From positions 1-64,000 of IMG/VR virus record IMGVR_UViG_3300040807_001487: DNA of 64,000 nt; one strand, written 5' to 3'. Shown piece after piece: positions 1 through 64,000 of the stretch (position 1 is the stretch's first letter; each line of letters starts with the position of its first letter). Origin of the DNA: a virus. A program made the position numbers and the translations under genes. Below the pieces are notes generated by a model that saw nothing but the letters and a program-made list of their open reading frames with translations, did no database searches and was not told the origin of the DNA.

Positions 1-2
1 GA

Positions 3-563
3 ACAAACCCAGAACAATGCACACAAAAGTGGCTGACACATAATGTTTCCAATACTATTAATGTTAAGCCAGAAGAGTGGGATGCTGTTACAGATTTTAT
101 TTACAATAATCGTCAGTATTTCTGCGGCGTTTCTTTACTTCCAATTGCTGGAGATAAAGATTATGCACAAGCTCCATTCACGACGGTGTATTTACCTAGT
201 GAGCAGATACAGCATTACGGAGACGCGGCAGTGTTTGTAAGCGGTTTAATTGAAGTTGGCCTTTCTCTCTATGAAGATAACTTATGGGCGGCTTGCGATA
301 GTCTTCTAGGCGTTGGCCAAAAGGTCAAAGGCACAGAAAAAGTAGCATACAAAGAAAGATGTCAAAAGTTTGCAGATAAATATATGAATGGCGATCTTAA
401 ATTGTTAACATACTGTATGAAAGATGTTTATAATTGGAAAGATTGGTTAGATATGAACCGTGAATATAAAGAAGTAGATTATACTCAGGTTATCGAAGAA
501 GAAAATAACGTAAAAGCAGAGCAAGAGTGGGCCTGTTCTGGAGGATCTTGCGAAATTCGCTAA
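3..563 (+). CDS. nrdJ: Adenosylcobalamin-dependent (class II) ribonucleotide reductase, C-terminal part
   Basis: The reading frame is already open at the left edge, so only the last 186 residues are present. The visible start (TNPEQCTQKWLTHNVSNTI, then a W-D-A-V-T-D-F-I-Y stretch and FCGVSLLP followed by QAPF) matches the end of the B12-dependent reductase barrel. The protein ends in CSGGSCEIR, a C-terminal cysteine pair of the kind that re-reduces the active site. Such enzymes make deoxynucleotides for phage DNA synthesis without oxygen. It is followed after 27 bases by dUTPase, a logical partner in nucleotide supply. The class II assignment rests on these C-terminal motifs only, because the catalytic and cobalamin-binding parts lie outside the window. 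Confidence 0.8.
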   Translation, partial: TNPEQCTQKWLTHNVSNTINVKPEEWDAVTDFIYNNRQYFCGVSLLPIAGDKDYAQAPFTTVYLPSEQIQHYGDAAVFVSGLIEVGLSLYEDNLWAACDSLLGVGQKVKGTEKVAYKERCQKFADKYMNGDLKLLTYCMKDVYNWKDWLDMNREYKEVDYTQVIEEENNVKAEQEWACSGGSCEIR

Positions 564-590
564 TAAGGAATTAACACTAGGAGAAAATTA

Positions 591-1019
591 ATGATGAACT
601 TTGTGGGATTTAAATACTTAACAGAAACTGCTCACGTACCAACTAAATCTAATAAAACAGATGCTGGATTTGATTTATATGCTGATGAAGACAAATTTAT
701 ATTTGCTAATAAACGAACAACAATTAAAACCGGAATTAGTCTAGACATGCCAGATAATTTGGCTGGTTTGATTTGGCCTAGATCTGGACTTTCGGTGAAG
801 AAGGGTATAGATGTGTTGGCTGGCGTCATAGACGCTGGCTACAGGGGAGAGATCATGGTTTGTTTATACAATACTTCTGATGAAGATGTAGAAATAAAAC
901 GTGGGGATAGAATCGCGCAGATGATATTCCAAGAGGTTCCTGTTATATCTTTACAGTTAAGAGAAGAACTGGGTTCCTCACAACGAGGGAGTAACGGCTT
1001 TGGCAGCACAGGCAAATAA
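591..1019 (+). CDS. dut: dUTPase (trimeric dUTP diphosphatase)
   Basis: The protein has 142 residues and all five motifs of trimeric dUTPases in order: DAGFDLYA (24-31), PRSGLS (63-68), VIDAGYRGEI (79-88), RGDRIAQ (104-110) and the glycine-rich RGSNGFGSTG tail (132-141), so it should be active. It hydrolyses dUTP to dUMP, which keeps uracil out of phage DNA and feeds thymidylate synthesis. An AGGAG ribosome site at 579-583 serves the ATG at 591; an ATG at 594 is equally possible. The C-terminal end overlaps the start of the PhoH gene by 20 bases, which suggests coupled translation. Confidence 0.97.
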   Translation: MMNFVGFKYLTETAHVPTKSNKTDAGFDLYADEDKFIFANKRTTIKTGISLDMPDNLAGLIWPRSGLSVKKGIDVLAGVIDAGYRGEIMVCLYNTSDEDVEIKRGDRIAQMIFQEVPVISLQLREELGSSQRGSNGFGSTGK

Positions 1020-1680
1020 CAACAATCGAAAAAAGCGTCAAGAAAAAAACAAACCCAAAACCAACACGCTGGAGGCTAAAACTGAAAATCAAAAAAACTA
1101 TATACGCTCTATAATAGAAAATGATGTAGTATTTTGCACAGGGCCATCAGGTAGTGGTAAATCATTTATCGCTGCTGGGTTAGCTTCACAGAAATTGCTT
1201 AAAGATGAAATTGATACGATCATTGTTACGCGACCTTTGGTTTGTACTGGGCGAGATCTTGGATCTTTGCCGGGAGAGTTGAACGAAAAGATTAAACCAT
1301 ATCTACAACCAATGGAAGAAAATCTAAAGTATTTCCTTGGTAGAGATAAGTTTGGTTATTATTTTAATCAACGTAGAATTCGTTTCGAACCATTAGAAAC
1401 TATGCGTGGATCTACATTTCATGAATCCTACATGATTTTAGATGAAGCTCAGAATTGTACACTTGAACAGATTAAAATGTTCATAACAAGAATGGGGAAT
1501 CATTCTAAAGTATTAATTAATGGAGATAATAAACAGACAGATATATTCAAGAACACTGGCTTAGATTACTGTATGGAAAGATTATCTAATGTTAATGGTG
1601 TCGGAATCTCCAGATTAGAGTATCATGACATACAGAGGAATGGAATTATTGGGGCCGTACTTTACGCACTGGAGAGTTAA
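1000..1680 (+). CDS. phoH: PhoH-like ATPase
   Basis: This is a P-loop ATPase of the PhoH family, common in marine and freshwater phages. Walker A GPSGSGKS lies at about residues 48-55 and Walker B MILDEAQN at about 145-152. The TRP-L motif after the second strand and the MRGSTFHESY segment are typical of the family. The first 30 residues are lysine- and asparagine-rich and probably disordered. No ATG is available upstream of the conserved core; translation most likely begins at the TTG at 1000, preceded by a GAGGGAG stretch. The biochemical role of phage PhoH is unsettled; a link to RNA or to phosphate stress is only a proposal. Confidence 0.93.
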   Translation: MAAQANNNNRKKRQEKNKPKTNTLEAKTENQKNYIRSIIENDVVFCTGPSGSGKSFIAAGLASQKLLKDEIDTIIVTRPLVCTGRDLGSLPGELNEKIKPYLQPMEENLKYFLGRDKFGYYFNQRRIRFEPLETMRGSTFHESYMILDEAQNCTLEQIKMFITRMGNHSKVLINGDNKQTDIFKNTGLDYCMERLSNVNGVGISRLEYHDIQRNGIIGAVLYALES

Positions 1681-2015
1681 TGTTATATGATTATGGATGC
1701 CACAGCTGTGGTGAGACTCTTAAGGATGTTAAACAATCTATTCATGACGAAGCACTAATTAAATGCCCATCATGTGGTCAAGATTCTCTAGAACGAGTAC
1801 CATATGGTGGGCTTGGTGCTTTTGTAAAAGACGCAAAGACCATAGGGCAAATTGCAGATAAAAATTGGTCTAACATGGGAAGCTATAAAAGATCTGAAAT
1901 TGAAGCACAAAATAAGCCCAATGCTGATGCCATGAAAAAGAAAGAAGAAAGAAGGGCGATTGGCAAAATGAATGACAAACAAAGAGAAAGGTATATTATA
2001 ACGGGCGAAAAATGA
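1680..2015 (+). CDS. FmdB-like zinc ribbon protein
   Basis: The protein has 111 residues. The first 45 form a FmdB/CxxC_CxxC_SSSS-type zinc ribbon: MLYDYGCHSCGE with a second knuckle CPSCGQ around residue 35, followed by L-E-R-V-P. The remainder is charged and helical and ends in a lysine/arginine-rich tail. The family is thought to include small regulators or nucleic-acid binders, but no function is proven. The ATG overlaps the phoH stop codon by one base, so translation is probably coupled. Confidence 0.75.
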   Translation: MLYDYGCHSCGETLKDVKQSIHDEALIKCPSCGQDSLERVPYGGLGAFVKDAKTIGQIADKNWSNMGSYKRSEIEAQNKPNADAMKKKEERRAIGKMNDKQRERYIITGEK

Positions 2016-2287
2016 CTGTAAAATACAACAAGGTCGGACAAGAAATACAGGATGGTGACTATGTTTTTGCGGAAGAAATAAATGGTTCCAAACAAACCAT
2101 TTATAATATCCTGACATATAACAATTCCATATATGATCCAAGGGGTGCTGATAGCCATAGAGAAAAGACACTCAATCGCACTCTTAGAAGAACAACAAAG
2201 AAAACATTTGAATACTATATACAATATCTTCAGACAAAGAATCCAGTCTTCTTGAGAAGAGCGGAAAGGAGTTTTATCAATGAGTAA
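2012..2287 (+). CDS. Hypothetical protein, 91 residues
   Basis: The product is small and basic, with a central YDPRGADSHRE segment and an arginine/lysine-rich second half. I recognise no family. The ATG overlaps the upstream stop codon by four bases (ATGA), and the end overlaps the next gene by eight bases. This tight chaining supports it as a real gene of the replication operon. Confidence 0.6.
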   Translation: MTVKYNKVGQEIQDGDYVFAEEINGSKQTIYNILTYNNSIYDPRGADSHREKTLNRTLRRTTKKTFEYYIQYLQTKNPVFLRRAERSFINE

Positions 2288-2576
2288 ACGTGGGCCATTA
2301 AGCAAAGCAGAGACTTTTTATATTGAGAATCACATGAACGAGCAGGGCGTAGAATCTTTGGCTAAAGAATTAGATAGATCTATTTCGTCTGTTGAGAAAT
2401 ATATTAAGAAGATATCTAAAGACAAAACAACAACTTTTGGTAAGGTTGGTGGACAGTTCGCAAGATCTCATGGAGCCGTTGTGATGACCGAGAACGCATC
2501 AAGCATGAGCGACAGCAAGAGAAAGATTGGGACGAAAAATAACACTAACTGCGTGGTAAAAATTAAGCATGATTGA
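2280..2576 (+). CDS. Small helix-turn-helix-like protein
   Basis: The protein has 98 residues. Residues 5-45 (start GPLSKAETFYIEN, then ESLAKELDRSISSVEKYIKK) look like a short helix-turn-helix in which the LAKELDRS...SVEKYI part would be the recognition unit. The C-terminal half is polar and lysine-rich. Similar small phage proteins act as transcription co-factors, so it could be a transcription regulator or RNA-polymerase-binding protein. That is inference; no specific family was identified. It has an AAGGAG ribosome site just upstream. Confidence 0.5.
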   Translation: MSKRGPLSKAETFYIENHMNEQGVESLAKELDRSISSVEKYIKKISKDKTTTFGKVGGQFARSHGAVVMTENASSMSDSKRKIGTKNNTNCVVKIKHD

Positions 2577-3024
2577 TGGAATTATAATTGGTAGAGACAA
2601 TTGGAAAAAAGTATATCGCTCCAAAGTAAATAATTGTAACAAAAAAGCATGGATAATGTGCTTGCTATCTGATGGCACAGAAATATTTTCTGTTGAAGAT
2701 AATAAAGTAAACTTATTCAAAGAATATTGCGCAAGGTTTAAGAAAAATATTGACAAAATTGGATTGAAATATAGATCTCACGAAGTTTGGCTAGAAGAAG
2801 AAGTCAAAGATGGGTTCTATATAGTGAAATCAATTAAGGGTTACATGAACGCAAGCCCAAAACACTGTATTGTTCTTGGTGTTATCGACGGAGGTATTGT
2901 TAGAAAAAAAGCATACATGACTCCAGAGTTGATAGTATCATATGAAGACGATGACGAAGTTGAAAAATGTTTTGCAGAGGCATTGATATATAATGACAAA
3001 GAGAAGACCGCAGTTATTCAATAA
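2569..3024 (+). CDS. Hypothetical protein, 151 residues
   Basis: No known family is recognised. The sequence alternates beta-like stretches (WIMCLLSDGTEIFSVE, HCIVLGVIDGGIVRKKAY) with charged helices and looks like a compact soluble protein. It overlaps the genes on both sides by 8 and 32 bases, so it belongs to the same transcription unit that leads to the RecA-like gene. Confidence 0.55.
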   Translation: MIDGIIIGRDNWKKVYRSKVNNCNKKAWIMCLLSDGTEIFSVEDNKVNLFKEYCARFKKNIDKIGLKYRSHEVWLEEEVKDGFYIVKSIKGYMNASPKHCIVLGVIDGGIVRKKAYMTPELIVSYEDDDEVEKCFAEALIYNDKEKTAVIQ

Positions 3025-3523
3025 AGAATACCAAAAAGAATGGTCAGAAGAATATAAGTATAAACATATTCATACTGGCGAATATTGTAATTTTGAATCA
3101 TATCTTGCAGAGTATCTAATACTTAGATGGATTGATGCCTTCAACAAGGAAAAGCCATCATATAAGTTTTGGACTGTCGGAGATAAGTATCATGATATGT
3201 TCATGAGAAATATGAAAGCCGCAAAAGGTCTAAAGAAGAAGTTTGAAGAAAAAACAATACTTGAAGCTATTAAGTCCGACTACTTTAAAAATGTATACCA
3301 CGTTGGACTAAAAGCATATGGGCCTAGAGGATGGAAGTATAATCAGGTTGCACTTCAGGCCATAAAAAGCTATCATAGTGAGCAGAAGGATTTGAAGAAA
3401 GCAGCAAAGCAAGCAAAGATAAGTCAAGAAATAGAGGTCAAAGAAGAAAAACCTTTAGTAAGAAGAACAAAGTCTAGTCCAAGCAACAAACAAAGTATGA
3501 TAAACAAATTGAGGAATCTATGA
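2993..3523 (+). CDS. Hypothetical basic protein upstream of the recombinase
   Basis: The protein has 176 residues, rich in aromatic and basic residues in the first two thirds (RWIDAFNKEKPSYKFW, GPRGWKYNQVALQAIKSY), with a lysine/serine-rich tail that is probably unstructured. I do not recognise the family. Its stop overlaps the start of the RecA-like gene by four bases, which suggests coupled translation and perhaps a DNA-related role. Confidence 0.55.
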   Translation: MTKRRPQLFNKEYQKEWSEEYKYKHIHTGEYCNFESYLAEYLILRWIDAFNKEKPSYKFWTVGDKYHDMFMRNMKAAKGLKKKFEEKTILEAIKSDYFKNVYHVGLKAYGPRGWKYNQVALQAIKSYHSEQKDLKKAAKQAKISQEIEVKEEKPLVRRTKSSPSNKQSMINKLRNL

Positions 3524-4629
3524 GTAAAGTAAAAAAGAAAGCAGTTAACAAATTTGAAACTGACATGGTAAGCAACTCTGTTGTAAGCAAGTACGGCGAC
3601 GTTGTTCGTAGCGGCACAGAAGTTTTAGAAGCTATAAATAGTCTGCAAGTGATTGGCGTTTCGCCAGCACTAGACATTGCCTTGGGTGGCGGTTTACGGG
3701 AGGGAAGTGTGGTAGTAATGACCGGAGATCCCAAGTCTGGAAAAACTACAACCGCCCTTCATTTTGCTTCTAAGTGCCAAGCTTTAGGTAAGCGTGTAAT
3801 CTATGTCAACACAGAAGGTAGATTATCACGCCAGAACTTTGACGGCATTAAGGGGCTAAAATCAGACAATATATTGATTGTAGAATCTACTGATGATAAA
3901 ATTCTATCAGCAGAAGACTTCCTTAATATTATTGAATACTACATCAACAACGATCCGGGTTGTTTAATTATTGCTGACTCATTATCCAATATGGTTCCAT
4001 CCTGTGAACTAGAGGGAGAAGTTAGGACAGGTGTACGTAACGCACTACCAAGGTTACTGTCCATGTTCTTCAAGAGAATTAGTGGAACATTAATGAAGAA
4101 TAAGATTATTCTAACATGTATTACTCATAATATTGCTAACACTGGTGGATCACCATACGCTCCATCTAAAATGGCTGACTGTGGAAACATGTTACAGTAC
4201 CAAGCTGGAACCAACATGGTGATTACTCATAGAGGTAGATGGCAAGTTCCAAAAGACACTGGGCCACATGTGGGACAGATTGCAAACTGGTCAATTAAAA
4301 CTTCGTGTGCTGGTGGAACTCCCAATAGCACAGCTGAAAGCTGGATTAGATATGGAGTTGGAATAGATGAAACTCAAGAAGTAGTTCAGATTGCATGTGA
4401 GTTTAGACTAATTAAAACCGCTGGCGCTTGGTATACAATTCAGTGCGCCTTAGACGATATTCAGAATCCAACTATCCAAAAACTCCTGAAGGACAATAAC
4501 GTTGGAGATAAAGAAGAAGATATCGAAAGATTTTTTAAATTCCAAGGTGCTAATAATACCCTTGAGTTTTTAAATGAAAATCCCGATATGTCATCATTCA
4601 TTTACGATAAGATTAAGGAATTATTTTAA
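3520..4629 (+). CDS. RecA/UvsX-like recombinase
   Basis: This 369-residue protein has the RecA-fold ATPase core. LGGGLREGSVVVMTGDPKSG leads into Walker A GDPKSGKTT (69-77), followed by the VNTEG strand (about 97) and Walker B CLIIADS (148-154). A T-H-N-I-A-N-T-G-G segment near 203-211 may be the DNA-binding L2 region. The length and domain order fit phage UvsX recombinases, which coat single-stranded DNA and drive strand exchange for repair and recombination-dependent replication. It lies upstream of helicase and primase genes, as in T4-like replication modules. Confidence 0.88.
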   Translation: MSKVKKKAVNKFETDMVSNSVVSKYGDVVRSGTEVLEAINSLQVIGVSPALDIALGGGLREGSVVVMTGDPKSGKTTTALHFASKCQALGKRVIYVNTEGRLSRQNFDGIKGLKSDNILIVESTDDKILSAEDFLNIIEYYINNDPGCLIIADSLSNMVPSCELEGEVRTGVRNALPRLLSMFFKRISGTLMKNKIILTCITHNIANTGGSPYAPSKMADCGNMLQYQAGTNMVITHRGRWQVPKDTGPHVGQIANWSIKTSCAGGTPNSTAESWIRYGVGIDETQEVVQIACEFRLIKTAGAWYTIQCALDDIQNPTIQKLLKDNNVGDKEEDIERFFKFQGANNTLEFLNENPDMSSFIYDKIKELF

Positions 4630-4775
4630 TGGCTCAAGTAGATCTAACCAAGACAGAGGCTTGGAGAATACTGGACGCTCTACAGGTCTACAAGAAAGAT
4701 TACGAACTTCCAGAATCTGCAAAGAAAACAATAAGATCTGCCGAAAAGAAATTAAAGAAGGTAGTTAATGAATAA
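4629..4775 (+). CDS. Small helical protein, 48 residues
   Basis: The ATG at 4629 overlaps the recombinase stop codon (TAATG). The product (starts MAQVDLTKTEAWRILDALQV, ends KKLKKVVNE) is strongly helical and basic at the C-terminus. It shares the TAATG or ATGA overlap habit seen throughout this operon, which is the main reason to believe it is a gene. Function unknown. Confidence 0.6.
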   Translation: MAQVDLTKTEAWRILDALQVYKKDYELPESAKKTIRSAEKKLKKVVNE

Positions 4776-4854
4776 TAATATGTGGCCAAAGTTTATTGGA
4801 CTATTGACGGTGTGGATAATTCTCTTTATTTATTTTTATAGACCAGAAAAATGA
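4768..4854 (+). CDS. Small membrane protein, 28 residues
   Basis: The ATG lies inside the end of the preceding small gene. The product is a single hydrophobic helix (FIGLLTVWIILFIYFY) with a short polar start and a positively charged RPEK end, the layout of a one-span inner-membrane peptide. The stop codon overlaps a following ATG as ATGA. Function unknown. A role in host membrane modification or lysis timing is possible but has no support beyond topology. Confidence 0.45.
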   Translation: MNNNMWPKFIGLLTVWIILFIYFYRPEK

Positions 4855-5048
4855 TTAATATATTTTATATATGCATAGGCATATTGCTAGCTAGATTTAT
4901 AGAATGGATTTTGTATGAAAGTTATAGGCTTAAATGGCAGAGAGTACGTTTGGAACTTAAGCGGATATTCTGTTGCCGCCAACGACAAGCGAAAGAGATC
5001 AAAGTACCACGTTCGCGCAAGAGAAGTCTTGAAGACTGTCTTCCATAG
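4851..5048 (+). CDS. Possible small membrane protein overlapping the next gene
   Basis: The 65-residue frame starts at an ATGA overlap with the 28-residue peptide. It opens with a hydrophobic segment (INIFYICIGILLARFIEWIL) followed by a strongly basic tail. Its last 134 bases share sequence with the nuclease gene in another frame, so the basic tail may be fortuitous. The start context favours a real gene, while the overlap counts against it. Confidence 0.35.
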   Translation: MINIFYICIGILLARFIEWILYESYRLKWQRVRLELKRIFCCRQRQAKEIKVPRSRKRSLEDCLP

Positions 5049-5337
5049 CTATAGAATACTTGAAGAAGTTAAACTACCGGGAAGTACGCCAAGTCACAGA
5101 AAGGGAGTTCTGTATTTAGATTTTTATATTCCACAGATAATGCTAGCTATAGAAGTTCATGGGCAACAACATTATGAATTTACTCCATTCTTTCATAAGA
5201 CAAAAGCAGATTTTGTGTTGGCAAAAGCCAAGGATGAGGATAAAATAGAATGGTGCAAGTTGAACAAGATTGATTTGATTGAGTTGAAATATTCAGATAC
5301 AGATGAACAGTGGAGAGAACAAATTGAAAACAGCTAA
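4915..5337 (+). CDS. VSR/DUF559-like PD-(D/E)XK nuclease
   Basis: This 140-residue protein has the core LDFYIPQIMLAIEVHGQQHY (residues 63-82), the D-x(8-11)-E-V-[HD]-G-x2-H pattern of VSR/DUF559-type restriction-fold nucleases. A downstream FVLAKAKDEDKIEWCK helix and an IDLIELKY strand follow. It lacks the extra DNA-binding modules of homing endonucleases. It lies between the recombinase and the helicase, where a branch-cutting or repair nuclease would make sense, but that role is inference. It is distantly similar in its core to the larger nuclease at 25618-26385. Confidence 0.65.
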   Translation: MKVIGLNGREYVWNLSGYSVAANDKRKRSKYHVRAREVLKTVFHSYRILEEVKLPGSTPSHRKGVLYLDFYIPQIMLAIEVHGQQHYEFTPFFHKTKADFVLAKAKDEDKIEWCKLNKIDLIELKYSDTDEQWREQIENS

Positions 5338-5785
5338 AGAAACTATTGAAGATTTTGTTGCAAAGCTGGATGAATTCACGAACGAAACAAATACTAAGTT
5401 TGCTAGTTTTCGTGAAGAGTTTTTGCTTTACGCTAATATGTCTCAAAGCAAGATGAATGAATTAAATCAGCAAGAACTTTTCGATGTAGCGTTTTTGCTA
5501 TACAGCTACGCCTCTTACATTCAAGATCAAATCAACAGGCAAAAGGTTGTATACGACTTATGCAACGATCAGCTTCAAAAAATGGTGGCAAGAAACAACG
5601 AAAGGTTTGGCCCATATACTAAACATGAAGCCAAGATGCAACTTATCGTAGTAGATAATGAATACGCTAACGCTATAGATGGGTACAAACAAATAGCCTG
5701 TGCTAGAATACAAGAGCTTGATGGAAAAGTTTATGAACTCAAGCGCAAAGCAGACATACTAACAGAAAAAGGAAAGAGACTATGA
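5303..5785 (+). CDS. Helical protein of the recombination operon (UvsY-like position)
   Basis: The protein has 160 residues and is almost entirely predicted helix, with heptad-like stretches (IDGYKQIACARIQELDGKVY and beyond). It begins inside the end of the nuclease gene and ends inside the next gene. Size, helicity and position downstream of the recombinase recall UvsY-type recombination mediators, which load recombinase on SSB-coated DNA. I see no decisive sequence similarity, so this is only a positional suggestion. Confidence 0.4.
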   Translation: MNSGENKLKTAKETIEDFVAKLDEFTNETNTKFASFREEFLLYANMSQSKMNELNQQELFDVAFLLYSYASYIQDQINRQKVVYDLCNDQLQKMVARNNERFGPYTKHEAKMQLIVVDNEYANAIDGYKQIACARIQELDGKVYELKRKADILTEKGKRL

Positions 5786-6195
5786 ACCTAAAAGCTTTTG
5801 TTGAAACACTAAGTGTTGAAGAAAGAGGACAACTTCTAAGTATACTCACAAGTCACCTAGACACTGTTGAGACGCCAACCCCAACGCAAAAAGAAGCTGT
5901 TAACGAAAAGCCTCAAGCAGCAAAATCAAACATAAACGAAGACTTTACCATGAATACCAGCAACAGCATTAAATCAACTAACAAGAGAATACCAGTTCAA
6001 GCAAGAAAAAACACTTGGTCAGACACTGGTGAAGACAGGCATATAGAAACGCCAAGCGTAACAAGAACACCAAGGAATAGAAAGCCTCCAGCTAAAAAAG
6101 ATGTTGTTTGTAGCGCCTGTGGCAAAAAGGATAAAGTTAATTCATCTTTAGTTTATGGTGAATATTACAGGTGCGAGAGATGTGTAGGTAAATAA
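5782..6195 (+). CDS. Linker protein with C-terminal zinc ribbon
   Basis: The 137 residues comprise a short helical N-terminus (LSVEERGQLLSILTSHL), a long polar linker rich in T, N, K and P, and a C-terminal CxxC...CxxC knuckle (CSACGKK at 114-120 and CERCVGK at the extreme end). The ribbon would bind one zinc and probably nucleic acid or a replisome partner. It overlaps the helicase start by one base. Helicase loader or replisome adaptor are conceivable roles, not shown. Confidence 0.55.
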   Translation: MNLKAFVETLSVEERGQLLSILTSHLDTVETPTPTQKEAVNEKPQAAKSNINEDFTMNTSNSIKSTNKRIPVQARKNTWSDTGEDRHIETPSVTRTPRNRKPPAKKDVVCSACGKKDKVNSSLVYGEYYRCERCVGK

Positions 6196-7670
6196 TGAAA
6201 GAAAAGCTTGTAGATGTAGGATCTGAAAGAGCCATACTTGCAGCACTATGCCAATACGGCATAGATGCCTACGTTTCTGTGTCTGATATCATTACAGAAA
6301 ATTCTTTTGTTAATACCAATAACAAGATTATCTTCAAGTGTATAGATCACGCACTTAAGAATGATCAGTCTCCAGATGTGGCCTCTCTGTTGGCAGCAGC
6401 GGAGCAGCTAGATGTTATAGAAACCATAAACACACCACAAGAACTCAAGTATATCTCTTCTTTATACGAATTTCCAGTTGATGAAAGTAACACGTTAAAG
6501 TTTGCTGCCCAGTTAAAGAAGTTTGAGTTTGCCCGTAATATCAAAAAGTTAACTACCAAAATCCACAAGAAGGTAGACGAAATAAATGGAACGGAAACAA
6601 TAGATGAGATTATCAATATATTAGAAAATCCCGTCACAGACTTTCTCAGGGAAGACAGCGGAACAGAACACCCAGAAAAAATTGGACTTGGAGTAGAAGA
6701 TCATGTTGAATTCCTCAAGCAGAATAAGTGTGATATCATTGGTATACCCACGGGATTCAAGAGATACGATGAAGCCATTGGTGGTGGTTTGCGACGTAAA
6801 TGCGTTGATCTTGTTTCAGCAAGACCAAAAGTTGGCAAGTCAGTATTTGCTGACAACGTTGCCCTTAACGTATCATCAATTGGAATTCCCGTATTAGTTC
6901 TAGACACCGAGATGTCAAAGGAAGATCATCTCAATAGATTAATAGCTAATATTAGTGGAGTTCCTATCAATGAAGTAGCAACTGGTAAATTTGCTGACGA
7001 TTCACAAAAAGATGACAAAGTAACAACGGCAATGAAGCAATTGTCTTCAATCCCGTACAGCTATGCTAGTGTTGCAGGTAAGCCATTTGAACAAATATTG
7101 AATCTAATCCGACGATGGGTGACTCAAGAAGTCAAGACAGACGAAACAGGTAAAACAAATGAATGTTTGATCATCTACGATTATTTAAAGTTGATGTCAT
7201 CGTCATCTATTACAAACAATATCCAAGAATATCAGGCGTTGGGATTTCAGATTACCTCTCTTCATAATTTATGCGTTAAGCTAGACATACCTTGTCTATC
7301 CTTCGTGCAATTGAATCGTGATGGAATAACACAAGAAAGCACTGCTTCTGTCAGCGGTTCTGATAGATTAATATGGCTATGTACATCGTTTAGTATATTC
7401 AAAGCTAAGTCTCCAGAGGAACTAGCAGAAGACGGGCCAAAGTCTGGAAACAGAAAGTTAGTTCCAATCGTTTCTAGGCATGGCGCTGGGATGGATGACG
7501 GTGACTACATCAATATGCAAATGAATGGATCACACGCAAAATTATTAGAAATAGCAACAAGAAATGAATTAAAGAATAATCCAACTGGTGATACTGGTTT
7601 AATAGATACTGACGCATTAAGTAAGTTGAGTAAAGATGGACTTGAAGAAATTGAAACAGACTCTGAGTGA
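6195..7670 (+). CDS. Replicative DnaB-like DNA helicase
   Basis: The 491-residue protein has the DnaB domain order: an N-terminal helical domain (GSERAILAALCQYG to about residue 110), a linker, and a RecA-like C-terminal ATPase. Walker A SARPKVGKS lies at 208-216, the LDTEMSKED segment at 236-244, Walker B CLIIYDYLK at 324-332 and the DnaB motif FVQLNRDG at 370-377. It would act as the ring helicase at the phage fork. The primase gene begins inside its 3' end, which matches the usual helicase-primase pairing. Confidence 0.93.
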   Translation: MKEKLVDVGSERAILAALCQYGIDAYVSVSDIITENSFVNTNNKIIFKCIDHALKNDQSPDVASLLAAAEQLDVIETINTPQELKYISSLYEFPVDESNTLKFAAQLKKFEFARNIKKLTTKIHKKVDEINGTETIDEIINILENPVTDFLREDSGTEHPEKIGLGVEDHVEFLKQNKCDIIGIPTGFKRYDEAIGGGLRRKCVDLVSARPKVGKSVFADNVALNVSSIGIPVLVLDTEMSKEDHLNRLIANISGVPINEVATGKFADDSQKDDKVTTAMKQLSSIPYSYASVAGKPFEQILNLIRRWVTQEVKTDETGKTNECLIIYDYLKLMSSSSITNNIQEYQALGFQITSLHNLCVKLDIPCLSFVQLNRDGITQESTASVSGSDRLIWLCTSFSIFKAKSPEELAEDGPKSGNRKLVPIVSRHGAGMDDGDYINMQMNGSHAKLLEIATRNELKNNPTGDTGLIDTDALSKLSKDGLEEIETDSE

Positions 7671-8646
7671 CAACCACTTAGATGTATTTAAAAAGCTTGG
7701 AATGAACTGTGAATGTTTTGGTGATAACATTTACTGCGTCTGTCCCGTGCATGAGGGCAGTGACAACCCAAGAGCATTCTCTTATTCTGCCGACAAAAAA
7801 ATATGGAAATGCTGGACAAAAGAATGTCAGGAACATTACAACAATGACATATTTGGCTTAATTAGGGGCGCACTGTCAAATCAGCGTGGATCAGAAGTAA
7901 ACTTTTCAGAAGCCTTGCAGTGGATTACAAGCAACTATAAATGTGATAGATCTTATGTTGCAAAACCTAAAGTAGAGGTTGAGTGTGAACTATCTAATAC
8001 TATAGATATGCTTAAGAGGAAGTCATACACAGATAATAGTAAAGAAGTAGATTTAGTATCTTATGACATACCATCACAATATTTTTTGTCAAGAGGTTTT
8101 TTAGACAGCACACTTTTGCACTTTGGGGTTGGAGACTACTATAATAAAGGTACGCTAAACGAAAGATCTATTATTCCTATTTATAATGACGATGGATCTA
8201 GTATCATTGGAGCAACCGCAAGATCCATAAAATCATATAGAACCCCGAAGTATTTGATATATCCAAAAGGTTTTGATAAAACATCTTATTTCTACAATTA
8301 CCACAGGGCCATACAGAAAGCAAGAGAAACTTCTACACTGTTCATAACAGAGGGTCAGGGCGATGTGTGGAAGATGTATGAATCTGGAGTAATAAATGCT
8401 GTTGGTCTATTTGGTAAAACGCTATCAGAAAAACAAGAATACAAATTAAACAAGATGGGAATAACACACGTTGTGGTATTACTTGACAACGATCAGGCAG
8501 GAAGAGAAGCAAAAGTAAAAATCAAAAGACAGCTTGGTAGAATGTATACAACAATTTTCCCTAAATTAATTAAGAACGATGTGGGGGATATGACTATCAA
8601 TCAAATTAAAGAGACTATCTTGAGCAACCTGAGAGGAATGTACTGA
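7636..8646 (+). CDS. DnaG-like DNA primase
   Basis: The 336-residue protein has an N-terminal CHC2-type zinc finger (CPVH at 36-39 with C59 and C64) and a TOPRIM catalytic domain: FITEGQGDVWK around residue 237, with the metal-binding glutamate, and LLDNDQAGREAK around 282-293 with the DxD. It is shorter than bacterial DnaG because the C-terminal helicase-interaction domain is missing, as is common in phages. The start at 7636 overlaps the helicase by 35 bases. It synthesises RNA primers for lagging-strand replication. Confidence 0.9.
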   Translation: MDLKKLKQTLSDNHLDVFKKLGMNCECFGDNIYCVCPVHEGSDNPRAFSYSADKKIWKCWTKECQEHYNNDIFGLIRGALSNQRGSEVNFSEALQWITSNYKCDRSYVAKPKVEVECELSNTIDMLKRKSYTDNSKEVDLVSYDIPSQYFLSRGFLDSTLLHFGVGDYYNKGTLNERSIIPIYNDDGSSIIGATARSIKSYRTPKYLIYPKGFDKTSYFYNYHRAIQKARETSTLFITEGQGDVWKMYESGVINAVGLFGKTLSEKQEYKLNKMGITHVVVLLDNDQAGREAKVKIKRQLGRMYTTIFPKLIKNDVGDMTINQIKETILSNLRGMY

Positions 8647-9347
8647 TGGTAAAAATTATTGGAATATCTGGAAGGAAACAGTCTGGCAAAAACACAGTCG
8701 CTAATTATATTATTGGTGATATATTGAAGTCTCAGGAAATGATACAGGATTTCGTTATCAATAACAATGGCGAGCTAGAAATAAAAACATCAGATTCTTC
8801 TGGTCATGTTGGGTGGGGAGTATTTAACGTACTTAGACATGACGAAGAATTTATTTCATATGCAGAAACTCAGCTTTGGCCCTATGTGAAGATATACCAT
8901 TTTGCAGACTACTTAAAGAAGATATGCGTCGATCTTTTTGACCTAACACCAAAACAAGTATATGGAACAGATGCTGATAAAAATGCCGACACAGAATATG
9001 ATATGACGGCAAGAGAATTTCTACAATATTTTGGCACTGATGTCATGCGTAAAATAAAAGATACAGTTTGGGTTGATTGTACAATTAAATCTATTGACAA
9101 ACAACAGCCAAAAATAGCACTGATACCAGACGTTAGATTTCCAAACGAGGTTGACGCAATACATCGCGCTGGAGGAACTGTCGTTAGACTAACAAGAGAC
9201 GTTTACAAGTCAGATCATAATTGTGAAACTTCGCTAGATCAAAATGTGTACAACTGGGATAACTTTGATCACATCATATACAATGATTCTTCGGAATTAT
9301 CTGATATGCTCACAAGTTTAGATTCATTGAAATGGCTATGGAGATAA
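8646..9347 (+). CDS. Deoxynucleoside monophosphate kinase (T4 gp1-like)
   Basis: The 233-residue protein has an N-terminal P-loop GRKQSGKNT (9-17) and the segment ADYLKKICVDLFDLTPKQVY, followed by TAREFLQYFGTDVMR and IPDVRFPNEVDAI, the signature of the phage dNMP kinase family. It phosphorylates dNMPs to dNDPs for DNA synthesis. An insertion of about 45 residues after the P-loop helix (NNNGELEIKTSDSSGHVGWG) appears to be a beta hairpin. It overlaps the primase stop codon by one base. Confidence 0.88.
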   Translation: MVKIIGISGRKQSGKNTVANYIIGDILKSQEMIQDFVINNNGELEIKTSDSSGHVGWGVFNVLRHDEEFISYAETQLWPYVKIYHFADYLKKICVDLFDLTPKQVYGTDADKNADTEYDMTAREFLQYFGTDVMRKIKDTVWVDCTIKSIDKQQPKIALIPDVRFPNEVDAIHRAGGTVVRLTRDVYKSDHNCETSLDQNVYNWDNFDHIIYNDSSELSDMLTSLDSLKWLWR

Positions 9348-9348
9348 C

Positions 9349-10374
9349 ATGTTAATTACTTATATCAGATCATCGTCTTACAACAACTACGCATATTGCC
9401 AGATGCAATACTTTATCACTTATGTTCTTGGGCATAGGTCTGTAAGTGGCAAAAAAGCAGAACTTGGGACTATTGTTCATAAAGTCATGGAATGTTTGGC
9501 TGGACTAAAGAAAGCGGACCAAGACGCTAGCGCACGTACCAAAAAGCTAAAAATAAAAGACGATGCCCTAAAAGAAGTATCGTGTCTTAGAAGTGAACTA
9601 CATTCTGAAGATCTTGTTTCTAGGCTGCTTGATGAAAGCTTCAAGTTTTACACAAGCACATCGGTTCACTCTTGGGACATGTCAGATAAACATATGTGTC
9701 ATAATCTAATATGGAAAACTCTAGAATATAACCAAGGACAATTTGATCCAAGGAAGCGAGACATCCTAGCACCAGAGCCTCATTTTGATATACCAATTGA
9801 AGAAGATTGGGCCAAATTTGAGTATAAGATGCCAGACGGAAAGACTATCAAGGGACAGTTGGCAATTAAGGGAACTATTGACCTTGTAACAACGATAGAT
9901 AAAGACACAATAGAAGTAATCGACTGGAAGACAGGGAGAAGATTAGATTGGGCAACTGGCGAAGAAAAGACATACGAAAAGCTATGTTCTGATCCACAGC
10001 TGTTATTGTACAACTATGCAATTTCCAAGCTTTTTCCAGAATACAAACAGGCAATTATGAGCATCTTCTTCATTAAAGATGGTGGCCCATTTAGCATGTG
10101 TTTTGACAAGTCGGACCAGCGAAAATTCCTTGATATGTTGAAGGACAGGTTTCAAGAAATACAGCAAAATAATGCCCCCAGACCCATTTCAAGCGACAGA
10201 AGTAACTGGAAATGCACAAAATTATGCCATTTTTGCAAAAACAACTGGCCGGGAACAGACGAAAATATGTGTATGTATATAGAGAAGCACCTTAAAACGA
10301 ATGGTATGGATGATACAATAAAACATTGCACAAGTAAAGGTTTTGATATAGGATTTTACGAGGCTCCGGGGTAA
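9349..10374 (+). CDS. Cas4/RecB-like PD-(D/E)XK exonuclease with iron-sulfur cysteines
   Basis: The 341-residue protein carries RecB-type nuclease motifs: GTIVHKVME (H44), IKGTIDLV (D178), IEVIDWKTG (D192 and K194) and QLLLYNYAI (Q217). One N-terminal cysteine (C17) and a C-terminal cluster (C289, C293, C296, C308) match the split four-cysteine arrangement that holds a 4Fe-4S cluster in Cas4/AddB-type enzymes. It probably resects DNA ends to make single strands for the RecA-like and annealing proteins of this arm. No Cas genes or CRISPR arrays are nearby, so a CRISPR role is not suggested. Confidence 0.85.
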   Translation: MLITYIRSSSYNNYAYCQMQYFITYVLGHRSVSGKKAELGTIVHKVMECLAGLKKADQDASARTKKLKIKDDALKEVSCLRSELHSEDLVSRLLDESFKFYTSTSVHSWDMSDKHMCHNLIWKTLEYNQGQFDPRKRDILAPEPHFDIPIEEDWAKFEYKMPDGKTIKGQLAIKGTIDLVTTIDKDTIEVIDWKTGRRLDWATGEEKTYEKLCSDPQLLLYNYAISKLFPEYKQAIMSIFFIKDGGPFSMCFDKSDQRKFLDMLKDRFQEIQQNNAPRPISSDRSNWKCTKLCHFCKNNWPGTDENMCMYIEKHLKTNGMDDTIKHCTSKGFDIGFYEAPG

Positions 10375-10378
10375 AAAA

Positions 10379-11230
10379 ATGGAAAAATTATTAACAATAG
10401 GAATGGCAACATATGATGATTTCGACGGTGTGTACTTTTCGGTACAAGCGTTGAGGCTATATCATGAAATATGCAAATCTAATGAAGTGGAAATTGTTGT
10501 TGTTGATAACAACCCACAGGGCCAACATGGTAAATCTCTTAATTCTTTTAAAAATTGGGTTCCTAATATAAGGTACGTACCATTCACCAACAAGAAAAGT
10601 ACAGCGGTAAGAAATGAAATATTCAAAAATGCAAACGGTAAATATACCATATCAATGGATTGCCATGTTTTATTTCTACCAAATGCTATAGATTCTCTGT
10701 TAGAATATTATTCAAAGAACCCAGACTGTAAAAATTTAGTTCAAGGACCAATGATTTATGATAATCTCACTGAATACGCAACGCATTTTAAGCCAACTTG
10801 GGGTGGTGATATGTATGGGCAGTGGGGAACGGACAAGGAAAAGTGTGAAAAGGGAGAACCTTTTGACATACCAATGATGGGACTTGGAACATTTTCTTGC
10901 GAAACCAAAAACTGGCTTGGGTTTAACGAAGCCTTTAAAGGTTTTGGTGGAGAAGAAGGTTATATACATGAAAAATTTAGGATCAACGGAGGAAGATCTT
11001 TGTGTCTACCATCGTTTAAGTGGATACATAGATTTGAAAGACCAAACGGTGTAAAATACCCACTGGCCTTAGAGGATAGAGTGTGGAATTATTTTGTTGG
11101 ATGGCTAGAGCTACACAAAGATCCAGAACACGAAATGGTAAAACAAATATATTCGTGGTTCAGCAATAGACTGCCACCAACAGTAATAGATAAAATTTTC
11201 GAAGGTGCTAAACAGCAAACAAACCTATAA
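10379..11230 (+). CDS. Glycosyltransferase, family 2-like
   Basis: The 283-residue protein has a GT-A fold signature. The N-terminal strand LLTIGMATYDD, the VEIVVVDNNPQG strand-loop (about 37-48), KSTAVRNEIFKNANGKYTIS and a degenerate metal motif SMDCHV (92-97) are all in the expected order. GFGGEEGYIHEKF near 200 is a likely acceptor/base region. It would transfer a sugar from a nucleotide-sugar donor; the target (virion protein, DNA or host glycan) is not evident. It lies directly downstream of the Cas4-like gene, at the beginning of the sugar-related insertions in the replication arm. Confidence 0.82.
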   Translation: MEKLLTIGMATYDDFDGVYFSVQALRLYHEICKSNEVEIVVVDNNPQGQHGKSLNSFKNWVPNIRYVPFTNKKSTAVRNEIFKNANGKYTISMDCHVLFLPNAIDSLLEYYSKNPDCKNLVQGPMIYDNLTEYATHFKPTWGGDMYGQWGTDKEKCEKGEPFDIPMMGLGTFSCETKNWLGFNEAFKGFGGEEGYIHEKFRINGGRSLCLPSFKWIHRFERPNGVKYPLALEDRVWNYFVGWLELHKDPEHEMVKQIYSWFSNRLPPTVIDKIFEGAKQQTNL

Positions 11231-11244
11231 CAAAGGAGATACTG

Positions 11245-12096
11245 ATGCCCATTCCATCGCGAAAAGACGGCGAAGATAGAAAAGCCTTTTTGTCAAGATG
11301 TATGTCTGACAACAAAATGCAAGAAGAATACAAAGACAACAAACAAAGAGTTGCTGTTTGCTTAAGTAAAGCAAGCGAGGGGCTAGACGTAATTGGACAA
11401 ACTGATTTTAAGTTTTACTTTGAAGAGTATGGATCAGAAGAAGAGTTAAATGAAAACAACTTTTATTGCCCAACAGAAGCAGAATATGAAGACTTTGGTG
11501 AAGAAACAGAGGAATGGGATATTTCTGTTGCCAAGCCGGGACTTTGGGAAAACATTAGAAAGAAAAAAGAACGAGAAGGTAAAAACTATAAGCCAGCAAA
11601 GAAGGGCGATCCAGATCGTCCAGACCCAGAAGCTTGGAAAAAGGCACAATCCCTTTGGGAGAAAACGGTATCTGAATATGAAGAAGGTCAGATGCAGAGA
11701 GAACAATTAATGAAGATGAATGAGCAACTTTCTGAAATAGCGAGTATGCTAGAAGGTGTAGAATTTGAAGATTGGACAAAGGATATGATTTCTAAATCAG
11801 AGATTTATATTCAGAATATTTATGACTTCGTAGAAGCTCACAAGGGTTATGCAGCAGAATATCAGGGTAGAAAAGTACAGCTTGGCAAACCATTTAGAAC
11901 GCCAAAGGGTCCAAAGAAGTTTAGCGTCTACGTTAAGAATGATAAAGGTAACGTAGTAAAGGTAAACTTTGGTGATCCGAATATGAAGATCAAGAAAAAT
12001 ATTCCAGAAAGAAGAAAGAGCTTTCGTGCCAGACATAATTGCGATAACCCCGGACCGCGATGGAAAGCAAGGTACTGGTCATGTCGAGCTTGGTAA
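11245..12096 (+). CDS. Phage protein with N-terminal MPIP-SRCM and C-terminal FRARHNCD motifs
   Basis: The 283-residue protein has two short conserved ends and a variable middle. The N-terminus (MPIPSRKDGEDRKAF, then SRCMSDNKM and RVAVCLSKA) resembles a peptide module seen in phage head or portal-linked proteins. The C-terminus (RRKSFRARHNCDNPGP, then KARYWSCRAW) is a compact cysteine/histidine-containing motif often found at the end of phage proteins of unknown role. The middle is acidic and helical with a DPDRPDPEAW segment. A good GGAGAT ribosome site precedes it. Metal binding by the H-x-C...C ending is possible. Confidence 0.6.
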   Translation: MPIPSRKDGEDRKAFLSRCMSDNKMQEEYKDNKQRVAVCLSKASEGLDVIGQTDFKFYFEEYGSEEELNENNFYCPTEAEYEDFGEETEEWDISVAKPGLWENIRKKKEREGKNYKPAKKGDPDRPDPEAWKKAQSLWEKTVSEYEEGQMQREQLMKMNEQLSEIASMLEGVEFEDWTKDMISKSEIYIQNIYDFVEAHKGYAAEYQGRKVQLGKPFRTPKGPKKFSVYVKNDKGNVVKVNFGDPNMKIKKNIPERRKSFRARHNCDNPGPRWKARYWSCRAW

Positions 12097-12305
12097 AAAA
12101 AGGGAAAGAACACTTAACAGAAAATAAGATGACCTACTGTGAACATTGGCGGTTCGCAGTGGGTCATGGGTTGGGGTGCATTAAAGCCGGTTTATATCTA
12201 TGTATACATGGATTTTTACCATGCTTCTATCGTCACGCTGGAAGCAAACTTGTTCATAGACTAGAAAAAGATTTTGTAGAGAGAGAAAATGAGCTTAATA
12301 AATAG
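12081..12305 (+). CDS. DUF6356-like small membrane protein
   Basis: The core is TYCEHWRFAVGHGLGCIKAG followed by LYLCIHGFLPCFYRHAGS and then KLVHRLEKDF, which matches the DUF6356 type of small phage/bacterial membrane proteins as I remember them. The middle is hydrophobic enough for one membrane-embedded helix. ATGs at 12060, 12081 and 12129 share the frame; 12081 has an AAGG eight bases upstream and was chosen, while 12129 starts exactly at the conserved core. Function unknown. Confidence 0.65.
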   Translation: MSSLVKKGKEHLTENKMTYCEHWRFAVGHGLGCIKAGLYLCIHGFLPCFYRHAGSKLVHRLEKDFVERENELNK

Positions 12306-12978
12306 AGTAGATGCTATTATAGGTAAAAAAGATATTGACAAGGTTTCATACCTTGAAAATAAAGTTTCATACGACGATGAATTATCTATCTTGGATATAG
12401 ATATCAAAACCATTTTACCTGAACCCCCAAAAAATAGCAGTCAGAAAACAAGAAAAGAATTAGAGCTAATCTCTGAAATGACTGAATCTAGGACGAGAAA
12501 AGAATTAGACCTAATCTATATAGTAGATAACGAACCGCTTGAACTATTTGAAAACTTTCTTCAAGCAAAAAATTTGCCATTTCCACACATAACTTTTATT
12601 GATTACTATAATGTGCTAGAACAATATATCTATGCACTAAAATATTATTTCAATAGAGCTAGACCAGAACAAGTAGCCCCATATTACAATCTAGATATAG
12701 ATATCTTGTACACGGATACTCATCAAACTCCATCTTATCCAAGTGGGCATACTATGTATTCTGAACTTGCCGCGCACATTGCGTCTGAGAAATATCCAGA
12801 ATACAAAGAAGACTTTTTTGAGTTGTCAAACTATTGTGGACTTGGTAGAATACTACAGGGTGTACATTATCCATCTGACAACGCCGCTAGCAGATTAGCT
12901 GTAAGTAAATTGTATCCATTGATAAAGGATTATTTAAATGAGCAAAACGGAGCCAATAAAACGCCCACTGACAGATAA
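12289..12978 (+). CDS. PAP2-family phosphatase
   Basis: The 229-residue protein contains all three PAP2 active-site motifs: KYYFNRARP (118-126), SYPSGHTMYS (149-158) and GRILQGVHYPSD (186-197) with the catalytic histidines. The family removes phosphate from lipid phosphates or sugar phosphates. No membrane helices are apparent, so it looks like a soluble class A acid-phosphatase type. Residues 54-83 contain a 15-residue tandem duplication (TRKELELISEM / TRKELDLIYIV). It sits at the head of the sulfotransferase-methyltransferase-glycosyltransferase group and may recycle a phosphate-bearing intermediate there. Confidence 0.88.
   Translation: MSLINRVDAIIGKKDIDKVSYLENKVSYDDELSILDIDIKTILPEPPKNSSQKTRKELELISEMTESRTRKELDLIYIVDNEPLELFENFLQAKNLPFPHITFIDYYNVLEQYIYALKYYFNRARPEQVAPYYNLDIDILYTDTHQTPSYPSGHTMYSELAAHIASEKYPEYKEDFFELSNYCGLGRILQGVHYPSDNAASRLAVSKLYPLIKDYLNEQNGANKTPTDR
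12451..12518 (+). repeat. 45-base tandem duplication inside the PAP2 gene
   Basis: Bases 12451-12473 and 12496-12518 are nearly identical (AGAAAAGAATTAGA is shared) with an offset of 45 bases, giving 15-residue tandem units in the region before the first phosphatase motif. It keeps the reading frame and does not disturb the catalytic core. Confidence 0.75.
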
Positions 12979-13021
12979 CCCAAGACCAAGCACGAAAGAG
13001 CCAAAAAAAAGGCCACTATAA
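12938..13021 (+). CDS. Tiny basic proline-rich peptide, 27 residues
   Basis: The frame opens with an ATG inside the 3' end of the PAP2 gene and is preceded by an AAAGGAT ribosome site at about 12924-12930. The product is rich in P, K and R (starts MSKTEPIKRPLTDNPRPSTK and ends EPKKRPL) and must be unstructured alone. The spacing of the ribosome site and the fit between neighbouring genes support translation; composition alone does not prove it. Function unknown. Confidence 0.45.
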   Translation: MSKTEPIKRPLTDNPRPSTKEPKKRPL

Positions 13022-13026
13022 ACTAA

Positions 13027-13536
13027 ATGAAAACATTTCTAGTTGTAGGCTTGGAAAGCTCTTGCACAAAATTTGTTTCAAATTTGCTAGCATTAAATTT
13101 GAATATTATTGATAAACCATTAATACGTTGGGACGGAAATGCCCCAATTGAAAATAATCAGTACAAGGTAGTACATAGAAGTTTGCCACATTGGCAAAGA
13201 GAAAATTTTATTTCTTTAGAATATGCATCGTCATTTGATAATATAATAATTTGCACTAGAGATTTTTATTGCTCACTGATAAGTAAAAATAAGATACACC
13301 AGCTAGACAAAGAAAAAGCCAAGTTAGAGCATGAGCGAGGCGTCTTATTGCTAAAAGAAATATTTAATTCACTAGAAGATAGGGTTACAATATTTTCATA
13401 TGAGTCATCATTCTTGCTTGGCGACTCCTATGTTAAAAAATTTTTACGCAAATTTCAAATCAATAACTATAACAAAGTGGAAATTCTGGACATTAACAGA
13501 AAGTATTTAATAAATGAATCACATATTTCAAAATAA
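13027..13536 (+). CDS. Sulfotransferase-like protein
   Basis: The 169-residue protein begins with VVGLESSCTKFVSNLL (6-21), a P-loop-like 5'-phosphosulfate-binding turn of the kind seen in phage and bacterial sulfotransferase-fold proteins, followed later by the strand DNIIICTRDFYCSLIS that resembles the 3'-phosphate-binding R-D-x2-x-S site. It is shorter than typical enzymes. It would move a sulfate group to a sugar or protein if active. Its 3' end overlaps the methyltransferase start by 23 bases, so both belong to one translation chain. Confidence 0.6.
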   Translation: MKTFLVVGLESSCTKFVSNLLALNLNIIDKPLIRWDGNAPIENNQYKVVHRSLPHWQRENFISLEYASSFDNIIICTRDFYCSLISKNKIHQLDKEKAKLEHERGVLLLKEIFNSLEDRVTIFSYESSFLLGDSYVKKFLRKFQINNYNKVEILDINRKYLINESHISK

Positions 13537-14077
13537 TAACTTTGGTGAAAATTGGTTTAGTTATCCTAAACTATATACTGATTTTGTTAAAATCGCTGCC
13601 GACAACTCAAAAATAGTGGAGGTAGGATGTTGGAAGGGAAAAAGTGCCGCCTACATGGCTGTAGAGATTATTAATTCAAAGAAAAAAATAGACTTCTATT
13701 GCGTTGATACTTGGCTGGGTTCAGATGAACATCAATCTGATAAATATGTAAAAACAAATTCCCTATACAATCTTTTTCTATCTAACATTGAACCAGTAAA
13801 ACATGTTATTCATCCAATTAGAAAAAATTCTATAGAAGCATCAAAAACATTTGAAGACTGTAGTTTAGATATAGTTTTTATAGATGCTAACCATTCATAC
13901 GAAGCCGTAAAAGAAGATATATTACATTGGATGCCAAAAATAAAGAAAAATGGAATAATGGCTGGACACGATTATCATCCAACTTGGTCTGGTGTAATTC
14001 AAGCCGTAAATGAAGTTATAGGTAAAGATAAAATTGAACAAAGAGATGGGTGCTGGGTTTTATGGAAAAAACAATAA
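13514..14077 (+). CDS. Class I SAM-dependent methyltransferase (Methyltransf_24-like)
   Basis: The 187-residue protein has motif I IVEVGCWKGKSAAYMA (34-49), the acidic loop YCVDTWLGSDEH after the next strand, and LDIVFIDANHSYEAVKEDI (118-136) followed by GIMAGHDYHPTW. This is the pattern of the Rossmann methyltransferases that sit beside glycosyltransferases in sugar clusters. The substrate is unknown; a sugar hydroxyl of a surface glycan is plausible from context. Confidence 0.82.
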   Translation: MNHIFQNNNFGENWFSYPKLYTDFVKIAADNSKIVEVGCWKGKSAAYMAVEIINSKKKIDFYCVDTWLGSDEHQSDKYVKTNSLYNLFLSNIEPVKHVIHPIRKNSIEASKTFEDCSLDIVFIDANHSYEAVKEDILHWMPKIKKNGIMAGHDYHPTWSGVIQAVNEVIGKDKIEQRDGCWVLWKKQ

Positions 14078-14784
14078 CTATATCCTTATATAATAGGCCA
14101 GATTATACCAGAAGAACACTTGAATATCTTTTCAGCTGCCATGGAGTTGAAGATTATGATGTTTCTATTTTTATCGAACCAGTTAGACAAGAAGTAATTA
14201 ATATAGCAGTTGATTATTCAAAAAAATTCAAAAACATAAATGTGTTTGTTAATAAAATAAGATTAGGGTGTAGTCGGAATATATTTCAATCATTGAGCTA
14301 TGCATTTGATAAATTACACAGCAGCTTCAATATACACGTTGAAGACGACGTATTACTAGGAAAAGATGCTCTGAATTATTTTGATTGGTGTAACCAAACT
14401 TATTACAAAGACGATGATGTATTTACTGTTTCATCTTACGAAAGATCACAAATAGAAGACAAAGATCAAACAAATTTAGTAAAAAGACATTGCTGGTTTA
14501 TCCCTTGGGGCTGGGCAACTTGGTCTAACAGGTGGCAGGGTGGTTTTAAGAAAGAATTATTGGATAAAATTTCTCAAAAACAATACGAAAGCTGGGATTG
14601 TCACACTAATAAAATTAGAAATGGTAGATATGAGATTAGACCAGTAATTGCAAGATCTCAAAACATAGGAGCAGAGGGTGGAATTCATGTTCCAAGCGCT
14701 GCATGGCATAAAAAAAATCAGTATAATGACTATTGGATAGAAAGTATTGGTGAATACGTAACACATTTTGAAGAATTAATTTGA
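14062..14784 (+). CDS. Glycosyltransferase-like protein (GT-A fold)
   Basis: The protein has about 240 residues. It starts KTITISLYNRPDYTRRTLEYL, which is the nucleotide-sugar-binding N-terminus of GT-A enzymes, and carries a metal motif HVEDDVLLG near 95-103. A C-terminal tryptophan-rich block (WFIPWGWATWSNRW) is typical of GT13/GT2-like phage transferases. The ATG at 14062 gives a better N-terminus than the in-frame GTG at 14050. It overlaps the methyltransferase and ends just before the polymerase gene. Confidence 0.75.
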   Translation: MEKTITISLYNRPDYTRRTLEYLFSCHGVEDYDVSIFIEPVRQEVINIAVDYSKKFKNINVFVNKIRLGCSRNIFQSLSYAFDKLHSSFNIHVEDDVLLGKDALNYFDWCNQTYYKDDDVFTVSSYERSQIEDKDQTNLVKRHCWFIPWGWATWSNRWQGGFKKELLDKISQKQYESWDCHTNKIRNGRYEIRPVIARSQNIGAEGGIHVPSAAWHKKNQYNDYWIESIGEYVTHFEELI

Positions 14785-14795
14785 AAGGAAATACT

Positions 14796-16355
14796 TTGAA
14801 CTGGTATCCATTGCATAATTTTACACATTACAGTTTGCTTAAAGGATTCTCAAAACCATCTGAACTTGCTAAGATCTGTGCTGATAATGATTATCCAGCA
14901 TGTGGTATTGCAGATTACAAATCTATCTCTGGTTGCGTATCTTTTTTTCAGGCTTGCAAGAAGGTTGGTGTTAAGCCAATCCTTGGCTGCTCCTTTGATA
15001 ACACTACAGTTTTTGCTAGAAATAAAAATGGCTGGTTTGACTTAATAGAAATGGTGTCATCTCTAGATGAAGATGGAAATGTTAATACAAAATTCTGTCA
15101 AGAGATTATGTCGAGAGATAATCTTACGGCCATAAGTAAAGACGTTAAGCCAAGCTACTATGTTGACTCTAATCAGGCTGGCTTACATAGGGTGTTGTTA
15201 TGTTCAGCATTAAAAACCACGCTGCCCAAAATACAGAAACAGCTTCGCAAGAACGAACTGGACGGGGCCGTTTCGCAATACTTTACACATGATGACAAAT
15301 GCATACAACCTGTCTCAATAACAAAAGAATTGCAACATATCTATGAAGTCTGTGAAGATTATGATATACTTAGTGGCCCAATGCTGCCAAAGTTTGACTG
15401 CCCAAACGGCTTATCAGAAGAAGAATACCTGAAAGTTCTGGCTAGAGAAGGTTGGAAAAAACACCTTATTGATACTGGTAAGGTGAAAAAGCCAGAAGAC
15501 AAGCAGAAATATCTAGATAGATTTAATACAGAACTACAAGTCATTAAGGATGCTAATCTATTCGGCTACTTCTTGATTGTTCAAGATATAATTAGATACG
15601 TTAATGAGTCTGGATGGATGAGTGGACCGGGACGAGGATCTGCTGCTGGGTGCTTGATATCATACCTAATTGGCATTACTCAAATTGATCCAGTAGAATA
15701 TGATTTACTATTCGAAAGATTTTATAACGCTGGTAGAAATACTGGTGGTAATATATCGTTGCCAGATATTGACATGGACGTTCCCGGAAAGAAACGGGAT
15801 GGTGTTATTGACTATCTAAAAGATAAATACGGCAAAGATCACGTTAGCCAAATGATTACGTTTGGTAGACTTCAAGGTAGAAGCGCAATAAAAGAAGTTC
15901 TTCGGGTAAACGATGCTTGTTCTTTTAGCGAGATGAATGCTATAACAAAGAGTATTCCAAACGAAGCTGACATTTCAGATCAACTGGCAGATATGGACGA
16001 TGAAGATAGGTCTATTATTCGTTGGTCGTTATTGAATCGTGCTGACGAGTTGAGAGATTTTTGTCACATTCTGGAAAATGGAAAACTAGAAGGTGATTAT
16101 GCACAATATTTCCAACAAGCTATAGATATTGAAGGAACTTTTAAAACACAGGGCAAACATGCTGCTGGTGTTGTGATTTCTAAAGAACCGCTTCACACCG
16201 TGTGTCCTATGGTAAAACAGAAAGGATCAACTGAAAAGATCGCTGGATTGGAAATGGCAGATCTAGAAGCGCTAGGTCATGTAAAATTTGACGTTCTAGG
16301 TATTAATCTCCTAGACAAACTTATGAAAATAAAGGAATTAACTAATGGCAAATAG
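14796..16355 (+). CDS. DNA polymerase III alpha subunit, N-terminal half (split gene)
   Basis: The roughly 519-residue protein opens with a PHP domain (NWYPLHNFTHYSLLKG, then IADYKSISGCV and KPILGCSF). The polymerase palm follows, with GPGRGSAAGCLISYLIG and PDIDMD (323-328, two catalytic aspartates); the third catalytic aspartate is in KFDVLG (D499). It ends about 20 residues after that motif, where bacterial DnaE continues. The remaining fingers, HhH and OB parts are in a separate gene at 17451. Translation probably starts at TTG 14796, five bases after AAAGGAA; another TTG lies at 14781. The two halves must assemble for activity. Confidence 0.9.
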   Translation: MNWYPLHNFTHYSLLKGFSKPSELAKICADNDYPACGIADYKSISGCVSFFQACKKVGVKPILGCSFDNTTVFARNKNGWFDLIEMVSSLDEDGNVNTKFCQEIMSRDNLTAISKDVKPSYYVDSNQAGLHRVLLCSALKTTLPKIQKQLRKNELDGAVSQYFTHDDKCIQPVSITKELQHIYEVCEDYDILSGPMLPKFDCPNGLSEEEYLKVLAREGWKKHLIDTGKVKKPEDKQKYLDRFNTELQVIKDANLFGYFLIVQDIIRYVNESGWMSGPGRGSAAGCLISYLIGITQIDPVEYDLLFERFYNAGRNTGGNISLPDIDMDVPGKKRDGVIDYLKDKYGKDHVSQMITFGRLQGRSAIKEVLRVNDACSFSEMNAITKSIPNEADISDQLADMDDEDRSIIRWSLLNRADELRDFCHILENGKLEGDYAQYFQQAIDIEGTFKTQGKHAAGVVISKEPLHTVCPMVKQKGSTEKIAGLEMADLEALGHVKFDVLGINLLDKLMKIKELTNGK

Positions 16356-17025
16356 AGACTATATTGTATTTGACTTTGAAACTGGATCTCGTAATCCTCA
16401 CAAGACTCAGCCAACACAAATTGCTGCTGTTGCTCTGGATGGTAGAAACTTATCGCTAAAAGGAACTTTTAATAGCGAAATAAAGCCCATACTGGACGAC
16501 GACGAAGCTATTGCTACTGGGGTAGATCCAATAGAAGAAGGCGCACTGAGGGTCACTGGAAAGACCAGAGAGGCTTTAGCACAAGCACCGTCACTTAAGT
16601 CTGTATGGACTAAGTTTTGTAAATTTGTTGATCAATACAACTGGAAGGGTGAACCTTTCTTTGCACCAATCCCAGTTGGTTATAATATCATCGGTTTTGA
16701 TATGCCAATTATTAACAGGATGTGCGAACAGTTTGGACCGTGGGATAAATCAAGATCACAACAGAAATTGTTTAGTAAGGTATATAAAGTAGATTTGATG
16801 GACAACATCTTTATGTGGACCGAGGGTGATCCTAGCTTTAAATCTATCAGCATGGATTCATTACGTGAACGTATGGGTCTTAGCGGAGAAAATGCACACG
16901 ACGCCTTGCAAGATGTCAAGGACACTGCTAATATCTTCATAAAGATGCTCAAGACTCATCGAGCAGTATATCAGAATATTGAATTTGACAAGGCGTTTGC
17001 AAACGGAGGATTGTATGTCAAATAA
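16345..17025 (+). CDS. DnaQ-like 3'-5' exonuclease (DEDDh)
   Basis: The 226-residue protein shows Exo I DFETGS (10-15), the middle motif GYNIIGFDMPIINRM (about 112-126) and Exo III HDALQDVKDTANIF (about 186-199), so it is a DEDDh exonuclease related to the polymerase III epsilon proofreading subunit. It overlaps the end of the N-terminal polymerase ORF by 11 bases and lies between the two polymerase halves, which strongly suggests that it is the proofreader of this phage replicase. The central part is longer than bacterial epsilon. Confidence 0.9.
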   Translation: MANRDYIVFDFETGSRNPHKTQPTQIAAVALDGRNLSLKGTFNSEIKPILDDDEAIATGVDPIEEGALRVTGKTREALAQAPSLKSVWTKFCKFVDQYNWKGEPFFAPIPVGYNIIGFDMPIINRMCEQFGPWDKSRSQQKLFSKVYKVDLMDNIFMWTEGDPSFKSISMDSLRERMGLSGENAHDALQDVKDTANIFIKMLKTHRAVYQNIEFDKAFANGGLYVK

Positions 17026-17449
17026 TCAACTTATGTTTAATCTGTATTGCGAAGACGAAGTAATTTCCGCGATAGAAGAACAAGAAGAAACCAAGGTATG
17101 TAACAAATGTGGACTTGATTTACCAGTTTCTGAATTCAGTTTCCACAGCGCTAGCAATTATCTTAGACCAGAATGTAAGAAATGTAACAACATTTTAAGC
17201 AAAGAACGTAAGCGTCTAAGGGATGAGAATCCACCACCAGACGAAGACCACGTTTGCCCAATATGTCAAAGGTCTGGGAAGGAGTGCGCTGGCGAAGGAA
17301 ATAGTAAGAATGGGCCTTGGGCTTTGGATCACTGTCATTCAACAAAAGAATTTAGGGGGTGGCTGTGCCATAAATGTAACAGGGCAATAGGTTGTTTTAA
17401 TGATGATAAGGAGTTGCTATTAAGCGCATTGAAGTATTTGGAAGGTTGA
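17015..17449 (+). CDS. Recombination endonuclease VII-like HNH nuclease
   Basis: The 144-residue protein contains an N-terminal zinc knuckle (VCNKCGLDLPVSEFSFHS, then CKKC) and the endonuclease VII core: CPICQ...ALDHCHSTKEFRGWLCHKCNRA (D-H-C-H and LCxxCN), ending GCFNDD. T4 endonuclease VII resolves branched DNA, and free-standing relatives act as mobile endonucleases in phages. A GGAGGA site precedes the ATG at 17015, and it overlaps the exonuclease by 11 bases. Its position between the polymerase halves suggests that it, or an ancestor, caused the split. Confidence 0.88.
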   Translation: MSNNQLMFNLYCEDEVISAIEEQEETKVCNKCGLDLPVSEFSFHSASNYLRPECKKCNNILSKERKRLRDENPPPDEDHVCPICQRSGKECAGEGNSKNGPWALDHCHSTKEFRGWLCHKCNRAIGCFNDDKELLLSALKYLEG

Positions 17450-17450
17450 A

Positions 17451-19010
17451 ATGAACTACAACGATAAGAAGACTTGGGCATTATTTGCAGAAGGTAAAAC
17501 TAAGGGTATATTTCAGCTAGAAAGTAATCTTGGTAAATCTTGGTCAAAGAAACTTGCGCCAAACAGTATTGAAGAACTGTCTGCGTTGATTGCCATTATT
17601 CGCCCCGGATGCCTAAAGGCATACGTGGATGGTAAATCTATGACTCAGCACTTCATTGACCGCAAACACGGTCGTGAGGACGTTACATATTTACACGAAT
17701 CGCTAGAAGAAATATTAGCACCAACATATGGCGTCCTTGTCTACCAAGAACAATCTATGCGTATTGCCCAAAAGATTGCTGGCTTTAATCTACAAGAGGC
17801 AGACGAGCTTCGTAAAGCCATTGGTAAAAAGAAAGCCGACCTTATGGCCAAGGTTAAAAAGAAATTCATAGCTGGAGCTAAAAAAGCTAAACTTGTTACA
17901 AAAGAAGAAGCAGAAGAAATCTTTGGGTGGATTCAAGCTTCGTCTAGATATGCATTTAACAAATCTCACAGTATTTCATACGCAGTATGCTCTTATTGGA
18001 GTGCGTATCAAAAGGCTCACAATCCAGAAGAATTCTTTTTGTCATATCTTTATTACGCCAACGAAAAACAAGATCCTCATCAAGAAGTGTACGAATTAAT
18101 TTCAGAAGCAAAACTGTTTGACATTAAGGCAAGAACACCAAGTTTAGCAAACTATAGCGAAAAGTTTATTGCCAGAGGTGACAAGATTTACTTTGGAATC
18201 AAGGACATTAAATCACTTACTGGTAAAACTGGAAATAAAGTTACAGATGCAGTAAAAGAAGTTGAAGAAGAATTAAACAAGAAAATGACAGAGTTTACTT
18301 GGTTAGAAATACTTCTGTTCTTTGCTCCGAAAATTAACTCAGTTGCATTTAAAGCTTTATCTTCCATTGGATTCTTTAGAGATTTTAAGGGGTCTGTTTC
18401 AAGAAACAAGGCTCTTTATGATTACGATATATACAGAACTTTGACAAGCGCAGAGCAGAAGTGGCTTATCAATCATTACGAAACAAAGAAGTGGGAAGAT
18501 CTTGTGTCCGCACTTCAAGATTTAGCTCCAACAAAAAAGGAGGGCGGTGGAACAACTAAGCAAGAAAGAAAACAGATAATAGAAAATGAAATCCAACTGT
18601 TAATTGAGCCTCCATACGACCTTGAAGATGAAGCTAGCTGGATTATTGATCAAGAAACCAAGTTCTTGGGATGCCCAATAACCATTTCCAAAATAGAAAC
18701 AGCAGACACTTCTTCAGCAAACACTACTTGCAAAGAGATAATTAACGGTAAACACGGTAACGACATTTGCGTTGTTGCAAATATACAAAGAATATCTGAT
18801 TACAAGATTAAAAAGGGCGACTCTAAAGGCAAGATGATGTCATTCTTAACAATAGAAGATGACACATGTATACTTGATAGTGTTATTATTTTCCCAAGCG
18901 TAAAGGAGAAATACAAGTATATATTGTACGAGGGAAATAATCTGATATTTTGCGGAAAAGTAGAGAAAAAGGACACATCCTTAATTGTTGAAAAAATTCA
19001 CGAAATTTAA
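17451..19010 (+). CDS. DNA polymerase III alpha subunit, C-terminal half (split gene)
   Basis: The 519-residue protein begins NYNDKKTWALFAEGKTKGIF and then QLES, which matches the bacterial DnaE sequence just after the third catalytic aspartate. The fingers motifs follow (LIAIIRPGCL, HFIDRKHGRE, PTYGVLVYQEQ, RKAIGKKKADLM), then FNKSHSISYAVCSYWSAYQK, HhH-like regions, and a terminal OB-fold domain (IQRISDYKIKKGDSKGKMMS onwards). Little is missing relative to an intact enzyme, about 15 residues at the join. A GGAAGG ribosome site at 17440 and an ATG at 17451 show that it is translated separately. Confidence 0.92.
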   Translation: MNYNDKKTWALFAEGKTKGIFQLESNLGKSWSKKLAPNSIEELSALIAIIRPGCLKAYVDGKSMTQHFIDRKHGREDVTYLHESLEEILAPTYGVLVYQEQSMRIAQKIAGFNLQEADELRKAIGKKKADLMAKVKKKFIAGAKKAKLVTKEEAEEIFGWIQASSRYAFNKSHSISYAVCSYWSAYQKAHNPEEFFLSYLYYANEKQDPHQEVYELISEAKLFDIKARTPSLANYSEKFIARGDKIYFGIKDIKSLTGKTGNKVTDAVKEVEEELNKKMTEFTWLEILLFFAPKINSVAFKALSSIGFFRDFKGSVSRNKALYDYDIYRTLTSAEQKWLINHYETKKWEDLVSALQDLAPTKKEGGGTTKQERKQIIENEIQLLIEPPYDLEDEASWIIDQETKFLGCPITISKIETADTSSANTTCKEIINGKHGNDICVVANIQRISDYKIKKGDSKGKMMSFLTIEDDTCILDSVIIFPSVKEKYKYILYEGNNLIFCGKVEKKDTSLIVEKIHEI

Positions 19011-19058
19011 GTTGTCTTGTGCGACTGTACAAGCTAATATACTAAGATAGGAGATGAT
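19011..19058 (+). promoter_or_regulatory. Candidate sigma70-type promoter and ribosome site before ssb
   Basis: In an arm where nearly all genes touch, this 48-base gap contains TTGTCT (19012-19017), 17 bases, then TAATAT (19035-19040), followed by AGGAG (19049-19053) and the ssb ATG. That is a plausible -35/-10 pair recognised by host RNA polymerase. An alternative pairing is TTGTGC with TATACT. It would allow separate transcription of ssb and the glycosyltransferase cluster that follows. Confidence 0.5.
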
Positions 19059-19373
19059 ATGAATAATTGTTGTTTTAATGGATATCTTGTTGAAAACCCC
19101 GTAGTAGAGTTAGTCAACGGCGTTGCTGTTGCTAACTTAATAGTCGTGGTATATAATTACAGAAAGACAAAAAGTACTGGAGAAAAGAGTAGAATACCAA
19201 CATATTTGCAATGCGAAGCTTGGCATACTGGTGCTGAAATACTTGAAAGATTTGCAACAAAGGGTACAAAGATTACATTTAACGCCACAGCAAAAAATGT
19301 TTCTAAAGATGATGATCAAATTGTCTTCAGGATAAATGAATTTGATCTATGTCATCCAGAATTTGAGGACTAA
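19059..19373 (+). CDS. ssb: Single-stranded DNA-binding protein
   Basis: The 104-residue protein has an OB fold of the bacterial SSB type: NCCFNGYLVENPVVELVNGV, then VANLIVVVYNYRKTKSTGEK and IPTYLQCEAWHTGAEILERF, where W and F residues stack with DNA bases. It ends HPEFED, an acidic tip that could serve as the partner-binding tail. It is shorter than bacterial SSB because the flexible linker is missing. It would coat single strands at the fork for the polymerase, helicase and recombinase encoded nearby. Confidence 0.88.
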   Translation: MNNCCFNGYLVENPVVELVNGVAVANLIVVVYNYRKTKSTGEKSRIPTYLQCEAWHTGAEILERFATKGTKITFNATAKNVSKDDDQIVFRINEFDLCHPEFED

Positions 19374-19374
19374 A

Positions 19375-21033
19375 ATGAGAAAGAAAAGAATACTATTTTG
19401 CAGTGAGTCTACTTTTCTTAACACTGGCTATGCTACATATACCAGAGAAATATTAAATTATTTACATGGCACTGGCAAGTATGAAATAGCAGAACTTGGT
19501 AGTTATGGACATTCTGGTGACGAGAGGGCTGCAAATATACCTTGGAAATATTACGGCGTAATGCCGCATCCGTCGTCTCCACAAGATGTTCACAATAGAT
19601 ATAACTCAACTCCAACGAATCAGTTTGGTGAATTTGCTTTCGATGAAGTTTGTTTAGATTTTAAGCCAGATATTGTGTGTGATATTAGAGACTTTTGGAT
19701 GATGGAGCATCAGGAAAGATCTGTGTTTAGAGATTTTTTCAAATGGTGTATCATGCCAACTGTAGATGCATATCCACAAGCTAGGCAATGGATGTCAACT
19801 TACCAATCAGCAGATGCGTGTTTGAGTTATTCTGATTGGGCTGGAGAAGTCTTGAAAAAACAAAGCGGTGGTAGTATTAATTATTTAGGTTCTTCTCCAC
19901 CTTCAGCGCACGAAGCATATCAAATATTACCAAATAAAGATGAAATAAAAAAAGCATACGGCGTTCCAACTGGCAAAAAGATAATTGGAACAGTTATGAG
20001 AAACCAAAGAAGAAAATTATACCCAGACTTGTTCAAAACATTCAGGCAATTTCTAGATTCCGTAGAAGACCCTAACAATTATTTATTGTATTGCCACACA
20101 AGCTATCCAGATATGGGCTGGGACATACCAGAACTAATGAATCAGCACGGTATTTCTGCGCACGTTATGTTTACATATATGTGTCCTCATACACAGAAAG
20201 CTTTTTCATCTCTATTCAGGGGTGCAGTAACTCAATCGCCATTTACTGGTCAGTTTGGAGCTATGGTTTCTAACGTCAAGCTTGGAGCTTCATACGAACA
20301 GCTTTCAGAAATTATCAATATGTTTGATATATATATTCAGTACGCAAATTCTGAAGGGTTTGGCTTGCCACAGGTAGAAGCCGCCGCATGTGGAGTTCCA
20401 GTTATGTCAACAGACTATTCAGCTATGGAGTCTGTGATTCGACAACTCGGGGGAATCCCACTAAAACCAAAGGCTATGTATAAAGAATTAGAAACTGGTT
20501 GCTACAGGGCTGTTCCAGATAATGATCTAACAACTGAAGAGCTAATAGAATTCTTTAGTAAACCAGAACCAATAAGAAAAAAACTTGGTTTTGAAATGAG
20601 GAAAAATTTTGAGAAGCACTTTCAGTGGAGTCAAAGCGGAAAAGTTTGGGAGGATTACTTTGACTCAGCAGAGGTATTGGACGAAAATATAACTTGGTAT
20701 TCTCCACCTAGATATAGAAAACCAAAACCAAAAGAAAGCATAGATCCAAACCAAATGCCTCAAGAAAGTTTAGCAAGATGGTTAATATTGGAAGTTTTAT
20801 GTGATCCGTCTAAAGTTAATAGTTTTATGGAAGCTCGTTTAACAAGAGACTTAATGTATCAAACCACAACGTCTGCCACTGGTGGTATGTATTTCAATGA
20901 AAGCTCTGCCGCTTTTGATGGTAAAAATTCAAGAACACCATTTGATTTTGACAAAGCTTATGATCATTTTGTCAACCTTTGTAATCGACACAACGCTTGG
21001 GAGCAAAGAAGAATTGAGGTGTGTAAAAAATGA
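19375..21033 (+). CDS. Glycosyltransferase family 4-like protein
   Basis: The 552-residue protein has a GT-B fold. The N-terminal strand RILFCSESTFLNTGYATYTR and the donor-site motif SEGFGLPQVEAAACGVPVMS (E-x7-E of GT4) mark the two Rossmann halves. It continues with about 130 extra C-terminal residues that probably form a helical domain. The ATG at 19375 follows a GAGGA site at the end of ssb. It likely transfers a hexose in glycan synthesis or virion/host surface modification; the acceptor is unknown. Confidence 0.85.
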   Translation: MRKKRILFCSESTFLNTGYATYTREILNYLHGTGKYEIAELGSYGHSGDERAANIPWKYYGVMPHPSSPQDVHNRYNSTPTNQFGEFAFDEVCLDFKPDIVCDIRDFWMMEHQERSVFRDFFKWCIMPTVDAYPQARQWMSTYQSADACLSYSDWAGEVLKKQSGGSINYLGSSPPSAHEAYQILPNKDEIKKAYGVPTGKKIIGTVMRNQRRKLYPDLFKTFRQFLDSVEDPNNYLLYCHTSYPDMGWDIPELMNQHGISAHVMFTYMCPHTQKAFSSLFRGAVTQSPFTGQFGAMVSNVKLGASYEQLSEIINMFDIYIQYANSEGFGLPQVEAAACGVPVMSTDYSAMESVIRQLGGIPLKPKAMYKELETGCYRAVPDNDLTTEELIEFFSKPEPIRKKLGFEMRKNFEKHFQWSQSGKVWEDYFDSAEVLDENITWYSPPRYRKPKPKESIDPNQMPQESLARWLILEVLCDPSKVNSFMEARLTRDLMYQTTTSATGGMYFNESSAAFDGKNSRTPFDFDKAYDHFVNLCNRHNAWEQRRIEVCKK

Positions 21034-22142
21034 ATATACTTTACATAGGTCATTTTAAAGAAGGAAGCGGCTGGTCACATGCAGCAATTAATAATGTTTT
21101 AGCACTAAATACAGTTGGGCAAAATGTTATCTGTAGAAATATTCAACTGACCAACTCCAATAAATTAACAAACGAGAAGGTCATTGAATGTCTTAGCAAA
21201 CCAATAAAAGATATAGATGTGTGTGTACAGCATGTTTTGCCACATCACTTTGTTGGTACTAGTATGTTCAAGAATATTGCTTACTATGACGGCGAAATAA
21301 GCACCATCAAGCATTTACCTTGGTTCTATTCTTTGAGTTTGGCAGATAGTGTTTGGGTTGCATGTCAAACAAATAAAACCAATCTTGACAAAGATGGCCT
21401 AAAGAATGTCAAAGTAATACCGCACTGTTTTGATGTAAAAAAATATAACACGGAAAAAACAGTAGAAATGAACAATGGCACTAAGGGCCACTTTAAATTT
21501 TACACTATTTCTGACCTAAACGACAGAAAGAATTTAGAATCTATCATTAAATGTTTTCATAGCGAATTCAAATCTTATGAGCCAGTAGAGCTAGTATTAA
21601 AACTTAATCAGATAAACGTTCCGGCGAACGTAACAAGAAACGTCATAGCAGAAAAAATTAACAACATAAAACAGCGGCTTAGAATATATCCAGACATGAA
21701 CTCTTACAAAAATGAAATTGTAATGTGCGATTATTTGAGCAATGAAGACATGATTAATCTTCATAAGTCGTGCGATTGTTTTATTCTACCTTCTCACGGG
21801 GAAGGATTTTCAATGCCATCTTTTGAAGCTATGTGTTACGGAAACACTCCGATATGTAGCAACGATGGTGGCCCTAAAGATTTTATAGACCAACACAACA
21901 AAGACACTGGGTATCTTGTTGACGGAGTGTACGATGTGTGCGATAGTTCAAACGCAGCGTTTAAAGACATAAATACCGGACTTGAGGAATGGTTTCACCC
22001 AAGCGAATCTGATATTAAAAATGCTATGAGATTCTATTACGAGAATAGAACAAAAATTAACAGAGAGTCTGGCAAAATTGCAGCAGAAAAATTCAGTCTT
22101 GAAAATATTGGAAATCTAATGTTGGAGAAAATTAATGAGTAA
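21030..22142 (+). CDS. Glycosyltransferase family 4-like protein
   Basis: The 370-residue protein is a second GT-B enzyme, beginning MNILYIGHFKEGSGWSHAAI and carrying the GT4 signature LPSHGEGFSMPSFEAMCYGN (residues 251-270) followed by GGPKDFI. It overlaps the preceding GT4 gene by four bases. The two are clearly diverged, so they probably act on successive steps or different sugars rather than being a recent duplication. Confidence 0.87.
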   Translation: MNILYIGHFKEGSGWSHAAINNVLALNTVGQNVICRNIQLTNSNKLTNEKVIECLSKPIKDIDVCVQHVLPHHFVGTSMFKNIAYYDGEISTIKHLPWFYSLSLADSVWVACQTNKTNLDKDGLKNVKVIPHCFDVKKYNTEKTVEMNNGTKGHFKFYTISDLNDRKNLESIIKCFHSEFKSYEPVELVLKLNQINVPANVTRNVIAEKINNIKQRLRIYPDMNSYKNEIVMCDYLSNEDMINLHKSCDCFILPSHGEGFSMPSFEAMCYGNTPICSNDGGPKDFIDQHNKDTGYLVDGVYDVCDSSNAAFKDINTGLEEWFHPSESDIKNAMRFYYENRTKINRESGKIAAEKFSLENIGNLMLEKINE

Positions 22143-22575
22143 CACGCAAACAAAGAATATATTCTCACTGTATGCAGATACAAAGATACCAATCTTAATA
22201 ATGCCTCATGGGGAAGATTTTGATTTAGCTCTATGTGACCTTGGGTATGAAGTTTATAGAGTTAATATTGGAGAAGAATGGAATCAAGAAATAAATAGAC
22301 CAGAGAATCATTACATACTACCAATTGGTGAAATAAAAAAATGTATAAACTATGCAGCTTTCATAGTGCCTTGTCACAAATATGAACCAAAAATAGTACA
22401 AAGCATTTCAGATGGTCTTAATATACCAACAATACAGGTAGACGACATAGGGGCGATAAAAGATGGAGATCCAGTTCCATTCGGTTGGGCCAAAAACATA
22501 GAACCAAGCAATCCAGAATTTAAAAAATATTGGTCAGAGCTTTTAGAACAACATATATACGCGAGGTTTAAATGA
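22135..22575 (+). CDS. Hypothetical protein of the glycosyltransferase cluster
   Basis: The protein has 146 residues. It has alternating strands and helices (IPILIMPHGEDFDLALCDLG, YAAFIVPCHKYEPKIVQSIS, TIQVDDIGAI), suggesting a single Rossmann-like domain, perhaps half of a GT-B enzyme. No recognisable catalytic motif is present. It overlaps the GT4 gene before it and the gene after it, so it belongs to the cluster. Confidence 0.5.
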   Translation: MSNTQTKNIFSLYADTKIPILIMPHGEDFDLALCDLGYEVYRVNIGEEWNQEINRPENHYILPIGEIKKCINYAAFIVPCHKYEPKIVQSISDGLNIPTIQVDDIGAIKDGDPVPFGWAKNIEPSNPEFKKYWSELLEQHIYARFK

Positions 22576-22985
22576 AAATTTTAATTACAGAAAAGTTAGA
22601 TAAAACTATAGACGGCTTCAAGGTTCTGCCAATTGTGCAATCTTGTGTCCAGCTTATAAATATTCCAAGAAATGCTTGTGAGTATTTTGTGATAGACGAA
22701 TGTATCGATCAAATAAAAGATAAAGATATACTGAAAGAAATCTATACAAAGATAAGAAAAGACGGAGTTATATCAGTAATTGGAAAAGATATTAATCTAT
22801 TATGTCAAGCACTGACAACAAGAACGATAAATGAAGAACAATTTTCTGAATATGCTACGAACCAAAAACAATTGTGGTCATTAGACAGAATTATTAATGA
22901 ACTAAAGTTGTGTGGATTAACAATAATAAACTCAAGCATACAGGGTCTAAATTATGAAGTATCAGCAACACGGCAAAAAAATTAA
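22572..22985 (+). CDS. Degenerate methyltransferase-like protein
   Basis: The 137-residue protein resembles the second half of small phage SAM methyltransferases. IDECIDQIKDKDILKEIYTK, then IRKDGVISVIGKDINLLCQA and a final KLCGLTIINSSIQGLNYEVS align with the strand 4 to strand 7 region, where a product such as R-x-G-G-x-L would appear. The N-terminal glycine-rich SAM loop is absent: the N-terminus has only KILITEKLDKTIDGFKVLPI. It may be a non-catalytic derivative or bind another partner. Confidence 0.5.
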   Translation: MKILITEKLDKTIDGFKVLPIVQSCVQLINIPRNACEYFVIDECIDQIKDKDILKEIYTKIRKDGVISVIGKDINLLCQALTTRTINEEQFSEYATNQKQLWSLDRIINELKLCGLTIINSSIQGLNYEVSATRQKN

Positions 22986-23667
22986 TACAAGTTGCCAAGA
23001 TTGTGTCTTTGCTCTGTACGAAGAGAATACGCAAACTGGATGCGAATTTGACAAACTTAAAGAATATGATTTAATAGAAGCTTATAACGAAAATGGAAAT
23101 TTTTATGTTCTTGATGGTCTGTGTAATTTATTAAGACACAAAGAGTGGAATGGTGGACAAAAAGATATATCTAAATTAATGTCTGAGATATCTTTTGACT
23201 TCTTCGTAATTATTGATGGCTTTGCTCTTGATAGTATATCTCTAAAAAGAATAAATATAGAGTATAGATATAAAGACAAGTTTTCGTTCCACATAATTGG
23301 CCCACCGTCAAAGCAGAAGGATTTGCTAAAATTAAGAAAGAGGCTTGGGTGCGAAGCAACGATCAGTCCTTATAGCTCATATGTAAAACACAAGGTATTG
23401 TCAAACAAAAAATATTCTTACTTTACTCTCATTGATAATCCTAAAGCTGTTAATCTTAATCTTGGAGATTTCAATGACGAATACTGCAAGGTTAAAACAA
23501 AACCAACTCATTTAGAATTTAAAGGGCTTGAGTATACATCTTGTTTGCTATATCATTTGGTTTCATACAATAATGGTGAGATGTTATTTGACAAAAATAT
23601 GGATGAAATAAAAAAATATGCCAAATCCAGCGACCAAGAAAAAGAAACAGAAAATAAGAACAACTGA
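22954..23667 (+). CDS. Cysteine-cluster protein of the glycan region
   Basis: The 237-residue protein starts with a four-cysteine module (CQDCVFALYEENTQTGCEFD at about 14-33 with C57 in DGLCNLLR), probably binding zinc or iron-sulfur. It is followed by a GT-A-like segment (SFDFFVIIDGFALDSISLKR). I recall similar cysteine modules in front of phage glycosyltransferase-like domains, but cannot name the family. It overlaps the genes on both sides by about 30-50 bases. Confidence 0.5.
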   Translation: MKYQQHGKKINTSCQDCVFALYEENTQTGCEFDKLKEYDLIEAYNENGNFYVLDGLCNLLRHKEWNGGQKDISKLMSEISFDFFVIIDGFALDSISLKRINIEYRYKDKFSFHIIGPPSKQKDLLKLRKRLGCEATISPYSSYVKHKVLSNKKYSYFTLIDNPKAVNLNLGDFNDEYCKVKTKPTHLEFKGLEYTSCLLYHLVSYNNGEMLFDKNMDEIKKYAKSSDQEKETENKNN

Positions 23668-24364
23668 AATAAAGAATAGAAGAAAAGCTATTAATGAAGA
23701 ATTTACAACCTTCATTATCATTGCTGACTCTCCTATTTACAGAATGAAGTCTTACGGACCAGTTCCGTTAATAGAAATAAAAAATAAGAAACTTATTGAT
23801 TATCAGATAGAGGCGATCACCAAAACATACAAAAACTACGAGATTATTCTGTGTGTTGGATTTGAGTCAAACAAGGTTACTAAGTACATAAAATCAAAAT
23901 ATAGTAAGCACAACATAAGAATAATAGAAAATACAAACTATCAGGATACTAGCTCCTGTGAATCTTTAAGACTATCTCTAAACAACACAACGAATGGCAA
24001 GGTGTTCATTATTGATGGTAATCTTTTTTTTAACTACAAGATATTAAAGCTTAAGAACAAAGAGGACAATATAGCATATGTTACAGAAGGTCAGTCAAAA
24101 GACTTTGACATAGGAATAAATATTAATGAACATAAGTGTGCAGAATTCTTTTGCTTTGGGGCCAAACATAGCTGGTCAGAAATATCATACTTGGGAGATA
24201 TGCAAGCTGTTAGCAGCTTGAATAAAATATTATACAACGACACCTTCAAGCGAAAGTTTATATTTGAAGCTTTAAACGCGATTATAGGTATGAATAAAAT
24301 CAAGTTCACGGTTGTCAATCATAGCAATGAGATATGGAAAATCAACAAGCCAAGAGGAACATAG
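23618..24364 (+). CDS. Nucleotidyltransferase-like protein (sugar/choline-phosphate type)
   Basis: The 248-residue protein has the pattern of sugar-phosphate or choline-phosphate nucleotidyltransferases: FIIIADSPIYRMKSYGPVPL, then LIDYQIEAITKTYKNYEIIL and CVGFESNKVTKYI, an E-N-T-N-Y...S-S-C-E-S-L acceptor motif, and VFIIDGNLFF where family members carry the metal-binding aspartate. The normally glycine-rich GxGxR loop at the N-terminus is altered, so activity is uncertain. In context it could make an activated sugar or alcohol for the transferases in this cluster. Confidence 0.6.
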   Translation: MPNPATKKKKQKIRTTEIKNRRKAINEEFTTFIIIADSPIYRMKSYGPVPLIEIKNKKLIDYQIEAITKTYKNYEIILCVGFESNKVTKYIKSKYSKHNIRIIENTNYQDTSSCESLRLSLNNTTNGKVFIIDGNLFFNYKILKLKNKEDNIAYVTEGQSKDFDIGININEHKCAEFFCFGAKHSWSEISYLGDMQAVSSLNKILYNDTFKRKFIFEALNAIIGMNKIKFTVVNHSNEIWKINKPRGT

Positions 24365-24365
24365 A

Positions 24366-25196
24366 ATGAATATTTTAATAGATAATTTTGTAACAAAAGA
24401 AGATACTCAGTGTCTATATCTCTATCATGAGCTAAAGAAGATGCAAGACGCGAATGTGTATTATTGGCCGAATAAAAATATTAGCACATATGATATTTTT
24501 GATGACACAAATCCTGATATATTTATATCTCATGTTGGCGCTATTAATTTTGAACTAGCCTCTTACCTTGATGATAATAAACAAAAAGACAAGTTGATAA
24601 TTGTTTTGTCAACATATGGGGTAACTCCCGAATCTATAATCCAACTAGAACACCATGTAGAAAAAGAGCAAAAACTATTTCTTATGCATGAAGGAAAATT
24701 AAACAGCAGAAAACTAAAGACCATCAAGGTTAATCAATGTGTAGACCCTAACTTGAAACAATTAAAATTTGAATACAGCAACATTGATACTGGTTACTTT
24801 GTGAAGAGTAATTCAGACATAAAAGAAAAAAACGGATGCTATCATCATATATCTAACATAGCTGATAATGCAGACATTTGCTTAGAAGAGAAAAGTATGG
24901 GAAGTATGTATAATAATTACAAACGCATAATTTTTAAAAATCTAAGTCAGTTTAATCAGTCGTTCTTCGATGCTATATATTACGGCGGTGAGGTTTATTA
25001 CACATCTGATGATAAATCTATTGATGACATAAGCGAAAAAATGTTTGGACAAGTATTAAACATAAATAATAAAAGCGTAGATTTTGATAGAGTAAAAAAC
25101 ATCGTCAAAGAAAAACATATGCCAAAGAACAGACTTAAAACTATAATGTCACAGTTACCAATAAATCAAAACTTATTCAACAAGGTGGATCAATGA
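24366..25196 (+). CDS. Hypothetical protein, possibly GT-B-like
   Basis: The 276-residue protein begins MNILIDNFVTKEDTQCLYLY, like the N-terminal strand-helix of GT-B enzymes. It contains PDIFISHVGAIN, KLIIVLSTYGVTPES and a C-terminal half with QFNQSFFDAIYYGGEVYYTS that recalls the donor-side helix where GT4 enzymes have E-x7-E. The catalytic residues are not obvious. The ATG was chosen at 24366 because it follows GGAAC and matches the spacing in the cluster. Confidence 0.45.
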   Translation: MNILIDNFVTKEDTQCLYLYHELKKMQDANVYYWPNKNISTYDIFDDTNPDIFISHVGAINFELASYLDDNKQKDKLIIVLSTYGVTPESIIQLEHHVEKEQKLFLMHEGKLNSRKLKTIKVNQCVDPNLKQLKFEYSNIDTGYFVKSNSDIKEKNGCYHHISNIADNADICLEEKSMGSMYNNYKRIIFKNLSQFNQSFFDAIYYGGEVYYTSDDKSIDDISEKMFGQVLNINNKSVDFDRVKNIVKEKHMPKNRLKTIMSQLPINQNLFNKVDQ

Positions 25197-25621
25197 ACGT
25201 AGGATTTTATTTAAATCATTTGTCTGACGACGAAGTTGTTAAGGGGTTGTGCGAAGAAATTTACGCTGGACTTCAATCTGAGGCAATAAAAGATGCGGCG
25301 GTATTTTTTGACAATGCTGCACCCTGTAGATTCAATATACCGTGTGCAACATATAACTCTTGTGATATGTGGTCTTTTGAAGGGAGTTTAGTTGTGTCAA
25401 GTCAAGCCGCTTGCGCAAAAGCTTCTAGTATAGTAAACAATACAAATATATATTACTACTACGGATTAGAAAAGATACAGCCAATACATCTACTTACAAT
25501 GAAAAAAGTAAATGTTATATGTAACAACGACGAGTCTTACAGAGAATTTAAAAGATTAACAAATTCTGAACCAAAGGGAATTTCATATAACTATAAAGGT
25601 ATCATAAAGGTGCTGCAATGA
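25193..25621 (+). CDS. Hypothetical protein, 142 residues
   Basis: The sequence begins MNVGFYLNHLSDDEVVKGLC and has two further hydrophobic strands (SLVVSSQAACAKAS, NIYYYYGLEKI) followed by KVNVICNNDESYREF. A single alpha/beta domain is likely. It overlaps its neighbours by four bases each. No family recognised. Confidence 0.5.
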   Translation: MNVGFYLNHLSDDEVVKGLCEEIYAGLQSEAIKDAAVFFDNAAPCRFNIPCATYNSCDMWSFEGSLVVSSQAACAKASSIVNNTNIYYYYGLEKIQPIHLLTMKKVNVICNNDESYREFKRLTNSEPKGISYNYKGIIKVLQ

Positions 25622-26385
25622 ATGAAACAGAAGTAGTCAAGCTGTATACAAAACAAAATAAAAGCACATACGAAATAGCCGAACTGTTTAAGACTTATCC
25701 AAATAAAATTAGGAGAGTCTTGATTAAACATGGGGTTTCACTGAAGGACAAAAGCCAAGCGCAGAAAAACGCACTAAAGTCTGGAGCAGCAAAAATTCCA
25801 ACAGAGGGTAAGAAAAGAAGCAAAGAAGAAAAACTAAAAATAAGTTCTAGCCTAAAAAAGAGATGGGATAATCTAGACGAAAATACATATCAGAAATATG
25901 TCAATATGGCTAGACAGCGTTGGAACAATATGTCAATAGAAGACAAAGAAGCAATGAAACATAGTGGAATGAAGGCAATCAGAGATGCTAGTAAAAATGG
26001 ATCGAAACTAGAAAGATATATAGAATATGAGCTATCTGCATCTGGCTATACCGTTTTGATTCATCAAAAAAACATCCTCCCAAACCGTTACCTTGAGGTA
26101 GATTTGTATTTACCCAACCTGAAGACTATAATAGAAGTAGACGGGCCATCTCATTTTCTGCCAATTTGGGGCGAAGAAAGACTGCACAAACAAATTAAAG
26201 CGGATCAGGACAAAACGGGCTTGATTTTGAGCAAGGGTTTCGTTATATTGAGAGTCAAGCATGTCAAGGACTCTCTAGCCTTGGCTACTAAAGAAGATCT
26301 TAAGAATAAGATTTTAGGAATATTGCGTGATATTGAGTCAAAATTCCCAGAAGAGTCCAAGAGGTACATTGAAATTGAAGTATGA
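25618..26385 (+). CDS. Homing-endonuclease-like protein (HTH + NUMOD + VSR-type nuclease)
   Basis: The 255-residue protein has three modules. An N-terminal HTH (YTKQNKSTYEIAELFKTYPN and VRRVLIKHGVSL-like residues up to about 40) is followed by a NUMOD3-like basic stretch (KRSKEEKLKISSSLKKRWDN). The C-terminal domain is a PD-(D/E)XK nuclease with LEVDLYLPNLKTIIEVDGPS, H, and KGFVILRVKH as catalytic core. This order is typical of phage-borne mobile endonucleases. It sits directly upstream of the annealing-protein-like gene and may spread that locus. Confidence 0.75.
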   Translation: MNETEVVKLYTKQNKSTYEIAELFKTYPNKIRRVLIKHGVSLKDKSQAQKNALKSGAAKIPTEGKKRSKEEKLKISSSLKKRWDNLDENTYQKYVNMARQRWNNMSIEDKEAMKHSGMKAIRDASKNGSKLERYIEYELSASGYTVLIHQKNILPNRYLEVDLYLPNLKTIIEVDGPSHFLPIWGEERLHKQIKADQDKTGLILSKGFVILRVKHVKDSLALATKEDLKNKILGILRDIESKFPEESKRYIEIEV

Positions 26386-26396
26386 AAGGAACTATT

Positions 26397-27167
26397 ATGT
26401 TTGTAGAGTCAGATGAACAAGACCTTTTCCAAGGAGTTGAAGAATTGAGTACACCATCAAATACAGATACGTCGGTTAAAAATGTAATTCTAGATGATGC
26501 CCCCTCCATGTTGTCTCCAGAGTGGCACGATTACGCTATGACGCTGTTTGCGGAGGATGAGCTAATGAATGGCCACCCTTTAGTAAACGGGCTTAGGAGA
26601 GTCGCAGAGCTTGTTCTAGGGCCAATCGCCTTTAGTGGTCCAACTTGGGTCAAACCAACAGAACGAGACGATCATCACGGTCGCGCAACTGTCATATTTA
26701 CAGTAGAATTTGCAAACGGAATTAAGTGTGCAGAAGTGGCAGACTCTTGGGAAGGTAATACAGATGACACATTTTGCGCATTTGCTGTCGCCATCGCTAG
26801 CACTAGGGCAGAAGCTAGAGCGTTGCGAAAAGTGCTAAAGATTAAGGGTGTCGCAGCAGAAGAACTAACTAAAAAAGACACAGCAAAGATTGTTCGTGAT
26901 ATTTCCAAGCAGAAAGAAAGCACATCTGGGGATTATGACGATCAGGGTAGGATGAGCGATGCACAATATAACTTTATTGATATTAAGTGCAAGCAGCTAA
27001 ATATTGACGGAGGAAAGCTATTTAAGGAAGTGTTTGATGTCGATCAAAACCGCAAGGTTTCTAAGAAGGTCGCCAGCGATATCATTGATCGTCTTAATGA
27101 ATATCAACGCGACAAGGGTTCAATCCCAGAAAGTATTATTGGCTATAACGAAGAGTGGAGATCATAA
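26397..27167 (+). CDS. Possible single-strand annealing protein (Rad52/ERF-like)
   Basis: The 256-residue protein has no exact family match that I can be sure of, but key features recall Rad52/ERF-type annealing proteins. There is a central beta-rich part (ATVIFTVEFANGIKCAEVAD) and then AVAIASTRAEARALRKVLKI, similar to the helix signature in those families. The C-terminal helical domain (SDAQYNFIDIKCKQLNIDGG, then KVASDIIDRLNEY) resembles the small partner-binding domain at their end. AAAGGA at 26385-26390 sets the start at ATG 26397 rather than 26382. It would anneal strands made by the Cas4-like nuclease. Confidence 0.5.
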   Translation: MFVESDEQDLFQGVEELSTPSNTDTSVKNVILDDAPSMLSPEWHDYAMTLFAEDELMNGHPLVNGLRRVAELVLGPIAFSGPTWVKPTERDDHHGRATVIFTVEFANGIKCAEVADSWEGNTDDTFCAFAVAIASTRAEARALRKVLKIKGVAAEELTKKDTAKIVRDISKQKESTSGDYDDQGRMSDAQYNFIDIKCKQLNIDGGKLFKEVFDVDQNRKVSKKVASDIIDRLNEYQRDKGSIPESIIGYNEEWRS

Positions 27168-27499
27168 TGAAGCTTTTATATACAAGTAAGAATGGCAGAC
27201 TACAGGTAGAACTAGAAGGTGAATCACAAAGAGATCTATTTTCAGAACTAAATAGATTTCAAGAAGTCTTTGAGGAAACTACCTGCGGAAAGTGTCAGGC
27301 TGATGATCCAAGGTGGGTTGTCCGCACAGTAGACGACAACCAATACCATGAAGTTAAGTGTGGTTCCTGTGGGGCAAAGCTTGCCTTTGGTTCACACAAA
27401 AAGGGTGGTGGGCTATTTCCCAAGCGTAAGGATGGTGACACTTGGCTACCAGATGGTGGCTGGCAAAAGTGGAACTCAAAGACGAAGAGTATGGAATAA
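27167..27499 (+). CDS. Small zinc-ribbon protein
   Basis: The 110-residue protein has two CxxC pairs (CGKC at 39-42 and CGSC at about 65-68) separated by a short beta segment (RWVVRTVDDNQYHEVK), the layout of a zinc ribbon. This is followed by a basic GGGLFPKRKDGDTWLPDGGW tail that could touch nucleic acid. It overlaps the stop of the annealing-like gene by one base. It is the last gene of the plus arm, just before the convergent terminator. Confidence 0.65.
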   Translation: MKLLYTSKNGRLQVELEGESQRDLFSELNRFQEVFEETTCGKCQADDPRWVVRTVDDNQYHEVKCGSCGAKLAFGSHKKGGGLFPKRKDGDTWLPDGGWQKWNSKTKSME

Positions 27500-27535
27500 A
27501 AAAGACAGGGGGCAGAAATGCCCCCTTTTTCTTTC
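27498..27535. terminator. Bidirectional rho-independent terminator at the convergence point
   Basis: A perfect 7-bp stem (GGGGGCA at 27508-27514 with TGCCCCC at 27519-27525) closes a GAAA tetraloop. A T-run follows on the plus strand (27526-27530, then C and three T) and an A-run precedes it (about 27497-27503), which reads as a U-run on the minus strand. It can therefore stop transcripts arriving from both arms. Confidence 0.92.
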
Positions 27536-27544
27536 AATTTACTA

Positions 27545-28279
27545 CTATTCTAAATATTCCATTGTTACGTATAAGCCGTACTCTGTTTTGCTACCAATAG
27601 TAACGGGTTCAGAGCTTAAAGCTAAATACCAATCATGTGTTTGAGATTGATGAGAAGCGCCATCATAAGAACTAGCACCAAATGATGACTCAGCTTCTGA
27701 TAAACTGTTTGTGCCACCATCGCCGGGGGAAGGTGTTAATTCCATGTCTTCCATAGCGTTGGATGGGTCAAATTCAAACCATTTATTGTCATCTGGATAC
27801 GCTCTGTGTGCTAGCTGTGAAATAGTCTGATTATTGTTTGGATGTCTAGCTTCGTAAACACTTGTCACAACATCTACGGCGTGTTCGTCTATGTTCTGGC
27901 GATTAAAAATACGAAGTTTGCAGTTTTGAACTCTAACAGCAGTGGTTTCATGCTCAAATCTGATGTTTAGTGGGCATGACATATTTGGTAAACTGCTTAG
28001 ATTAGTCGGTGTTCCACCGTTGATTGCCACAGTACCCTCAGTTTCAGCATCTCCAAGAATGCTAACAGCGGTGTTATTAAGCTGTACACCCTGAGCAGTA
28101 CCAACATCATTGGTTACATATGTCTGATTTTGCTGAGATCCAACAGGAACAGAAACTCTAAAACCGTTCCCGTAAAAACCAATGCCAGATCCAGCAGCGT
28201 GATCTATAAGGTTTGATGTGTCACTAACATCGCCACTCTGTGGCTTCACGTTAGCATAAAATTTAATTGAAGGCATCAT
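27545..28279 (-). CDS. Putative virion protein
   Basis: The 244-residue protein has a beta-rich, polar composition with many N, T, S and G residues, as expected for a phage fibre, decoration or minor tail protein. Segments such as IGFYGNGFRVSVPVGS and LNIRFEHETTAVRV look like beta sandwich strands. It is the last gene of the minus arm and has its own AAGGAGAAT ribosome site and a candidate promoter upstream. No family recognised. Confidence 0.55.
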   Translation of the reverse strand: MMPSIKFYANVKPQSGDVSDTSNLIDHAAGSGIGFYGNGFRVSVPVGSQQNQTYVTNDVGTAQGVQLNNTAVSILGDAETEGTVAINGGTPTNLSSLPNMSCPLNIRFEHETTAVRVQNCKLRIFNRQNIDEHAVDVVTSVYEARHPNNNQTISQLAHRAYPDDNKWFEFDPSNAMEDMELTPSPGDGGTNSLSEAESSFGASSYDGASHQSQTHDWYLALSSEPVTIGSKTEYGLYVTMEYLE

Positions 28280-28305
28280 ATTCTCCTTGTAAATTGAAAG
28301 AGTTC

Positions 28306-28324
28306 TAGTAATATATACACGAAA
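28306..28324 (-). promoter_or_regulatory. Candidate late promoter element (copy 1)
   Basis: In minus-strand reading the gap contains TAATTTCGTGTATATA, about 33 bases before the start of the last virion gene. A nearly identical element with the same GTGTATATA core stands in front of the tail tube gene. Both are in the only roomy gaps of the virion arm, so this may be the phage late promoter motif. Confidence 0.5.
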
Positions 28325-31300
28325 TTAGCCAGCACCTATGTCTAAATCTACGTATTGTGTGTATCCAGCTGTTTGTGACAGCGGGACCAAATCTACGTGT
28401 CCAACGTCATTGGCGTAAAATAGGAATAAATCATATAAATTGCTGGCATTTGGATTGGTGATTCCTATGGTTGTAGACTTGCTGCCATACAAAACGCCGT
28501 CTTCACCATTTGATTTTGGTAAACAGTTTACTTCGCCATGCTTTTTTGGATAATTTGTCTCATACAGTTTGTCATACACAATCCCAGTATGGAATAATAT
28601 AACTGCATCATTTATCCTAATTGGAGCGCCATACAGCGTATTTTCTGGATTTTGTGGATCAGCAAAAGAAATCGAGAAATCTGACGGTAAATATCCTTCG
28701 CCCTGCTCTATTACCTCAAATGATTTAATAGATCCAGCCTCTGCTTCTGTAATTTTTATTTTTACAGAGTTTGCTTTGCCAAGATTTTTAAATTCTGCTT
28801 CGCTGACAAAATTTGTACCACCCTCAATAATTGTATAATTAGACGAATTGATACCAATAACACGACGCAAGTGCCTAAAGCCAAAGTTTTCATTAACCAT
28901 CATGCCTCTGCACACCGTATTAACCCTCCATTCCTCATATGGCCTTAAGATTGCCAAGGTTTCCTCATCGCTTGGCCCACTAGCAACACCTCTGCTATTT
29001 ATAAGTTGACCAACTGAAACTATCTGATTGTCTAAATCTGGCTCAAGAGGATTTCCAAAAGTGGGAACTCTAAAATCTACATCATAACTTATTGTATCTA
29101 CTGTCCTTTCATATTTTATTGCAACAAGACTAGACGTTGATTGGCTAGAAGGTATCCAATCATCTATGTCGGCTTTCACCCCTTCGTCTATTAATGAAGA
29201 TTCCGCAAAAGTTGCTAGCTTACCAGATGTAAAATGTAAAGGCTGGAAATATCTAACATCATAAATAGTGTCTTCGTCTGGCCAGTGGTCATATATCTTG
29301 GCGCGAAGCGTACTACCACCCCAAACATCTGGTAAAATGGTGCTTTGGCTTCCCCACTGTGGAAAACCATATGTACGTATCGCGTTACTGCCTCCACCAA
29401 AAGCAAAACCTCCACCAATTGGCAATATACTAATTGGACTAACTTGGCCTCCAGTAACGCTAGTAAATTTAGGTAAGCCGAGATTGTAATTAGCATCAAA
29501 CTGGACAGATGCACCACCGCCAACCTTGATAGTATTTTTACCAGCTGTAATTCCTAGTAAATTAGAGCCTTCATACGCTTCGCCTCTAGGATCTTCGTCT
29601 ATGTCAAACGGAGATCCAACAGGTACGCCAAGCGGCATTGATCTTGGTTTTTGTTGAACTTGCTGGTCCCAAGGTATTGGAGATGTGTATCCATCTGGAA
29701 CGATTAGCCCCTCTCTGTCTTTCATTGCGCCAAATATTTGATCGTATTTATTTATGCCACTATCTAAAACAGAAAATGCATCACCGCTATTTTCAACCAT
29801 AGCCCAAGAAAGTGGAATGATTTGTAATTTATTTTTTGTTACCGGCTCAAGATCGTAAAACGAAGAGCCGTCTCCAGCTACACTAATCCAAGAATATCTC
29901 TCATTAGAATATCTATATTGGTTATACGCAATTGCGAAATTGTCGGTCGTGGATTCAATATCAGATAAAATCCTAAGACTTTCTATTGGTGAACCATTAA
30001 CGCCGAATGGAGATGCGTTTAAGGCTATATCTGCTGGAAGTTGATAAAAATTAAAATCAAAATCATCATCAAACATACCCCCAGTAGTACTTTGATCATA
30101 ATCTGAGCTTGTAATATTTAAACTGGGATCACTACCGAAAAAGCTTGTGAGTCCATTGTATTGCACATCTATGTTTTTGTCATTAATCGCCAAAGTTCTA
30201 CTTGAGGCAAAACCCTCTGGAAATAATGGCCCCCACCAAAGACCTATTTCCGACATAACTTCTGCGACAGATGGAGCTTCTGAACCGTTTGGTATAACTC
30301 TATTGTTTCTGCCTATAATATTTCCAAGCTGATTTGTTCCACCCATATGAGATCCAACCATGTCAAAGCTGGTGGTCTCCATATATTTTGTACTTGGAGT
30401 AAATTGTATATCATCTATATTTTCTGGAAAATCTGCTTCTGCTATATTAACATTTTCAAGTGAGACAGACGGTGAAGCATTAAGCTTTGCTAATAAGTTA
30501 ATATCATTGATTCCGTCCATAGATAGCGCTTCATCTGCAAACAAGTTGTTGAGATCTCTATAAAACATAACTTTCATTCTTGAAGCGTAAGCATCTCCAA
30601 AAACAAGGATTTCATAACCGCCGCCATCTCCAGTTTTGTAATAATTATCATCTAATAAGAATGAATCAGAATTTACCATCATCTTTTTGAATGACCATTT
30701 GCCAAACTTAAGTCCCGGAGGTTCTAACGTTTGTTCTCCGAAGTCTATTAGTATCCACTCGTTGTCTATTAACATACAAAGAACAACGTCGTTTTGTTTA
30801 AAAGATTTAGCCGCCCTATTTACAACCCTGATTTTTTCTTTTTTGAAAGAAGTCTTATCTATGATATTTGGACCAAAAGTATGCGGATTGCCATTATGAA
30901 CTGTCATCGGTATTGCAAAACCCGTTGTAAAAGCAGATGTATAATATAACGAATCGGGATTATACAGATCAGAAGAAGAAAGATTGTCAATATTATTCAT
31001 ATCGATCTGTGGTATCGGAGCGGGGTCAATGTCTTGTATCAACCTTGCTAATATTACTTGTGTTCCAGACTCGAAATACCCAAGACCTTCATTGTATGAT
31101 AATCTCAATTTGGCAGCAACTTTTGCCGATTGGTCATCTTGATCAATACTAAATTTGCTTTTATTCTGAACTTTGTAAAAACCTATATTGTCTTTGTCTT
31201 TTTGTTCTTCTGTAAGTCCGAAGTGGTATTTTCTTCCAGTTGGTATTCTTGGTATGGCAGAGATTTTAGGATCTCCATTAATTGCCAAATCTCTTGAATT

Positions 31301-31786
31301 ATTTCTCTTTTGCCTATTCTGAAAGTGCAGCTTGTAAAGTGGGCCGCTGTTACCAAAAGGATAAAAATGAATACAGCCGTGTAAACTTTTTTGGACATCT
31401 TTAATGATATTTAACTTATCTTGATTTGCGGCGTTGATAGTATCTGCTATCTGAGACGCATCGTGAGCATCAACAAGTTCAGTCAAATTTTTGTTATAAT
31501 CTTTTTTCTCATAACTTCCTGTTTCTTGATTAAACAAAAAATAGTAAGAAATTGTTTCACTTTCATTTCCGGTGATTTTATTTTGTATATCTCTTATGTC
31601 TTGAGCGTCAAACGAATGTGTGCATTTAAAGGACTGTTTAGCTAAATTGTATACCGACTCATCAGACAAAAATTCATTGACAGCATCTTTTGAAAATGAA
31701 ACAATGCCTAAATTATTGCAAGCCAGATCGTCTGTGCTGTAAGAATGAAATCCAGCATTTGTATTATTTAGTAATCCTTTAAACAT
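28325..31786 (-). CDS. Large tail/baseplate-region virion protein, 1153 residues
   Basis: This is a large beta-rich protein with many G, S, N, D and aromatic residues, no signal peptide and no membrane segment. The N-terminal 200 residues are mixed alpha/beta (VYNLAKQSFKCTHSFDAQDI), and the remainder shows long beta-rich stretches. It starts two bases from the end of the upstream 1527-residue gene and probably belongs to the same tail-tip assembly. I recognise no enzyme or fold signature. Confidence 0.55.
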   Translation of the reverse strand: MFKGLLNNTNAGFHSYSTDDLACNNLGIVSFSKDAVNEFLSDESVYNLAKQSFKCTHSFDAQDIRDIQNKITGNESETISYYFLFNQETGSYEKKDYNKNLTELVDAHDASQIADTINAANQDKLNIIKDVQKSLHGCIHFYPFGNSGPLYKLHFQNRQKRNNSRDLAINGDPKISAIPRIPTGRKYHFGLTEEQKDKDNIGFYKVQNKSKFSIDQDDQSAKVAAKLRLSYNEGLGYFESGTQVILARLIQDIDPAPIPQIDMNNIDNLSSSDLYNPDSLYYTSAFTTGFAIPMTVHNGNPHTFGPNIIDKTSFKKEKIRVVNRAAKSFKQNDVVLCMLIDNEWILIDFGEQTLEPPGLKFGKWSFKKMMVNSDSFLLDDNYYKTGDGGGYEILVFGDAYASRMKVMFYRDLNNLFADEALSMDGINDINLLAKLNASPSVSLENVNIAEADFPENIDDIQFTPSTKYMETTSFDMVGSHMGGTNQLGNIIGRNNRVIPNGSEAPSVAEVMSEIGLWWGPLFPEGFASSRTLAINDKNIDVQYNGLTSFFGSDPSLNITSSDYDQSTTGGMFDDDFDFNFYQLPADIALNASPFGVNGSPIESLRILSDIESTTDNFAIAYNQYRYSNERYSWISVAGDGSSFYDLEPVTKNKLQIIPLSWAMVENSGDAFSVLDSGINKYDQIFGAMKDREGLIVPDGYTSPIPWDQQVQQKPRSMPLGVPVGSPFDIDEDPRGEAYEGSNLLGITAGKNTIKVGGGASVQFDANYNLGLPKFTSVTGGQVSPISILPIGGGFAFGGGSNAIRTYGFPQWGSQSTILPDVWGGSTLRAKIYDHWPDEDTIYDVRYFQPLHFTSGKLATFAESSLIDEGVKADIDDWIPSSQSTSSLVAIKYERTVDTISYDVDFRVPTFGNPLEPDLDNQIVSVGQLINSRGVASGPSDEETLAILRPYEEWRVNTVCRGMMVNENFGFRHLRRVIGINSSNYTIIEGGTNFVSEAEFKNLGKANSVKIKITEAEAGSIKSFEVIEQGEGYLPSDFSISFADPQNPENTLYGAPIRINDAVILFHTGIVYDKLYETNYPKKHGEVNCLPKSNGEDGVLYGSKSTTIGITNPNASNLYDLFLFYANDVGHVDLVPLSQTAGYTQYVDLDIGAG

Positions 31787-31787
31787 A

Positions 31788-34700
31788 TTATTCCTCGTAG
31801 GTTGTTAAATCGTCTTCTGTCGTGTTTGCAATATTAACTTCGGGGTAAAAGTCTTTTCTTGTTTCATGGAAAGAATCTTTTTTATAGCTCATATTAATAT
31901 AATTTGGATCGTTTGAAATAGGTGCATACATATCTTTCCAAGATCCACCAGCGGAATTAGAGAAAGAAACACTGGCAGTTTCAATAGAGTTAAAATTTTC
32001 TGATATCAAGCCCGTATCGTTTAGAGACTGAGCAGACATTTCTATGCCCTGTCTAAAGATATCTGTTGACTCTTTGGTGTCATAGTTGTGACCTTTTGTT
32101 TTATTTTTTACCACAGAGGCAACTATGCTGGTTGGATGGCTACCATTATTTTTACTAAGTAAATATTTATTTGCTTGTTCTGCATTCTTGACATCTTCTT
32201 CTATTTTATTGTAAAGTGTTTGATAGTCTTGATTCTTTTGGTTTTTAGCCATACCCTTTCTAATTAGCGCATTTTTCTCATCCCTCAACTTTAACTTTTC
32301 TCTTGCCGTCTGTTGTAATTTATGCTGCCTGTATTTGTGAAGTTTACCAAAACTGACAGTATAAAGATCTAGTTGAACCGTAGTGTTAATGCCAGCGTCA
32401 GAAATACTAACATTTATATTAGTTACAAGTGGTCCTTTGGACTTTAATTCTTCTGCTAAATAAACATTTTTTGGAGCGTCTGCATAACTAAATCCACCCC
32501 TTTCGGACAATAGAAGTAAATTGTTTGCAAACTCAGCTTGAAGTTTTCCAGCCTCGTTTAACCCCTTGTATCCAGCATAATTCCAAGGAGAAAAATTCTC
32601 ATCCTTAATAAACTCTACTGGTCCACCAAGCTCTATAAATCTTTCCGGTAATGGAGCGCCTTTATTTTGTTCGTCTTCTGTTCGTGTGTCGATCCACTGA
32701 GAACCCCAAGGACCATAACACCTTTCTGTAGACCTTAAAGGTAAAGCCACTAAATCTGGAACAACGGGAGAAGGCACAGTAAAATCTATCTGTTGCGGGA
32801 ATGCATATTGTAACTTTTCTAAAATTTTAATAGAATTTTTTGTCACTTCTGCATTGCTTTTCTCTCCTTCTTCGCAAGATATCGGTTGATCTAACGAAGC
32901 TGGCTTGATACAATAAGCCAATGTTTCAAATGGGCTAAAATTCTTAACAACGTCCATTGTAAGAAAGTGTTTTACTGATTCTGGTTTTAATGACTGATAC
33001 GGGCCGTCTCTAAAACGAGAATCTTTAGTTGGCTCTACTCTGGAAGGAAGTGTTATTAGAACATATACAGAATCTAAATCTCTGTCATATGAATCTGTGT
33101 TTATATATGTTCTTTCGCTTCCTGCTATTGTTTGAGTTTTTGTGGAAAACTCATAAATATCTTGCCCCTTACTAACTTTGTTTGGATTATCAAGGCTTGG
33201 GGCAAAGTGAGTTCTTGCATAGGTAGAAACTACATTATAAGCATCCGAATCTTTAATATATATTTCTTTTGGTTGACTTATCTCAGGAGTTCCATCAGAA
33301 ACTGTGTTGTACACATTGCCTTCGTATAGCACAAGATCTGGAAGATAATAAAATTCTGAATCGATACTACATTTAAGAAACGCTACGCTTTTCTGAGATT
33401 CGTCTTGTTTGTTTGCGTCGTAGAAAGTATGAAAATTACCAGCCTCAGAGTCTATGTTATCTAATTCATAAGCGATGTCTGGAACTCTACCGCCAGCTAC
33501 TATTTTTTCTTGAGTGAAATCATTTTTATCCATAGATCCGAAGAACAAGTTTTCGCTATGATCAAATCTAACATATGCAGAAATTCTATTGTTTGTATTA
33601 ATAAATTTTGGTAAATCTAAAGGAACTAGTTGATTCTCTAGTCCTGAAAAACCCAAAGCGTCACTTCCTCCAGTTCTTATGGAAATAGATTGATCTGAAG
33701 ACAATAATTCTTTATATATGTCTTCTGCAAAAAATCCACCTTCTGTATCTGGATAATAATTGAATTCATATTTGTCACTAAATGGATTGTAATTAGAACC
33801 AAGCGCTCCTAAAAAGTTTGTTTGATCGGAAGAAACTCCAGATGATAAGTAAGAAGTGATTGGATAAGTTGAAGAATCACATTGTAGTTTATACGATGTT
33901 TTAAAATCTTTATCGTGTTTATTTATCGCTTCGCTCGTTTTTGGATACGGCCTGAAGCCAAACGGCCCATTCTTGTATATTTGGTCAGTCTCTCCGTATG
34001 ATATCTCTTTATCAAAACAAAAATTGACATTTCTTGGTATCTTAACTAAGTATTTTTTACCTAAACATTCACTAGCAATGTTCTTTAGAAATTCATGAAC
34101 AACCTTAGCGTTCTTTGTTCCCTTTTTGAAGAATTTGCTAAAAGAAGCGGATGTTTTGATGGAGTTCTCGATTCTTTCTTCCACTAAGAATACATTTGCT
34201 CCGTTTTTTATTTTTTCCAATATAGAGCCAGCGAGTTCGCTAAGTAACTCTCTTCCTTCTCCTGCATAAATCTTATTTTTAATACTATCCCAAGTTTGAT
34301 TCACAATGGCTATATATTTTTCTTCGGTTTGGTCTTCTCCAGCAGGAAGAGAGTCTTTAAGTTTTTGTAAATCTGGAGCTATTTGAGTATTCCAATAATA
34401 TTGTATATTTACTAATCCAGCTTGAGGAATTCCTAAGTTTAATGCTCTCTTATAATAAAGAGGCCAGCCAAACGGAGGGTTGCAAGTTTTGGTTCCTTGC
34501 TCGTCACTATTGCCATAGTGCTTATAAACAGACCTTGGAACAGTAACTCCATAGACTTTATCTTGCTCTTGTGGTATTGGATTGTCATCTGTCCCAAGAT
34601 TAATATCTGTGGGCGATTTGCCACCTCCAGACAGTTGATCGCCATCCATCGGCTCTAAATACACATTATTATATTGCATTAAGAATTCTACCCACTTATC

Positions 34701-36371
34701 ATAACCAGCAAGTGCGCATCTTAATTCAAGCTCGGTAGCAACATAATAATTACCAACACCGTCAGCATCCACTCCAGTGGAATCTAAAAGAATTTGTTGA
34801 TAAGCACCCCAGCCTCTGGGTGGCGCAACGTGATTGTTACCAAGCGTTCCGTAAAATGGTATTACCTGTTGCGTGATAGCATTGGATAAACGCCATTGAT
34901 CACCAAGAGATGTCGCTGACTCAGTGTTACCAGACTCTCTTTTTTTAGCCATGTTGATATTGTCTTTGTCGCAATTAGTTGTAAAAAAGTGCATTGTAGT
35001 TTCTTGTGCGCCAACGACGAATTTATCAGTAGTAATATTAGATAATTCAAAACCAACATCGCTATTCTTTACATATATCTCTTGGTTCTTTAAGTCTTTA
35101 AGATATTCCTGTATGGCCCCTATGGATCTTTGTTCTTTTCTTTCTATTACACCAACGTGTATAATGCCAGTGATTAAATCTTCCTCTTTTGCGGTTTTAT
35201 TTTTTTCGTATAAAGCGGACCATTTTCCATAATTTATAACTGGTAATAATGTGACATATAGATCAGTATTAGTAATGTCACACATTTCTAGACATAAATC
35301 TAAAAGAGTCATGCTGTCAAAATCCAAAGAATAAAAATCTGGTACTGCTGGAAGACCAGACAAATCTACTAGATATTTCAATCCTCTGAAATTGATCTTG
35401 TCGCCAAATGACATATCTTTGTATTCTTGTGGTAAATACTCAGCATTTACGCCCATTAACGCATTAACAGATTGAGCAACTCTATAAAACGGGATACCTC
35501 TATCTGACCTTCTGGAAAAACCAGTTCCAGTAATTGGAAATCCAGAATAAGATACATCGCTTGATAAATATGAATCTGTTCCACCATACGACACTTTGCC
35601 GTCAGCAGCAACGGTTCTTGTTAATACATTTTTGGCATCTTCTCCACCAAGCTCTTCCACGGTGTTTTCACTAGCATTATGCTCTAAAAATCCATATAGA
35701 TTATAAAGATTGTCTGTCTTGTTTATGGAGCCGGTAAAATTATTTAAGATGAGATTTACACTGTTAAGTATTTCTCTTGGGTCTGAAACTTTTACCGAAT
35801 AAACAGAGTTTCCCTGCGGGGATCTTGTTTCAACAAATGATTGCAAAATGCCACCAAATGTAATATGGCCTCTTCCGATGTTTTTGTCTTGCTGTACTAT
35901 AACTGTTCCACTTTTTTCAAAATCATAATATTCATTGTCTTGTAACTGATCTCTAACAACTCCAGAAATAGCACCCTGATAATCTCCATCTTTAATCGTC
36001 ACTCCAGAAGCCGTAGTTCCACTACCATAAATGTAATCATAAACTCCCAAATACGCTTCTTCTACATTTGCATAATCTTTGCCAAAAGTAAAAAACACTG
36101 GGGAACCAACAAAAGGAGGGACAAATTCATCATGCTTACCATTATGATACACATCAACTCCAGAACCTTGACCTGTTCCATCGGATGTATTGTACTCGTC
36201 TTCAACTAAATCTATGGAAAGGGTAGAGCTTTCATCGCCAAACCCAGCACTCATCGTAAAATTACGTATAGAAGCACCCAAGAACGTTTGTTGCTTATAC
36301 CCACGGTCTTGAAAAGTCAAGCCGCCAGTTGAAAAATCATACGGTATATTTGTTTGAACGCCGTCATCCAT
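31788..36371 (-). CDS. Tail hub/baseplate-like protein, 1527 residues
   Basis: The N-terminal 250 residues (FLGASIRNFTMSAGFGDESS, then VYSVKVSDPREILNSVNLIL) resemble the hub domain of phage tail proteins in which a split-barrel ring contacts the tail tube. The C-terminal part contains VTNINVSISDAGINTTVQLD and LYTVSFGKLHKYRQHKLQQT, like the end of hub or wedge proteins. The remaining thousand residues are beta-rich with short helical inserts. The position downstream of tape measure and giant protein agrees with a tail-tip role. The exact subunit assignment is inference. Confidence 0.6.
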   Translation of the reverse strand: MDDGVQTNIPYDFSTGGLTFQDRGYKQQTFLGASIRNFTMSAGFGDESSTLSIDLVEDEYNTSDGTGQGSGVDVYHNGKHDEFVPPFVGSPVFFTFGKDYANVEEAYLGVYDYIYGSGTTASGVTIKDGDYQGAISGVVRDQLQDNEYYDFEKSGTVIVQQDKNIGRGHITFGGILQSFVETRSPQGNSVYSVKVSDPREILNSVNLILNNFTGSINKTDNLYNLYGFLEHNASENTVEELGGEDAKNVLTRTVAADGKVSYGGTDSYLSSDVSYSGFPITGTGFSRRSDRGIPFYRVAQSVNALMGVNAEYLPQEYKDMSFGDKINFRGLKYLVDLSGLPAVPDFYSLDFDSMTLLDLCLEMCDITNTDLYVTLLPVINYGKWSALYEKNKTAKEEDLITGIIHVGVIERKEQRSIGAIQEYLKDLKNQEIYVKNSDVGFELSNITTDKFVVGAQETTMHFFTTNCDKDNINMAKKRESGNTESATSLGDQWRLSNAITQQVIPFYGTLGNNHVAPPRGWGAYQQILLDSTGVDADGVGNYYVATELELRCALAGYDKWVEFLMQYNNVYLEPMDGDQLSGGGKSPTDINLGTDDNPIPQEQDKVYGVTVPRSVYKHYGNSDEQGTKTCNPPFGWPLYYKRALNLGIPQAGLVNIQYYWNTQIAPDLQKLKDSLPAGEDQTEEKYIAIVNQTWDSIKNKIYAGEGRELLSELAGSILEKIKNGANVFLVEERIENSIKTSASFSKFFKKGTKNAKVVHEFLKNIASECLGKKYLVKIPRNVNFCFDKEISYGETDQIYKNGPFGFRPYPKTSEAINKHDKDFKTSYKLQCDSSTYPITSYLSSGVSSDQTNFLGALGSNYNPFSDKYEFNYYPDTEGGFFAEDIYKELLSSDQSISIRTGGSDALGFSGLENQLVPLDLPKFINTNNRISAYVRFDHSENLFFGSMDKNDFTQEKIVAGGRVPDIAYELDNIDSEAGNFHTFYDANKQDESQKSVAFLKCSIDSEFYYLPDLVLYEGNVYNTVSDGTPEISQPKEIYIKDSDAYNVVSTYARTHFAPSLDNPNKVSKGQDIYEFSTKTQTIAGSERTYINTDSYDRDLDSVYVLITLPSRVEPTKDSRFRDGPYQSLKPESVKHFLTMDVVKNFSPFETLAYCIKPASLDQPISCEEGEKSNAEVTKNSIKILEKLQYAFPQQIDFTVPSPVVPDLVALPLRSTERCYGPWGSQWIDTRTEDEQNKGAPLPERFIELGGPVEFIKDENFSPWNYAGYKGLNEAGKLQAEFANNLLLLSERGGFSYADAPKNVYLAEELKSKGPLVTNINVSISDAGINTTVQLDLYTVSFGKLHKYRQHKLQQTAREKLKLRDEKNALIRKGMAKNQKNQDYQTLYNKIEEDVKNAEQANKYLLSKNNGSHPTSIVASVVKNKTKGHNYDTKESTDIFRQGIEMSAQSLNDTGLISENFNSIETASVSFSNSAGGSWKDMYAPISNDPNYINMSYKKDSFHETRKDFYPEVNIANTTEDDLTTYEE

Positions 36372-36373
36372 AA

Positions 36374-37033
36374 TTAAAATCCTCCACCGCCGCCACTGCT
36401 GCCGTTTTCATCAGATGGGGCTTCGTCAATATCTGTATTTGGATCTTGAGTAAATGCGCCGCTTGAAATACTTGTTTGAAATACATAATAATCAGAGTAT
36501 GGATCTAAGTACTTTGTAGCTACTTTAAAGTTTTCTGCATAGTCTACTTTAATAACGCCAAAGCTTCCGGGAGCATAATGTATATAAGGATTAAAAGCTG
36601 GGGTGTCGTAAAGACCCTTCGTGATAGCATTTTTTCTTGTTTCATTTGCATTTGATAAAGCGTCATTACTGTAAGGAAAAGAAAATTCCTTTGGCTCTAA
36701 AAAAGAATTACTTTCTATATACTCAGAAAATGAATCACCAGAAGGAGAAATAATAGCGTCATTATTTAAGAGGCTATATTTATCTGTATCATGCTTCCAA
36801 GTTGATGCGTCTATGTGTACAGCTGGATCTGATGTTTTGTTTGTAAATTCTTGAAAATGTGATTCCCCAGAAGGATACAATACTGCGCTTACATACTCTT
36901 CTTGGTTTAGCGTTTCAGTAAAGTCATGCTTGTTGATAACTCTAGGGCCAGTATAGCCAGTACTAGTCCTATCAATGTCTTCATATTTGTTGAATTTATT
37001 TAACGAGTTTGGATCTGGAGGATTTCTTGCCAT
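36374..37033 (-). CDS. Small virion protein with glycine tail
   Basis: The 219-residue protein is polar and rich in N, S, D, Y and P, with two PSG(E/D) motifs (LYPSGESHFQEF, ISPSGDSFSEY), and ends GSSGGGGGF, a flexible tail. It is flanked by one- and two-base gaps, so it is certainly part of the tail operon. The content suggests a connector or spike accessory protein. No family recognised. Confidence 0.5.
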   Translation of the reverse strand: MARNPPDPNSLNKFNKYEDIDRTSTGYTGPRVINKHDFTETLNQEEYVSAVLYPSGESHFQEFTNKTSDPAVHIDASTWKHDTDKYSLLNNDAIISPSGDSFSEYIESNSFLEPKEFSFPYSNDALSNANETRKNAITKGLYDTPAFNPYIHYAPGSFGVIKVDYAENFKVATKYLDPYSDYYVFQTSISSGAFTQDPNTDIDEAPSDENGSSGGGGGF

Positions 37034-38790
37034 TATGTTTGTCCTGTAATTGGCTCAGGGGTAGTCGAGCTAGAAGGCGTAGGATTGCGAGAATCTTCTA
37101 ATTCATAAACCCAAGATAAATTCAAGCTATATCTACCTTCTTTCGGGGTCCAATTTTCTGTCGGTGGATTAAGAAAACACTTTCTTAGTGCTGGTTCAGA
37201 CATGGGGCTTAATTCCTTAACTAGACCATTAATTTGACTTCTGGTTGGTTCGTTCAAAGACGGCTTAGAAAGAATAAGCTTTTTCCTGATGTTAGCGCCG
37301 GTGTTATTTCCATAGTCTATATCCGTGTAATCAAAAACTAATTCTATTGATATATCTCTACGATATTCTGTTCTGCCACCAATGTATTGTAGAACTGGCC
37401 CAGTTGGTCTTCCTATTACTGGTATCAATGCGTATAAATCTCCCGGATATGTATCATTAACACTGATAACTTCAGATATTGCTTCAGTCACCACGTTTTG
37501 AGGTCTGTTATCAAATTGAATATTGTAAGTGATTTCACCGGCAAATTTATCTTCTGACAAACCAATTGAAAGAGGTTGTGGATTTAATCCCGGCTGAACT
37601 ATACTATTAGCTCGTCTGTAAAGGTGAGAATTTATTCCAAATACGCCTGTATTAGAAACTTCGTGATATTTCTTGAGTGCGTTTTCGTAAGGTCTTGCTA
37701 AATTTCTGTCGTCATCACCTCCGTAAAAAGTTCCACTGGGGCTAATTGATGAGACACCCTTGATAGTTCCATTTAATGTAACTCCAACGTATGGACTGTC
37801 ATTAGAGCTAGATATTGAAGCAGAATAATTTTCAAAAGCTGTCCCGCTACACATCAACCAAGTGTCGGTAATGTTAACAACGCCAGCTGTTTTGTCTATG
37901 TTCTCTACTCTGAAATGGTTGTATCCACCAAAACTATCAGAAAGACCTATAACGTCTGGTGCAAAAGAGGAATATTTTACCATTCCCGGATAATCTTCAA
38001 CAGCATTTGTTAGTATACTTTTTCTTGCAAAGTTTTTTGCTTCACTCCACGCTTCGTATTTTACAAATCCTTCATCACCATCTTCGTAATACGATCTACC
38101 AGTAATGCTAACATCTCTAGTTATCCTATAAGATTTAGGTGTGACAATTTCATCATAATTAGTACCAGTAACTCCTAGTGATTCGTCTACTTCAATAGAC
38201 CAAGATTCCGACATGTCAGAAATAATGCCACCAAAACCTTCTCTAATTGTACTTATACTTGAACTAATATTTGAACCAGTAAAAGATTTATTATCATCAG
38301 TAGTCTCTATCAAAGCGGCCATAACGTCGCCATCGTGTACCCCATCGCCGTCATCCATCATGAAGTCTGCTTCAAAAGTAGCAGTGTAACGACACGTATT
38401 GACGAAGACGCCATCTTCAAAATTTAAAGACTGTAACTTGGCGTAAAATCTAGTGTCTGGAACTTGACTACCATCTGTATTATTAATTTCAAATCTTAAT
38501 ACTGGCGCTGAAAATAAACCTCTTAACTCCTGTTGTTTAGAAATAATTGTATAAGCTGCGTCTTTGTCTTCTACAGAGCTTGAAGTTCCAGCGTTTGAAT
38601 TAGTGCCGCCATAAGTACCACCATTGTCAATTATTGTTCCAGTTAGGGTGATCGTGTACCGACCACCAAAAGTTCCCATAGAGTTACGAAGAGACTCTCT
38701 CTGGATACCAATAAGTGGGGTTGGTCTAATATAACAAGGGTTGGTTGAAGCGGATTCTTTGAATATCTGTAATATTTTATTATCGGCCAT
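37033..38790 (-). CDS. Tail protein, 585 residues
   Basis: The protein is beta-rich, with an N-terminus IRPTPLIGIQRESLRNSMGT followed by GGRYTITLTGTII that resembles ring-forming tail proteins located at the distal end of the tube. A repeated style of strand (KSYRITRDVSITGRSYYEDG) occurs in the middle. It lies between the giant protein and the hub-like genes. The distal-tail or baseplate role is inferred from position and composition. Confidence 0.5.
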   Translation of the reverse strand: MADNKILQIFKESASTNPCYIRPTPLIGIQRESLRNSMGTFGGRYTITLTGTIIDNGGTYGGTNSNAGTSSSVEDKDAAYTIISKQQELRGLFSAPVLRFEINNTDGSQVPDTRFYAKLQSLNFEDGVFVNTCRYTATFEADFMMDDGDGVHDGDVMAALIETTDDNKSFTGSNISSSISTIREGFGGIISDMSESWSIEVDESLGVTGTNYDEIVTPKSYRITRDVSITGRSYYEDGDEGFVKYEAWSEAKNFARKSILTNAVEDYPGMVKYSSFAPDVIGLSDSFGGYNHFRVENIDKTAGVVNITDTWLMCSGTAFENYSASISSSNDSPYVGVTLNGTIKGVSSISPSGTFYGGDDDRNLARPYENALKKYHEVSNTGVFGINSHLYRRANSIVQPGLNPQPLSIGLSEDKFAGEITYNIQFDNRPQNVVTEAISEVISVNDTYPGDLYALIPVIGRPTGPVLQYIGGRTEYRRDISIELVFDYTDIDYGNNTGANIRKKLILSKPSLNEPTRSQINGLVKELSPMSEPALRKCFLNPPTENWTPKEGRYSLNLSWVYELEDSRNPTPSSSTTPEPITGQT

Positions 38791-38791
38791 A

Positions 38792-41700
38792 TTAATATCC
38801 TCTTGTACGTAGATTCATTTCGCCAACATTTTGACCAACACCGCTAGCGAATAGCCACAATTGGCCGCTACTTTCAATTGGTGCAGATTCTAATTCAAGT
38901 ACCAAATTCAAGCCAGATTCTTGCACAATTCCATCCACTCCAAAATTGTATAGTCCTAACTTATTATACACATTTGCCGAATCTGCGGCGTTTGAATAGA
39001 GATTCATTATTCCAGAGGCTTCATCTGGCCTACCCTCAACTGCAAGCCTGAGAGCGTTAGTATGTATTTTACCAGCCAATATAACACCGTCTACCGACTT
39101 GATAAACGGTCTGTGTTGTATGAATCCATATTCTGAGGGGTCTTGACCAGAAACTTCTATAAATATTTCACCTCTTGGATTAGTAAATATTATACCGCTG
39201 GCAGTATTGGCCTGTGCGTCGTCTTCAGTATTTGAAATATTAAACAGTATTTCATTTTCTTGAACGCCGCTGTGGCCAAACAGCCTTCCTGAAATATAAG
39301 CTTCGCTAGAACGAGTTGCTGGCTGTGGTCTTCTGAGCATTAAGTCATACGTATAACCAGCGCCATGATCTGGCTTGTAAACATCTTCGTCGGTGAATGG
39401 GTGATTTTTGCTACCAATAGCAACTGTATAATCTGCGTCAGTTCTTCTTCGCCTTGCAACAGATACAGATTCTCCAAAATGAGAATTTTCAGATCCAGAT
39501 ATGCTAATCAATTCCAGATCAACATAATCATATGTTTTTTGTTTATGAGAATTATAGCCTTGTGGAGAAATCTTCTCTAGCTTATGCCAGTATTTCTCTC
39601 TTTGTATAAAGTCATAATCTTCTGAGTATAGATAAACAGCGCCATTGTTTAATATTCCGAGTCCGCTATTTGGAAGTTCTGATCTTACACCAGAAGTTCC
39701 TAGATCGTAAACAGTTCTTGTTCTGTAATCAAATGCGTTGCCAAACGCTTTGTTCATGAACAATCCAACCCGTGGATCTTCTTCAACAAAGTTCTGGAAA
39801 TCATGACCGGGAGCGCCAATAGCTAATATGCCACCGTTTACATCTATATCATAACCAAACCTATCTGTAAATCTACTTTCTGGAAGATCATTAAACAGAT
39901 CGTATTCATTTATTCCGAGTTCTTCTGGTCTATTGCACACATTTACGTCTGTGTAATCCTGACCAACATTAATACTGTCTGGTCTGAACTTCCTGATGTA
40001 CTGCCAAGCAGTGGCCTGTTCTCTAATTGGGCTAACACCATTATTATTGTTTTCAAATAGATAGACAGCACCCGCTCCACCAAACGCACTTAGTGTAACC
40101 CCGGAAGGAGTTTCATACTGCACTGTATTAGAAATTTGATCCCATTTTACAATTCCGCTTTCTTGGTGATAAGCACTAAATGGAGCGCCAACAAACAATC
40201 TATTACCTTGTAGTTTAACGCTATAGCCAAATAGATCGCCGGGATATCCTTCTGGGAATTGTTCAAAATCTAAGAAGTCGTATCCCTTTGCTTTATAAAG
40301 CGAAAGATTATCGCCATACGGAATACCATCAATAATTCCACTAAATTGACTTGAGAAATTTTCATGTAAACCGCTAGCAAAAATGTTTATCATTTGCTGC
40401 TTTACTTTTTCTGTGTCTTCAATTGGTGGGGCGTCTTCACACTCCCAGACATACTTTGGTCTATGTACATATTCTGGATCATATTCAGATTCATTTCCAA
40501 CAAAGTCACTCATTGGCAATCTAGTAACATTGTTATTATTTGGATTGAACCTAGAAATCAAACCAGCATGACCAGCAGCACTATACCACTTATATGGACT
40601 TCCTCTTTCTGGAGAAATAATCTTATTTCTTATTGAGTAAACCTTGCCATTATTAAGCACAGAGCTAAAGTCTGTAGTCGGGTATAGTGATGACACAAAC
40701 TCAGATAGTCTAGGACTATATACTCCATTTTCATCAAGTATTCCGCTACCTTGTAACATGCTGGCGTCACTGATAACAGTAATTCTAGACCTGTTAAAAC
40801 CAGCCAAGAACGGTGAGAAAATTTCTATTTCTTGAGCTACAACCACTGGGCCATCTATAGTCTTAATTTCATTGCCAGATAAATACTGAGCTTGCCATCC
40901 ACTCTGTGGCTTACCACCTCTATAATTTAGAGCAACATCGAAATCGTCTAAGCAGCCATCGGCAGTTTGATCTGGACAATACTTGTAATGATTAGACCCA
41001 AGTTCTCGTAGGGGTGGTTGAATTATAATTTCTTGCTCTGGAGTTCCGGGTATAACAACCTGCACGTCTTCAAACACATCCTTAAAGCCCTTAACTTCTA
41101 TAATTGGAACAGCATAGCCAGAAGCAAAAGCCATCTTTGCAGTATATGGTAATGAGTCTGATTCATTTAGTGGTAAAAGTTTGGTATCATTTGATGTAAT
41201 GTAAATATCAACTTGATTTGACCAAGGATAAAAAGGACCAAGATTAATTTCGGCATAGGATGTTGTAAGTTTTTTCTTAACTATCTCTCCGATCTCTTCT
41301 GTAAATATTTCTGTATATTCAGAGTTAATATCACTCTGCCCATATGCAGTAATTTTATTTGGCTCAATGAGTTCACCAGTTACGGGATCTTTTTGTCCAC
41401 GATAAATTTTATTTAGATTCTTAGCGTAAATTGATATAGTAGAGTCAGACTCGATTGGGCTTTGTACATACCATCCAGTTTTAATAAAGTATCCAGAATC
41501 TTGTGTTGGTAGCTCAAAGGAGACTTTAGCAAACCCAGAATTATTATAATGGTAATTTATATTTGTTCTGTTTATATCTCTTACACTATTGTCGCCATAG
41601 GCTGTAAAGAACTCTCCAATGATCGAGGCAACCCTAGTTGCTCCGTTTAGCTCAATTGGTATGATGAGAGTTTCTTTAAAGGTTGAAAAATCTGGTCTTT

Positions 41701-44700
41701 GAAACACTTTTGGTTTTTCAGAATAAAACTTAAAGTTTTGTAATTTCTCTGAATTAGTAATAAACGAATGGTATGTATTCTGGTTAAAATCTGGTGGAAA
41801 AATAGTATTTCTATTTACGCCGTCTGGAGTATAACTATCACGACCAAGCTCTGCATATTTTCCAGCACCATTTAAATATAGAGGCTTCATAGACAATCCT
41901 AGCTTTTCACAAAGCTTAGATGTTTGATCAGCAACTATTTGAGATGGAATTTTTTCATTAATATTACTTAGTTCTGAATCGTGTGCGTAAGTAATAATAA
42001 GTTTCTTGTTGCCCTTTCTTAGCCATGTCTTTAATTGCTCTAGTTCTGTGTCACTTGGTAGATGCTTAGTGTTTGCAATCCAGCAGACATCGTAATTTGA
42101 ATATGACTTTCCTGCACGACCATTTAATAATTCATCTGAAGTGATATCTAAGTCTATGTTCTGAATGTGATAGAACAAGCTATTTGTAGCTATTAAGCCA
42201 TCTTCAGAACCAGCAGAATTTTTCTTGTAGATAAAGCTGTCGTGATAACCGTCAACAAAAGAAGATCTATTTGTCCAGCCTCCAAGCTGTGCTACGTTGA
42301 TATCATCTGCCGCAAAGTCAATAGTATCAGAATCAAATTCTTGACTATTCTTTGTTAGCAAATTGCGGTAGAATAAAATAGCATCATCATCGCCTGTAAA
42401 CAACACTTCTTGAGACTCAGAGGTTACACAGGAAATAAGTACAATTGATGAAGTGTTCTCTTCTGAGAATTTCTCTTCGGCAACAACATTTGTAAACTCA
42501 GAAGCTAAAACATTCTCGATAACATCGTCAACAAACTTTGAGTTCTTGCCTTGTAAAATAAATGCCCTGTCTGTATCTTCTGGTTTGAAGAATTCTCCAC
42601 CATCCGTCCACAATTCGTCTCCGTAATTAAGCGTTGGCTCTCCTATATAATTACCGCTATATTCAGTTGAGCCAGCTACTGCATCCCAATTAAAAACACT
42701 GTTTGAATAGTTAGTGCTAAGTCTTAATGTGTTTTGTGTTGGATCTGGCTCTTGTCCCACAACTTGTTTAATAATAGAGATTTGATCTTCTGTCGCTGGT
42801 ATGATAGCAGTAAACGACGGTGACTGTTCACCAACTGATAGCAATGGAACTGGTGGAACGTCTTGATTTTTGGCAGACCAGTGGCATGTCTTTGGATCTT
42901 TATAACAAGGTTGGCCCTTATCGCAAAGGGGTTCTGTTAAACCGGGCAATAGTCCATAAGCAACTGGTATATTTCTTGGAACCCTGTGGAACTGTTGAAG
43001 TAAGTCTTGACACCATTCATACCACTGGGCGCGTAAATCGCCTTGGTGTTTAATGGGCTGTTCACATCCAACATTAGCTGTATCATAAGAGTATTCTAAA
43101 TTGTCCAGTGGGCTTATAAAGCCCCCACATGCGTGATGATACTGAGCCATAGAAGGATCATAGAACCTGATGTCACCAACACCAGAAGCAAAAAGATAAG
43201 GGGTTTTTACATTAGTTTTGATACTTCCCTCTGGGATTCTTGCTGGAACAACGTTTGTGTCTAAAGTTGGGTTTATTTGTGCATAGAGATCATTTTTGGC
43301 TGGATATATTCTAACTCTAGATCCTAGAGCGTTGAGTATTTTATTAACAACACGGTTTGTTTCTTCATATAAACCGTCAGACTCAAAGAGAGGATCATCA
43401 CCAACTAATACTAAATTTCTGTCACCATAAGATAACCACTTCTTAAGATTGTCTAACACCTCGTTGCTTAAAGAGTCTTGAGAAGGTGACAAGATAAATA
43501 GTAGACCAGCATCGTCTGGAATTTCTGGATCTACGAAACTCGTCTTGACGAATGGAATATTATTGTTGTTTTCAAATATGCCAGAAACAACATTGAATTC
43601 TGATGTTCTTATATCATTCGCCACGGCTTCTGGAGCATGATATAGTTCGTGAGCATTTCCAAAAATTCCATATTCAACTACCTTGTTATGTGGATAATAT
43701 TTTCTGCCACTAAACACTTGAACAGCTCCAGCGTTTACATAAGAAGACCAAGTTCCTTCATGATCTGCCGACTCTATAGTGTTAGTTTGTAGATGAGACT
43801 CTGAATCATAAGGAGATTGATATCCACCAAGAGTAAACTGACCAAGAGCATTCTTTTCTTCGTCGCACTCTCTGCTGTTTCTATACCAAACATTTGTGTC
43901 ATCCCACTGGTTCATGCTATCAGTTGGACAACCAATAGCTAATATTGTTCCATCTTCATTTAGATCTATCGAATAACCAACTCTTGGGTGGCCAGCAAAA
44001 TTACTTGGATAGAAATCATATGTTCCGTAGCGATTATAGTCGTTGTGGTAGCTGAAGGTTTCTTTGTACTTGTCATTTAGAGACGACTTACGAGAGACAT
44101 AATTCAAAAATTCAAATCTATACTTTGCGGTCAATAGATCGTAAACTTTGCTAGCAGCACCAGCATCATTAAATCCTTCTTCTTTAAATTCTTGTAATTG
44201 TCTATACAGTAAAGTATAAGTAGATATCGCGTTTCCTTCTAGTAACAATTCTTCTTCTGCCTTGTGTATTAACCAACTTTCCATGTTACTGGATATCATT
44301 GGCAAATCATTTGTTCTAGAAAGTTCATAAACTGTTGCTCCACGGAAATCGCTATATGGAGAACCTATAGCAATATTTTCCATGTTATCACTTATGGCAA
44401 CGCTAAAGCCAAAACCTTCATTGGGAGAATATTCGTTATAATTATTTAAATCTAACCCAAACTGTTGTGTTATGTACCATTCAGACCCGTCGTTGTCGTA
44501 CAGTAAGCCAGAGCTATATGGTTGTTTTTCAAATAAATACGCTCTACCACCGCTTGGTGGCAATGAATTAAATCGGTAGTCTTCTTCACCGTAGAATAAT
44601 CCAAAGCCAGAAGCAAACAGATCTAGATTAGTATCAATGTTTTCGTCCGAAAGTGTATACTCTATATTTTGTTGCGCGATTGATATCCAGTCTTCTTGAG

Positions 44701-47700
44701 AAGAACGATCAAACTCTACATCTAAAACAACGCCACTGTATGGAACATTGTCCCAAGATAGTAACCCGTTGTTATAAGAATACGATGGGTATGAACCAAG
44801 GAAATCATCAAGGCCGGGAACAATTCTACGCCCACAGCTTGCGCTTTCGTCAACCATGATACCAATAAAGGCTGGGAGATTATTATTTCTAATAGCAGAA
44901 TTCAGTGGATATATCTGATTAAATATATTTGTGACTTCTTGCTCTATTCTGCTACTTGCTACCGCAACATCCTCATCTCTTAACAGTCTAGTTATTTCAT
45001 AGCGATGAATAAAATCAGAATCATTTTCATATTCTTGGAATTCGTGGAATGGAACATTTTTGTTTGGCTCAAGAACGATTACATCTACGTCAACTTGGAA
45101 TGCTGGCTCGGAGAATAGGGCAAAGTAATCATTACGGTCTTTAATCAATGAACCCAAGATCTTTTTAGCAGAAACTATTTTATTGTTCACTATCTTGGTA
45201 AAACCAGAAAACTCGTCTGTAACAATAATCACTGCTACCTTAATTGGAGATGTTACTATTTGGTCGAACGTTCTGTCAAATGTACCCCGTGGCGCACCAA
45301 CAAGTACCATTTCTTTGCCAGAGGTTTCATCTACAGCAATATCTACTGCGTGTCCAAACTTTCGTCCGTAGTTACCAATATCCCACTCTTTAACTGGCGA
45401 ATTAACGCCTTGAATGTTCTTGTATGTTAGATTAAAGTAATCTCTATGGAAGCCAGATGGCAAAGTTAATATTTCTTCTAGGCTCCATCCAGATTTATCA
45501 TCTTGATCAGACCAATCATACCCACTTGGTGCTGGCAATCTTCTGTATAAGAAAACTGCTCCAGATTTATCTAGCTGTTTTGTGTCTTCGTACAACGTGT
45601 ATTCTGGCGCACCAATTGCTAGTAGATCACCACGCGTAACGATATCTTTACCATACTTTGCATGTAGCGCAAATGGGTCTTCACTAAATAGTTTAATGCC
45701 GCTAAAGTTTACTTCTGAATTACTACCATATTCTACTGTGTCAATAACTCTTGGTAATTCAACTTCTTGGTTTGATCCAGCATATCCCAACATATTAACA
45801 ATATATGGATATGATGGAATAAGTCCACCGTACTTTCTTGCTCCATAATAATTCTTGTCGTAGCCAACATCAATATTTGTGTACGTATCTTTAGCTCTGA
45901 TTACGCCACCAGTATGGCAGTCATCTGAAGTCCAGTTTATCTCATGCGTGTTTATGTCTGGGTTGGTGCATAATCCAGTAACATCACAGTCGCCATAACA
46001 AATCGTTACAACGCCTCGTATTTCATCATCAGAACTAACTGATAAATATTTATCATCTGTAACAACAACGGCAGAACCAATGTTTTCTCCGTTCCACTGA
46101 ATAATTTGTTGCTGAGTATAACTTATATCAAATGCTGGATAATTAATTGTATAAAGATTGAGCGAAGCCTGTTCTGAGTTTGGTGGGATGGGTTCATAGA
46201 AATTTGTTAGATTAAACGTCTTAGCAGTTGCCGAAAATACGTCCCTCTTATATAGCATCAAATTCATAGCAGAAGAAGAAAGTCTACCGGAGTCAATAAA
46301 GTTCGCAACGTCTACTCTGAAATTAATAGAGTTGTCTATATTCTTCTTATTCCTAGTGCTACTAAACGATGTTAGCTTTAATGTATCCTCATAAGATGGA
46401 ACAACTTCGTCATTGTAAAGATTTAAGTTAAATAACTCTACTTCTCCACCGCCGATGGTACTTAAGAAGAATCCAAAGTCTCCATCTGCTCCAAACAAAG
46501 TCTCGTTTTGGTATTGTCCAAAATTGCCAAAATTATCAACAGATTGATGACCAAGTGAATACAAGTTCATTTCTGCTTCTGGCCACAGCCCACCAGAAGC
46601 AATAAGGTTCATGTCGCCTGACGCAACTTCTGGAAAATACCCATCAACAAAAAGTACTAAGCCTGAAGGGACTCCAACGCTAACATCCTGATGACCTAAA
46701 ACATTTAGATTAAGATCACCAAGTACTGTATAATCTCCGCTTGTTGACAATAAAAGTTCTTGATTGGTAGACGGTAGATGTCTTAAGCAATCTTTAAGTC
46801 TAATTTCTGCTGCATGTATTCTGATCGTAGAATCAAACGCAGAACCAGATGGGTAAACCACATCATACTGCAAGAACATGTCATTAATGTCTGAAGAATA
46901 ATACTTATGATCAAACTCTTTGATGATATGCTCTTTGCTTGTGTTGAAAACTGACCAAGGTTCAGATTCATCAAGCAAACTATCTTTATTGAACAAGCTT
47001 GAGATTTTTGTAATACATCCACTTGGGGCTAAGTAGTGAATATCTCTGTTGATTAAGCCAAGAGACTTATCAGCGCCGTCATATGACGGAACTAATGATT
47101 GAGCATATAGACTAACAATAAGTTTTGGTCCAACTTTGCCATCGTCCCAAACAATCCGATCATCTGTAATGTGTTCAATAACACTATCAACACTAACAGC
47201 TTTTTCTGTAAAATTATAGCCTCTTGGTAAATTCTTCCTAATCCTTGGGGCGGCTGCGTAGAACTTGCCGGAAGTTTCTGGAACATCTTCTATATTAAAT
47301 CTTAAGAAGTCATTTTCTATTTGCGTGTGATAAGCAAGACCGCTTGCGTTAAGCGTTGCTGGCATATCAATATCTGTTCTGGAGCTATATGGCAAACCAT
47401 CATGTATTAGATGGTGTTCAATGAAGTCTTTATCGTTCCTGTAAGACAATCTATCAAAGTCATCATTGAAGTGACAATTCTTGAAAGCTCCAAGCTTCCA
47501 GTTATTAGAAATATCACTATCGATGTAATCCCAAAACTTATCTTTACTAGATCTACTATCGATCATTCTCATGCTAGAAAATAAATCTTCAACTCCACCA
47601 TATTCTTTTTTGTCAACAATTATATTACTTGACGTTATTGCTCTATCTGAAAATCCTAACTCAGTAATAAAGCCAGCAAATCCAACGCCAGACCCAGAAG

Positions 47701-50700
47701 AGTATCCAACAGTAACATTTTGATCTGTAGTAATTTTTGTGAATGGCTCTGAAACGCCACGCAAAGTATTGGTATCAAAATTTGAAGGAAGTTGACGTTC
47801 GTTGTCTGCGTATAGCCTCAGTCTGTTGTCTGAAGAATCGTATGTTAACAAAACAGAAAGCGGGAATGACCAAAATACTGGACTTAAAATACCTGAGTCA
47901 ATAACTTTAATAATATTACCAAGATCATCAGAAGCATATCCACATAACAGTCCGTCGCTATAGCCAATTGCGAATTCTAAATCTTCACCAGAGTTGTACT
48001 TAGAAACAATAACACTGTCTGTGAAAACATTATTGTTTGAGTCAAGAATTTCATCTGGAGAAAATCTAACGAATGCAGAAAAGTCACCAGAAGGTGCAGA
48101 GTTTGTATTATCAAAACTTAAGTGTTTGGCGACACCAGAAACTCTTACAGCAGCATCAAAGGCGTCTCTAATCTTGTAATACGAAGGATGAAAGCTAAAG
48201 TTGTGCCAGTTGATAGATCGATAGCCCAGTGATTGATTGTCATATATTGTATTGCTATTAAATCTCCATCCTAGATTTCTGTATATGTCATTCTGTGAAA
48301 TTCCAACAAAAACGCCAGATAAGTTTTCTCTACGAGAATCAAATACAGCATCATTGTTATAATTTAAGAAGTTATAGTGGCCGCTTGGGAAGGGTGTTTC
48401 GTTATAATCTTTAAAGAATGAAAAGTCAAACTCAAGATTAAAGTCATGGCCAAAAGTATTGCCAGAAATGCCCCTCCATCTTCTTGATAGATTTTCTGGA
48501 ATTAGGAAGTTATAGCCGTCGAGCAAATTGTAAGCGTGTGGTATTTCTGAATTATCTATGTTGTGATTAAAGGCAACGTCTGTATTTTCTTCGTGAGGTA
48601 TAATCCTCAGTGGCATGTTTGAATAGACAAGTTCTTGGTCTTGCGGAGCGCCAAATGTGTGTAGGTGTATTGCGTTCTGGGGAGCGTAATGAACTTCTAG
48701 TCTAATGTCAGAAATTTCTGCTCCAGAAGGAATTGGATAAATATCTAGATATAAGTGTTCAAAATACGGGCTTGAATTAAACTTCTTGTTTGGCCCAAGC
48801 TCTGGCTCAAGTTCATAGATCTTTAGTGGTATTCTGTATTCTTGGAATAGTGTAGAATTAATTACTGGCGTCTGCGTCAAAATGTAGTGGTCGCCACCGC
48901 TGTTTGCTATGCTGTAACTATACTCTACCGTGTCTGATTTGTCCGATAAGGCTTCAGATGATATACCAAGCTCATCTGTAGGAATAATACTTGAAGATAT
49001 AACATTTTGATTAACTAAAAGGCCACCTTCGACGTTCTGTAAAAACCCTCCTTCGTGATCTGTTACGAATAATATCTTGTCGTCGCTATACCCAACAACA
49101 TCTAGTGCATAGTCTCTAGACGATGGAGCTTTTCTAGCCTTAACAATAAGATCAACTTTTACAATGTCTGCATAATATGCGTCATCTATGTTTGTTGATA
49201 TATAACGAGATCTGTCAAAGCTAACATTAAAAGGACCACCAGCAAAATCTCTACCTTGATAGAAGCTAGTAGTGGTTTGTCTCTTGTCTTCAAATTTAAC
49301 TATTAACTTTCCAGAATCAACAATTGTTGAATCGTGTAAATTAATCCATGTTGAAAGTGATCTATCTGAAATTTGTTTGCCAAGATAAAGTCCGCTAGCA
49401 ATATTCTGTGTTAAGTTTGATATAATAAGACTGTCGGGGTACGATGAGTCAGATTGCCAAGTTGTGTCAACGCTTGGATATATATCCGTGTCGAAGTTGT
49501 ATGGCATAACCCTTGTTGGGAAAATATGCTTAACAATCTTCTGGCCTTCAGTTTGCACCTCTGTTGCAAAAGGCATATAATGTTCTACGAACGGAGCAAA
49601 ATCCAGCGGCTGTCTTGGGTAGCCACTGTTGCATATTTCAATAGCAGAAATTCTAAGATTATAAGTTGGACTAAAAGCGGATTGGGTTTGGGTAGAAAGC
49701 GGGGTTCCGTCTAAGGCTAGATAATCATTAGGACCATCCGTTACTGGAACTAAATGATCAGTACTACAAACAAACTCTTCGTAGCCAACATTAAAACCTT
49801 TATCAAAAGGATCATCTAAACATAATACTTCAACATCAAAACTTAACTTATAACCATTTCCATCTTCGTAAACTGGAAATCCGTTTTCCCATTCGTACAA
49901 AGCTCCATTATTAATTTCAGGCTCAGTGATATAAGTTGTATAATTTTTATCTATTATTGCAGATTCATAATCGGCATCACCACGGAATGAAAGATCTTTA
50001 TACTGAACCATCAAATCGCCAGAAGGATCTTCTAGCTTAATATTAGTAATGTTAACTTCTGGAGAAGTGTTAGATCCATAATTGCGAAGCGGAACAGCGG
50101 CCCTCATGAAAAGGAAGCTATTCTTAGTCTTAATAAGTGCTGGATTTACTGCGCACTCGTAAAAGAAAGAACCTTCAGTTGCAATAGAAGATGGCTGTAT
50201 GTATGTTGAGTTTATGTCATCTATTCTTTGGCTTACGCTACCGTGCTGCGTATAGTTACCAGTGAATACGCCCTCGTCTATGCTGGAGAATATGTTTGAA
50301 CTCTGAATGTTTTCATTGACAAAGCCAACATTAGATATATCACCAGAAGGATATAATTTTTGCTGTGCAACAAAGTTCTTGATTTTTCTTAAAGAGGCAA
50401 ACTGTCCAGCGAACTTATCGACATAAGAATTCTTGAATTTAGAATTAGACTTCAACCTTGATCTAATATGAAGTTCTGGTATTTGCGTTGTGGCTTTTAT
50501 TTTACCAGCTTTTTCACATGGGAATTTACTGGGAACCATTTCAGAGTTTGCAAAAGCTCTAATCTTAGAAGATGAGCATATGCGGGTTTTTGCGCCCAGC
50601 ATGATACCATTGGCTGGACGCAATGAACCTTCACCGCACACTCTAGGAGTAAGGGAGCGAACACCTGCGACGGTCGCCCGTATATTACTAGTTCCACATA

Positions 50701-50743
50701 TTCTTATTTTGTGATATTTGTCACATAGACATTTGATTGACAT
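38792..50743 (-). CDS. Giant 3983-residue virion adhesin with seven FG-GAP repeats
   Basis: This single uninterrupted 12-kb gene encodes a protein with, in order: a cysteine-bearing N-terminus with repeated IRICGTSNIRA-like units; beta-rich regions; a LamG/concanavalin-like part (about 740-1060); a series of short [LM]NL-x3-G units (about 1338-1500); and four FG-GAP (integrin-alpha-type) repeats near residues 1695, 1795, 2108 and 2250. A vWA-like segment (about 1830-2050) interrupts repeat 2. After a long insert with two related alpha/beta segments (about 2406-2450 and 2881-2924), three more FG-GAP repeats follow near 3505, 3630 and 3755, and the protein ends with more [LM]NL units. Signature strings include FGYSVKLQGNRLFVGAP and FGYDIDVNGGILAIGAP. 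It lies just after the tape measure, so it is a tail-tip or side fibre protein likely to bind host surface. Confidence 0.8.
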   Translation of the reverse strand: MSIKCLCDKYHKIRICGTSNIRATVAGVRSLTPRVCGEGSLRPANGIMLGAKTRICSSSKIRAFANSEMVPSKFPCEKAGKIKATTQIPELHIRSRLKSNSKFKNSYVDKFAGQFASLRKIKNFVAQQKLYPSGDISNVGFVNENIQSSNIFSSIDEGVFTGNYTQHGSVSQRIDDINSTYIQPSSIATEGSFFYECAVNPALIKTKNSFLFMRAAVPLRNYGSNTSPEVNITNIKLEDPSGDLMVQYKDLSFRGDADYESAIIDKNYTTYITEPEINNGALYEWENGFPVYEDGNGYKLSFDVEVLCLDDPFDKGFNVGYEEFVCSTDHLVPVTDGPNDYLALDGTPLSTQTQSAFSPTYNLRISAIEICNSGYPRQPLDFAPFVEHYMPFATEVQTEGQKIVKHIFPTRVMPYNFDTDIYPSVDTTWQSDSSYPDSLIISNLTQNIASGLYLGKQISDRSLSTWINLHDSTIVDSGKLIVKFEDKRQTTTSFYQGRDFAGGPFNVSFDRSRYISTNIDDAYYADIVKVDLIVKARKAPSSRDYALDVVGYSDDKILFVTDHEGGFLQNVEGGLLVNQNVISSSIIPTDELGISSEALSDKSDTVEYSYSIANSGGDHYILTQTPVINSTLFQEYRIPLKIYELEPELGPNKKFNSSPYFEHLYLDIYPIPSGAEISDIRLEVHYAPQNAIHLHTFGAPQDQELVYSNMPLRIIPHEENTDVAFNHNIDNSEIPHAYNLLDGYNFLIPENLSRRWRGISGNTFGHDFNLEFDFSFFKDYNETPFPSGHYNFLNYNNDAVFDSRRENLSGVFVGISQNDIYRNLGWRFNSNTIYDNQSLGYRSINWHNFSFHPSYYKIRDAFDAAVRVSGVAKHLSFDNTNSAPSGDFSAFVRFSPDEILDSNNNVFTDSVIVSKYNSGEDLEFAIGYSDGLLCGYASDDLGNIIKVIDSGILSPVFWSFPLSVLLTYDSSDNRLRLYADNERQLPSNFDTNTLRGVSEPFTKITTDQNVTVGYSSGSGVGFAGFITELGFSDRAITSSNIIVDKKEYGGVEDLFSSMRMIDSRSSKDKFWDYIDSDISNNWKLGAFKNCHFNDDFDRLSYRNDKDFIEHHLIHDGLPYSSRTDIDMPATLNASGLAYHTQIENDFLRFNIEDVPETSGKFYAAAPRIRKNLPRGYNFTEKAVSVDSVIEHITDDRIVWDDGKVGPKLIVSLYAQSLVPSYDGADKSLGLINRDIHYLAPSGCITKISSLFNKDSLLDESEPWSVFNTSKEHIIKEFDHKYYSSDINDMFLQYDVVYPSGSAFDSTIRIHAAEIRLKDCLRHLPSTNQELLLSTSGDYTVLGDLNLNVLGHQDVSVGVPSGLVLFVDGYFPEVASGDMNLIASGGLWPEAEMNLYSLGHQSVDNFGNFGQYQNETLFGADGDFGFFLSTIGGGEVELFNLNLYNDEVVPSYEDTLKLTSFSSTRNKKNIDNSINFRVDVANFIDSGRLSSSAMNLMLYKRDVFSATAKTFNLTNFYEPIPPNSEQASLNLYTINYPAFDISYTQQQIIQWNGENIGSAVVVTDDKYLSVSSDDEIRGVVTICYGDCDVTGLCTNPDINTHEINWTSDDCHTGGVIRAKDTYTNIDVGYDKNYYGARKYGGLIPSYPYIVNMLGYAGSNQEVELPRVIDTVEYGSNSEVNFSGIKLFSEDPFALHAKYGKDIVTRGDLLAIGAPEYTLYEDTKQLDKSGAVFLYRRLPAPSGYDWSDQDDKSGWSLEEILTLPSGFHRDYFNLTYKNIQGVNSPVKEWDIGNYGRKFGHAVDIAVDETSGKEMVLVGAPRGTFDRTFDQIVTSPIKVAVIIVTDEFSGFTKIVNNKIVSAKKILGSLIKDRNDYFALFSEPAFQVDVDVIVLEPNKNVPFHEFQEYENDSDFIHRYEITRLLRDEDVAVASSRIEQEVTNIFNQIYPLNSAIRNNNLPAFIGIMVDESASCGRRIVPGLDDFLGSYPSYSYNNGLLSWDNVPYSGVVLDVEFDRSSQEDWISIAQQNIEYTLSDENIDTNLDLFASGFGLFYGEEDYRFNSLPPSGGRAYLFEKQPYSSGLLYDNDGSEWYITQQFGLDLNNYNEYSPNEGFGFSVAISDNMENIAIGSPYSDFRGATVYELSRTNDLPMISSNMESWLIHKAEEELLLEGNAISTYTLLYRQLQEFKEEGFNDAGAASKVYDLLTAKYRFEFLNYVSRKSSLNDKYKETFSYHNDYNRYGTYDFYPSNFAGHPRVGYSIDLNEDGTILAIGCPTDSMNQWDDTNVWYRNSRECDEEKNALGQFTLGGYQSPYDSESHLQTNTIESADHEGTWSSYVNAGAVQVFSGRKYYPHNKVVEYGIFGNAHELYHAPEAVANDIRTSEFNVVSGIFENNNNIPFVKTSFVDPEIPDDAGLLFILSPSQDSLSNEVLDNLKKWLSYGDRNLVLVGDDPLFESDGLYEETNRVVNKILNALGSRVRIYPAKNDLYAQINPTLDTNVVPARIPEGSIKTNVKTPYLFASGVGDIRFYDPSMAQYHHACGGFISPLDNLEYSYDTANVGCEQPIKHQGDLRAQWYEWCQDLLQQFHRVPRNIPVAYGLLPGLTEPLCDKGQPCYKDPKTCHWSAKNQDVPPVPLLSVGEQSPSFTAIIPATEDQISIIKQVVGQEPDPTQNTLRLSTNYSNSVFNWDAVAGSTEYSGNYIGEPTLNYGDELWTDGGEFFKPEDTDRAFILQGKNSKFVDDVIENVLASEFTNVVAEEKFSEENTSSIVLISCVTSESQEVLFTGDDDAILFYRNLLTKNSQEFDSDTIDFAADDINVAQLGGWTNRSSFVDGYHDSFIYKKNSAGSEDGLIATNSLFYHIQNIDLDITSDELLNGRAGKSYSNYDVCWIANTKHLPSDTELEQLKTWLRKGNKKLIITYAHDSELSNINEKIPSQIVADQTSKLCEKLGLSMKPLYLNGAGKYAELGRDSYTPDGVNRNTIFPPDFNQNTYHSFITNSEKLQNFKFYSEKPKVFQRPDFSTFKETLIIPIELNGATRVASIIGEFFTAYGDNSVRDINRTNINYHYNNSGFAKVSFELPTQDSGYFIKTGWYVQSPIESDSTISIYAKNLNKIYRGQKDPVTGELIEPNKITAYGQSDINSEYTEIFTEEIGEIVKKKLTTSYAEINLGPFYPWSNQVDIYITSNDTKLLPLNESDSLPYTAKMAFASGYAVPIIEVKGFKDVFEDVQVVIPGTPEQEIIIQPPLRELGSNHYKYCPDQTADGCLDDFDVALNYRGGKPQSGWQAQYLSGNEIKTIDGPVVVAQEIEIFSPFLAGFNRSRITVISDASMLQGSGILDENGVYSPRLSEFVSSLYPTTDFSSVLNNGKVYSIRNKIISPERGSPYKWYSAAGHAGLISRFNPNNNNVTRLPMSDFVGNESEYDPEYVHRPKYVWECEDAPPIEDTEKVKQQMINIFASGLHENFSSQFSGIIDGIPYGDNLSLYKAKGYDFLDFEQFPEGYPGDLFGYSVKLQGNRLFVGAPFSAYHQESGIVKWDQISNTVQYETPSGVTLSAFGGAGAVYLFENNNNGVSPIREQATAWQYIRKFRPDSINVGQDYTDVNVCNRPEELGINEYDLFNDLPESRFTDRFGYDIDVNGGILAIGAPGHDFQNFVEEDPRVGLFMNKAFGNAFDYRTRTVYDLGTSGVRSELPNSGLGILNNGAVYLYSEDYDFIQREKYWHKLEKISPQGYNSHKQKTYDYVDLELISISGSENSHFGESVSVARRRRTDADYTVAIGSKNHPFTDEDVYKPDHGAGYTYDLMLRRPQPATRSSEAYISGRLFGHSGVQENEILFNISNTEDDAQANTASGIIFTNPRGEIFIEVSGQDPSEYGFIQHRPFIKSVDGVILAGKIHTNALRLAVEGRPDEASGIMNLYSNAADSANVYNKLGLYNFGVDGIVQESGLNLVLELESAPIESSGQLWLFASGVGQNVGEMNLRTRGY

Positions 50744-50754
50744 ACATAGTCCTG

Positions 50755-53700
50755 TTAACTAAGTGTTGATCCTGTCCCCGGTTTTAATTTTCCATTTGGT
50801 CCAACTGTAGCATTTTCTATGGCTTCGTGAATTAACGGTTTAACATTGTCTAATATAAACTGGGGCATATTTTGTAATAGTTGGTTAGCATTTAAAGTAA
50901 CGACCATGTTAGTTGTATCAAGCTTAAGCGTTGGGTTGAAGTTGACAAACTTTTCTACACTCTGACTAAATGTATTCATAGAATTATTTACAGCGCTAAG
51001 ATCTGTAGCATCAAAACGAAAGTCATATCTTGGTGCTGGTTGGTCAGTTCTTTTTGGATATGTAACTTTGTGCCTTAAAGGGGTTTCTTTTTGTAGCCTG
51101 TCACGTTGTTCCATCTTGCGCATTTCATTATAATTTTCTAATGCTTTTCTGTTTTTTTGTTCTTCTGTTTGAAGAGATCTGTCAATATTTTGATCTACTG
51201 CATTCTTCGCATTGATGTAAACATCCTGAGCTTCAATTACTTGATTTTGAGCTAATCTCTGCTGTAACGTTCCAGCGTCTATTAGTATTTGAGCGGCTTG
51301 GCGAATATTGGAAGCTGCGGCATTAAGCTCTGGCGTAGTTTCGGAGCCAAGCTGCGCACCTCGTACAGCTAAGTTTGAATCTACACCTCTAGCTGTAAGA
51401 GCGGCAATTCTTGTTCTTTCTTCTAGTCCTCCCGGTCCAGATATTTTCTGACCTTGGAATTCGTCAATACCAGCATCACGTAACCCCTTAAGGAAGGAAA
51501 CGCCTTCAGCTAATGCGCCTCCACCAAACTGAGTTGCTAAATCGCCACGACCAAGAGCGACTGCTCCAACGGCTCCCTCTGCGGCCTGTTTCTTGAAGAA
51601 CGATTCAACGTCTCCGCTTATCAAACTATCTAATGAATCTTTCTCTAGTTGGCTCTTTCTCTTTATTATTTCATACTCTTGTTTTCTGATGTCAATTAAA
51701 GCCCTTGCTTGAGCAACGGTTTCATTTGTAATTTCAGCCAGTCTTTTTTGTGCATCTCTTGACTGTAATTCACCTTCTCCAGCAGCTTCTTGTTCTGAAA
51801 GTATAGCCGATGTAGCTTCAATATTTTTGATTCTGTTTGCAAAACCGTCTAAACTCGCATTAACTTTTGGCAAACTAGCAACTAATCCAACATTCATTTT
51901 TGCGGTAAGGTTTGCTAACTTATCAGCGGACGTAACAAATTTGCCACCGTACTGTGATTGTATCTGAGCGGCCTCCATCTCAATAGAAAGGGCTTGAGTT
52001 TGTGCTGCGTATAATTTATTTTCAGCATCTATTCTTTTTTGCAAAGCTTTATTGAGATCTTTTTCGCTTTCAACAACTTGCTTAATAGATGGTGCTAATT
52101 GGTTTATAAACTCAGAACTAATTTCACCAAGAGCATTCTGAAAACCGCTAATGTCGCCTTGCTCAAATGCTTTCGTTAAAGCTTCCGATGGGGGATTGTC
52201 TCTAAAACTGCTAACAATCTGACTAGCAACTGTTTTGTCAACATCCATACCGCCAAGTTTGTCTGATAATGTCTTTGCTATTTTTTCTTGAGCGGCTTGT
52301 AATGATCCAGTTGATTTAAGATCTTCGAAATTTGTGGGTTCCAATTCAGATATATAGTCAGCTAATATGTTCTGAGTAGCTCTCCCGGCTTGTAATTTTT
52401 TCTGAGTTTCAGATATGGTTTTCTGTGTTGCTCCATACTCTTTGAGAGTTTTACTTACACTTTCAAGAGAACTCTCAAAATCAGAGTCACTAATATTTGA
52501 GCCAGTAGAAGACAGAGCTGCACTTAGTGTATTGAACGATCTTTCTAGCTGTGTACTAGATCCGTCTACTGCTGATAGATAGTTTTTTAAGGCAACGTTG
52601 GAAGCTACGACGTTAGCATTGAACGGGCTAAGTCCGAGATTTATTAATTCAAATCTTTTCTTTAATCTTTCTATTTCAGACCCAATATTCGTCAAACCCC
52701 TAGCTAGTTCTAATGCTTGTTCCGTTGGTAGGGATGTGATCAACTTCTTGAGAGATGGCGATAATTGATCAGACGATTGTACTACACTGTTTAAATTATT
52801 TACTAACGCTGTAGTGCTATTTTTGACTGTGTTTTCTAGGCTTGTTCTAGTTTCACTTAATAATCTTTCTCTGTCTTGTTCTTGGGTTTGTTCTAAAATT
52901 CTACCAAGACCCAAATCTTCTTGTTGTAAATTTCTTTGGGCAATATCTCTTGATTTAAGTAAAGTTTGACTAAACCCAGAAGAGAACTGCCCTCCAATAG
53001 CAGCAGATCTAAAGCTTTGGTTTATAAATTGCGTTGAAGCCTTAATAGCCTTGGCTTGACTTTGATATAAATCAACAAGCTCAGATATTGGATCTTTTAA
53101 ACTAACTAAAAAACTACTGACTTCACCAGCTTTAAGTCCAGCGCTTTCTAGCTCTTTCTTAAGAAGAGAGTTAGCCTTTTCAACTGATGAAAAATTAGAT
53201 GCATCTTCGAAAAAATCTGAACTAGCAACATCCCCTTTTCTAAGTCGGTCTATCTGACTCCCAACATTTTCTAAAGTAAAGAAGCTTGGCCCTACAGTTT
53301 TTTGATTTTCTTTAATAACAGTATTAACAGTTTTAATTTGCTCTGAAATACTTTTTACCAAAGGTTCAAAAGCTCTTTCTCCAGCACCACTAAAATCGCC
53401 AGAAACTTTCGCCTCTTGAAAAGCACTATCCGCCCTCTCTGAAGCTTCTTGTAAAGCTTTTGTAAAATTCTGAGTTGCTATTCTGGAAGCTGTTTGAGCT
53501 TTTACTTGATCTGCTGTTGCGTAACCAAAATTAGAAAGAAAATTTTGAAAAGTATCAGCACCAGCCTCTAAGCCAACAGTCAATGCTGTTGCGGCGACGG
53601 CAGCTGCTCCAATACCGGCAATCGCAGCGGTTACTGGGTTTGTAAAAGCCAGCGCAAAACCACCGCCAGCGGCAAGACCTAAACCAGTAGCAACTGTTGA

Positions 53701-56586
53701 TCTAGCACCGGCAGTGCTTGCTCTTGTTGATAATCTTTCTGCCTCTGCTACATTGCCTTCTTTAAGAGCCTTATTGTATTGATTGGCAGAATCATATAAA
53801 GCTTCCAAAGCAGATGATGTAAGCATCGCGGAAGCGCCAGCTGCAACTAGCGGACCAGTAAACTTGCCCTTGATAAGATTACCGATCTGAAACTTTTCAC
53901 CAAGATTTGAAAGAGCATATCCAAGAGTACCAAAGGAGCCAACAGTAGTCATAACAGAATCTGACAAAGCCCTAGTCAAACGTAAAGATGCTCCCTCGTT
54001 TTCTTGAACGGCTGGAAGCATTGAATTAAGTGCAGTTGTTACAGCAAACGCAGCAGCGCCAGCCCCAGCAAAATACCTTGATGCTTTATCAATACTTTTT
54101 TGAGCAAGAGTTGTATCAATTTGTTGCTGAGTCTGTGTCGGCATAGAGCCGGGATAGCCCAAGCCGCCCCTTACTCCACCGCCGTCTTCAAATCTTTGAA
54201 CAACCCCACCCTTTGCATACTTGCCAATCTTGTTCATTCTGTTTAATGAACCATAGCCAATCGCTTGGGCAGACTTCTTATTAACAACAAACTCGCCGGG
54301 AGTCAAAAGGGCTGGAACAGTATCTGTGCCAACTGCTCCACCAGTAGCAAGCTTTTGCGGTGCTTGTATTAATCCCTGTTTAAGCATATATCTTTCAACT
54401 TGTGCAGCAAATTTTCTTCGACTTTTGCCCTTGGAGCCAGACGTTCGCGTGGCGTCTGTGGGAATATCTGAAGGCAAGTTGAATTTACTAGAAACCTCAC
54501 CCAAGCCTTGAGCAAAGTCAATAGAGTCATTAATCTGTGACTTTCCTTCATACGGAGCGCCAGTTAGGGCAAGCGCCGTTTCAAAAAATGCACCAACAGC
54601 ATTTGCAAAACCAGCCTTATCTATGAGATCATTTAAAGCTTTTCCTTTGATTGGCGTTCCATCTTTAATATCTCCAGCTAGCTCTTTGGCAAACTTTCCT
54701 GAAACATTCTTTACAGACTGCCTTATTTGTACTTCATATTTATCAGAAATCTTTTTATCCAAAATACCATACTGAGTATTAACGACTTCCTTAGTTATTG
54801 GCAGTTCTGTTCTTGTCGGGGCGGTATTTCCACGGGGTCCATATAAAGATGCTAAACCAAATGTATATGGTTTATTGTTTTCGTCAACAAGAGGTTCTTT
54901 GCCTTTAACTCCCTGTGACGCAGCAGCAATTGGCTTACTAGCTATTAAGGCTCTCTGGCTATTAACAAATTTAACTTGTTGTCTTGTCAGTCTGGAAAAT
55001 CTTTTATCTCCAATTAAACTTTTTTCTGGAGGCTCATTTATTAATTCATCAACTAATGAGTCAGGGCCATAAGCATGTCTTTGTGATGATACTAATCCAC
55101 CGCTAGCATAGCGGTTTGCATTCATAGCAGCGAGATTTCCAGCGCCCAGTTGTGCAACGCTACTCTTTCTAATTACAAATTCACCGGGAGTAAGCATCGC
55201 CGGAACAGTATCCCTATTACCAGTTCCGGGAACTAAACCTCCACTGTTAAAACCTTGTATGTTACGAGCAACGTTGCCAGTAAAACCAGCCAAACCTTTA
55301 GTTAGCTTAAATGCGGCAAGCGCACCAAGTAATGGTATAATAGGCCGTATTGCTTCGCCAACTTTTATTAGACCTTCCGCTAGCGCAAGAGCAGTATTAG
55401 CCATTATCTGAAAAGACCTAGTTTCAGATATACTTCTGATTAACGCAGTAAATTCTTCACGAACTTTATCGATTCGTACAGCTAGTGTTTGTTGTGCAGC
55501 CGCTGCGTCTAGCGCTAGTGACCCAGAACCTTCCTGAGCAACATTAAGAGCTTCTTGAGCAACACTAAATTGTTGCAGCAAAGGAATAACTTTACCAATC
55601 TGTCTAAAACCACCAAGTTCTTCAGCAATCTTGATGAATGTAATATCGCCCTGTTCTAGTCCAGCCAATGCTTGGCTCAACCTTCTGGTAGCCTCAAACG
55701 GCCCAATGAACTTCCCTTCCAAATCCACTAACTCAACGCCAAATTGTTTTAGATATTCAATTGTTCTAGGGCGTTGAATACGAGTAAAGATGGTCCTAAG
55801 ACCAGTAGCAATACTTTCGGCAGATTCTCTCGTTGTAGCTCTAACGCTAGTAAAGAGAGCAATTAGTTCATTTAGATCACCACCAGAAGCTTGAAACACA
55901 CCACCAGTTCTACGTAGAACTGAAATCAAGTCACCGGCTTCAACAGCGAACTTTCCAGCCACCGCATTGATAGCACCAAGCTGTGCCTCTAATGCTTCAG
56001 CGCCTTTTCTAAACTGGTTAAAAATAGCAACAGCGCCTTCAGCCGTTTGCGTAATATTATCAAACGTAGGAGCTAGCTCTGTCTTTGCCAGAGTAGACAG
56101 GGCGATTTCGGTTTGCTTGGCATCAAAACCCGCCTGTGATAAAATGCGGGAGACACCTAATAATGAAGAGGATGAAACACCAAAACTAGTAGAAAGATTA
56201 GTAATAGTGTCAGTCAAGCCACGTAGGTCTGACATAGTTTTCCCAGTTACCTGAGAAATCTTCAACAATTCTCTTTCAAATGCAACTGCTTCTTTTACAG
56301 AATTCGTTAATGAATTAGTAAATAGAGTAATAGTCCTCGTAGCAAGAGCTAATGCAGTAAACCTACGAAAAGATACTTCAAACGCACTACCCATCCTTTT
56401 TGCAGATGTGGCTGCGTTATCTGTATCTTGCGTAAGTTTCTGTATCTCTCGCTGAGTTTTGACCGCACCTTTAGCCTCAACGTTGACGGTAACGCCACGC
56501 AGTTGCTGCTGAATTTTATTTACAACGGAAGCTACATTATTAGGAGCTTGTAATTGTAACTGTGCTGTGAGGACAAATTTAGCCAC
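50755..56586 (-). CDS. Tail tape measure protein
   Basis: The 1943-residue protein has the TP901-type N-terminal part (SLTNSVKEAVAFERELLKIS, then TDTITNLSTSFGVSSSSLLG and the TTRESAESIATGLRTIFTRI region). Long helices follow, hydrophobic stretches near the middle (AAGGGFALAFTNPVTAAIAG), and an end rich in helical coiled coils. Two copies of the tape-measure motif GG-x-V-[PG]...DTVPA-x-LTPGEFV lie around residues 450 and 750. It sets tail length and probably assists DNA entry. It has the usual position after the chaperone-like genes. Confidence 0.95.
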   Translation of the reverse strand: MAKFVLTAQLQLQAPNNVASVVNKIQQQLRGVTVNVEAKGAVKTQREIQKLTQDTDNAATSAKRMGSAFEVSFRRFTALALATRTITLFTNSLTNSVKEAVAFERELLKISQVTGKTMSDLRGLTDTITNLSTSFGVSSSSLLGVSRILSQAGFDAKQTEIALSTLAKTELAPTFDNITQTAEGAVAIFNQFRKGAEALEAQLGAINAVAGKFAVEAGDLISVLRRTGGVFQASGGDLNELIALFTSVRATTRESAESIATGLRTIFTRIQRPRTIEYLKQFGVELVDLEGKFIGPFEATRRLSQALAGLEQGDITFIKIAEELGGFRQIGKVIPLLQQFSVAQEALNVAQEGSGSLALDAAAAQQTLAVRIDKVREEFTALIRSISETRSFQIMANTALALAEGLIKVGEAIRPIIPLLGALAAFKLTKGLAGFTGNVARNIQGFNSGGLVPGTGNRDTVPAMLTPGEFVIRKSSVAQLGAGNLAAMNANRYASGGLVSSQRHAYGPDSLVDELINEPPEKSLIGDKRFSRLTRQQVKFVNSQRALIASKPIAAASQGVKGKEPLVDENNKPYTFGLASLYGPRGNTAPTRTELPITKEVVNTQYGILDKKISDKYEVQIRQSVKNVSGKFAKELAGDIKDGTPIKGKALNDLIDKAGFANAVGAFFETALALTGAPYEGKSQINDSIDFAQGLGEVSSKFNLPSDIPTDATRTSGSKGKSRRKFAAQVERYMLKQGLIQAPQKLATGGAVGTDTVPALLTPGEFVVNKKSAQAIGYGSLNRMNKIGKYAKGGVVQRFEDGGGVRGGLGYPGSMPTQTQQQIDTTLAQKSIDKASRYFAGAGAAAFAVTTALNSMLPAVQENEGASLRLTRALSDSVMTTVGSFGTLGYALSNLGEKFQIGNLIKGKFTGPLVAAGASAMLTSSALEALYDSANQYNKALKEGNVAEAERLSTRASTAGARSTVATGLGLAAGGGFALAFTNPVTAAIAGIGAAAVAATALTVGLEAGADTFQNFLSNFGYATADQVKAQTASRIATQNFTKALQEASERADSAFQEAKVSGDFSGAGERAFEPLVKSISEQIKTVNTVIKENQKTVGPSFFTLENVGSQIDRLRKGDVASSDFFEDASNFSSVEKANSLLKKELESAGLKAGEVSSFLVSLKDPISELVDLYQSQAKAIKASTQFINQSFRSAAIGGQFSSGFSQTLLKSRDIAQRNLQQEDLGLGRILEQTQEQDRERLLSETRTSLENTVKNSTTALVNNLNSVVQSSDQLSPSLKKLITSLPTEQALELARGLTNIGSEIERLKKRFELINLGLSPFNANVVASNVALKNYLSAVDGSSTQLERSFNTLSAALSSTGSNISDSDFESSLESVSKTLKEYGATQKTISETQKKLQAGRATQNILADYISELEPTNFEDLKSTGSLQAAQEKIAKTLSDKLGGMDVDKTVASQIVSSFRDNPPSEALTKAFEQGDISGFQNALGEISSEFINQLAPSIKQVVESEKDLNKALQKRIDAENKLYAAQTQALSIEMEAAQIQSQYGGKFVTSADKLANLTAKMNVGLVASLPKVNASLDGFANRIKNIEATSAILSEQEAAGEGELQSRDAQKRLAEITNETVAQARALIDIRKQEYEIIKRKSQLEKDSLDSLISGDVESFFKKQAAEGAVGAVALGRGDLATQFGGGALAEGVSFLKGLRDAGIDEFQGQKISGPGGLEERTRIAALTARGVDSNLAVRGAQLGSETTPELNAAASNIRQAAQILIDAGTLQQRLAQNQVIEAQDVYINAKNAVDQNIDRSLQTEEQKNRKALENYNEMRKMEQRDRLQKETPLRHKVTYPKRTDQPAPRYDFRFDATDLSAVNNSMNTFSQSVEKFVNFNPTLKLDTTNMVVTLNANQLLQNMPQFILDNVKPLIHEAIENATVGPNGKLKPGTGSTLS

Positions 56587-56606
56587 TCATATTACCTCCG
56601 AGTTGA

Positions 56607-57461
56607 CTAAACACTATCTTCTTCTTTTTTCTTTCCGTTCGATTTACTACTTTGCTTTTTGGGAGTATCTTCAGTGTATTCAGTAAACATGACAAAGTTT
56701 CCTCTGTCGTCAACCAAATTACCTTCTGAGTCTACCTTCTCTCCCTTTGTGTTGACATAGTAACCAAGTTCATCAATCATTTTGCCGTCTAAGCTGACCG
56801 TATGACCTTGATCATCAAGAAGATTAAAGTTGTTATCTACATAATCAAACTTTTGGAGAAACTGATTTTCTGGTAATTCAGCTTCAAAGTTAGGATCTAG
56901 AGAGTACATCATCTGTGCCAATGTGGCGGCGGCGATAAATGCAATCTCATCATCTGCCCTATCACTATAATCTTCTAGATCTTTATACACTTTTTTTCCA
57001 TTGGCATCATATGTGCATTCTGATACTAAAAAGTCAAACTTCATATTATCAGCTAGAGATTCGGCTGTGTTTTGCTCTAGAGAGATTTTTTCAGCAATTA
57101 ACTGCTGTAATTCAGATCTTTTTTTCTTGATCTCTACAGCAATCTTTTTACCTTCCGAAGCTTTTCTGCGACCACGAACCCCCTGAAATAAATCCTTGGT
57201 AAGTCCACGAATTTCTTCAGCCAAAGTCTTTTCTTTCTGTTTTTGTTCAGATGACCAAATGCCGCGCTCTTCCATAAACTTATCTAACTCTATCTTTGTC
57301 ATAATGCCATCACGCATATAGCTGTGTAACCACTGATTATAAATAGCATTTGCTCTGTTACTAACAATAGATCCGGGGCGCTTTACTGTGATCTTAACTT
57401 TTTTAGCCTTGTCGCCTTCGCCCAAAGTAACCTCTACGGTTTTTTCCTTTTCCCTAGCCAT
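56607..57461 (-). CDS. Tail assembly chaperone-like protein (paralog B)
   Basis: The 284-residue protein is directly upstream of the tape measure. Residues 55-165 contain a long coiled-coil-type helix (FMEERGIWSSEQKQKEKTLA and a GRRKASEGKKIAVEIKKKRS stretch) that matches the similar region of the 348-residue gene at 57798, so the two are paralogs. The C-terminal part has D-x2-G-x2-V repeats (LLDDQGHTVSLDGKMIDELG and NTKGEKVDSEGNLVDDRGNF) and a lysine/serine tail. The position is that of lambda gpG/gpGT-type tail chaperones; this is inference from place and size. Confidence 0.6.
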   Translation of the reverse strand: MAREKEKTVEVTLGEGDKAKKVKITVKRPGSIVSNRANAIYNQWLHSYMRDGIMTKIELDKFMEERGIWSSEQKQKEKTLAEEIRGLTKDLFQGVRGRRKASEGKKIAVEIKKKRSELQQLIAEKISLEQNTAESLADNMKFDFLVSECTYDANGKKVYKDLEDYSDRADDEIAFIAAATLAQMMYSLDPNFEAELPENQFLQKFDYVDNNFNLLDDQGHTVSLDGKMIDELGYYVNTKGEKVDSEGNLVDDRGNFVMFTEYTEDTPKKQSSKSNGKKKEEDSV

Positions 57462-57462
57462 T

Positions 57463-57789
57463 CTATTCCTCCGATTTCTTAGGTATAACTGGTATGTTAA
57501 CTTGATATCTTAACCAATTTACGTCATACTGAGCCAACTCAGCATCAATATTACGCGCTTGATTGTTTCCCTTATCCAAAATTTCAGAGCGTACTTTATT
57601 GTACAGCTCTTGCATTTCTTTGCTTTGATTGCCGTCACCTTCCCACAAAAAGCCAAAATGCTCCTCAACACTACTAAGTGCGCCAATCATAGTAGTTTGT
57701 ATTTTCTTCTTAAGAATCTTTGATAGCCTGTCTTTTGAATCTAGGCGATATTTATCATCGCGTATATTCTTGTAAGGTTTATTGTCCAT
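57463..57789 (-). CDS. Small conserved tail-region protein
   Basis: The 108-residue protein, with KDRLSKILKKKIQTTMIGAL and SSVEEHFGFLW followed by QELYNKVRSEILDKGNNQAR, has a helical pattern I remember from other phage genomes in the same position between tail tube and tape measure. It lies between the two paralogous chaperone-like genes, 1 and 8 bases from them. A structural or chaperone role is likely but unproven. Confidence 0.55.
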   Translation of the reverse strand: MDNKPYKNIRDDKYRLDSKDRLSKILKKKIQTTMIGALSSVEEHFGFLWEGDGNQSKEMQELYNKVRSEILDKGNNQARNIDAELAQYDVNWLRYQVNIPVIPKKSEE

Positions 57790-57797
57790 TTTTACTC

Positions 57798-58832
57798 CTA
57801 CTTACGAAATTTGTCCTTGTACATTTGCATTTGACGGTTTGATTGATCAATACGCTCATCAAAAAATTCATGTTGTTGAACGCTTCCTTTTTTCTTGATA
57901 AGATCTGATCTTTGCTTTTTAATTGCTCTGCCTTGTGCGTCATTCATCGAGTTAATGTTTTCAATTTCTTGTTTATCCTTAGCCATTACAAACACTTCAG
58001 AAGAGTTCTTTATCCTGTCGCTTTTTGTAGTAGTTTCCAAGTCTCTTTCTGCCTGTTCTTTTTTACGCTTTTGTGACTGATAAATAAACCAGCCATCTAA
58101 CATGTCATGATCTTTTATTACTTCGTCTGAGGGCGGCTCCATAGATTCGCCAATATTGTCGTAAATTTGTGACCACACAATCATGTGTTTTTGATTGTAC
58201 GTTAACTCATACTCCTCTAAATTTTTGAATAACTGTAGTTTTGCATTATCGCGTATATTCCACAAAGATCTCCAAGGCTCATTGATAACTAAATCTCTTA
58301 TTTGGTGTTCTGAGAGAATTGATTTATAGTACTGAGAAGTAATATATTCTGGGGAATGTTCTTCAAAGTCATACAAAACGTCATTTTGATAAGTAGTATT
58401 GTTTATCACCCAGCTTACACGGGCGGCTTCTCCTACGCCCTCACAGGTAGTGTGGAAGTACTGATTTTTCAAATTTAGTTTCTCAGACAATTCCTCCTTA
58501 GCTTTCTTTAATTCATGCTTTAATAAGGCAACAGATCTTTTATCTTTCCTAGAATTGTATATGTTTAACTTATGAGAATCTATGTCTTTTTCAAGCGTTT
58601 TTACTCTGGCCTCATCATTCTCGTCCCATAGCTTATTTTCGTACATCCAACCTTGTATTTCGTCAGATGTCATTATATCTAAGGACAGTGATTCTTCGTA
58701 TGAGTCTTGATATATTTTGTTACTTTCGAGTTCCTGTTCCAAAGTCAAGGGTCTTACTTCTATGTTATTTGGTAACTTAAGTTTTCCCAACCTGATCTGA
58801 CAAACAAAAAACTCCCGCTCATGTTGCTCCAT
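57798..58832 (-). CDS. Tail assembly chaperone-like protein (paralog A)
   Basis: The protein has about 344 residues from the ATG at 58832. It shares its central part with the 284-residue protein: an E-I-x-G-W-M-Y-E-N-K-L-W block, then KTLEKDIDSHKLNIYNSRKD and LKHELKKAKEELSEKLNLKN, then a conserved cysteine. The C-terminal 100 residues are strongly charged helices. ATG 58832 is preceded seven bases upstream by GAGG; ATG 58844 (MRSVM) is an alternative start. Both lie in the loop of a 12-bp hairpin, which may limit expression relative to the abundant tail tube. Confidence 0.55.
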   Translation of the reverse strand: MEQHEREFFVCQIRLGKLKLPNNIEVRPLTLEQELESNKIYQDSYEESLSLDIMTSDEIQGWMYENKLWDENDEARVKTLEKDIDSHKLNIYNSRKDKRSVALLKHELKKAKEELSEKLNLKNQYFHTTCEGVGEAARVSWVINNTTYQNDVLYDFEEHSPEYITSQYYKSILSEHQIRDLVINEPWRSLWNIRDNAKLQLFKNLEEYELTYNQKHMIVWSQIYDNIGESMEPPSDEVIKDHDMLDGWFIYQSQKRKKEQAERDLETTTKSDRIKNSSEVFVMAKDKQEIENINSMNDAQGRAIKKQRSDLIKKKGSVQQHEFFDERIDQSNRQMQMYKDKFRK

Positions 58833-58858
58833 TACAGACCTCATGCGCGAGAGTTTTT
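58807..58858 (-). promoter_or_regulatory. Hairpin enclosing the start of the chaperone-like gene
   Basis: In minus-strand RNA, bases 58858-58847 (AAAAACUCUCGC) pair with 58818-58807 (GCGGGAGUUUUU) over 12 bp with one G-U pair. The loop (58846-58819) holds both candidate start codons (58844 and 58832) and a GAGG ribosome site. The descending arm ends in a U-run, so it could also act as a weak terminator or attenuator. On the plus strand the same position would be a C-A mismatch, which suggests that the minus-strand RNA is the functional one. Confidence 0.6.
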
Positions 58859-58861
58859 CAT
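58841..58861 (-). CDS. Possible six-residue leader peptide
   Basis: A mini-ORF MKNSRA starts with ATG at 58861, preceded by AAGGAT, and its TGA overlaps the alternative chaperone start ATG at 58844 as ATGA. Ribosomes translating it would open the hairpin stem and help initiation downstream. It is a suggestion from sequence arrangement only. Confidence 0.3.
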   Translation of the reverse strand: MKNSRA

Positions 58862-58898
58862 TTTGTATCCTTGTGAATCCTAATTATTTTTTTACTTA

Positions 58899-59225
58899 TC
58901 AGCCAGACTTAACATCTAGATTGTTTAGATCAGCAGAAGCAAAATCTAGATTTAAAGTAAACGTATAAACTTTCTTGAGCGTGTTACCACCAACTAAAGA
59001 TGTCGCAACCGATGAAGTGCAGTTAGTTAAACCGCCATCAGTAACAGCTTGGTGCATTGTTTCGCACATGCCAAAAACAAATTCAGAAGCTGCTGGGCTT
59101 GTGTTACTAACTGGAACATAGCTAACAATACTACCAGAAGGGATGGTAATATCACCATTGCTGATTGTTGGGGTCTGACCAACCCCGTCGATTGTAAAAA
59201 TTCCACTAAGTGCAGTAAGGGCCAT
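58899..59225 (-). CDS. Small tail structural protein
   Basis: The 108-residue protein has a beta-rich composition (ITIPSGSIVSYVPVSNTSPA, then KKVYTFTLNLDFASADLNNL), lying between the tail tube gene and chaperone-like genes. It has its own AAGGAG ribosome site. It may be a second tube, decoration or terminator component. No family recognised. Confidence 0.55.
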   Translation of the reverse strand: MALTALSGIFTIDGVGQTPTISNGDITIPSGSIVSYVPVSNTSPAASEFVFGMCETMHQAVTDGGLTNCTSSVATSLVGGNTLKKVYTFTLNLDFASADLNNLDVKSG

Positions 59226-59250
59226 ATCATTTTCTCCTTTGTGTGTTGTA

Positions 59251-60312
59251 TTAGTCTATTATAAGATCGTTAAAGTTTGTGTAACTGTATGTCACAGTGG
59301 CATTACCACCCCCGGCATCGCCTCCACCATATGTTACAGAAGATAATCTATTCTTAGTACCTAAATCAAAACTTGTGCCATCTTCTAAAAGTATCTGAAT
59401 AGCTTCTTCTTGTGTATTATTTCCTGCGTTTGGTTCGCCATTAAATTGTGGATCACCTTCTTCATATGCTTGAATTTGATCTGTAGCAAGAGCAATCATC
59501 TCAATGTCACAAGTAACTTCAATCGGGAAATTTGGAGCGCGATAATAAGGAGCTTTACGACCAAGTTCTAAAACATCTTCACGGCTGAAGTCTGTTGAAA
59601 TACTAATATTTTGAACATGCGCACTTGGGTTGCCATTACCATCAACAAAGGTTCCGTCACTAGCTACCCCCGGCAAAGCTGTAGGCAAAATGCTAGAGCC
59701 AACGTCTACATTCTCTCTTCTTTGGACGCCACCATAAAGGTTTTCTAGATTTGGTGGAGCGTCTGTGCCAACACCATCATTGTCTTCTGTAAAAGCGTTA
59801 CCAGCGCCGGTCATGAATGTTGCAGTATTTGAAAAAACCTTACTGTTTCCAACGAGCGTGATACTTTCTGTAACATTTCCATCAACTGGAATATTATAAG
59901 ATAAGCTACTGAGATACATGCCTGTCATTTTAATTTCTTGAACAAATGCTACATCGTCAACAGAGTCACCCGTTTCGTCATAAACAGCTAAACCAACAAC
60001 GCATCTTTCTTTTGATCTACCAACTAAGCTAGTAGCCCCCTCAGCCGTAGCTTGTGGTGTAGCAAGAGCGATCAAAGTTGAATATCCATCAAAAACCTTT
60101 TCTATGGTTACTTCTACGTCGGGTACACCTTCGATGTTTTCGTAGATTTGAATCTGGCCAAGTTCAAAAACCTGCTCTAGATTGAAGTTGGTAGTTACAC
60201 CAACGCTTTGTACGCCATGCGCAAACGTAACAGCCCCTTCGGCTAGCGTTTCGTCGTTATATGATGCAAAACCAACCGCTTGGCAAGCATAAAATACTCT
60301 TTTATTAGGCAT
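59251..60312 (-). CDS. Major tail (tube) protein with internal duplication
   Basis: The 353-residue protein has two related halves: VGVTTNFNLEQVFELGQIQI (about 38-57) followed by PDVEVTIEKVFDG, and ISISTDFSREDVLELGRKAP (about 226-245) followed by FPIEVTCDIEMIA. Each fits the first strands of a tail-tube fold, in which one protein normally has one copy. A pseudo-dimer would build a three-subunit ring where six copies normally stand. It follows a candidate late promoter, consistent with high expression. Position upstream of chaperones and tape measure supports the assignment. Confidence 0.7.
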   Translation of the reverse strand: MPNKRVFYACQAVGFASYNDETLAEGAVTFAHGVQSVGVTTNFNLEQVFELGQIQIYENIEGVPDVEVTIEKVFDGYSTLIALATPQATAEGATSLVGRSKERCVVGLAVYDETGDSVDDVAFVQEIKMTGMYLSSLSYNIPVDGNVTESITLVGNSKVFSNTATFMTGAGNAFTEDNDGVGTDAPPNLENLYGGVQRRENVDVGSSILPTALPGVASDGTFVDGNGNPSAHVQNISISTDFSREDVLELGRKAPYYRAPNFPIEVTCDIEMIALATDQIQAYEEGDPQFNGEPNAGNNTQEEAIQILLEDGTSFDLGTKNRLSSVTYGGGDAGGGNATVTYSYTNFNDLIID

Positions 60313-60343
60313 TTGTTCTCTCCTGTGAATTGTAGGGAAGGTC

Positions 60344-60361
60344 TACAGTTATATACACCAA
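60344..60361 (-). promoter_or_regulatory. Candidate late promoter element (copy 2)
   Basis: Minus-strand reading gives TAATTGGTGTATATAACTG about 38 bases before the tail tube start, followed by AGGAGAG as the ribosome site. The core matches copy 1 near 28312-28320. The preceding gene ends at 60362, so the element sits in a true gap. Confidence 0.5.
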
Positions 60362-61318
60362 TTAAATGTTATTTTTGATTATTTCCGTCGTTGTTCTGAC
60401 AATTCCGGCGTAAAAATTAGTATTAATCGTGTCCATGCTCTGCACGACCATGTTTAAGAAAGTTAGTCTAAATTCTGGATAATTTGAAACCATATCTGGA
60501 TATCTAAGAGCATTTGAGTTAAGGTATCCATATGGATTTCTAGGTAATTTATCGTCCACCACTATGGAGTTACTGTCAAAAGTAATTATCGTCTTTTCGT
60601 TTTGCATAGATACTAAATCTACCAGTTTATTTCGTGTGTAAGCGTCTTCAGCAATACAGTGGAAAATAACGTCAGTATATACCCACTGGCCACCACCCAA
60701 CTGATAGCCCTTCATGGTTCTTCTGGGGATAACTTCTATTGCTATTGCTGGAAGCTGAACGCGCATTTCTGCTGGCAAAACAACTGTAGATGGATTTGTC
60801 TGATCTAGCGTGTTTCTTTGTAATTCTCTTATAAATGGAACATTGTCGGCATATATTACATTGACATATTTGTAGCTAAAATTGGCTTGTACTTTACTGC
60901 CAGTTGGAATTGGAGTATCAAAAACAACTCTTCCATTATAATGATCAATGTTGTGGGCGAATTGCCCAGTGGTATCATTTGCGTGGAAAACATCATCCAC
61001 GTAAACCCCGCTAACGCCGGGATGGTCTGGATCTGTACTAACTAGCGGCGGCGGCGTGAAAGATACTCCGCTCTGCCAAACCCAGTTTTTCCTGAATCCT
61101 TCCCAAGCCTTTCCAGCTGGATAATTACTATTAGTAGATATTTTTAATTGGCTATAGTCTTGATTTCTTGGAGATACCTGATCTTTTGTTATGTTAAAGA
61201 AGTTGCCCTTTTGTAGTAACCCCCAATCAAAAAACTCAACAAGATTATCCTGCAACTCATTATTAAGAGTTGAGTCAAATATAGTATTGAAGCCTTTTAG
61301 GTTTAGATAATCTGCCAT
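60362..61318 (-). CDS. Tail completion/neck-region protein, 318 residues
   Basis: The protein has mixed alpha/beta structure, with LQDNLVEFFDWGLLQKGNFF near the start and strands such as RVQLPAIAIEVIPRRTMKGY and WVYTDVIFHCIAEDAYTRNK in the middle. Position between neck genes and the tail tube gene fits a tail terminator or connector. A tail sheath was considered and rejected because no sheath signature is visible. No family recognised. Confidence 0.55.
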   Translation of the reverse strand: MADYLNLKGFNTIFDSTLNNELQDNLVEFFDWGLLQKGNFFNITKDQVSPRNQDYSQLKISTNSNYPAGKAWEGFRKNWVWQSGVSFTPPPLVSTDPDHPGVSGVYVDDVFHANDTTGQFAHNIDHYNGRVVFDTPIPTGSKVQANFSYKYVNVIYADNVPFIRELQRNTLDQTNPSTVVLPAEMRVQLPAIAIEVIPRRTMKGYQLGGGQWVYTDVIFHCIAEDAYTRNKLVDLVSMQNEKTIITFDSNSIVVDDKLPRNPYGYLNSNALRYPDMVSNYPEFRLTFLNMVVQSMDTINTNFYAGIVRTTTEIIKNNI

Positions 61319-61944
61319 TATGATAACGCTTTCTTGAATACGTTAAATATGTCTGACTCTTGGCCCTTGCCAATTAACGCCCTAGTTATGAAGTTATTCT
61401 GTACTGTTCCAGAAAATTCTGGAGGTACTCGGAATGTGCCAGTTTTAGTCATATGCCCAAGTCTTGATCTTCCAAGTCCAAGTCCGGGTTCGTAACTATA
61501 GTTAACAACAATAATCCTGTCGCCTTCGGTTAATAACCAATCTAGCCAATGTAAATCGCCCTTAGCGTAATATACGTGGCCAGATGTAAGTCCTAATAGG
61601 TTAATAAATGTTGATGGCTGAAAATATACTAATATGCCGCCATTTAACTTATTGTCTATTCTAGATACACTTGCCGATATTGAATCTTCTACAGCATTTA
61701 TGATATCCTTAACTGCCATTTCGTCAGCGCCCGGAATCAAGCCAAACTGTCCAGATAATGAGTCGGGTGTGCTAGATCTAAGCGACTGAATTTCTGGCTG
61801 GGCTAAAATCCAAGATGATACTAATTTCTTACATTCTCGCTCAATTGAAGGCTTTTTCTTCATTAATAGAACGTTCATTTCCTCTGCTATAGCTTTATTG
61901 ACTTTTCTTTCTATTGACTGTATGCTGTCTGTAAGCTCTATCAC
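61318..61944 (-). CDS. Neck/tail-completion protein, 208 residues
   Basis: It starts with a long helix (IELTDSIQSIERKVNKAIAE, followed by KKKPSIERECKKLVSSWILA) and continues as a beta-rich domain ending in DIFNVFKKALS. It overlaps both neighbouring genes by one to four bases. Placement in the neck block is the only functional hint; it could be a tail-completion protein like HK97 gp10. Confidence 0.5.
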   Translation of the reverse strand: MIELTDSIQSIERKVNKAIAEEMNVLLMKKKPSIERECKKLVSSWILAQPEIQSLRSSTPDSLSGQFGLIPGADEMAVKDIINAVEDSISASVSRIDNKLNGGILVYFQPSTFINLLGLTSGHVYYAKGDLHWLDWLLTEGDRIIVVNYSYEPGLGLGRSRLGHMTKTGTFRVPPEFSGTVQNNFITRALIGKGQESDIFNVFKKALS

Positions 61945-62423
61945 GAAGTTCGCTCCCAGAAACAGGCAAAATACCTCTCCTGCTTAAGACCCATTGGTAT
62001 GTGTTCGCCAAAGCGGGTAAATCTCATTTCCTTAATATCCTTAATGCCCTTGTGGACAATTAATTGTTTGGCGCTAAGAACTGCTTGCAAGTCTGACATA
62101 AAACCTATAGTCTGAATAGAGCCGTTCGGAATATTGAGATTATTATCACCTACGCCTATCCACTCTTTAGCGTCCCAATATACTTTAAGTTTAATATCAG
62201 TTAGTGTTTCCACTTCTCTAATAGTCTTAGTCCCAATGTTGTAATCACCCTCTATGATTGTATTGTTAATAGAGTTGATAACTGGTAGATTATTATCGGG
62301 ATATATAATTTCTTCAATTAGCTCAATTGAAACTAATTGACATATTACTCCAAATATATCAAATGTAGAGTCTATAACATCAAAATATTTATCGAAAACA
62401 GATTGTGGAACACTAATAGGCAT
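61941..62423 (-). CDS. Head closure/neck-like protein, 160 residues
   Basis: The N-terminus (PQSVFDKYFDVIDSTFDIFG, then VICQLVSIE) and the later beta part (IKLKVYWDAKEWIGVGDNNL, then NGSIQTIGFMSDLQAVLSAK) resemble small beta-barrel head-closure proteins. It ends in RYFACFWERTS, overlapping the next gene by four bases. The role is inferred from size, composition and order. Confidence 0.5.
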   Translation of the reverse strand: MPISVPQSVFDKYFDVIDSTFDIFGVICQLVSIELIEEIIYPDNNLPVINSINNTIIEGDYNIGTKTIREVETLTDIKLKVYWDAKEWIGVGDNNLNIPNGSIQTIGFMSDLQAVLSAKQLIVHKGIKDIKEMRFTRFGEHIPMGLKQERYFACFWERTS

Positions 62424-62425
62424 TA

Positions 62426-64000
62426 TTAACTCCCATCAACAATGTTGATATTTTTGTTTTGAAGCGCAAAAAATGCGGTTAAATATTCTGGAGTTGGAGA
62501 AGTAACTGATGCTGGGCCAAAATTAACATCAGTACCTGCTAACATAAATGAAGCTGTTGAACTCCAATCTACACATGTTGCAATAATATTTGTTTCATTA
62601 ACACTTGTGTTTTTGCAAAAATTTCTCATCTTTTCACTAAGCGTAGGTGGTAAAATCCATCCTGCAAAATTCTGATTGAAAGAGGTAGCGTTATTAAACA
62701 TTTCAGAACAATCATTTAAACTTCTAACGTTCCAAGAAGAAACTGAGTGATTAAATACTGAATTATTTTCAAACATGGATGCCATATTCGTACAAGAAGC
62801 TGTATTCCAAGAACTTATATCTTGATTGAATACTGAATCTTTAAACATTCCAAGCATAGTTCTGGGAATTGCCGTATTCCAAGAACTTATATCTTGATTG
62901 AAAAATTGATTTGAATCAAACATGTAATTTAAGTCTACAGCTGATGACATATCCCAGCTAGAAAGTGGCTGACTAAAAGCACAATTACGGAATGTAGAAT
63001 CAAAATTCCAACAACTAGAAACATCCCAAGAGCTTAAATCTTGATTATAGTTTGAATCACAGAAAGTATAAGCAAGTTCTTGTATATTGCTAGTATCCCA
63101 AGTTGATAAGTCTTGAGTAAAAATTTGATTGCCACAGAACAAGAAACTTAAATCTGTAAACCAAGATGGAATTGTTGATGGGACTGATTCTAAATATTTT
63201 AATTGATGATCATCATTTAAATATATATTTCTAATAGTAAGATCGTCTTCTGCAAGATCTACAAAAGAAGGAGTATTAATAGCGTAGCCCCAACTTATTA
63301 TATTTTGATAATACAATGATTGATTTGGATAATTATGAGCTGATGATGTAATAGAACTTGTTAAATCTGTAACAAGATTAGATAAAGTAATATAGTTATT
63401 TGAAGATATATTAACTGTTATAAGTTCTTGAGCTACATTAAGTAAAGAGGCAGATATCCTGTTATTAATAAAATCAATAGTACCTTGTCTCGCGTTTGAA
63501 GTATCAAAGTCTTTACGCATGTATACAAATCCACCATTTTTCGTAATAGAACTACTAGCAGTTGAAAGATATCCACCATTTGGATCTTGGAAAGAAACTG
63601 GTAAAGTTAAAAGTGGCTCCCAAGATAGATTGGCGGCTATAGTTTGATTTTTGCTTTGTGTATTGCCAGCTGAATCAGAACAAGTAATAAATACATTAGT
63701 GATATTAGAATCTTTGTAAGGGCCGTTATTTCTAAGATAAAGATTCATTTGGATAAGTGGCTTGTATACTTTATATACGTTGTATGTAAGTCCTAAACTG
63801 CTAGCTGTAGCTTCATCAATTTCTTCAACATATTCTAATGCAGTAACAACTTTTTTAATATCATTATTAAATGAAAATGATGTTACCTTAAATGAACCAT
63901 CTGGCTCTGGATATAAATCTGGAGCTGGAGTTGTAGTGGTGGTTGTTTGTGAGGCAAAATTCGGTAATAATCCATTGTCAGAAGTTTGAAGGCTAAATGT
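62426..64000 (-). CDS. BspA/DUF285 repeat protein, N-terminus outside the window
   Basis: The minus-strand frame is open through the right edge (no stop codon from 62426 to 64000), so the ATG at 63748 is probably internal and the protein is cut by the window. The extra 84 residues include a threonine-rich linker (QTTTTTTPAP). The last 300 residues carry about seven BspA/DUF285 repeats of 24 residues with the pattern F-N-Q-D-[LI]-S-S-W-[DN]-[TV]-S and a following M-x-x-M-F. Such repeats form solenoids on bacterial surface proteins and phage fibres. Two units share 29 identical bases. It is placed at the head-tail boundary and may be a whisker or adhesive fibre. Confidence 0.7.
   Translation of the reverse strand, partial: TFSLQTSDNGLLPNFASQTTTTTTPAPDLYPEPDGSFKVTSFSFNNDIKKVVTALEYVEEIDEATASSLGLTYNVYKVYKPLIQMNLYLRNNGPYKDSNITNVFITCSDSAGNTQSKNQTIAANLSWEPLLTLPVSFQDPNGGYLSTASSSITKNGGFVYMRKDFDTSNARQGTIDFINNRISASLLNVAQELITVNISSNNYITLSNLVTDLTSSITSSAHNYPNQSLYYQNIISWGYAINTPSFVDLAEDDLTIRNIYLNDDHQLKYLESVPSTIPSWFTDLSFLFCGNQIFTQDLSTWDTSNIQELAYTFCDSNYNQDLSSWDVSSCWNFDSTFRNCAFSQPLSSWDMSSAVDLNYMFDSNQFFNQDISSWNTAIPRTMLGMFKDSVFNQDISSWNTASCTNMASMFENNSVFNHSVSSWNVRSLNDCSEMFNNATSFNQNFAGWILPPTLSEKMRNFCKNTSVNETNIIATCVDWSSTASFMLAGTDVNFGPASVTSPTPEYLTAFFALQNKNINIVDGS
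62802..62902 (-). repeat. Two identical 29-base copies inside the DUF285 region
   Basis: Bases 62802-62830 and 62874-62902 are identical, 72 bases apart, which equals one 24-residue repeat unit. The other units are diverged at base level, so this pair is a recent duplication or gene conversion and a site for repeat-number change. Confidence 0.85.

Follow-up and report, generated by a model that had tools for sequence, protein, structure and literature searches.

The FG-GAP propeller is the ligand-binding core of integrins, and in the integrins with an I domain this domain is inserted in loop DA, which joins blades 2 and 3. Integrin blades are defined by an FG motif at the start of strand A and a GAP motif at the end of strand B (PMC8023676). 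Integrin-type propellers also exist in bacteria, including seven-repeat examples with a calcium motif in every blade (PMC3192720), and both these and the propellers of the VCBS superfamily have mostly been described as platforms for adhesion or ligand binding (PMC3192720, PMC8023676). FG-GAP propellers had been regarded as almost absent from viruses; in 2024 MntV1 was described as possibly the first virus with confirmed FG-GAP repeats (PMC11467894), and the BFVD matches of the protein described here include FG-GAP proteins from giant viruses of algae and amoebae. As in those viruses, the FG-GAP protein is virus-encoded, and theirs has been proposed to act in attachment, but they infect eukaryotes and their FG-GAP genes stand in a different context. 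No paper on a phage protein of this kind was found in the mostly open-access literature searched.

The DNA analysed (the window, 64,000 nucleotides) belongs to the virus record IMGVR_UViG_3300040807_001487, a contig of 64,284 bases, and encodes a giant protein (Table 1), residue r of which corresponds to window position 50743-3(r-1) and downwards. The minus-strand location of the gene is an addition to the original prediction, which was made from the letters alone. The gene starts 11 bases after the tape measure gene and is followed on its 3' side by genes for proteins of 585, 219 and 1527 residues, all of them in the tail module. The same order (tube-like, 348-aa, 284-aa, tape measure, giant, 585-aa, 1527-aa, 1153-aa) is conserved in the relatives as far as their contigs reach. 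A tail protein had been proposed, and the position of the gene, adjoining the tape measure, fits this.

Table 1. Features of the giant protein and of the genes next to it; positions are those of the window
Feature	Position	Strand	Basis or remark
Tape measure gene, directly upstream of the giant gene	50755..56586	-	PHROG tape measure families, best E 6e-24
Giant tail protein gene	38792..50743	-	one ORF, 3983 aa; similar-length homologs at same gene position
N-terminal module (residues 1-1588)	45980..50743	-	separate gene in one clade (L048, L050, L059)
Blade 1 / FG-GAP repeat (residues 1695-1735; strand D to ~1759)	45539..45661	-	repeat alignment, HMM, model
Blade 2 strands A, B (residues 1795-1822)	45278..45361	-	repeat alignment, HMM, model
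Alpha/beta insert, loop BC of blade 2 (residues 1832-2062, 231 residues)	44558..45250	-	model, pLDDT mostly 75-93
DESAS = [DE]x[ST]xS motif (residues 1965-1969)	44837..44851	-	homolog alignment
Blade 2 strands C, D (residues 2065-2096)	44456..44551	-	repeat alignment, model
Blade 3 strands A-C (residues 2110-2141)	44321..44416	-	PF14312 match, HMM, model
Blade 3 loop CD helical insert (residues 2146-2219; strand D at 2226-2232)	44087..44308	-	model
Blade 4 / FG-GAP repeat (residues 2252-2357)	43673..43990	-	repeat alignment, HMM, model
Large insert, loop DA after strand D of blade 4 (residues 2358-3495)	40259..43672	-	~1,140 aa; ~1000-1250 aa in all homologs
DUF4350/GldG-like alpha/beta module 1 (residues 2408-2478)	43310..43522	-	Pfam, model, hhalign
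DUF4350/GldG-like alpha/beta module 2, duplicate of module 1 (residues 2880-2953)	41885..42106	-	hhalign, Pfam
Blade 5 / FG-GAP repeat (residues 3503-3586)	39986..40237	-	repeat alignment, HMM, model
Blade 6 / FG-GAP repeat (residues 3627-3725)	39569..39865	-	repeat alignment, HMM, model
Blade 7 / FG-GAP repeat, GSK for GAP (residues 3753-3822)	39278..39487	-	repeat alignment, HMM, model
585-aa tail-module gene, directly downstream of the giant gene	37033..38790	-	syntenic in relatives

The seven FG-GAP segments originally proposed near residues 1695, 1795, 2108, 2250, 3505, 3630 and 3755 are all present, together with the GSK of repeat 7, the closing strand GGRAYLFEK (~2065-2073) and the strands IKVAVIIVTDEFSG and PAFIGIMVDESAS. 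Their assignment to FG-GAP is confirmed by the FG-GAP_2 profile PF14312, which matches the window protein in three stretches (E=3.8e-13; 49.8 bits, above the curated cut-off of 23) and both halves of the protein in 39/39 homologs; PF01839 gave no match, and the giant protein was assigned to no PHROGs family. Every one of the 39 non-redundant full-length homologs has all seven repeats, in the same 4+3 layout. Moreover, when an HMM was built from six repeats and used to search these 39 proteins of ~4000 aa for the seventh, the left-out repeat was recovered in each of the seven trials, in 11-39 of the 39 homologs (best E from 3.6e-5 to 3e-10), with only 0-2 matches outside the repeats across all the proteins. 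This recovery, with so few matches elsewhere, indicates that the seven related repeats are a fixed and complete set rather than a chance pattern. The phage protein hence has the seven sequential FG-GAP/Cage repeats by which integrin-type propellers are recognized. In repeat 7 the window protein, like many relatives, has lost the Pro of GAP, and the DxDxDG calcium motif of loop AB occurs in one of 273 repeats, being absent as a rule.

The structure was predicted with AlphaFold2, run separately on residues 1640-2830 and 2758-3880 with the 39 homologs. The two half-models have mean pLDDT values of 68 and 65 and pTM values of 0.49 and 0.43, with most blades and the blade-2 insert at pLDDT ~75-93 and the linkers low. 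Both show four strands (A-D) per blade, with FG at the start of strand A and GAP at the end of strand B, matching the integrin definition. In searches of PDB structures, the sole match of the N-terminal half at E<=1e-3 was integrin alpha-X (5es4_A; E 4.4e-6, 583 columns), other integrins appearing at E 0.06 and above over ~140-220 columns, and all 18 matches of the C-terminal half at the same threshold were integrin alpha heads (best E 1.5e-5). The half-models superpose on integrins with low TM-scores (0.04-0.21) and high rmsd, as would be expected of half a ring whose inserts are loosely placed, and the matches are read as blade-level likenesses, no proof of a ring. Sequence profile searches of the PDB put integrins on top for the first half (alpha-6, E 0.023; alpha-IIb, E 0.11; not significant alone) and gave no integrin match for the second. 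The ring region measures 2,112 aa in the window and 1,817 aa in the shortest case among the homologs, none of which has a short blade 4-5 insert. With seven repeats, four-stranded blades and integrin heads as the sole strong structural matches, the integrin-type propeller of the original prediction stands, and the seven repeats would close into one ring. The phage propeller is in the same superfamily as integrin heads; convergence, which had been preferred over relation, holds for the insert described below but not for the propeller.

The interruption of repeat 2, already suspected from the letters, is found in all homologs, where the insert is ~24-32% identical to that of the window. A confident alpha/beta fold is predicted for it, in the order beta, hairpin, alpha, beta, beta, alpha, beta ending in DESAS, alpha, short beta, alpha. 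The [DE]x[ST]xS motif is conserved in 39/39 homologs and in 117/119 of a wider, partly redundant set, both exceptions coming from the same contig. Its Asp has been replaced by Glu once, in one clade, and its first Ser is Thr in 9/39. An SGNH-type serine nucleophile, considered for this motif, is disfavoured because of this Ser to Thr exchange, and the possibility that the insert duplicates the DUF4350-like modules described below was rejected (hhalign 0.2-0.4%). That [DE]x[ST]xS is so strictly kept while the rest of the insert evolves fast points to it as the likeliest functional or binding site, perhaps a metal site. An earlier strand of the insert ends in (T)D, with Asp 1843 kept in 31/39 homologs and replaced by N, S or R in 8/39.

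The modelled insert is an alpha/beta domain with a MIDAS-like motif, but sequence comparisons did not identify it as a von Willebrand A (vWA) domain. Alignment by hhalign to 24 bacterial vWA domains gave 1.7% probability over 17 columns, with only the DxSxS strand aligned; this DxSxS-on-DxSxS alignment scores above column-shuffled controls, and circular permutation of the vWA profile brought no real gain. No vWA family, and no known domain for the insert, was found in the Pfam scan of the homologs, and a PDB profile search with the insert had no match. Besides, DxSxS lies at the end of a late strand in the insert, versus the first strand in the vWA MIDAS, and conservation does not extend to the rest of the MIDAS, no conserved MIDAS Thr being found in the insert of the 39 homologs.

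Two further inserts, both beyond the original prediction, are a helical one in repeat 3 and a much larger one of ~1,140 aa between repeats 4 and 5. Judging from profile comparisons, the large insert holds a duplicated alpha/beta module resembling DUF4350 and ABC_transp_aux (GldG) domains: the two copies match each other strongly (hhalign 96%, E 2.6e-9), whereas their Pfam matches to DUF4350 and ABC_transp_aux are weak, below the Pfam cut-offs.

The closest described architecture is the alpha head of the I-domain integrins (alpha-X, alpha-L), which shares with the phage protein the seven FG-GAP repeats, an alpha/beta domain inserted at blade 2 on the face of loops BC and DA, and a DxSxS-type motif within this insert, alpha-X being the best structural match of the phage N-terminal half. 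In an up-and-down blade, loops BC and DA are on one face; it follows, from topology rather than from a measured model, that the phage insert and the integrin I domain are on the same face. The proposal that the insert is placed as in integrins stands to this extent, but the phage insert comes after strand B and before strand C of blade 2 (loop BC), thus splitting repeat 2, and for this reason it is not at the integrin position, which is loop DA after the blade. Unlike integrins, the phage protein lacks the DxDxDG calcium sites, carries a further giant insert between blades 4 and 5, and has a blade-2 insert unrelated to vWA by sequence. With another loop used, DxDxDG missing and the vWA fold unsupported, it is no integrin alpha subunit. 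In the case of the bacterial integrin-type, FG-GAP_2 and VCBS propellers (PMC3192720, PMC8023676), the FG-GAP/Cage motif in seven repeats is shared and PF14312 scores above its curated value, but the phage propeller has no calcium motif and bears three large insertions.

In one clade (L048, L050 and L059) a break at residue ~1590, immediately ahead of blade 1, divides the giant gene in two (L048:14596, L050:14389 and L059:14503), with an ATGA overlap at the junction in L048 and L059. As the break comes before blade 1, all seven blades remain in one chain, and in this clade the propeller, inserts included, is a separate protein of 2,177-2,227 aa. It thus forms a unit of ~2,200-2,390 residues that can stand alone, which argues that the seven repeats work together. 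The N-terminal module has a weak Laminin_G_3 match in Pfam (residues 873-1041), and (S)G-x-MNLY-xx-G-like motifs recur both at residues ~1330-1530 and in the C-terminal stretch of the giant protein (residues 3889-3983; 38795-39079). One relative, L055:5033-21826, is a giant ORF whose N-terminus is longer by ~1,600 residues; it was suspected of joining a tape measure to the giant protein, but no such fusion was found, the extension matching neither tape measures nor other giants tested.

Besides one almost identical contig, first scans for relatives recovered one at 48% identity and several at 35%. An alignment-based scan found 56 IMG/VR loci plus three on MAG contigs; scanning with the propeller part alone gave the best 80 of 96 loci. 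Searches by tblastn with pieces of three family members against 50,697 phage records, and with one member against 72,556 plasmid records, had no match, and the 585-aa neighbour has no relative in the searched phage records. No cultured phage encoding the giant protein was found in the searched collection. These viruses are a large uncultivated group of phages, probably aquatic, in which the giant gene is a core tail gene. No sheath family was found in 13 incomplete records of up to 173 kb, so a non-contractile tail is likely; these would be long-tailed phages, probably without a contractile sheath. The three MAG relatives (L073, L074 and L075) come from the bins of SAR202, Verrucomicrobiales and Micavibrio genomes; their contigs may be viral DNA that was placed in those bins.

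The reading to which we lean, without great assurance, is that of a tail-tip adhesin built on an integrin-type seven-bladed propeller, whose ring presents inserted domains to a host-surface ligand. The giant protein would be a virion protein of the tail tip, whose C-terminal ~2,390 residues would fold into a single seven-bladed FG-GAP propeller of the integrin type. The blade-2 alpha/beta domain and the blade 4-5 assembly with its DUF4350/GldG-like modules would both project from one face of this ring, and a helical hairpin at blade 3 would hang from the other. Most probably the ring would serve as a rigid platform that offers the inserted domains to the ligand, the [DE]x[ST]xS site taking part in its binding, possibly via a metal ion. 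A purely structural role, in which the protein is a building block of the tail tip or baseplate, with propeller and inserts making contacts within the virion and other proteins binding the host, is unlikely, although as the chief alternative it deserves serious weight: the protein is very large and found in every member at the same place, sequence identity is fairly even along the chain with no obviously hypervariable tip, and to our knowledge no adhesin role has been reported for DUF4350/GldG-like modules. It is harder to reconcile with a motif so strictly kept in a fast-evolving insert, which suggests a binding site, and with the adhesion or ligand-binding functions mostly described for integrin-type and VCBS propellers (PMC3192720, PMC8023676). 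That the 4+3 blades form two separate structures, as the ~1,140 residues between repeats 4 and 5 could allow, is very improbable. The halves were indeed modelled apart, but every homolog has exactly seven repeats in the same layout, the gene split keeps them together, both halves match seven-bladed integrin heads, and we know of no three-bladed propellers.

A sharper version of the tail-tip adhesin, compatible with it, would make the blade-2 insert a true, possibly circularly permuted, vWA domain with a working MIDAS, as in alpha-I heads. The order beta-alpha-beta-beta-alpha-beta-(DxSxS)-alpha-beta-alpha fits a canonical or permuted vWA, the TD that ends the earlier strand (D in 31/39) could supply a second Asp, hhalign lays DxSxS on the vWA DxSxS strand above the shuffled controls, and alpha-X heads the PDB matches of the N-terminal half with far more columns (583) than other integrins (~140-220). 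We nonetheless find this version doubtful, given an hhalign probability of 1.7% over 17 columns that permutation does not really improve, no vWA domain besides alpha-X among the 50 structural matches listed for that half, no conserved MIDAS Thr, a second Asp that is N, S or R in 8/39, and the Glu in place of the motif Asp in one clade. Equally doubtful, in our view, is a complete analogue of the I-domain integrin head at the tail tip, with a closed ring and a (permuted) MIDAS domain in blade 2 providing a metal-dependent grip on the host, arisen independently of animal integrins. As in I-domain integrins, the added domain sits at blade 2 of the ring, by topology on the same face. Should the protein indeed bind hosts, it would be a phage adhesin of a new class, giving phages another means of holding bacteria, and it would test independently why blade 2 suits the hanging of a binding domain.

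The rest of the window contains other genes worth mentioning. A DNA polymerase III alpha-type polymerase is split on the plus strand into two genes, 14781-16355 (PHP and NTPase domain) and 17451-19010 (fingers), between which lie genes for an RNase T-type exonuclease (16345-17025) and an endonuclease VII-like protein (16979-17449). At 19336-22142 (plus strand) there is a pair of neighbouring glycosyltransferase genes from a single PHROG family. Finally, the structural region includes, at 62426-63748 on the minus strand, a gene for a 440-aa protein with DUF285 (BspA-like) repeats (E 3e-50).
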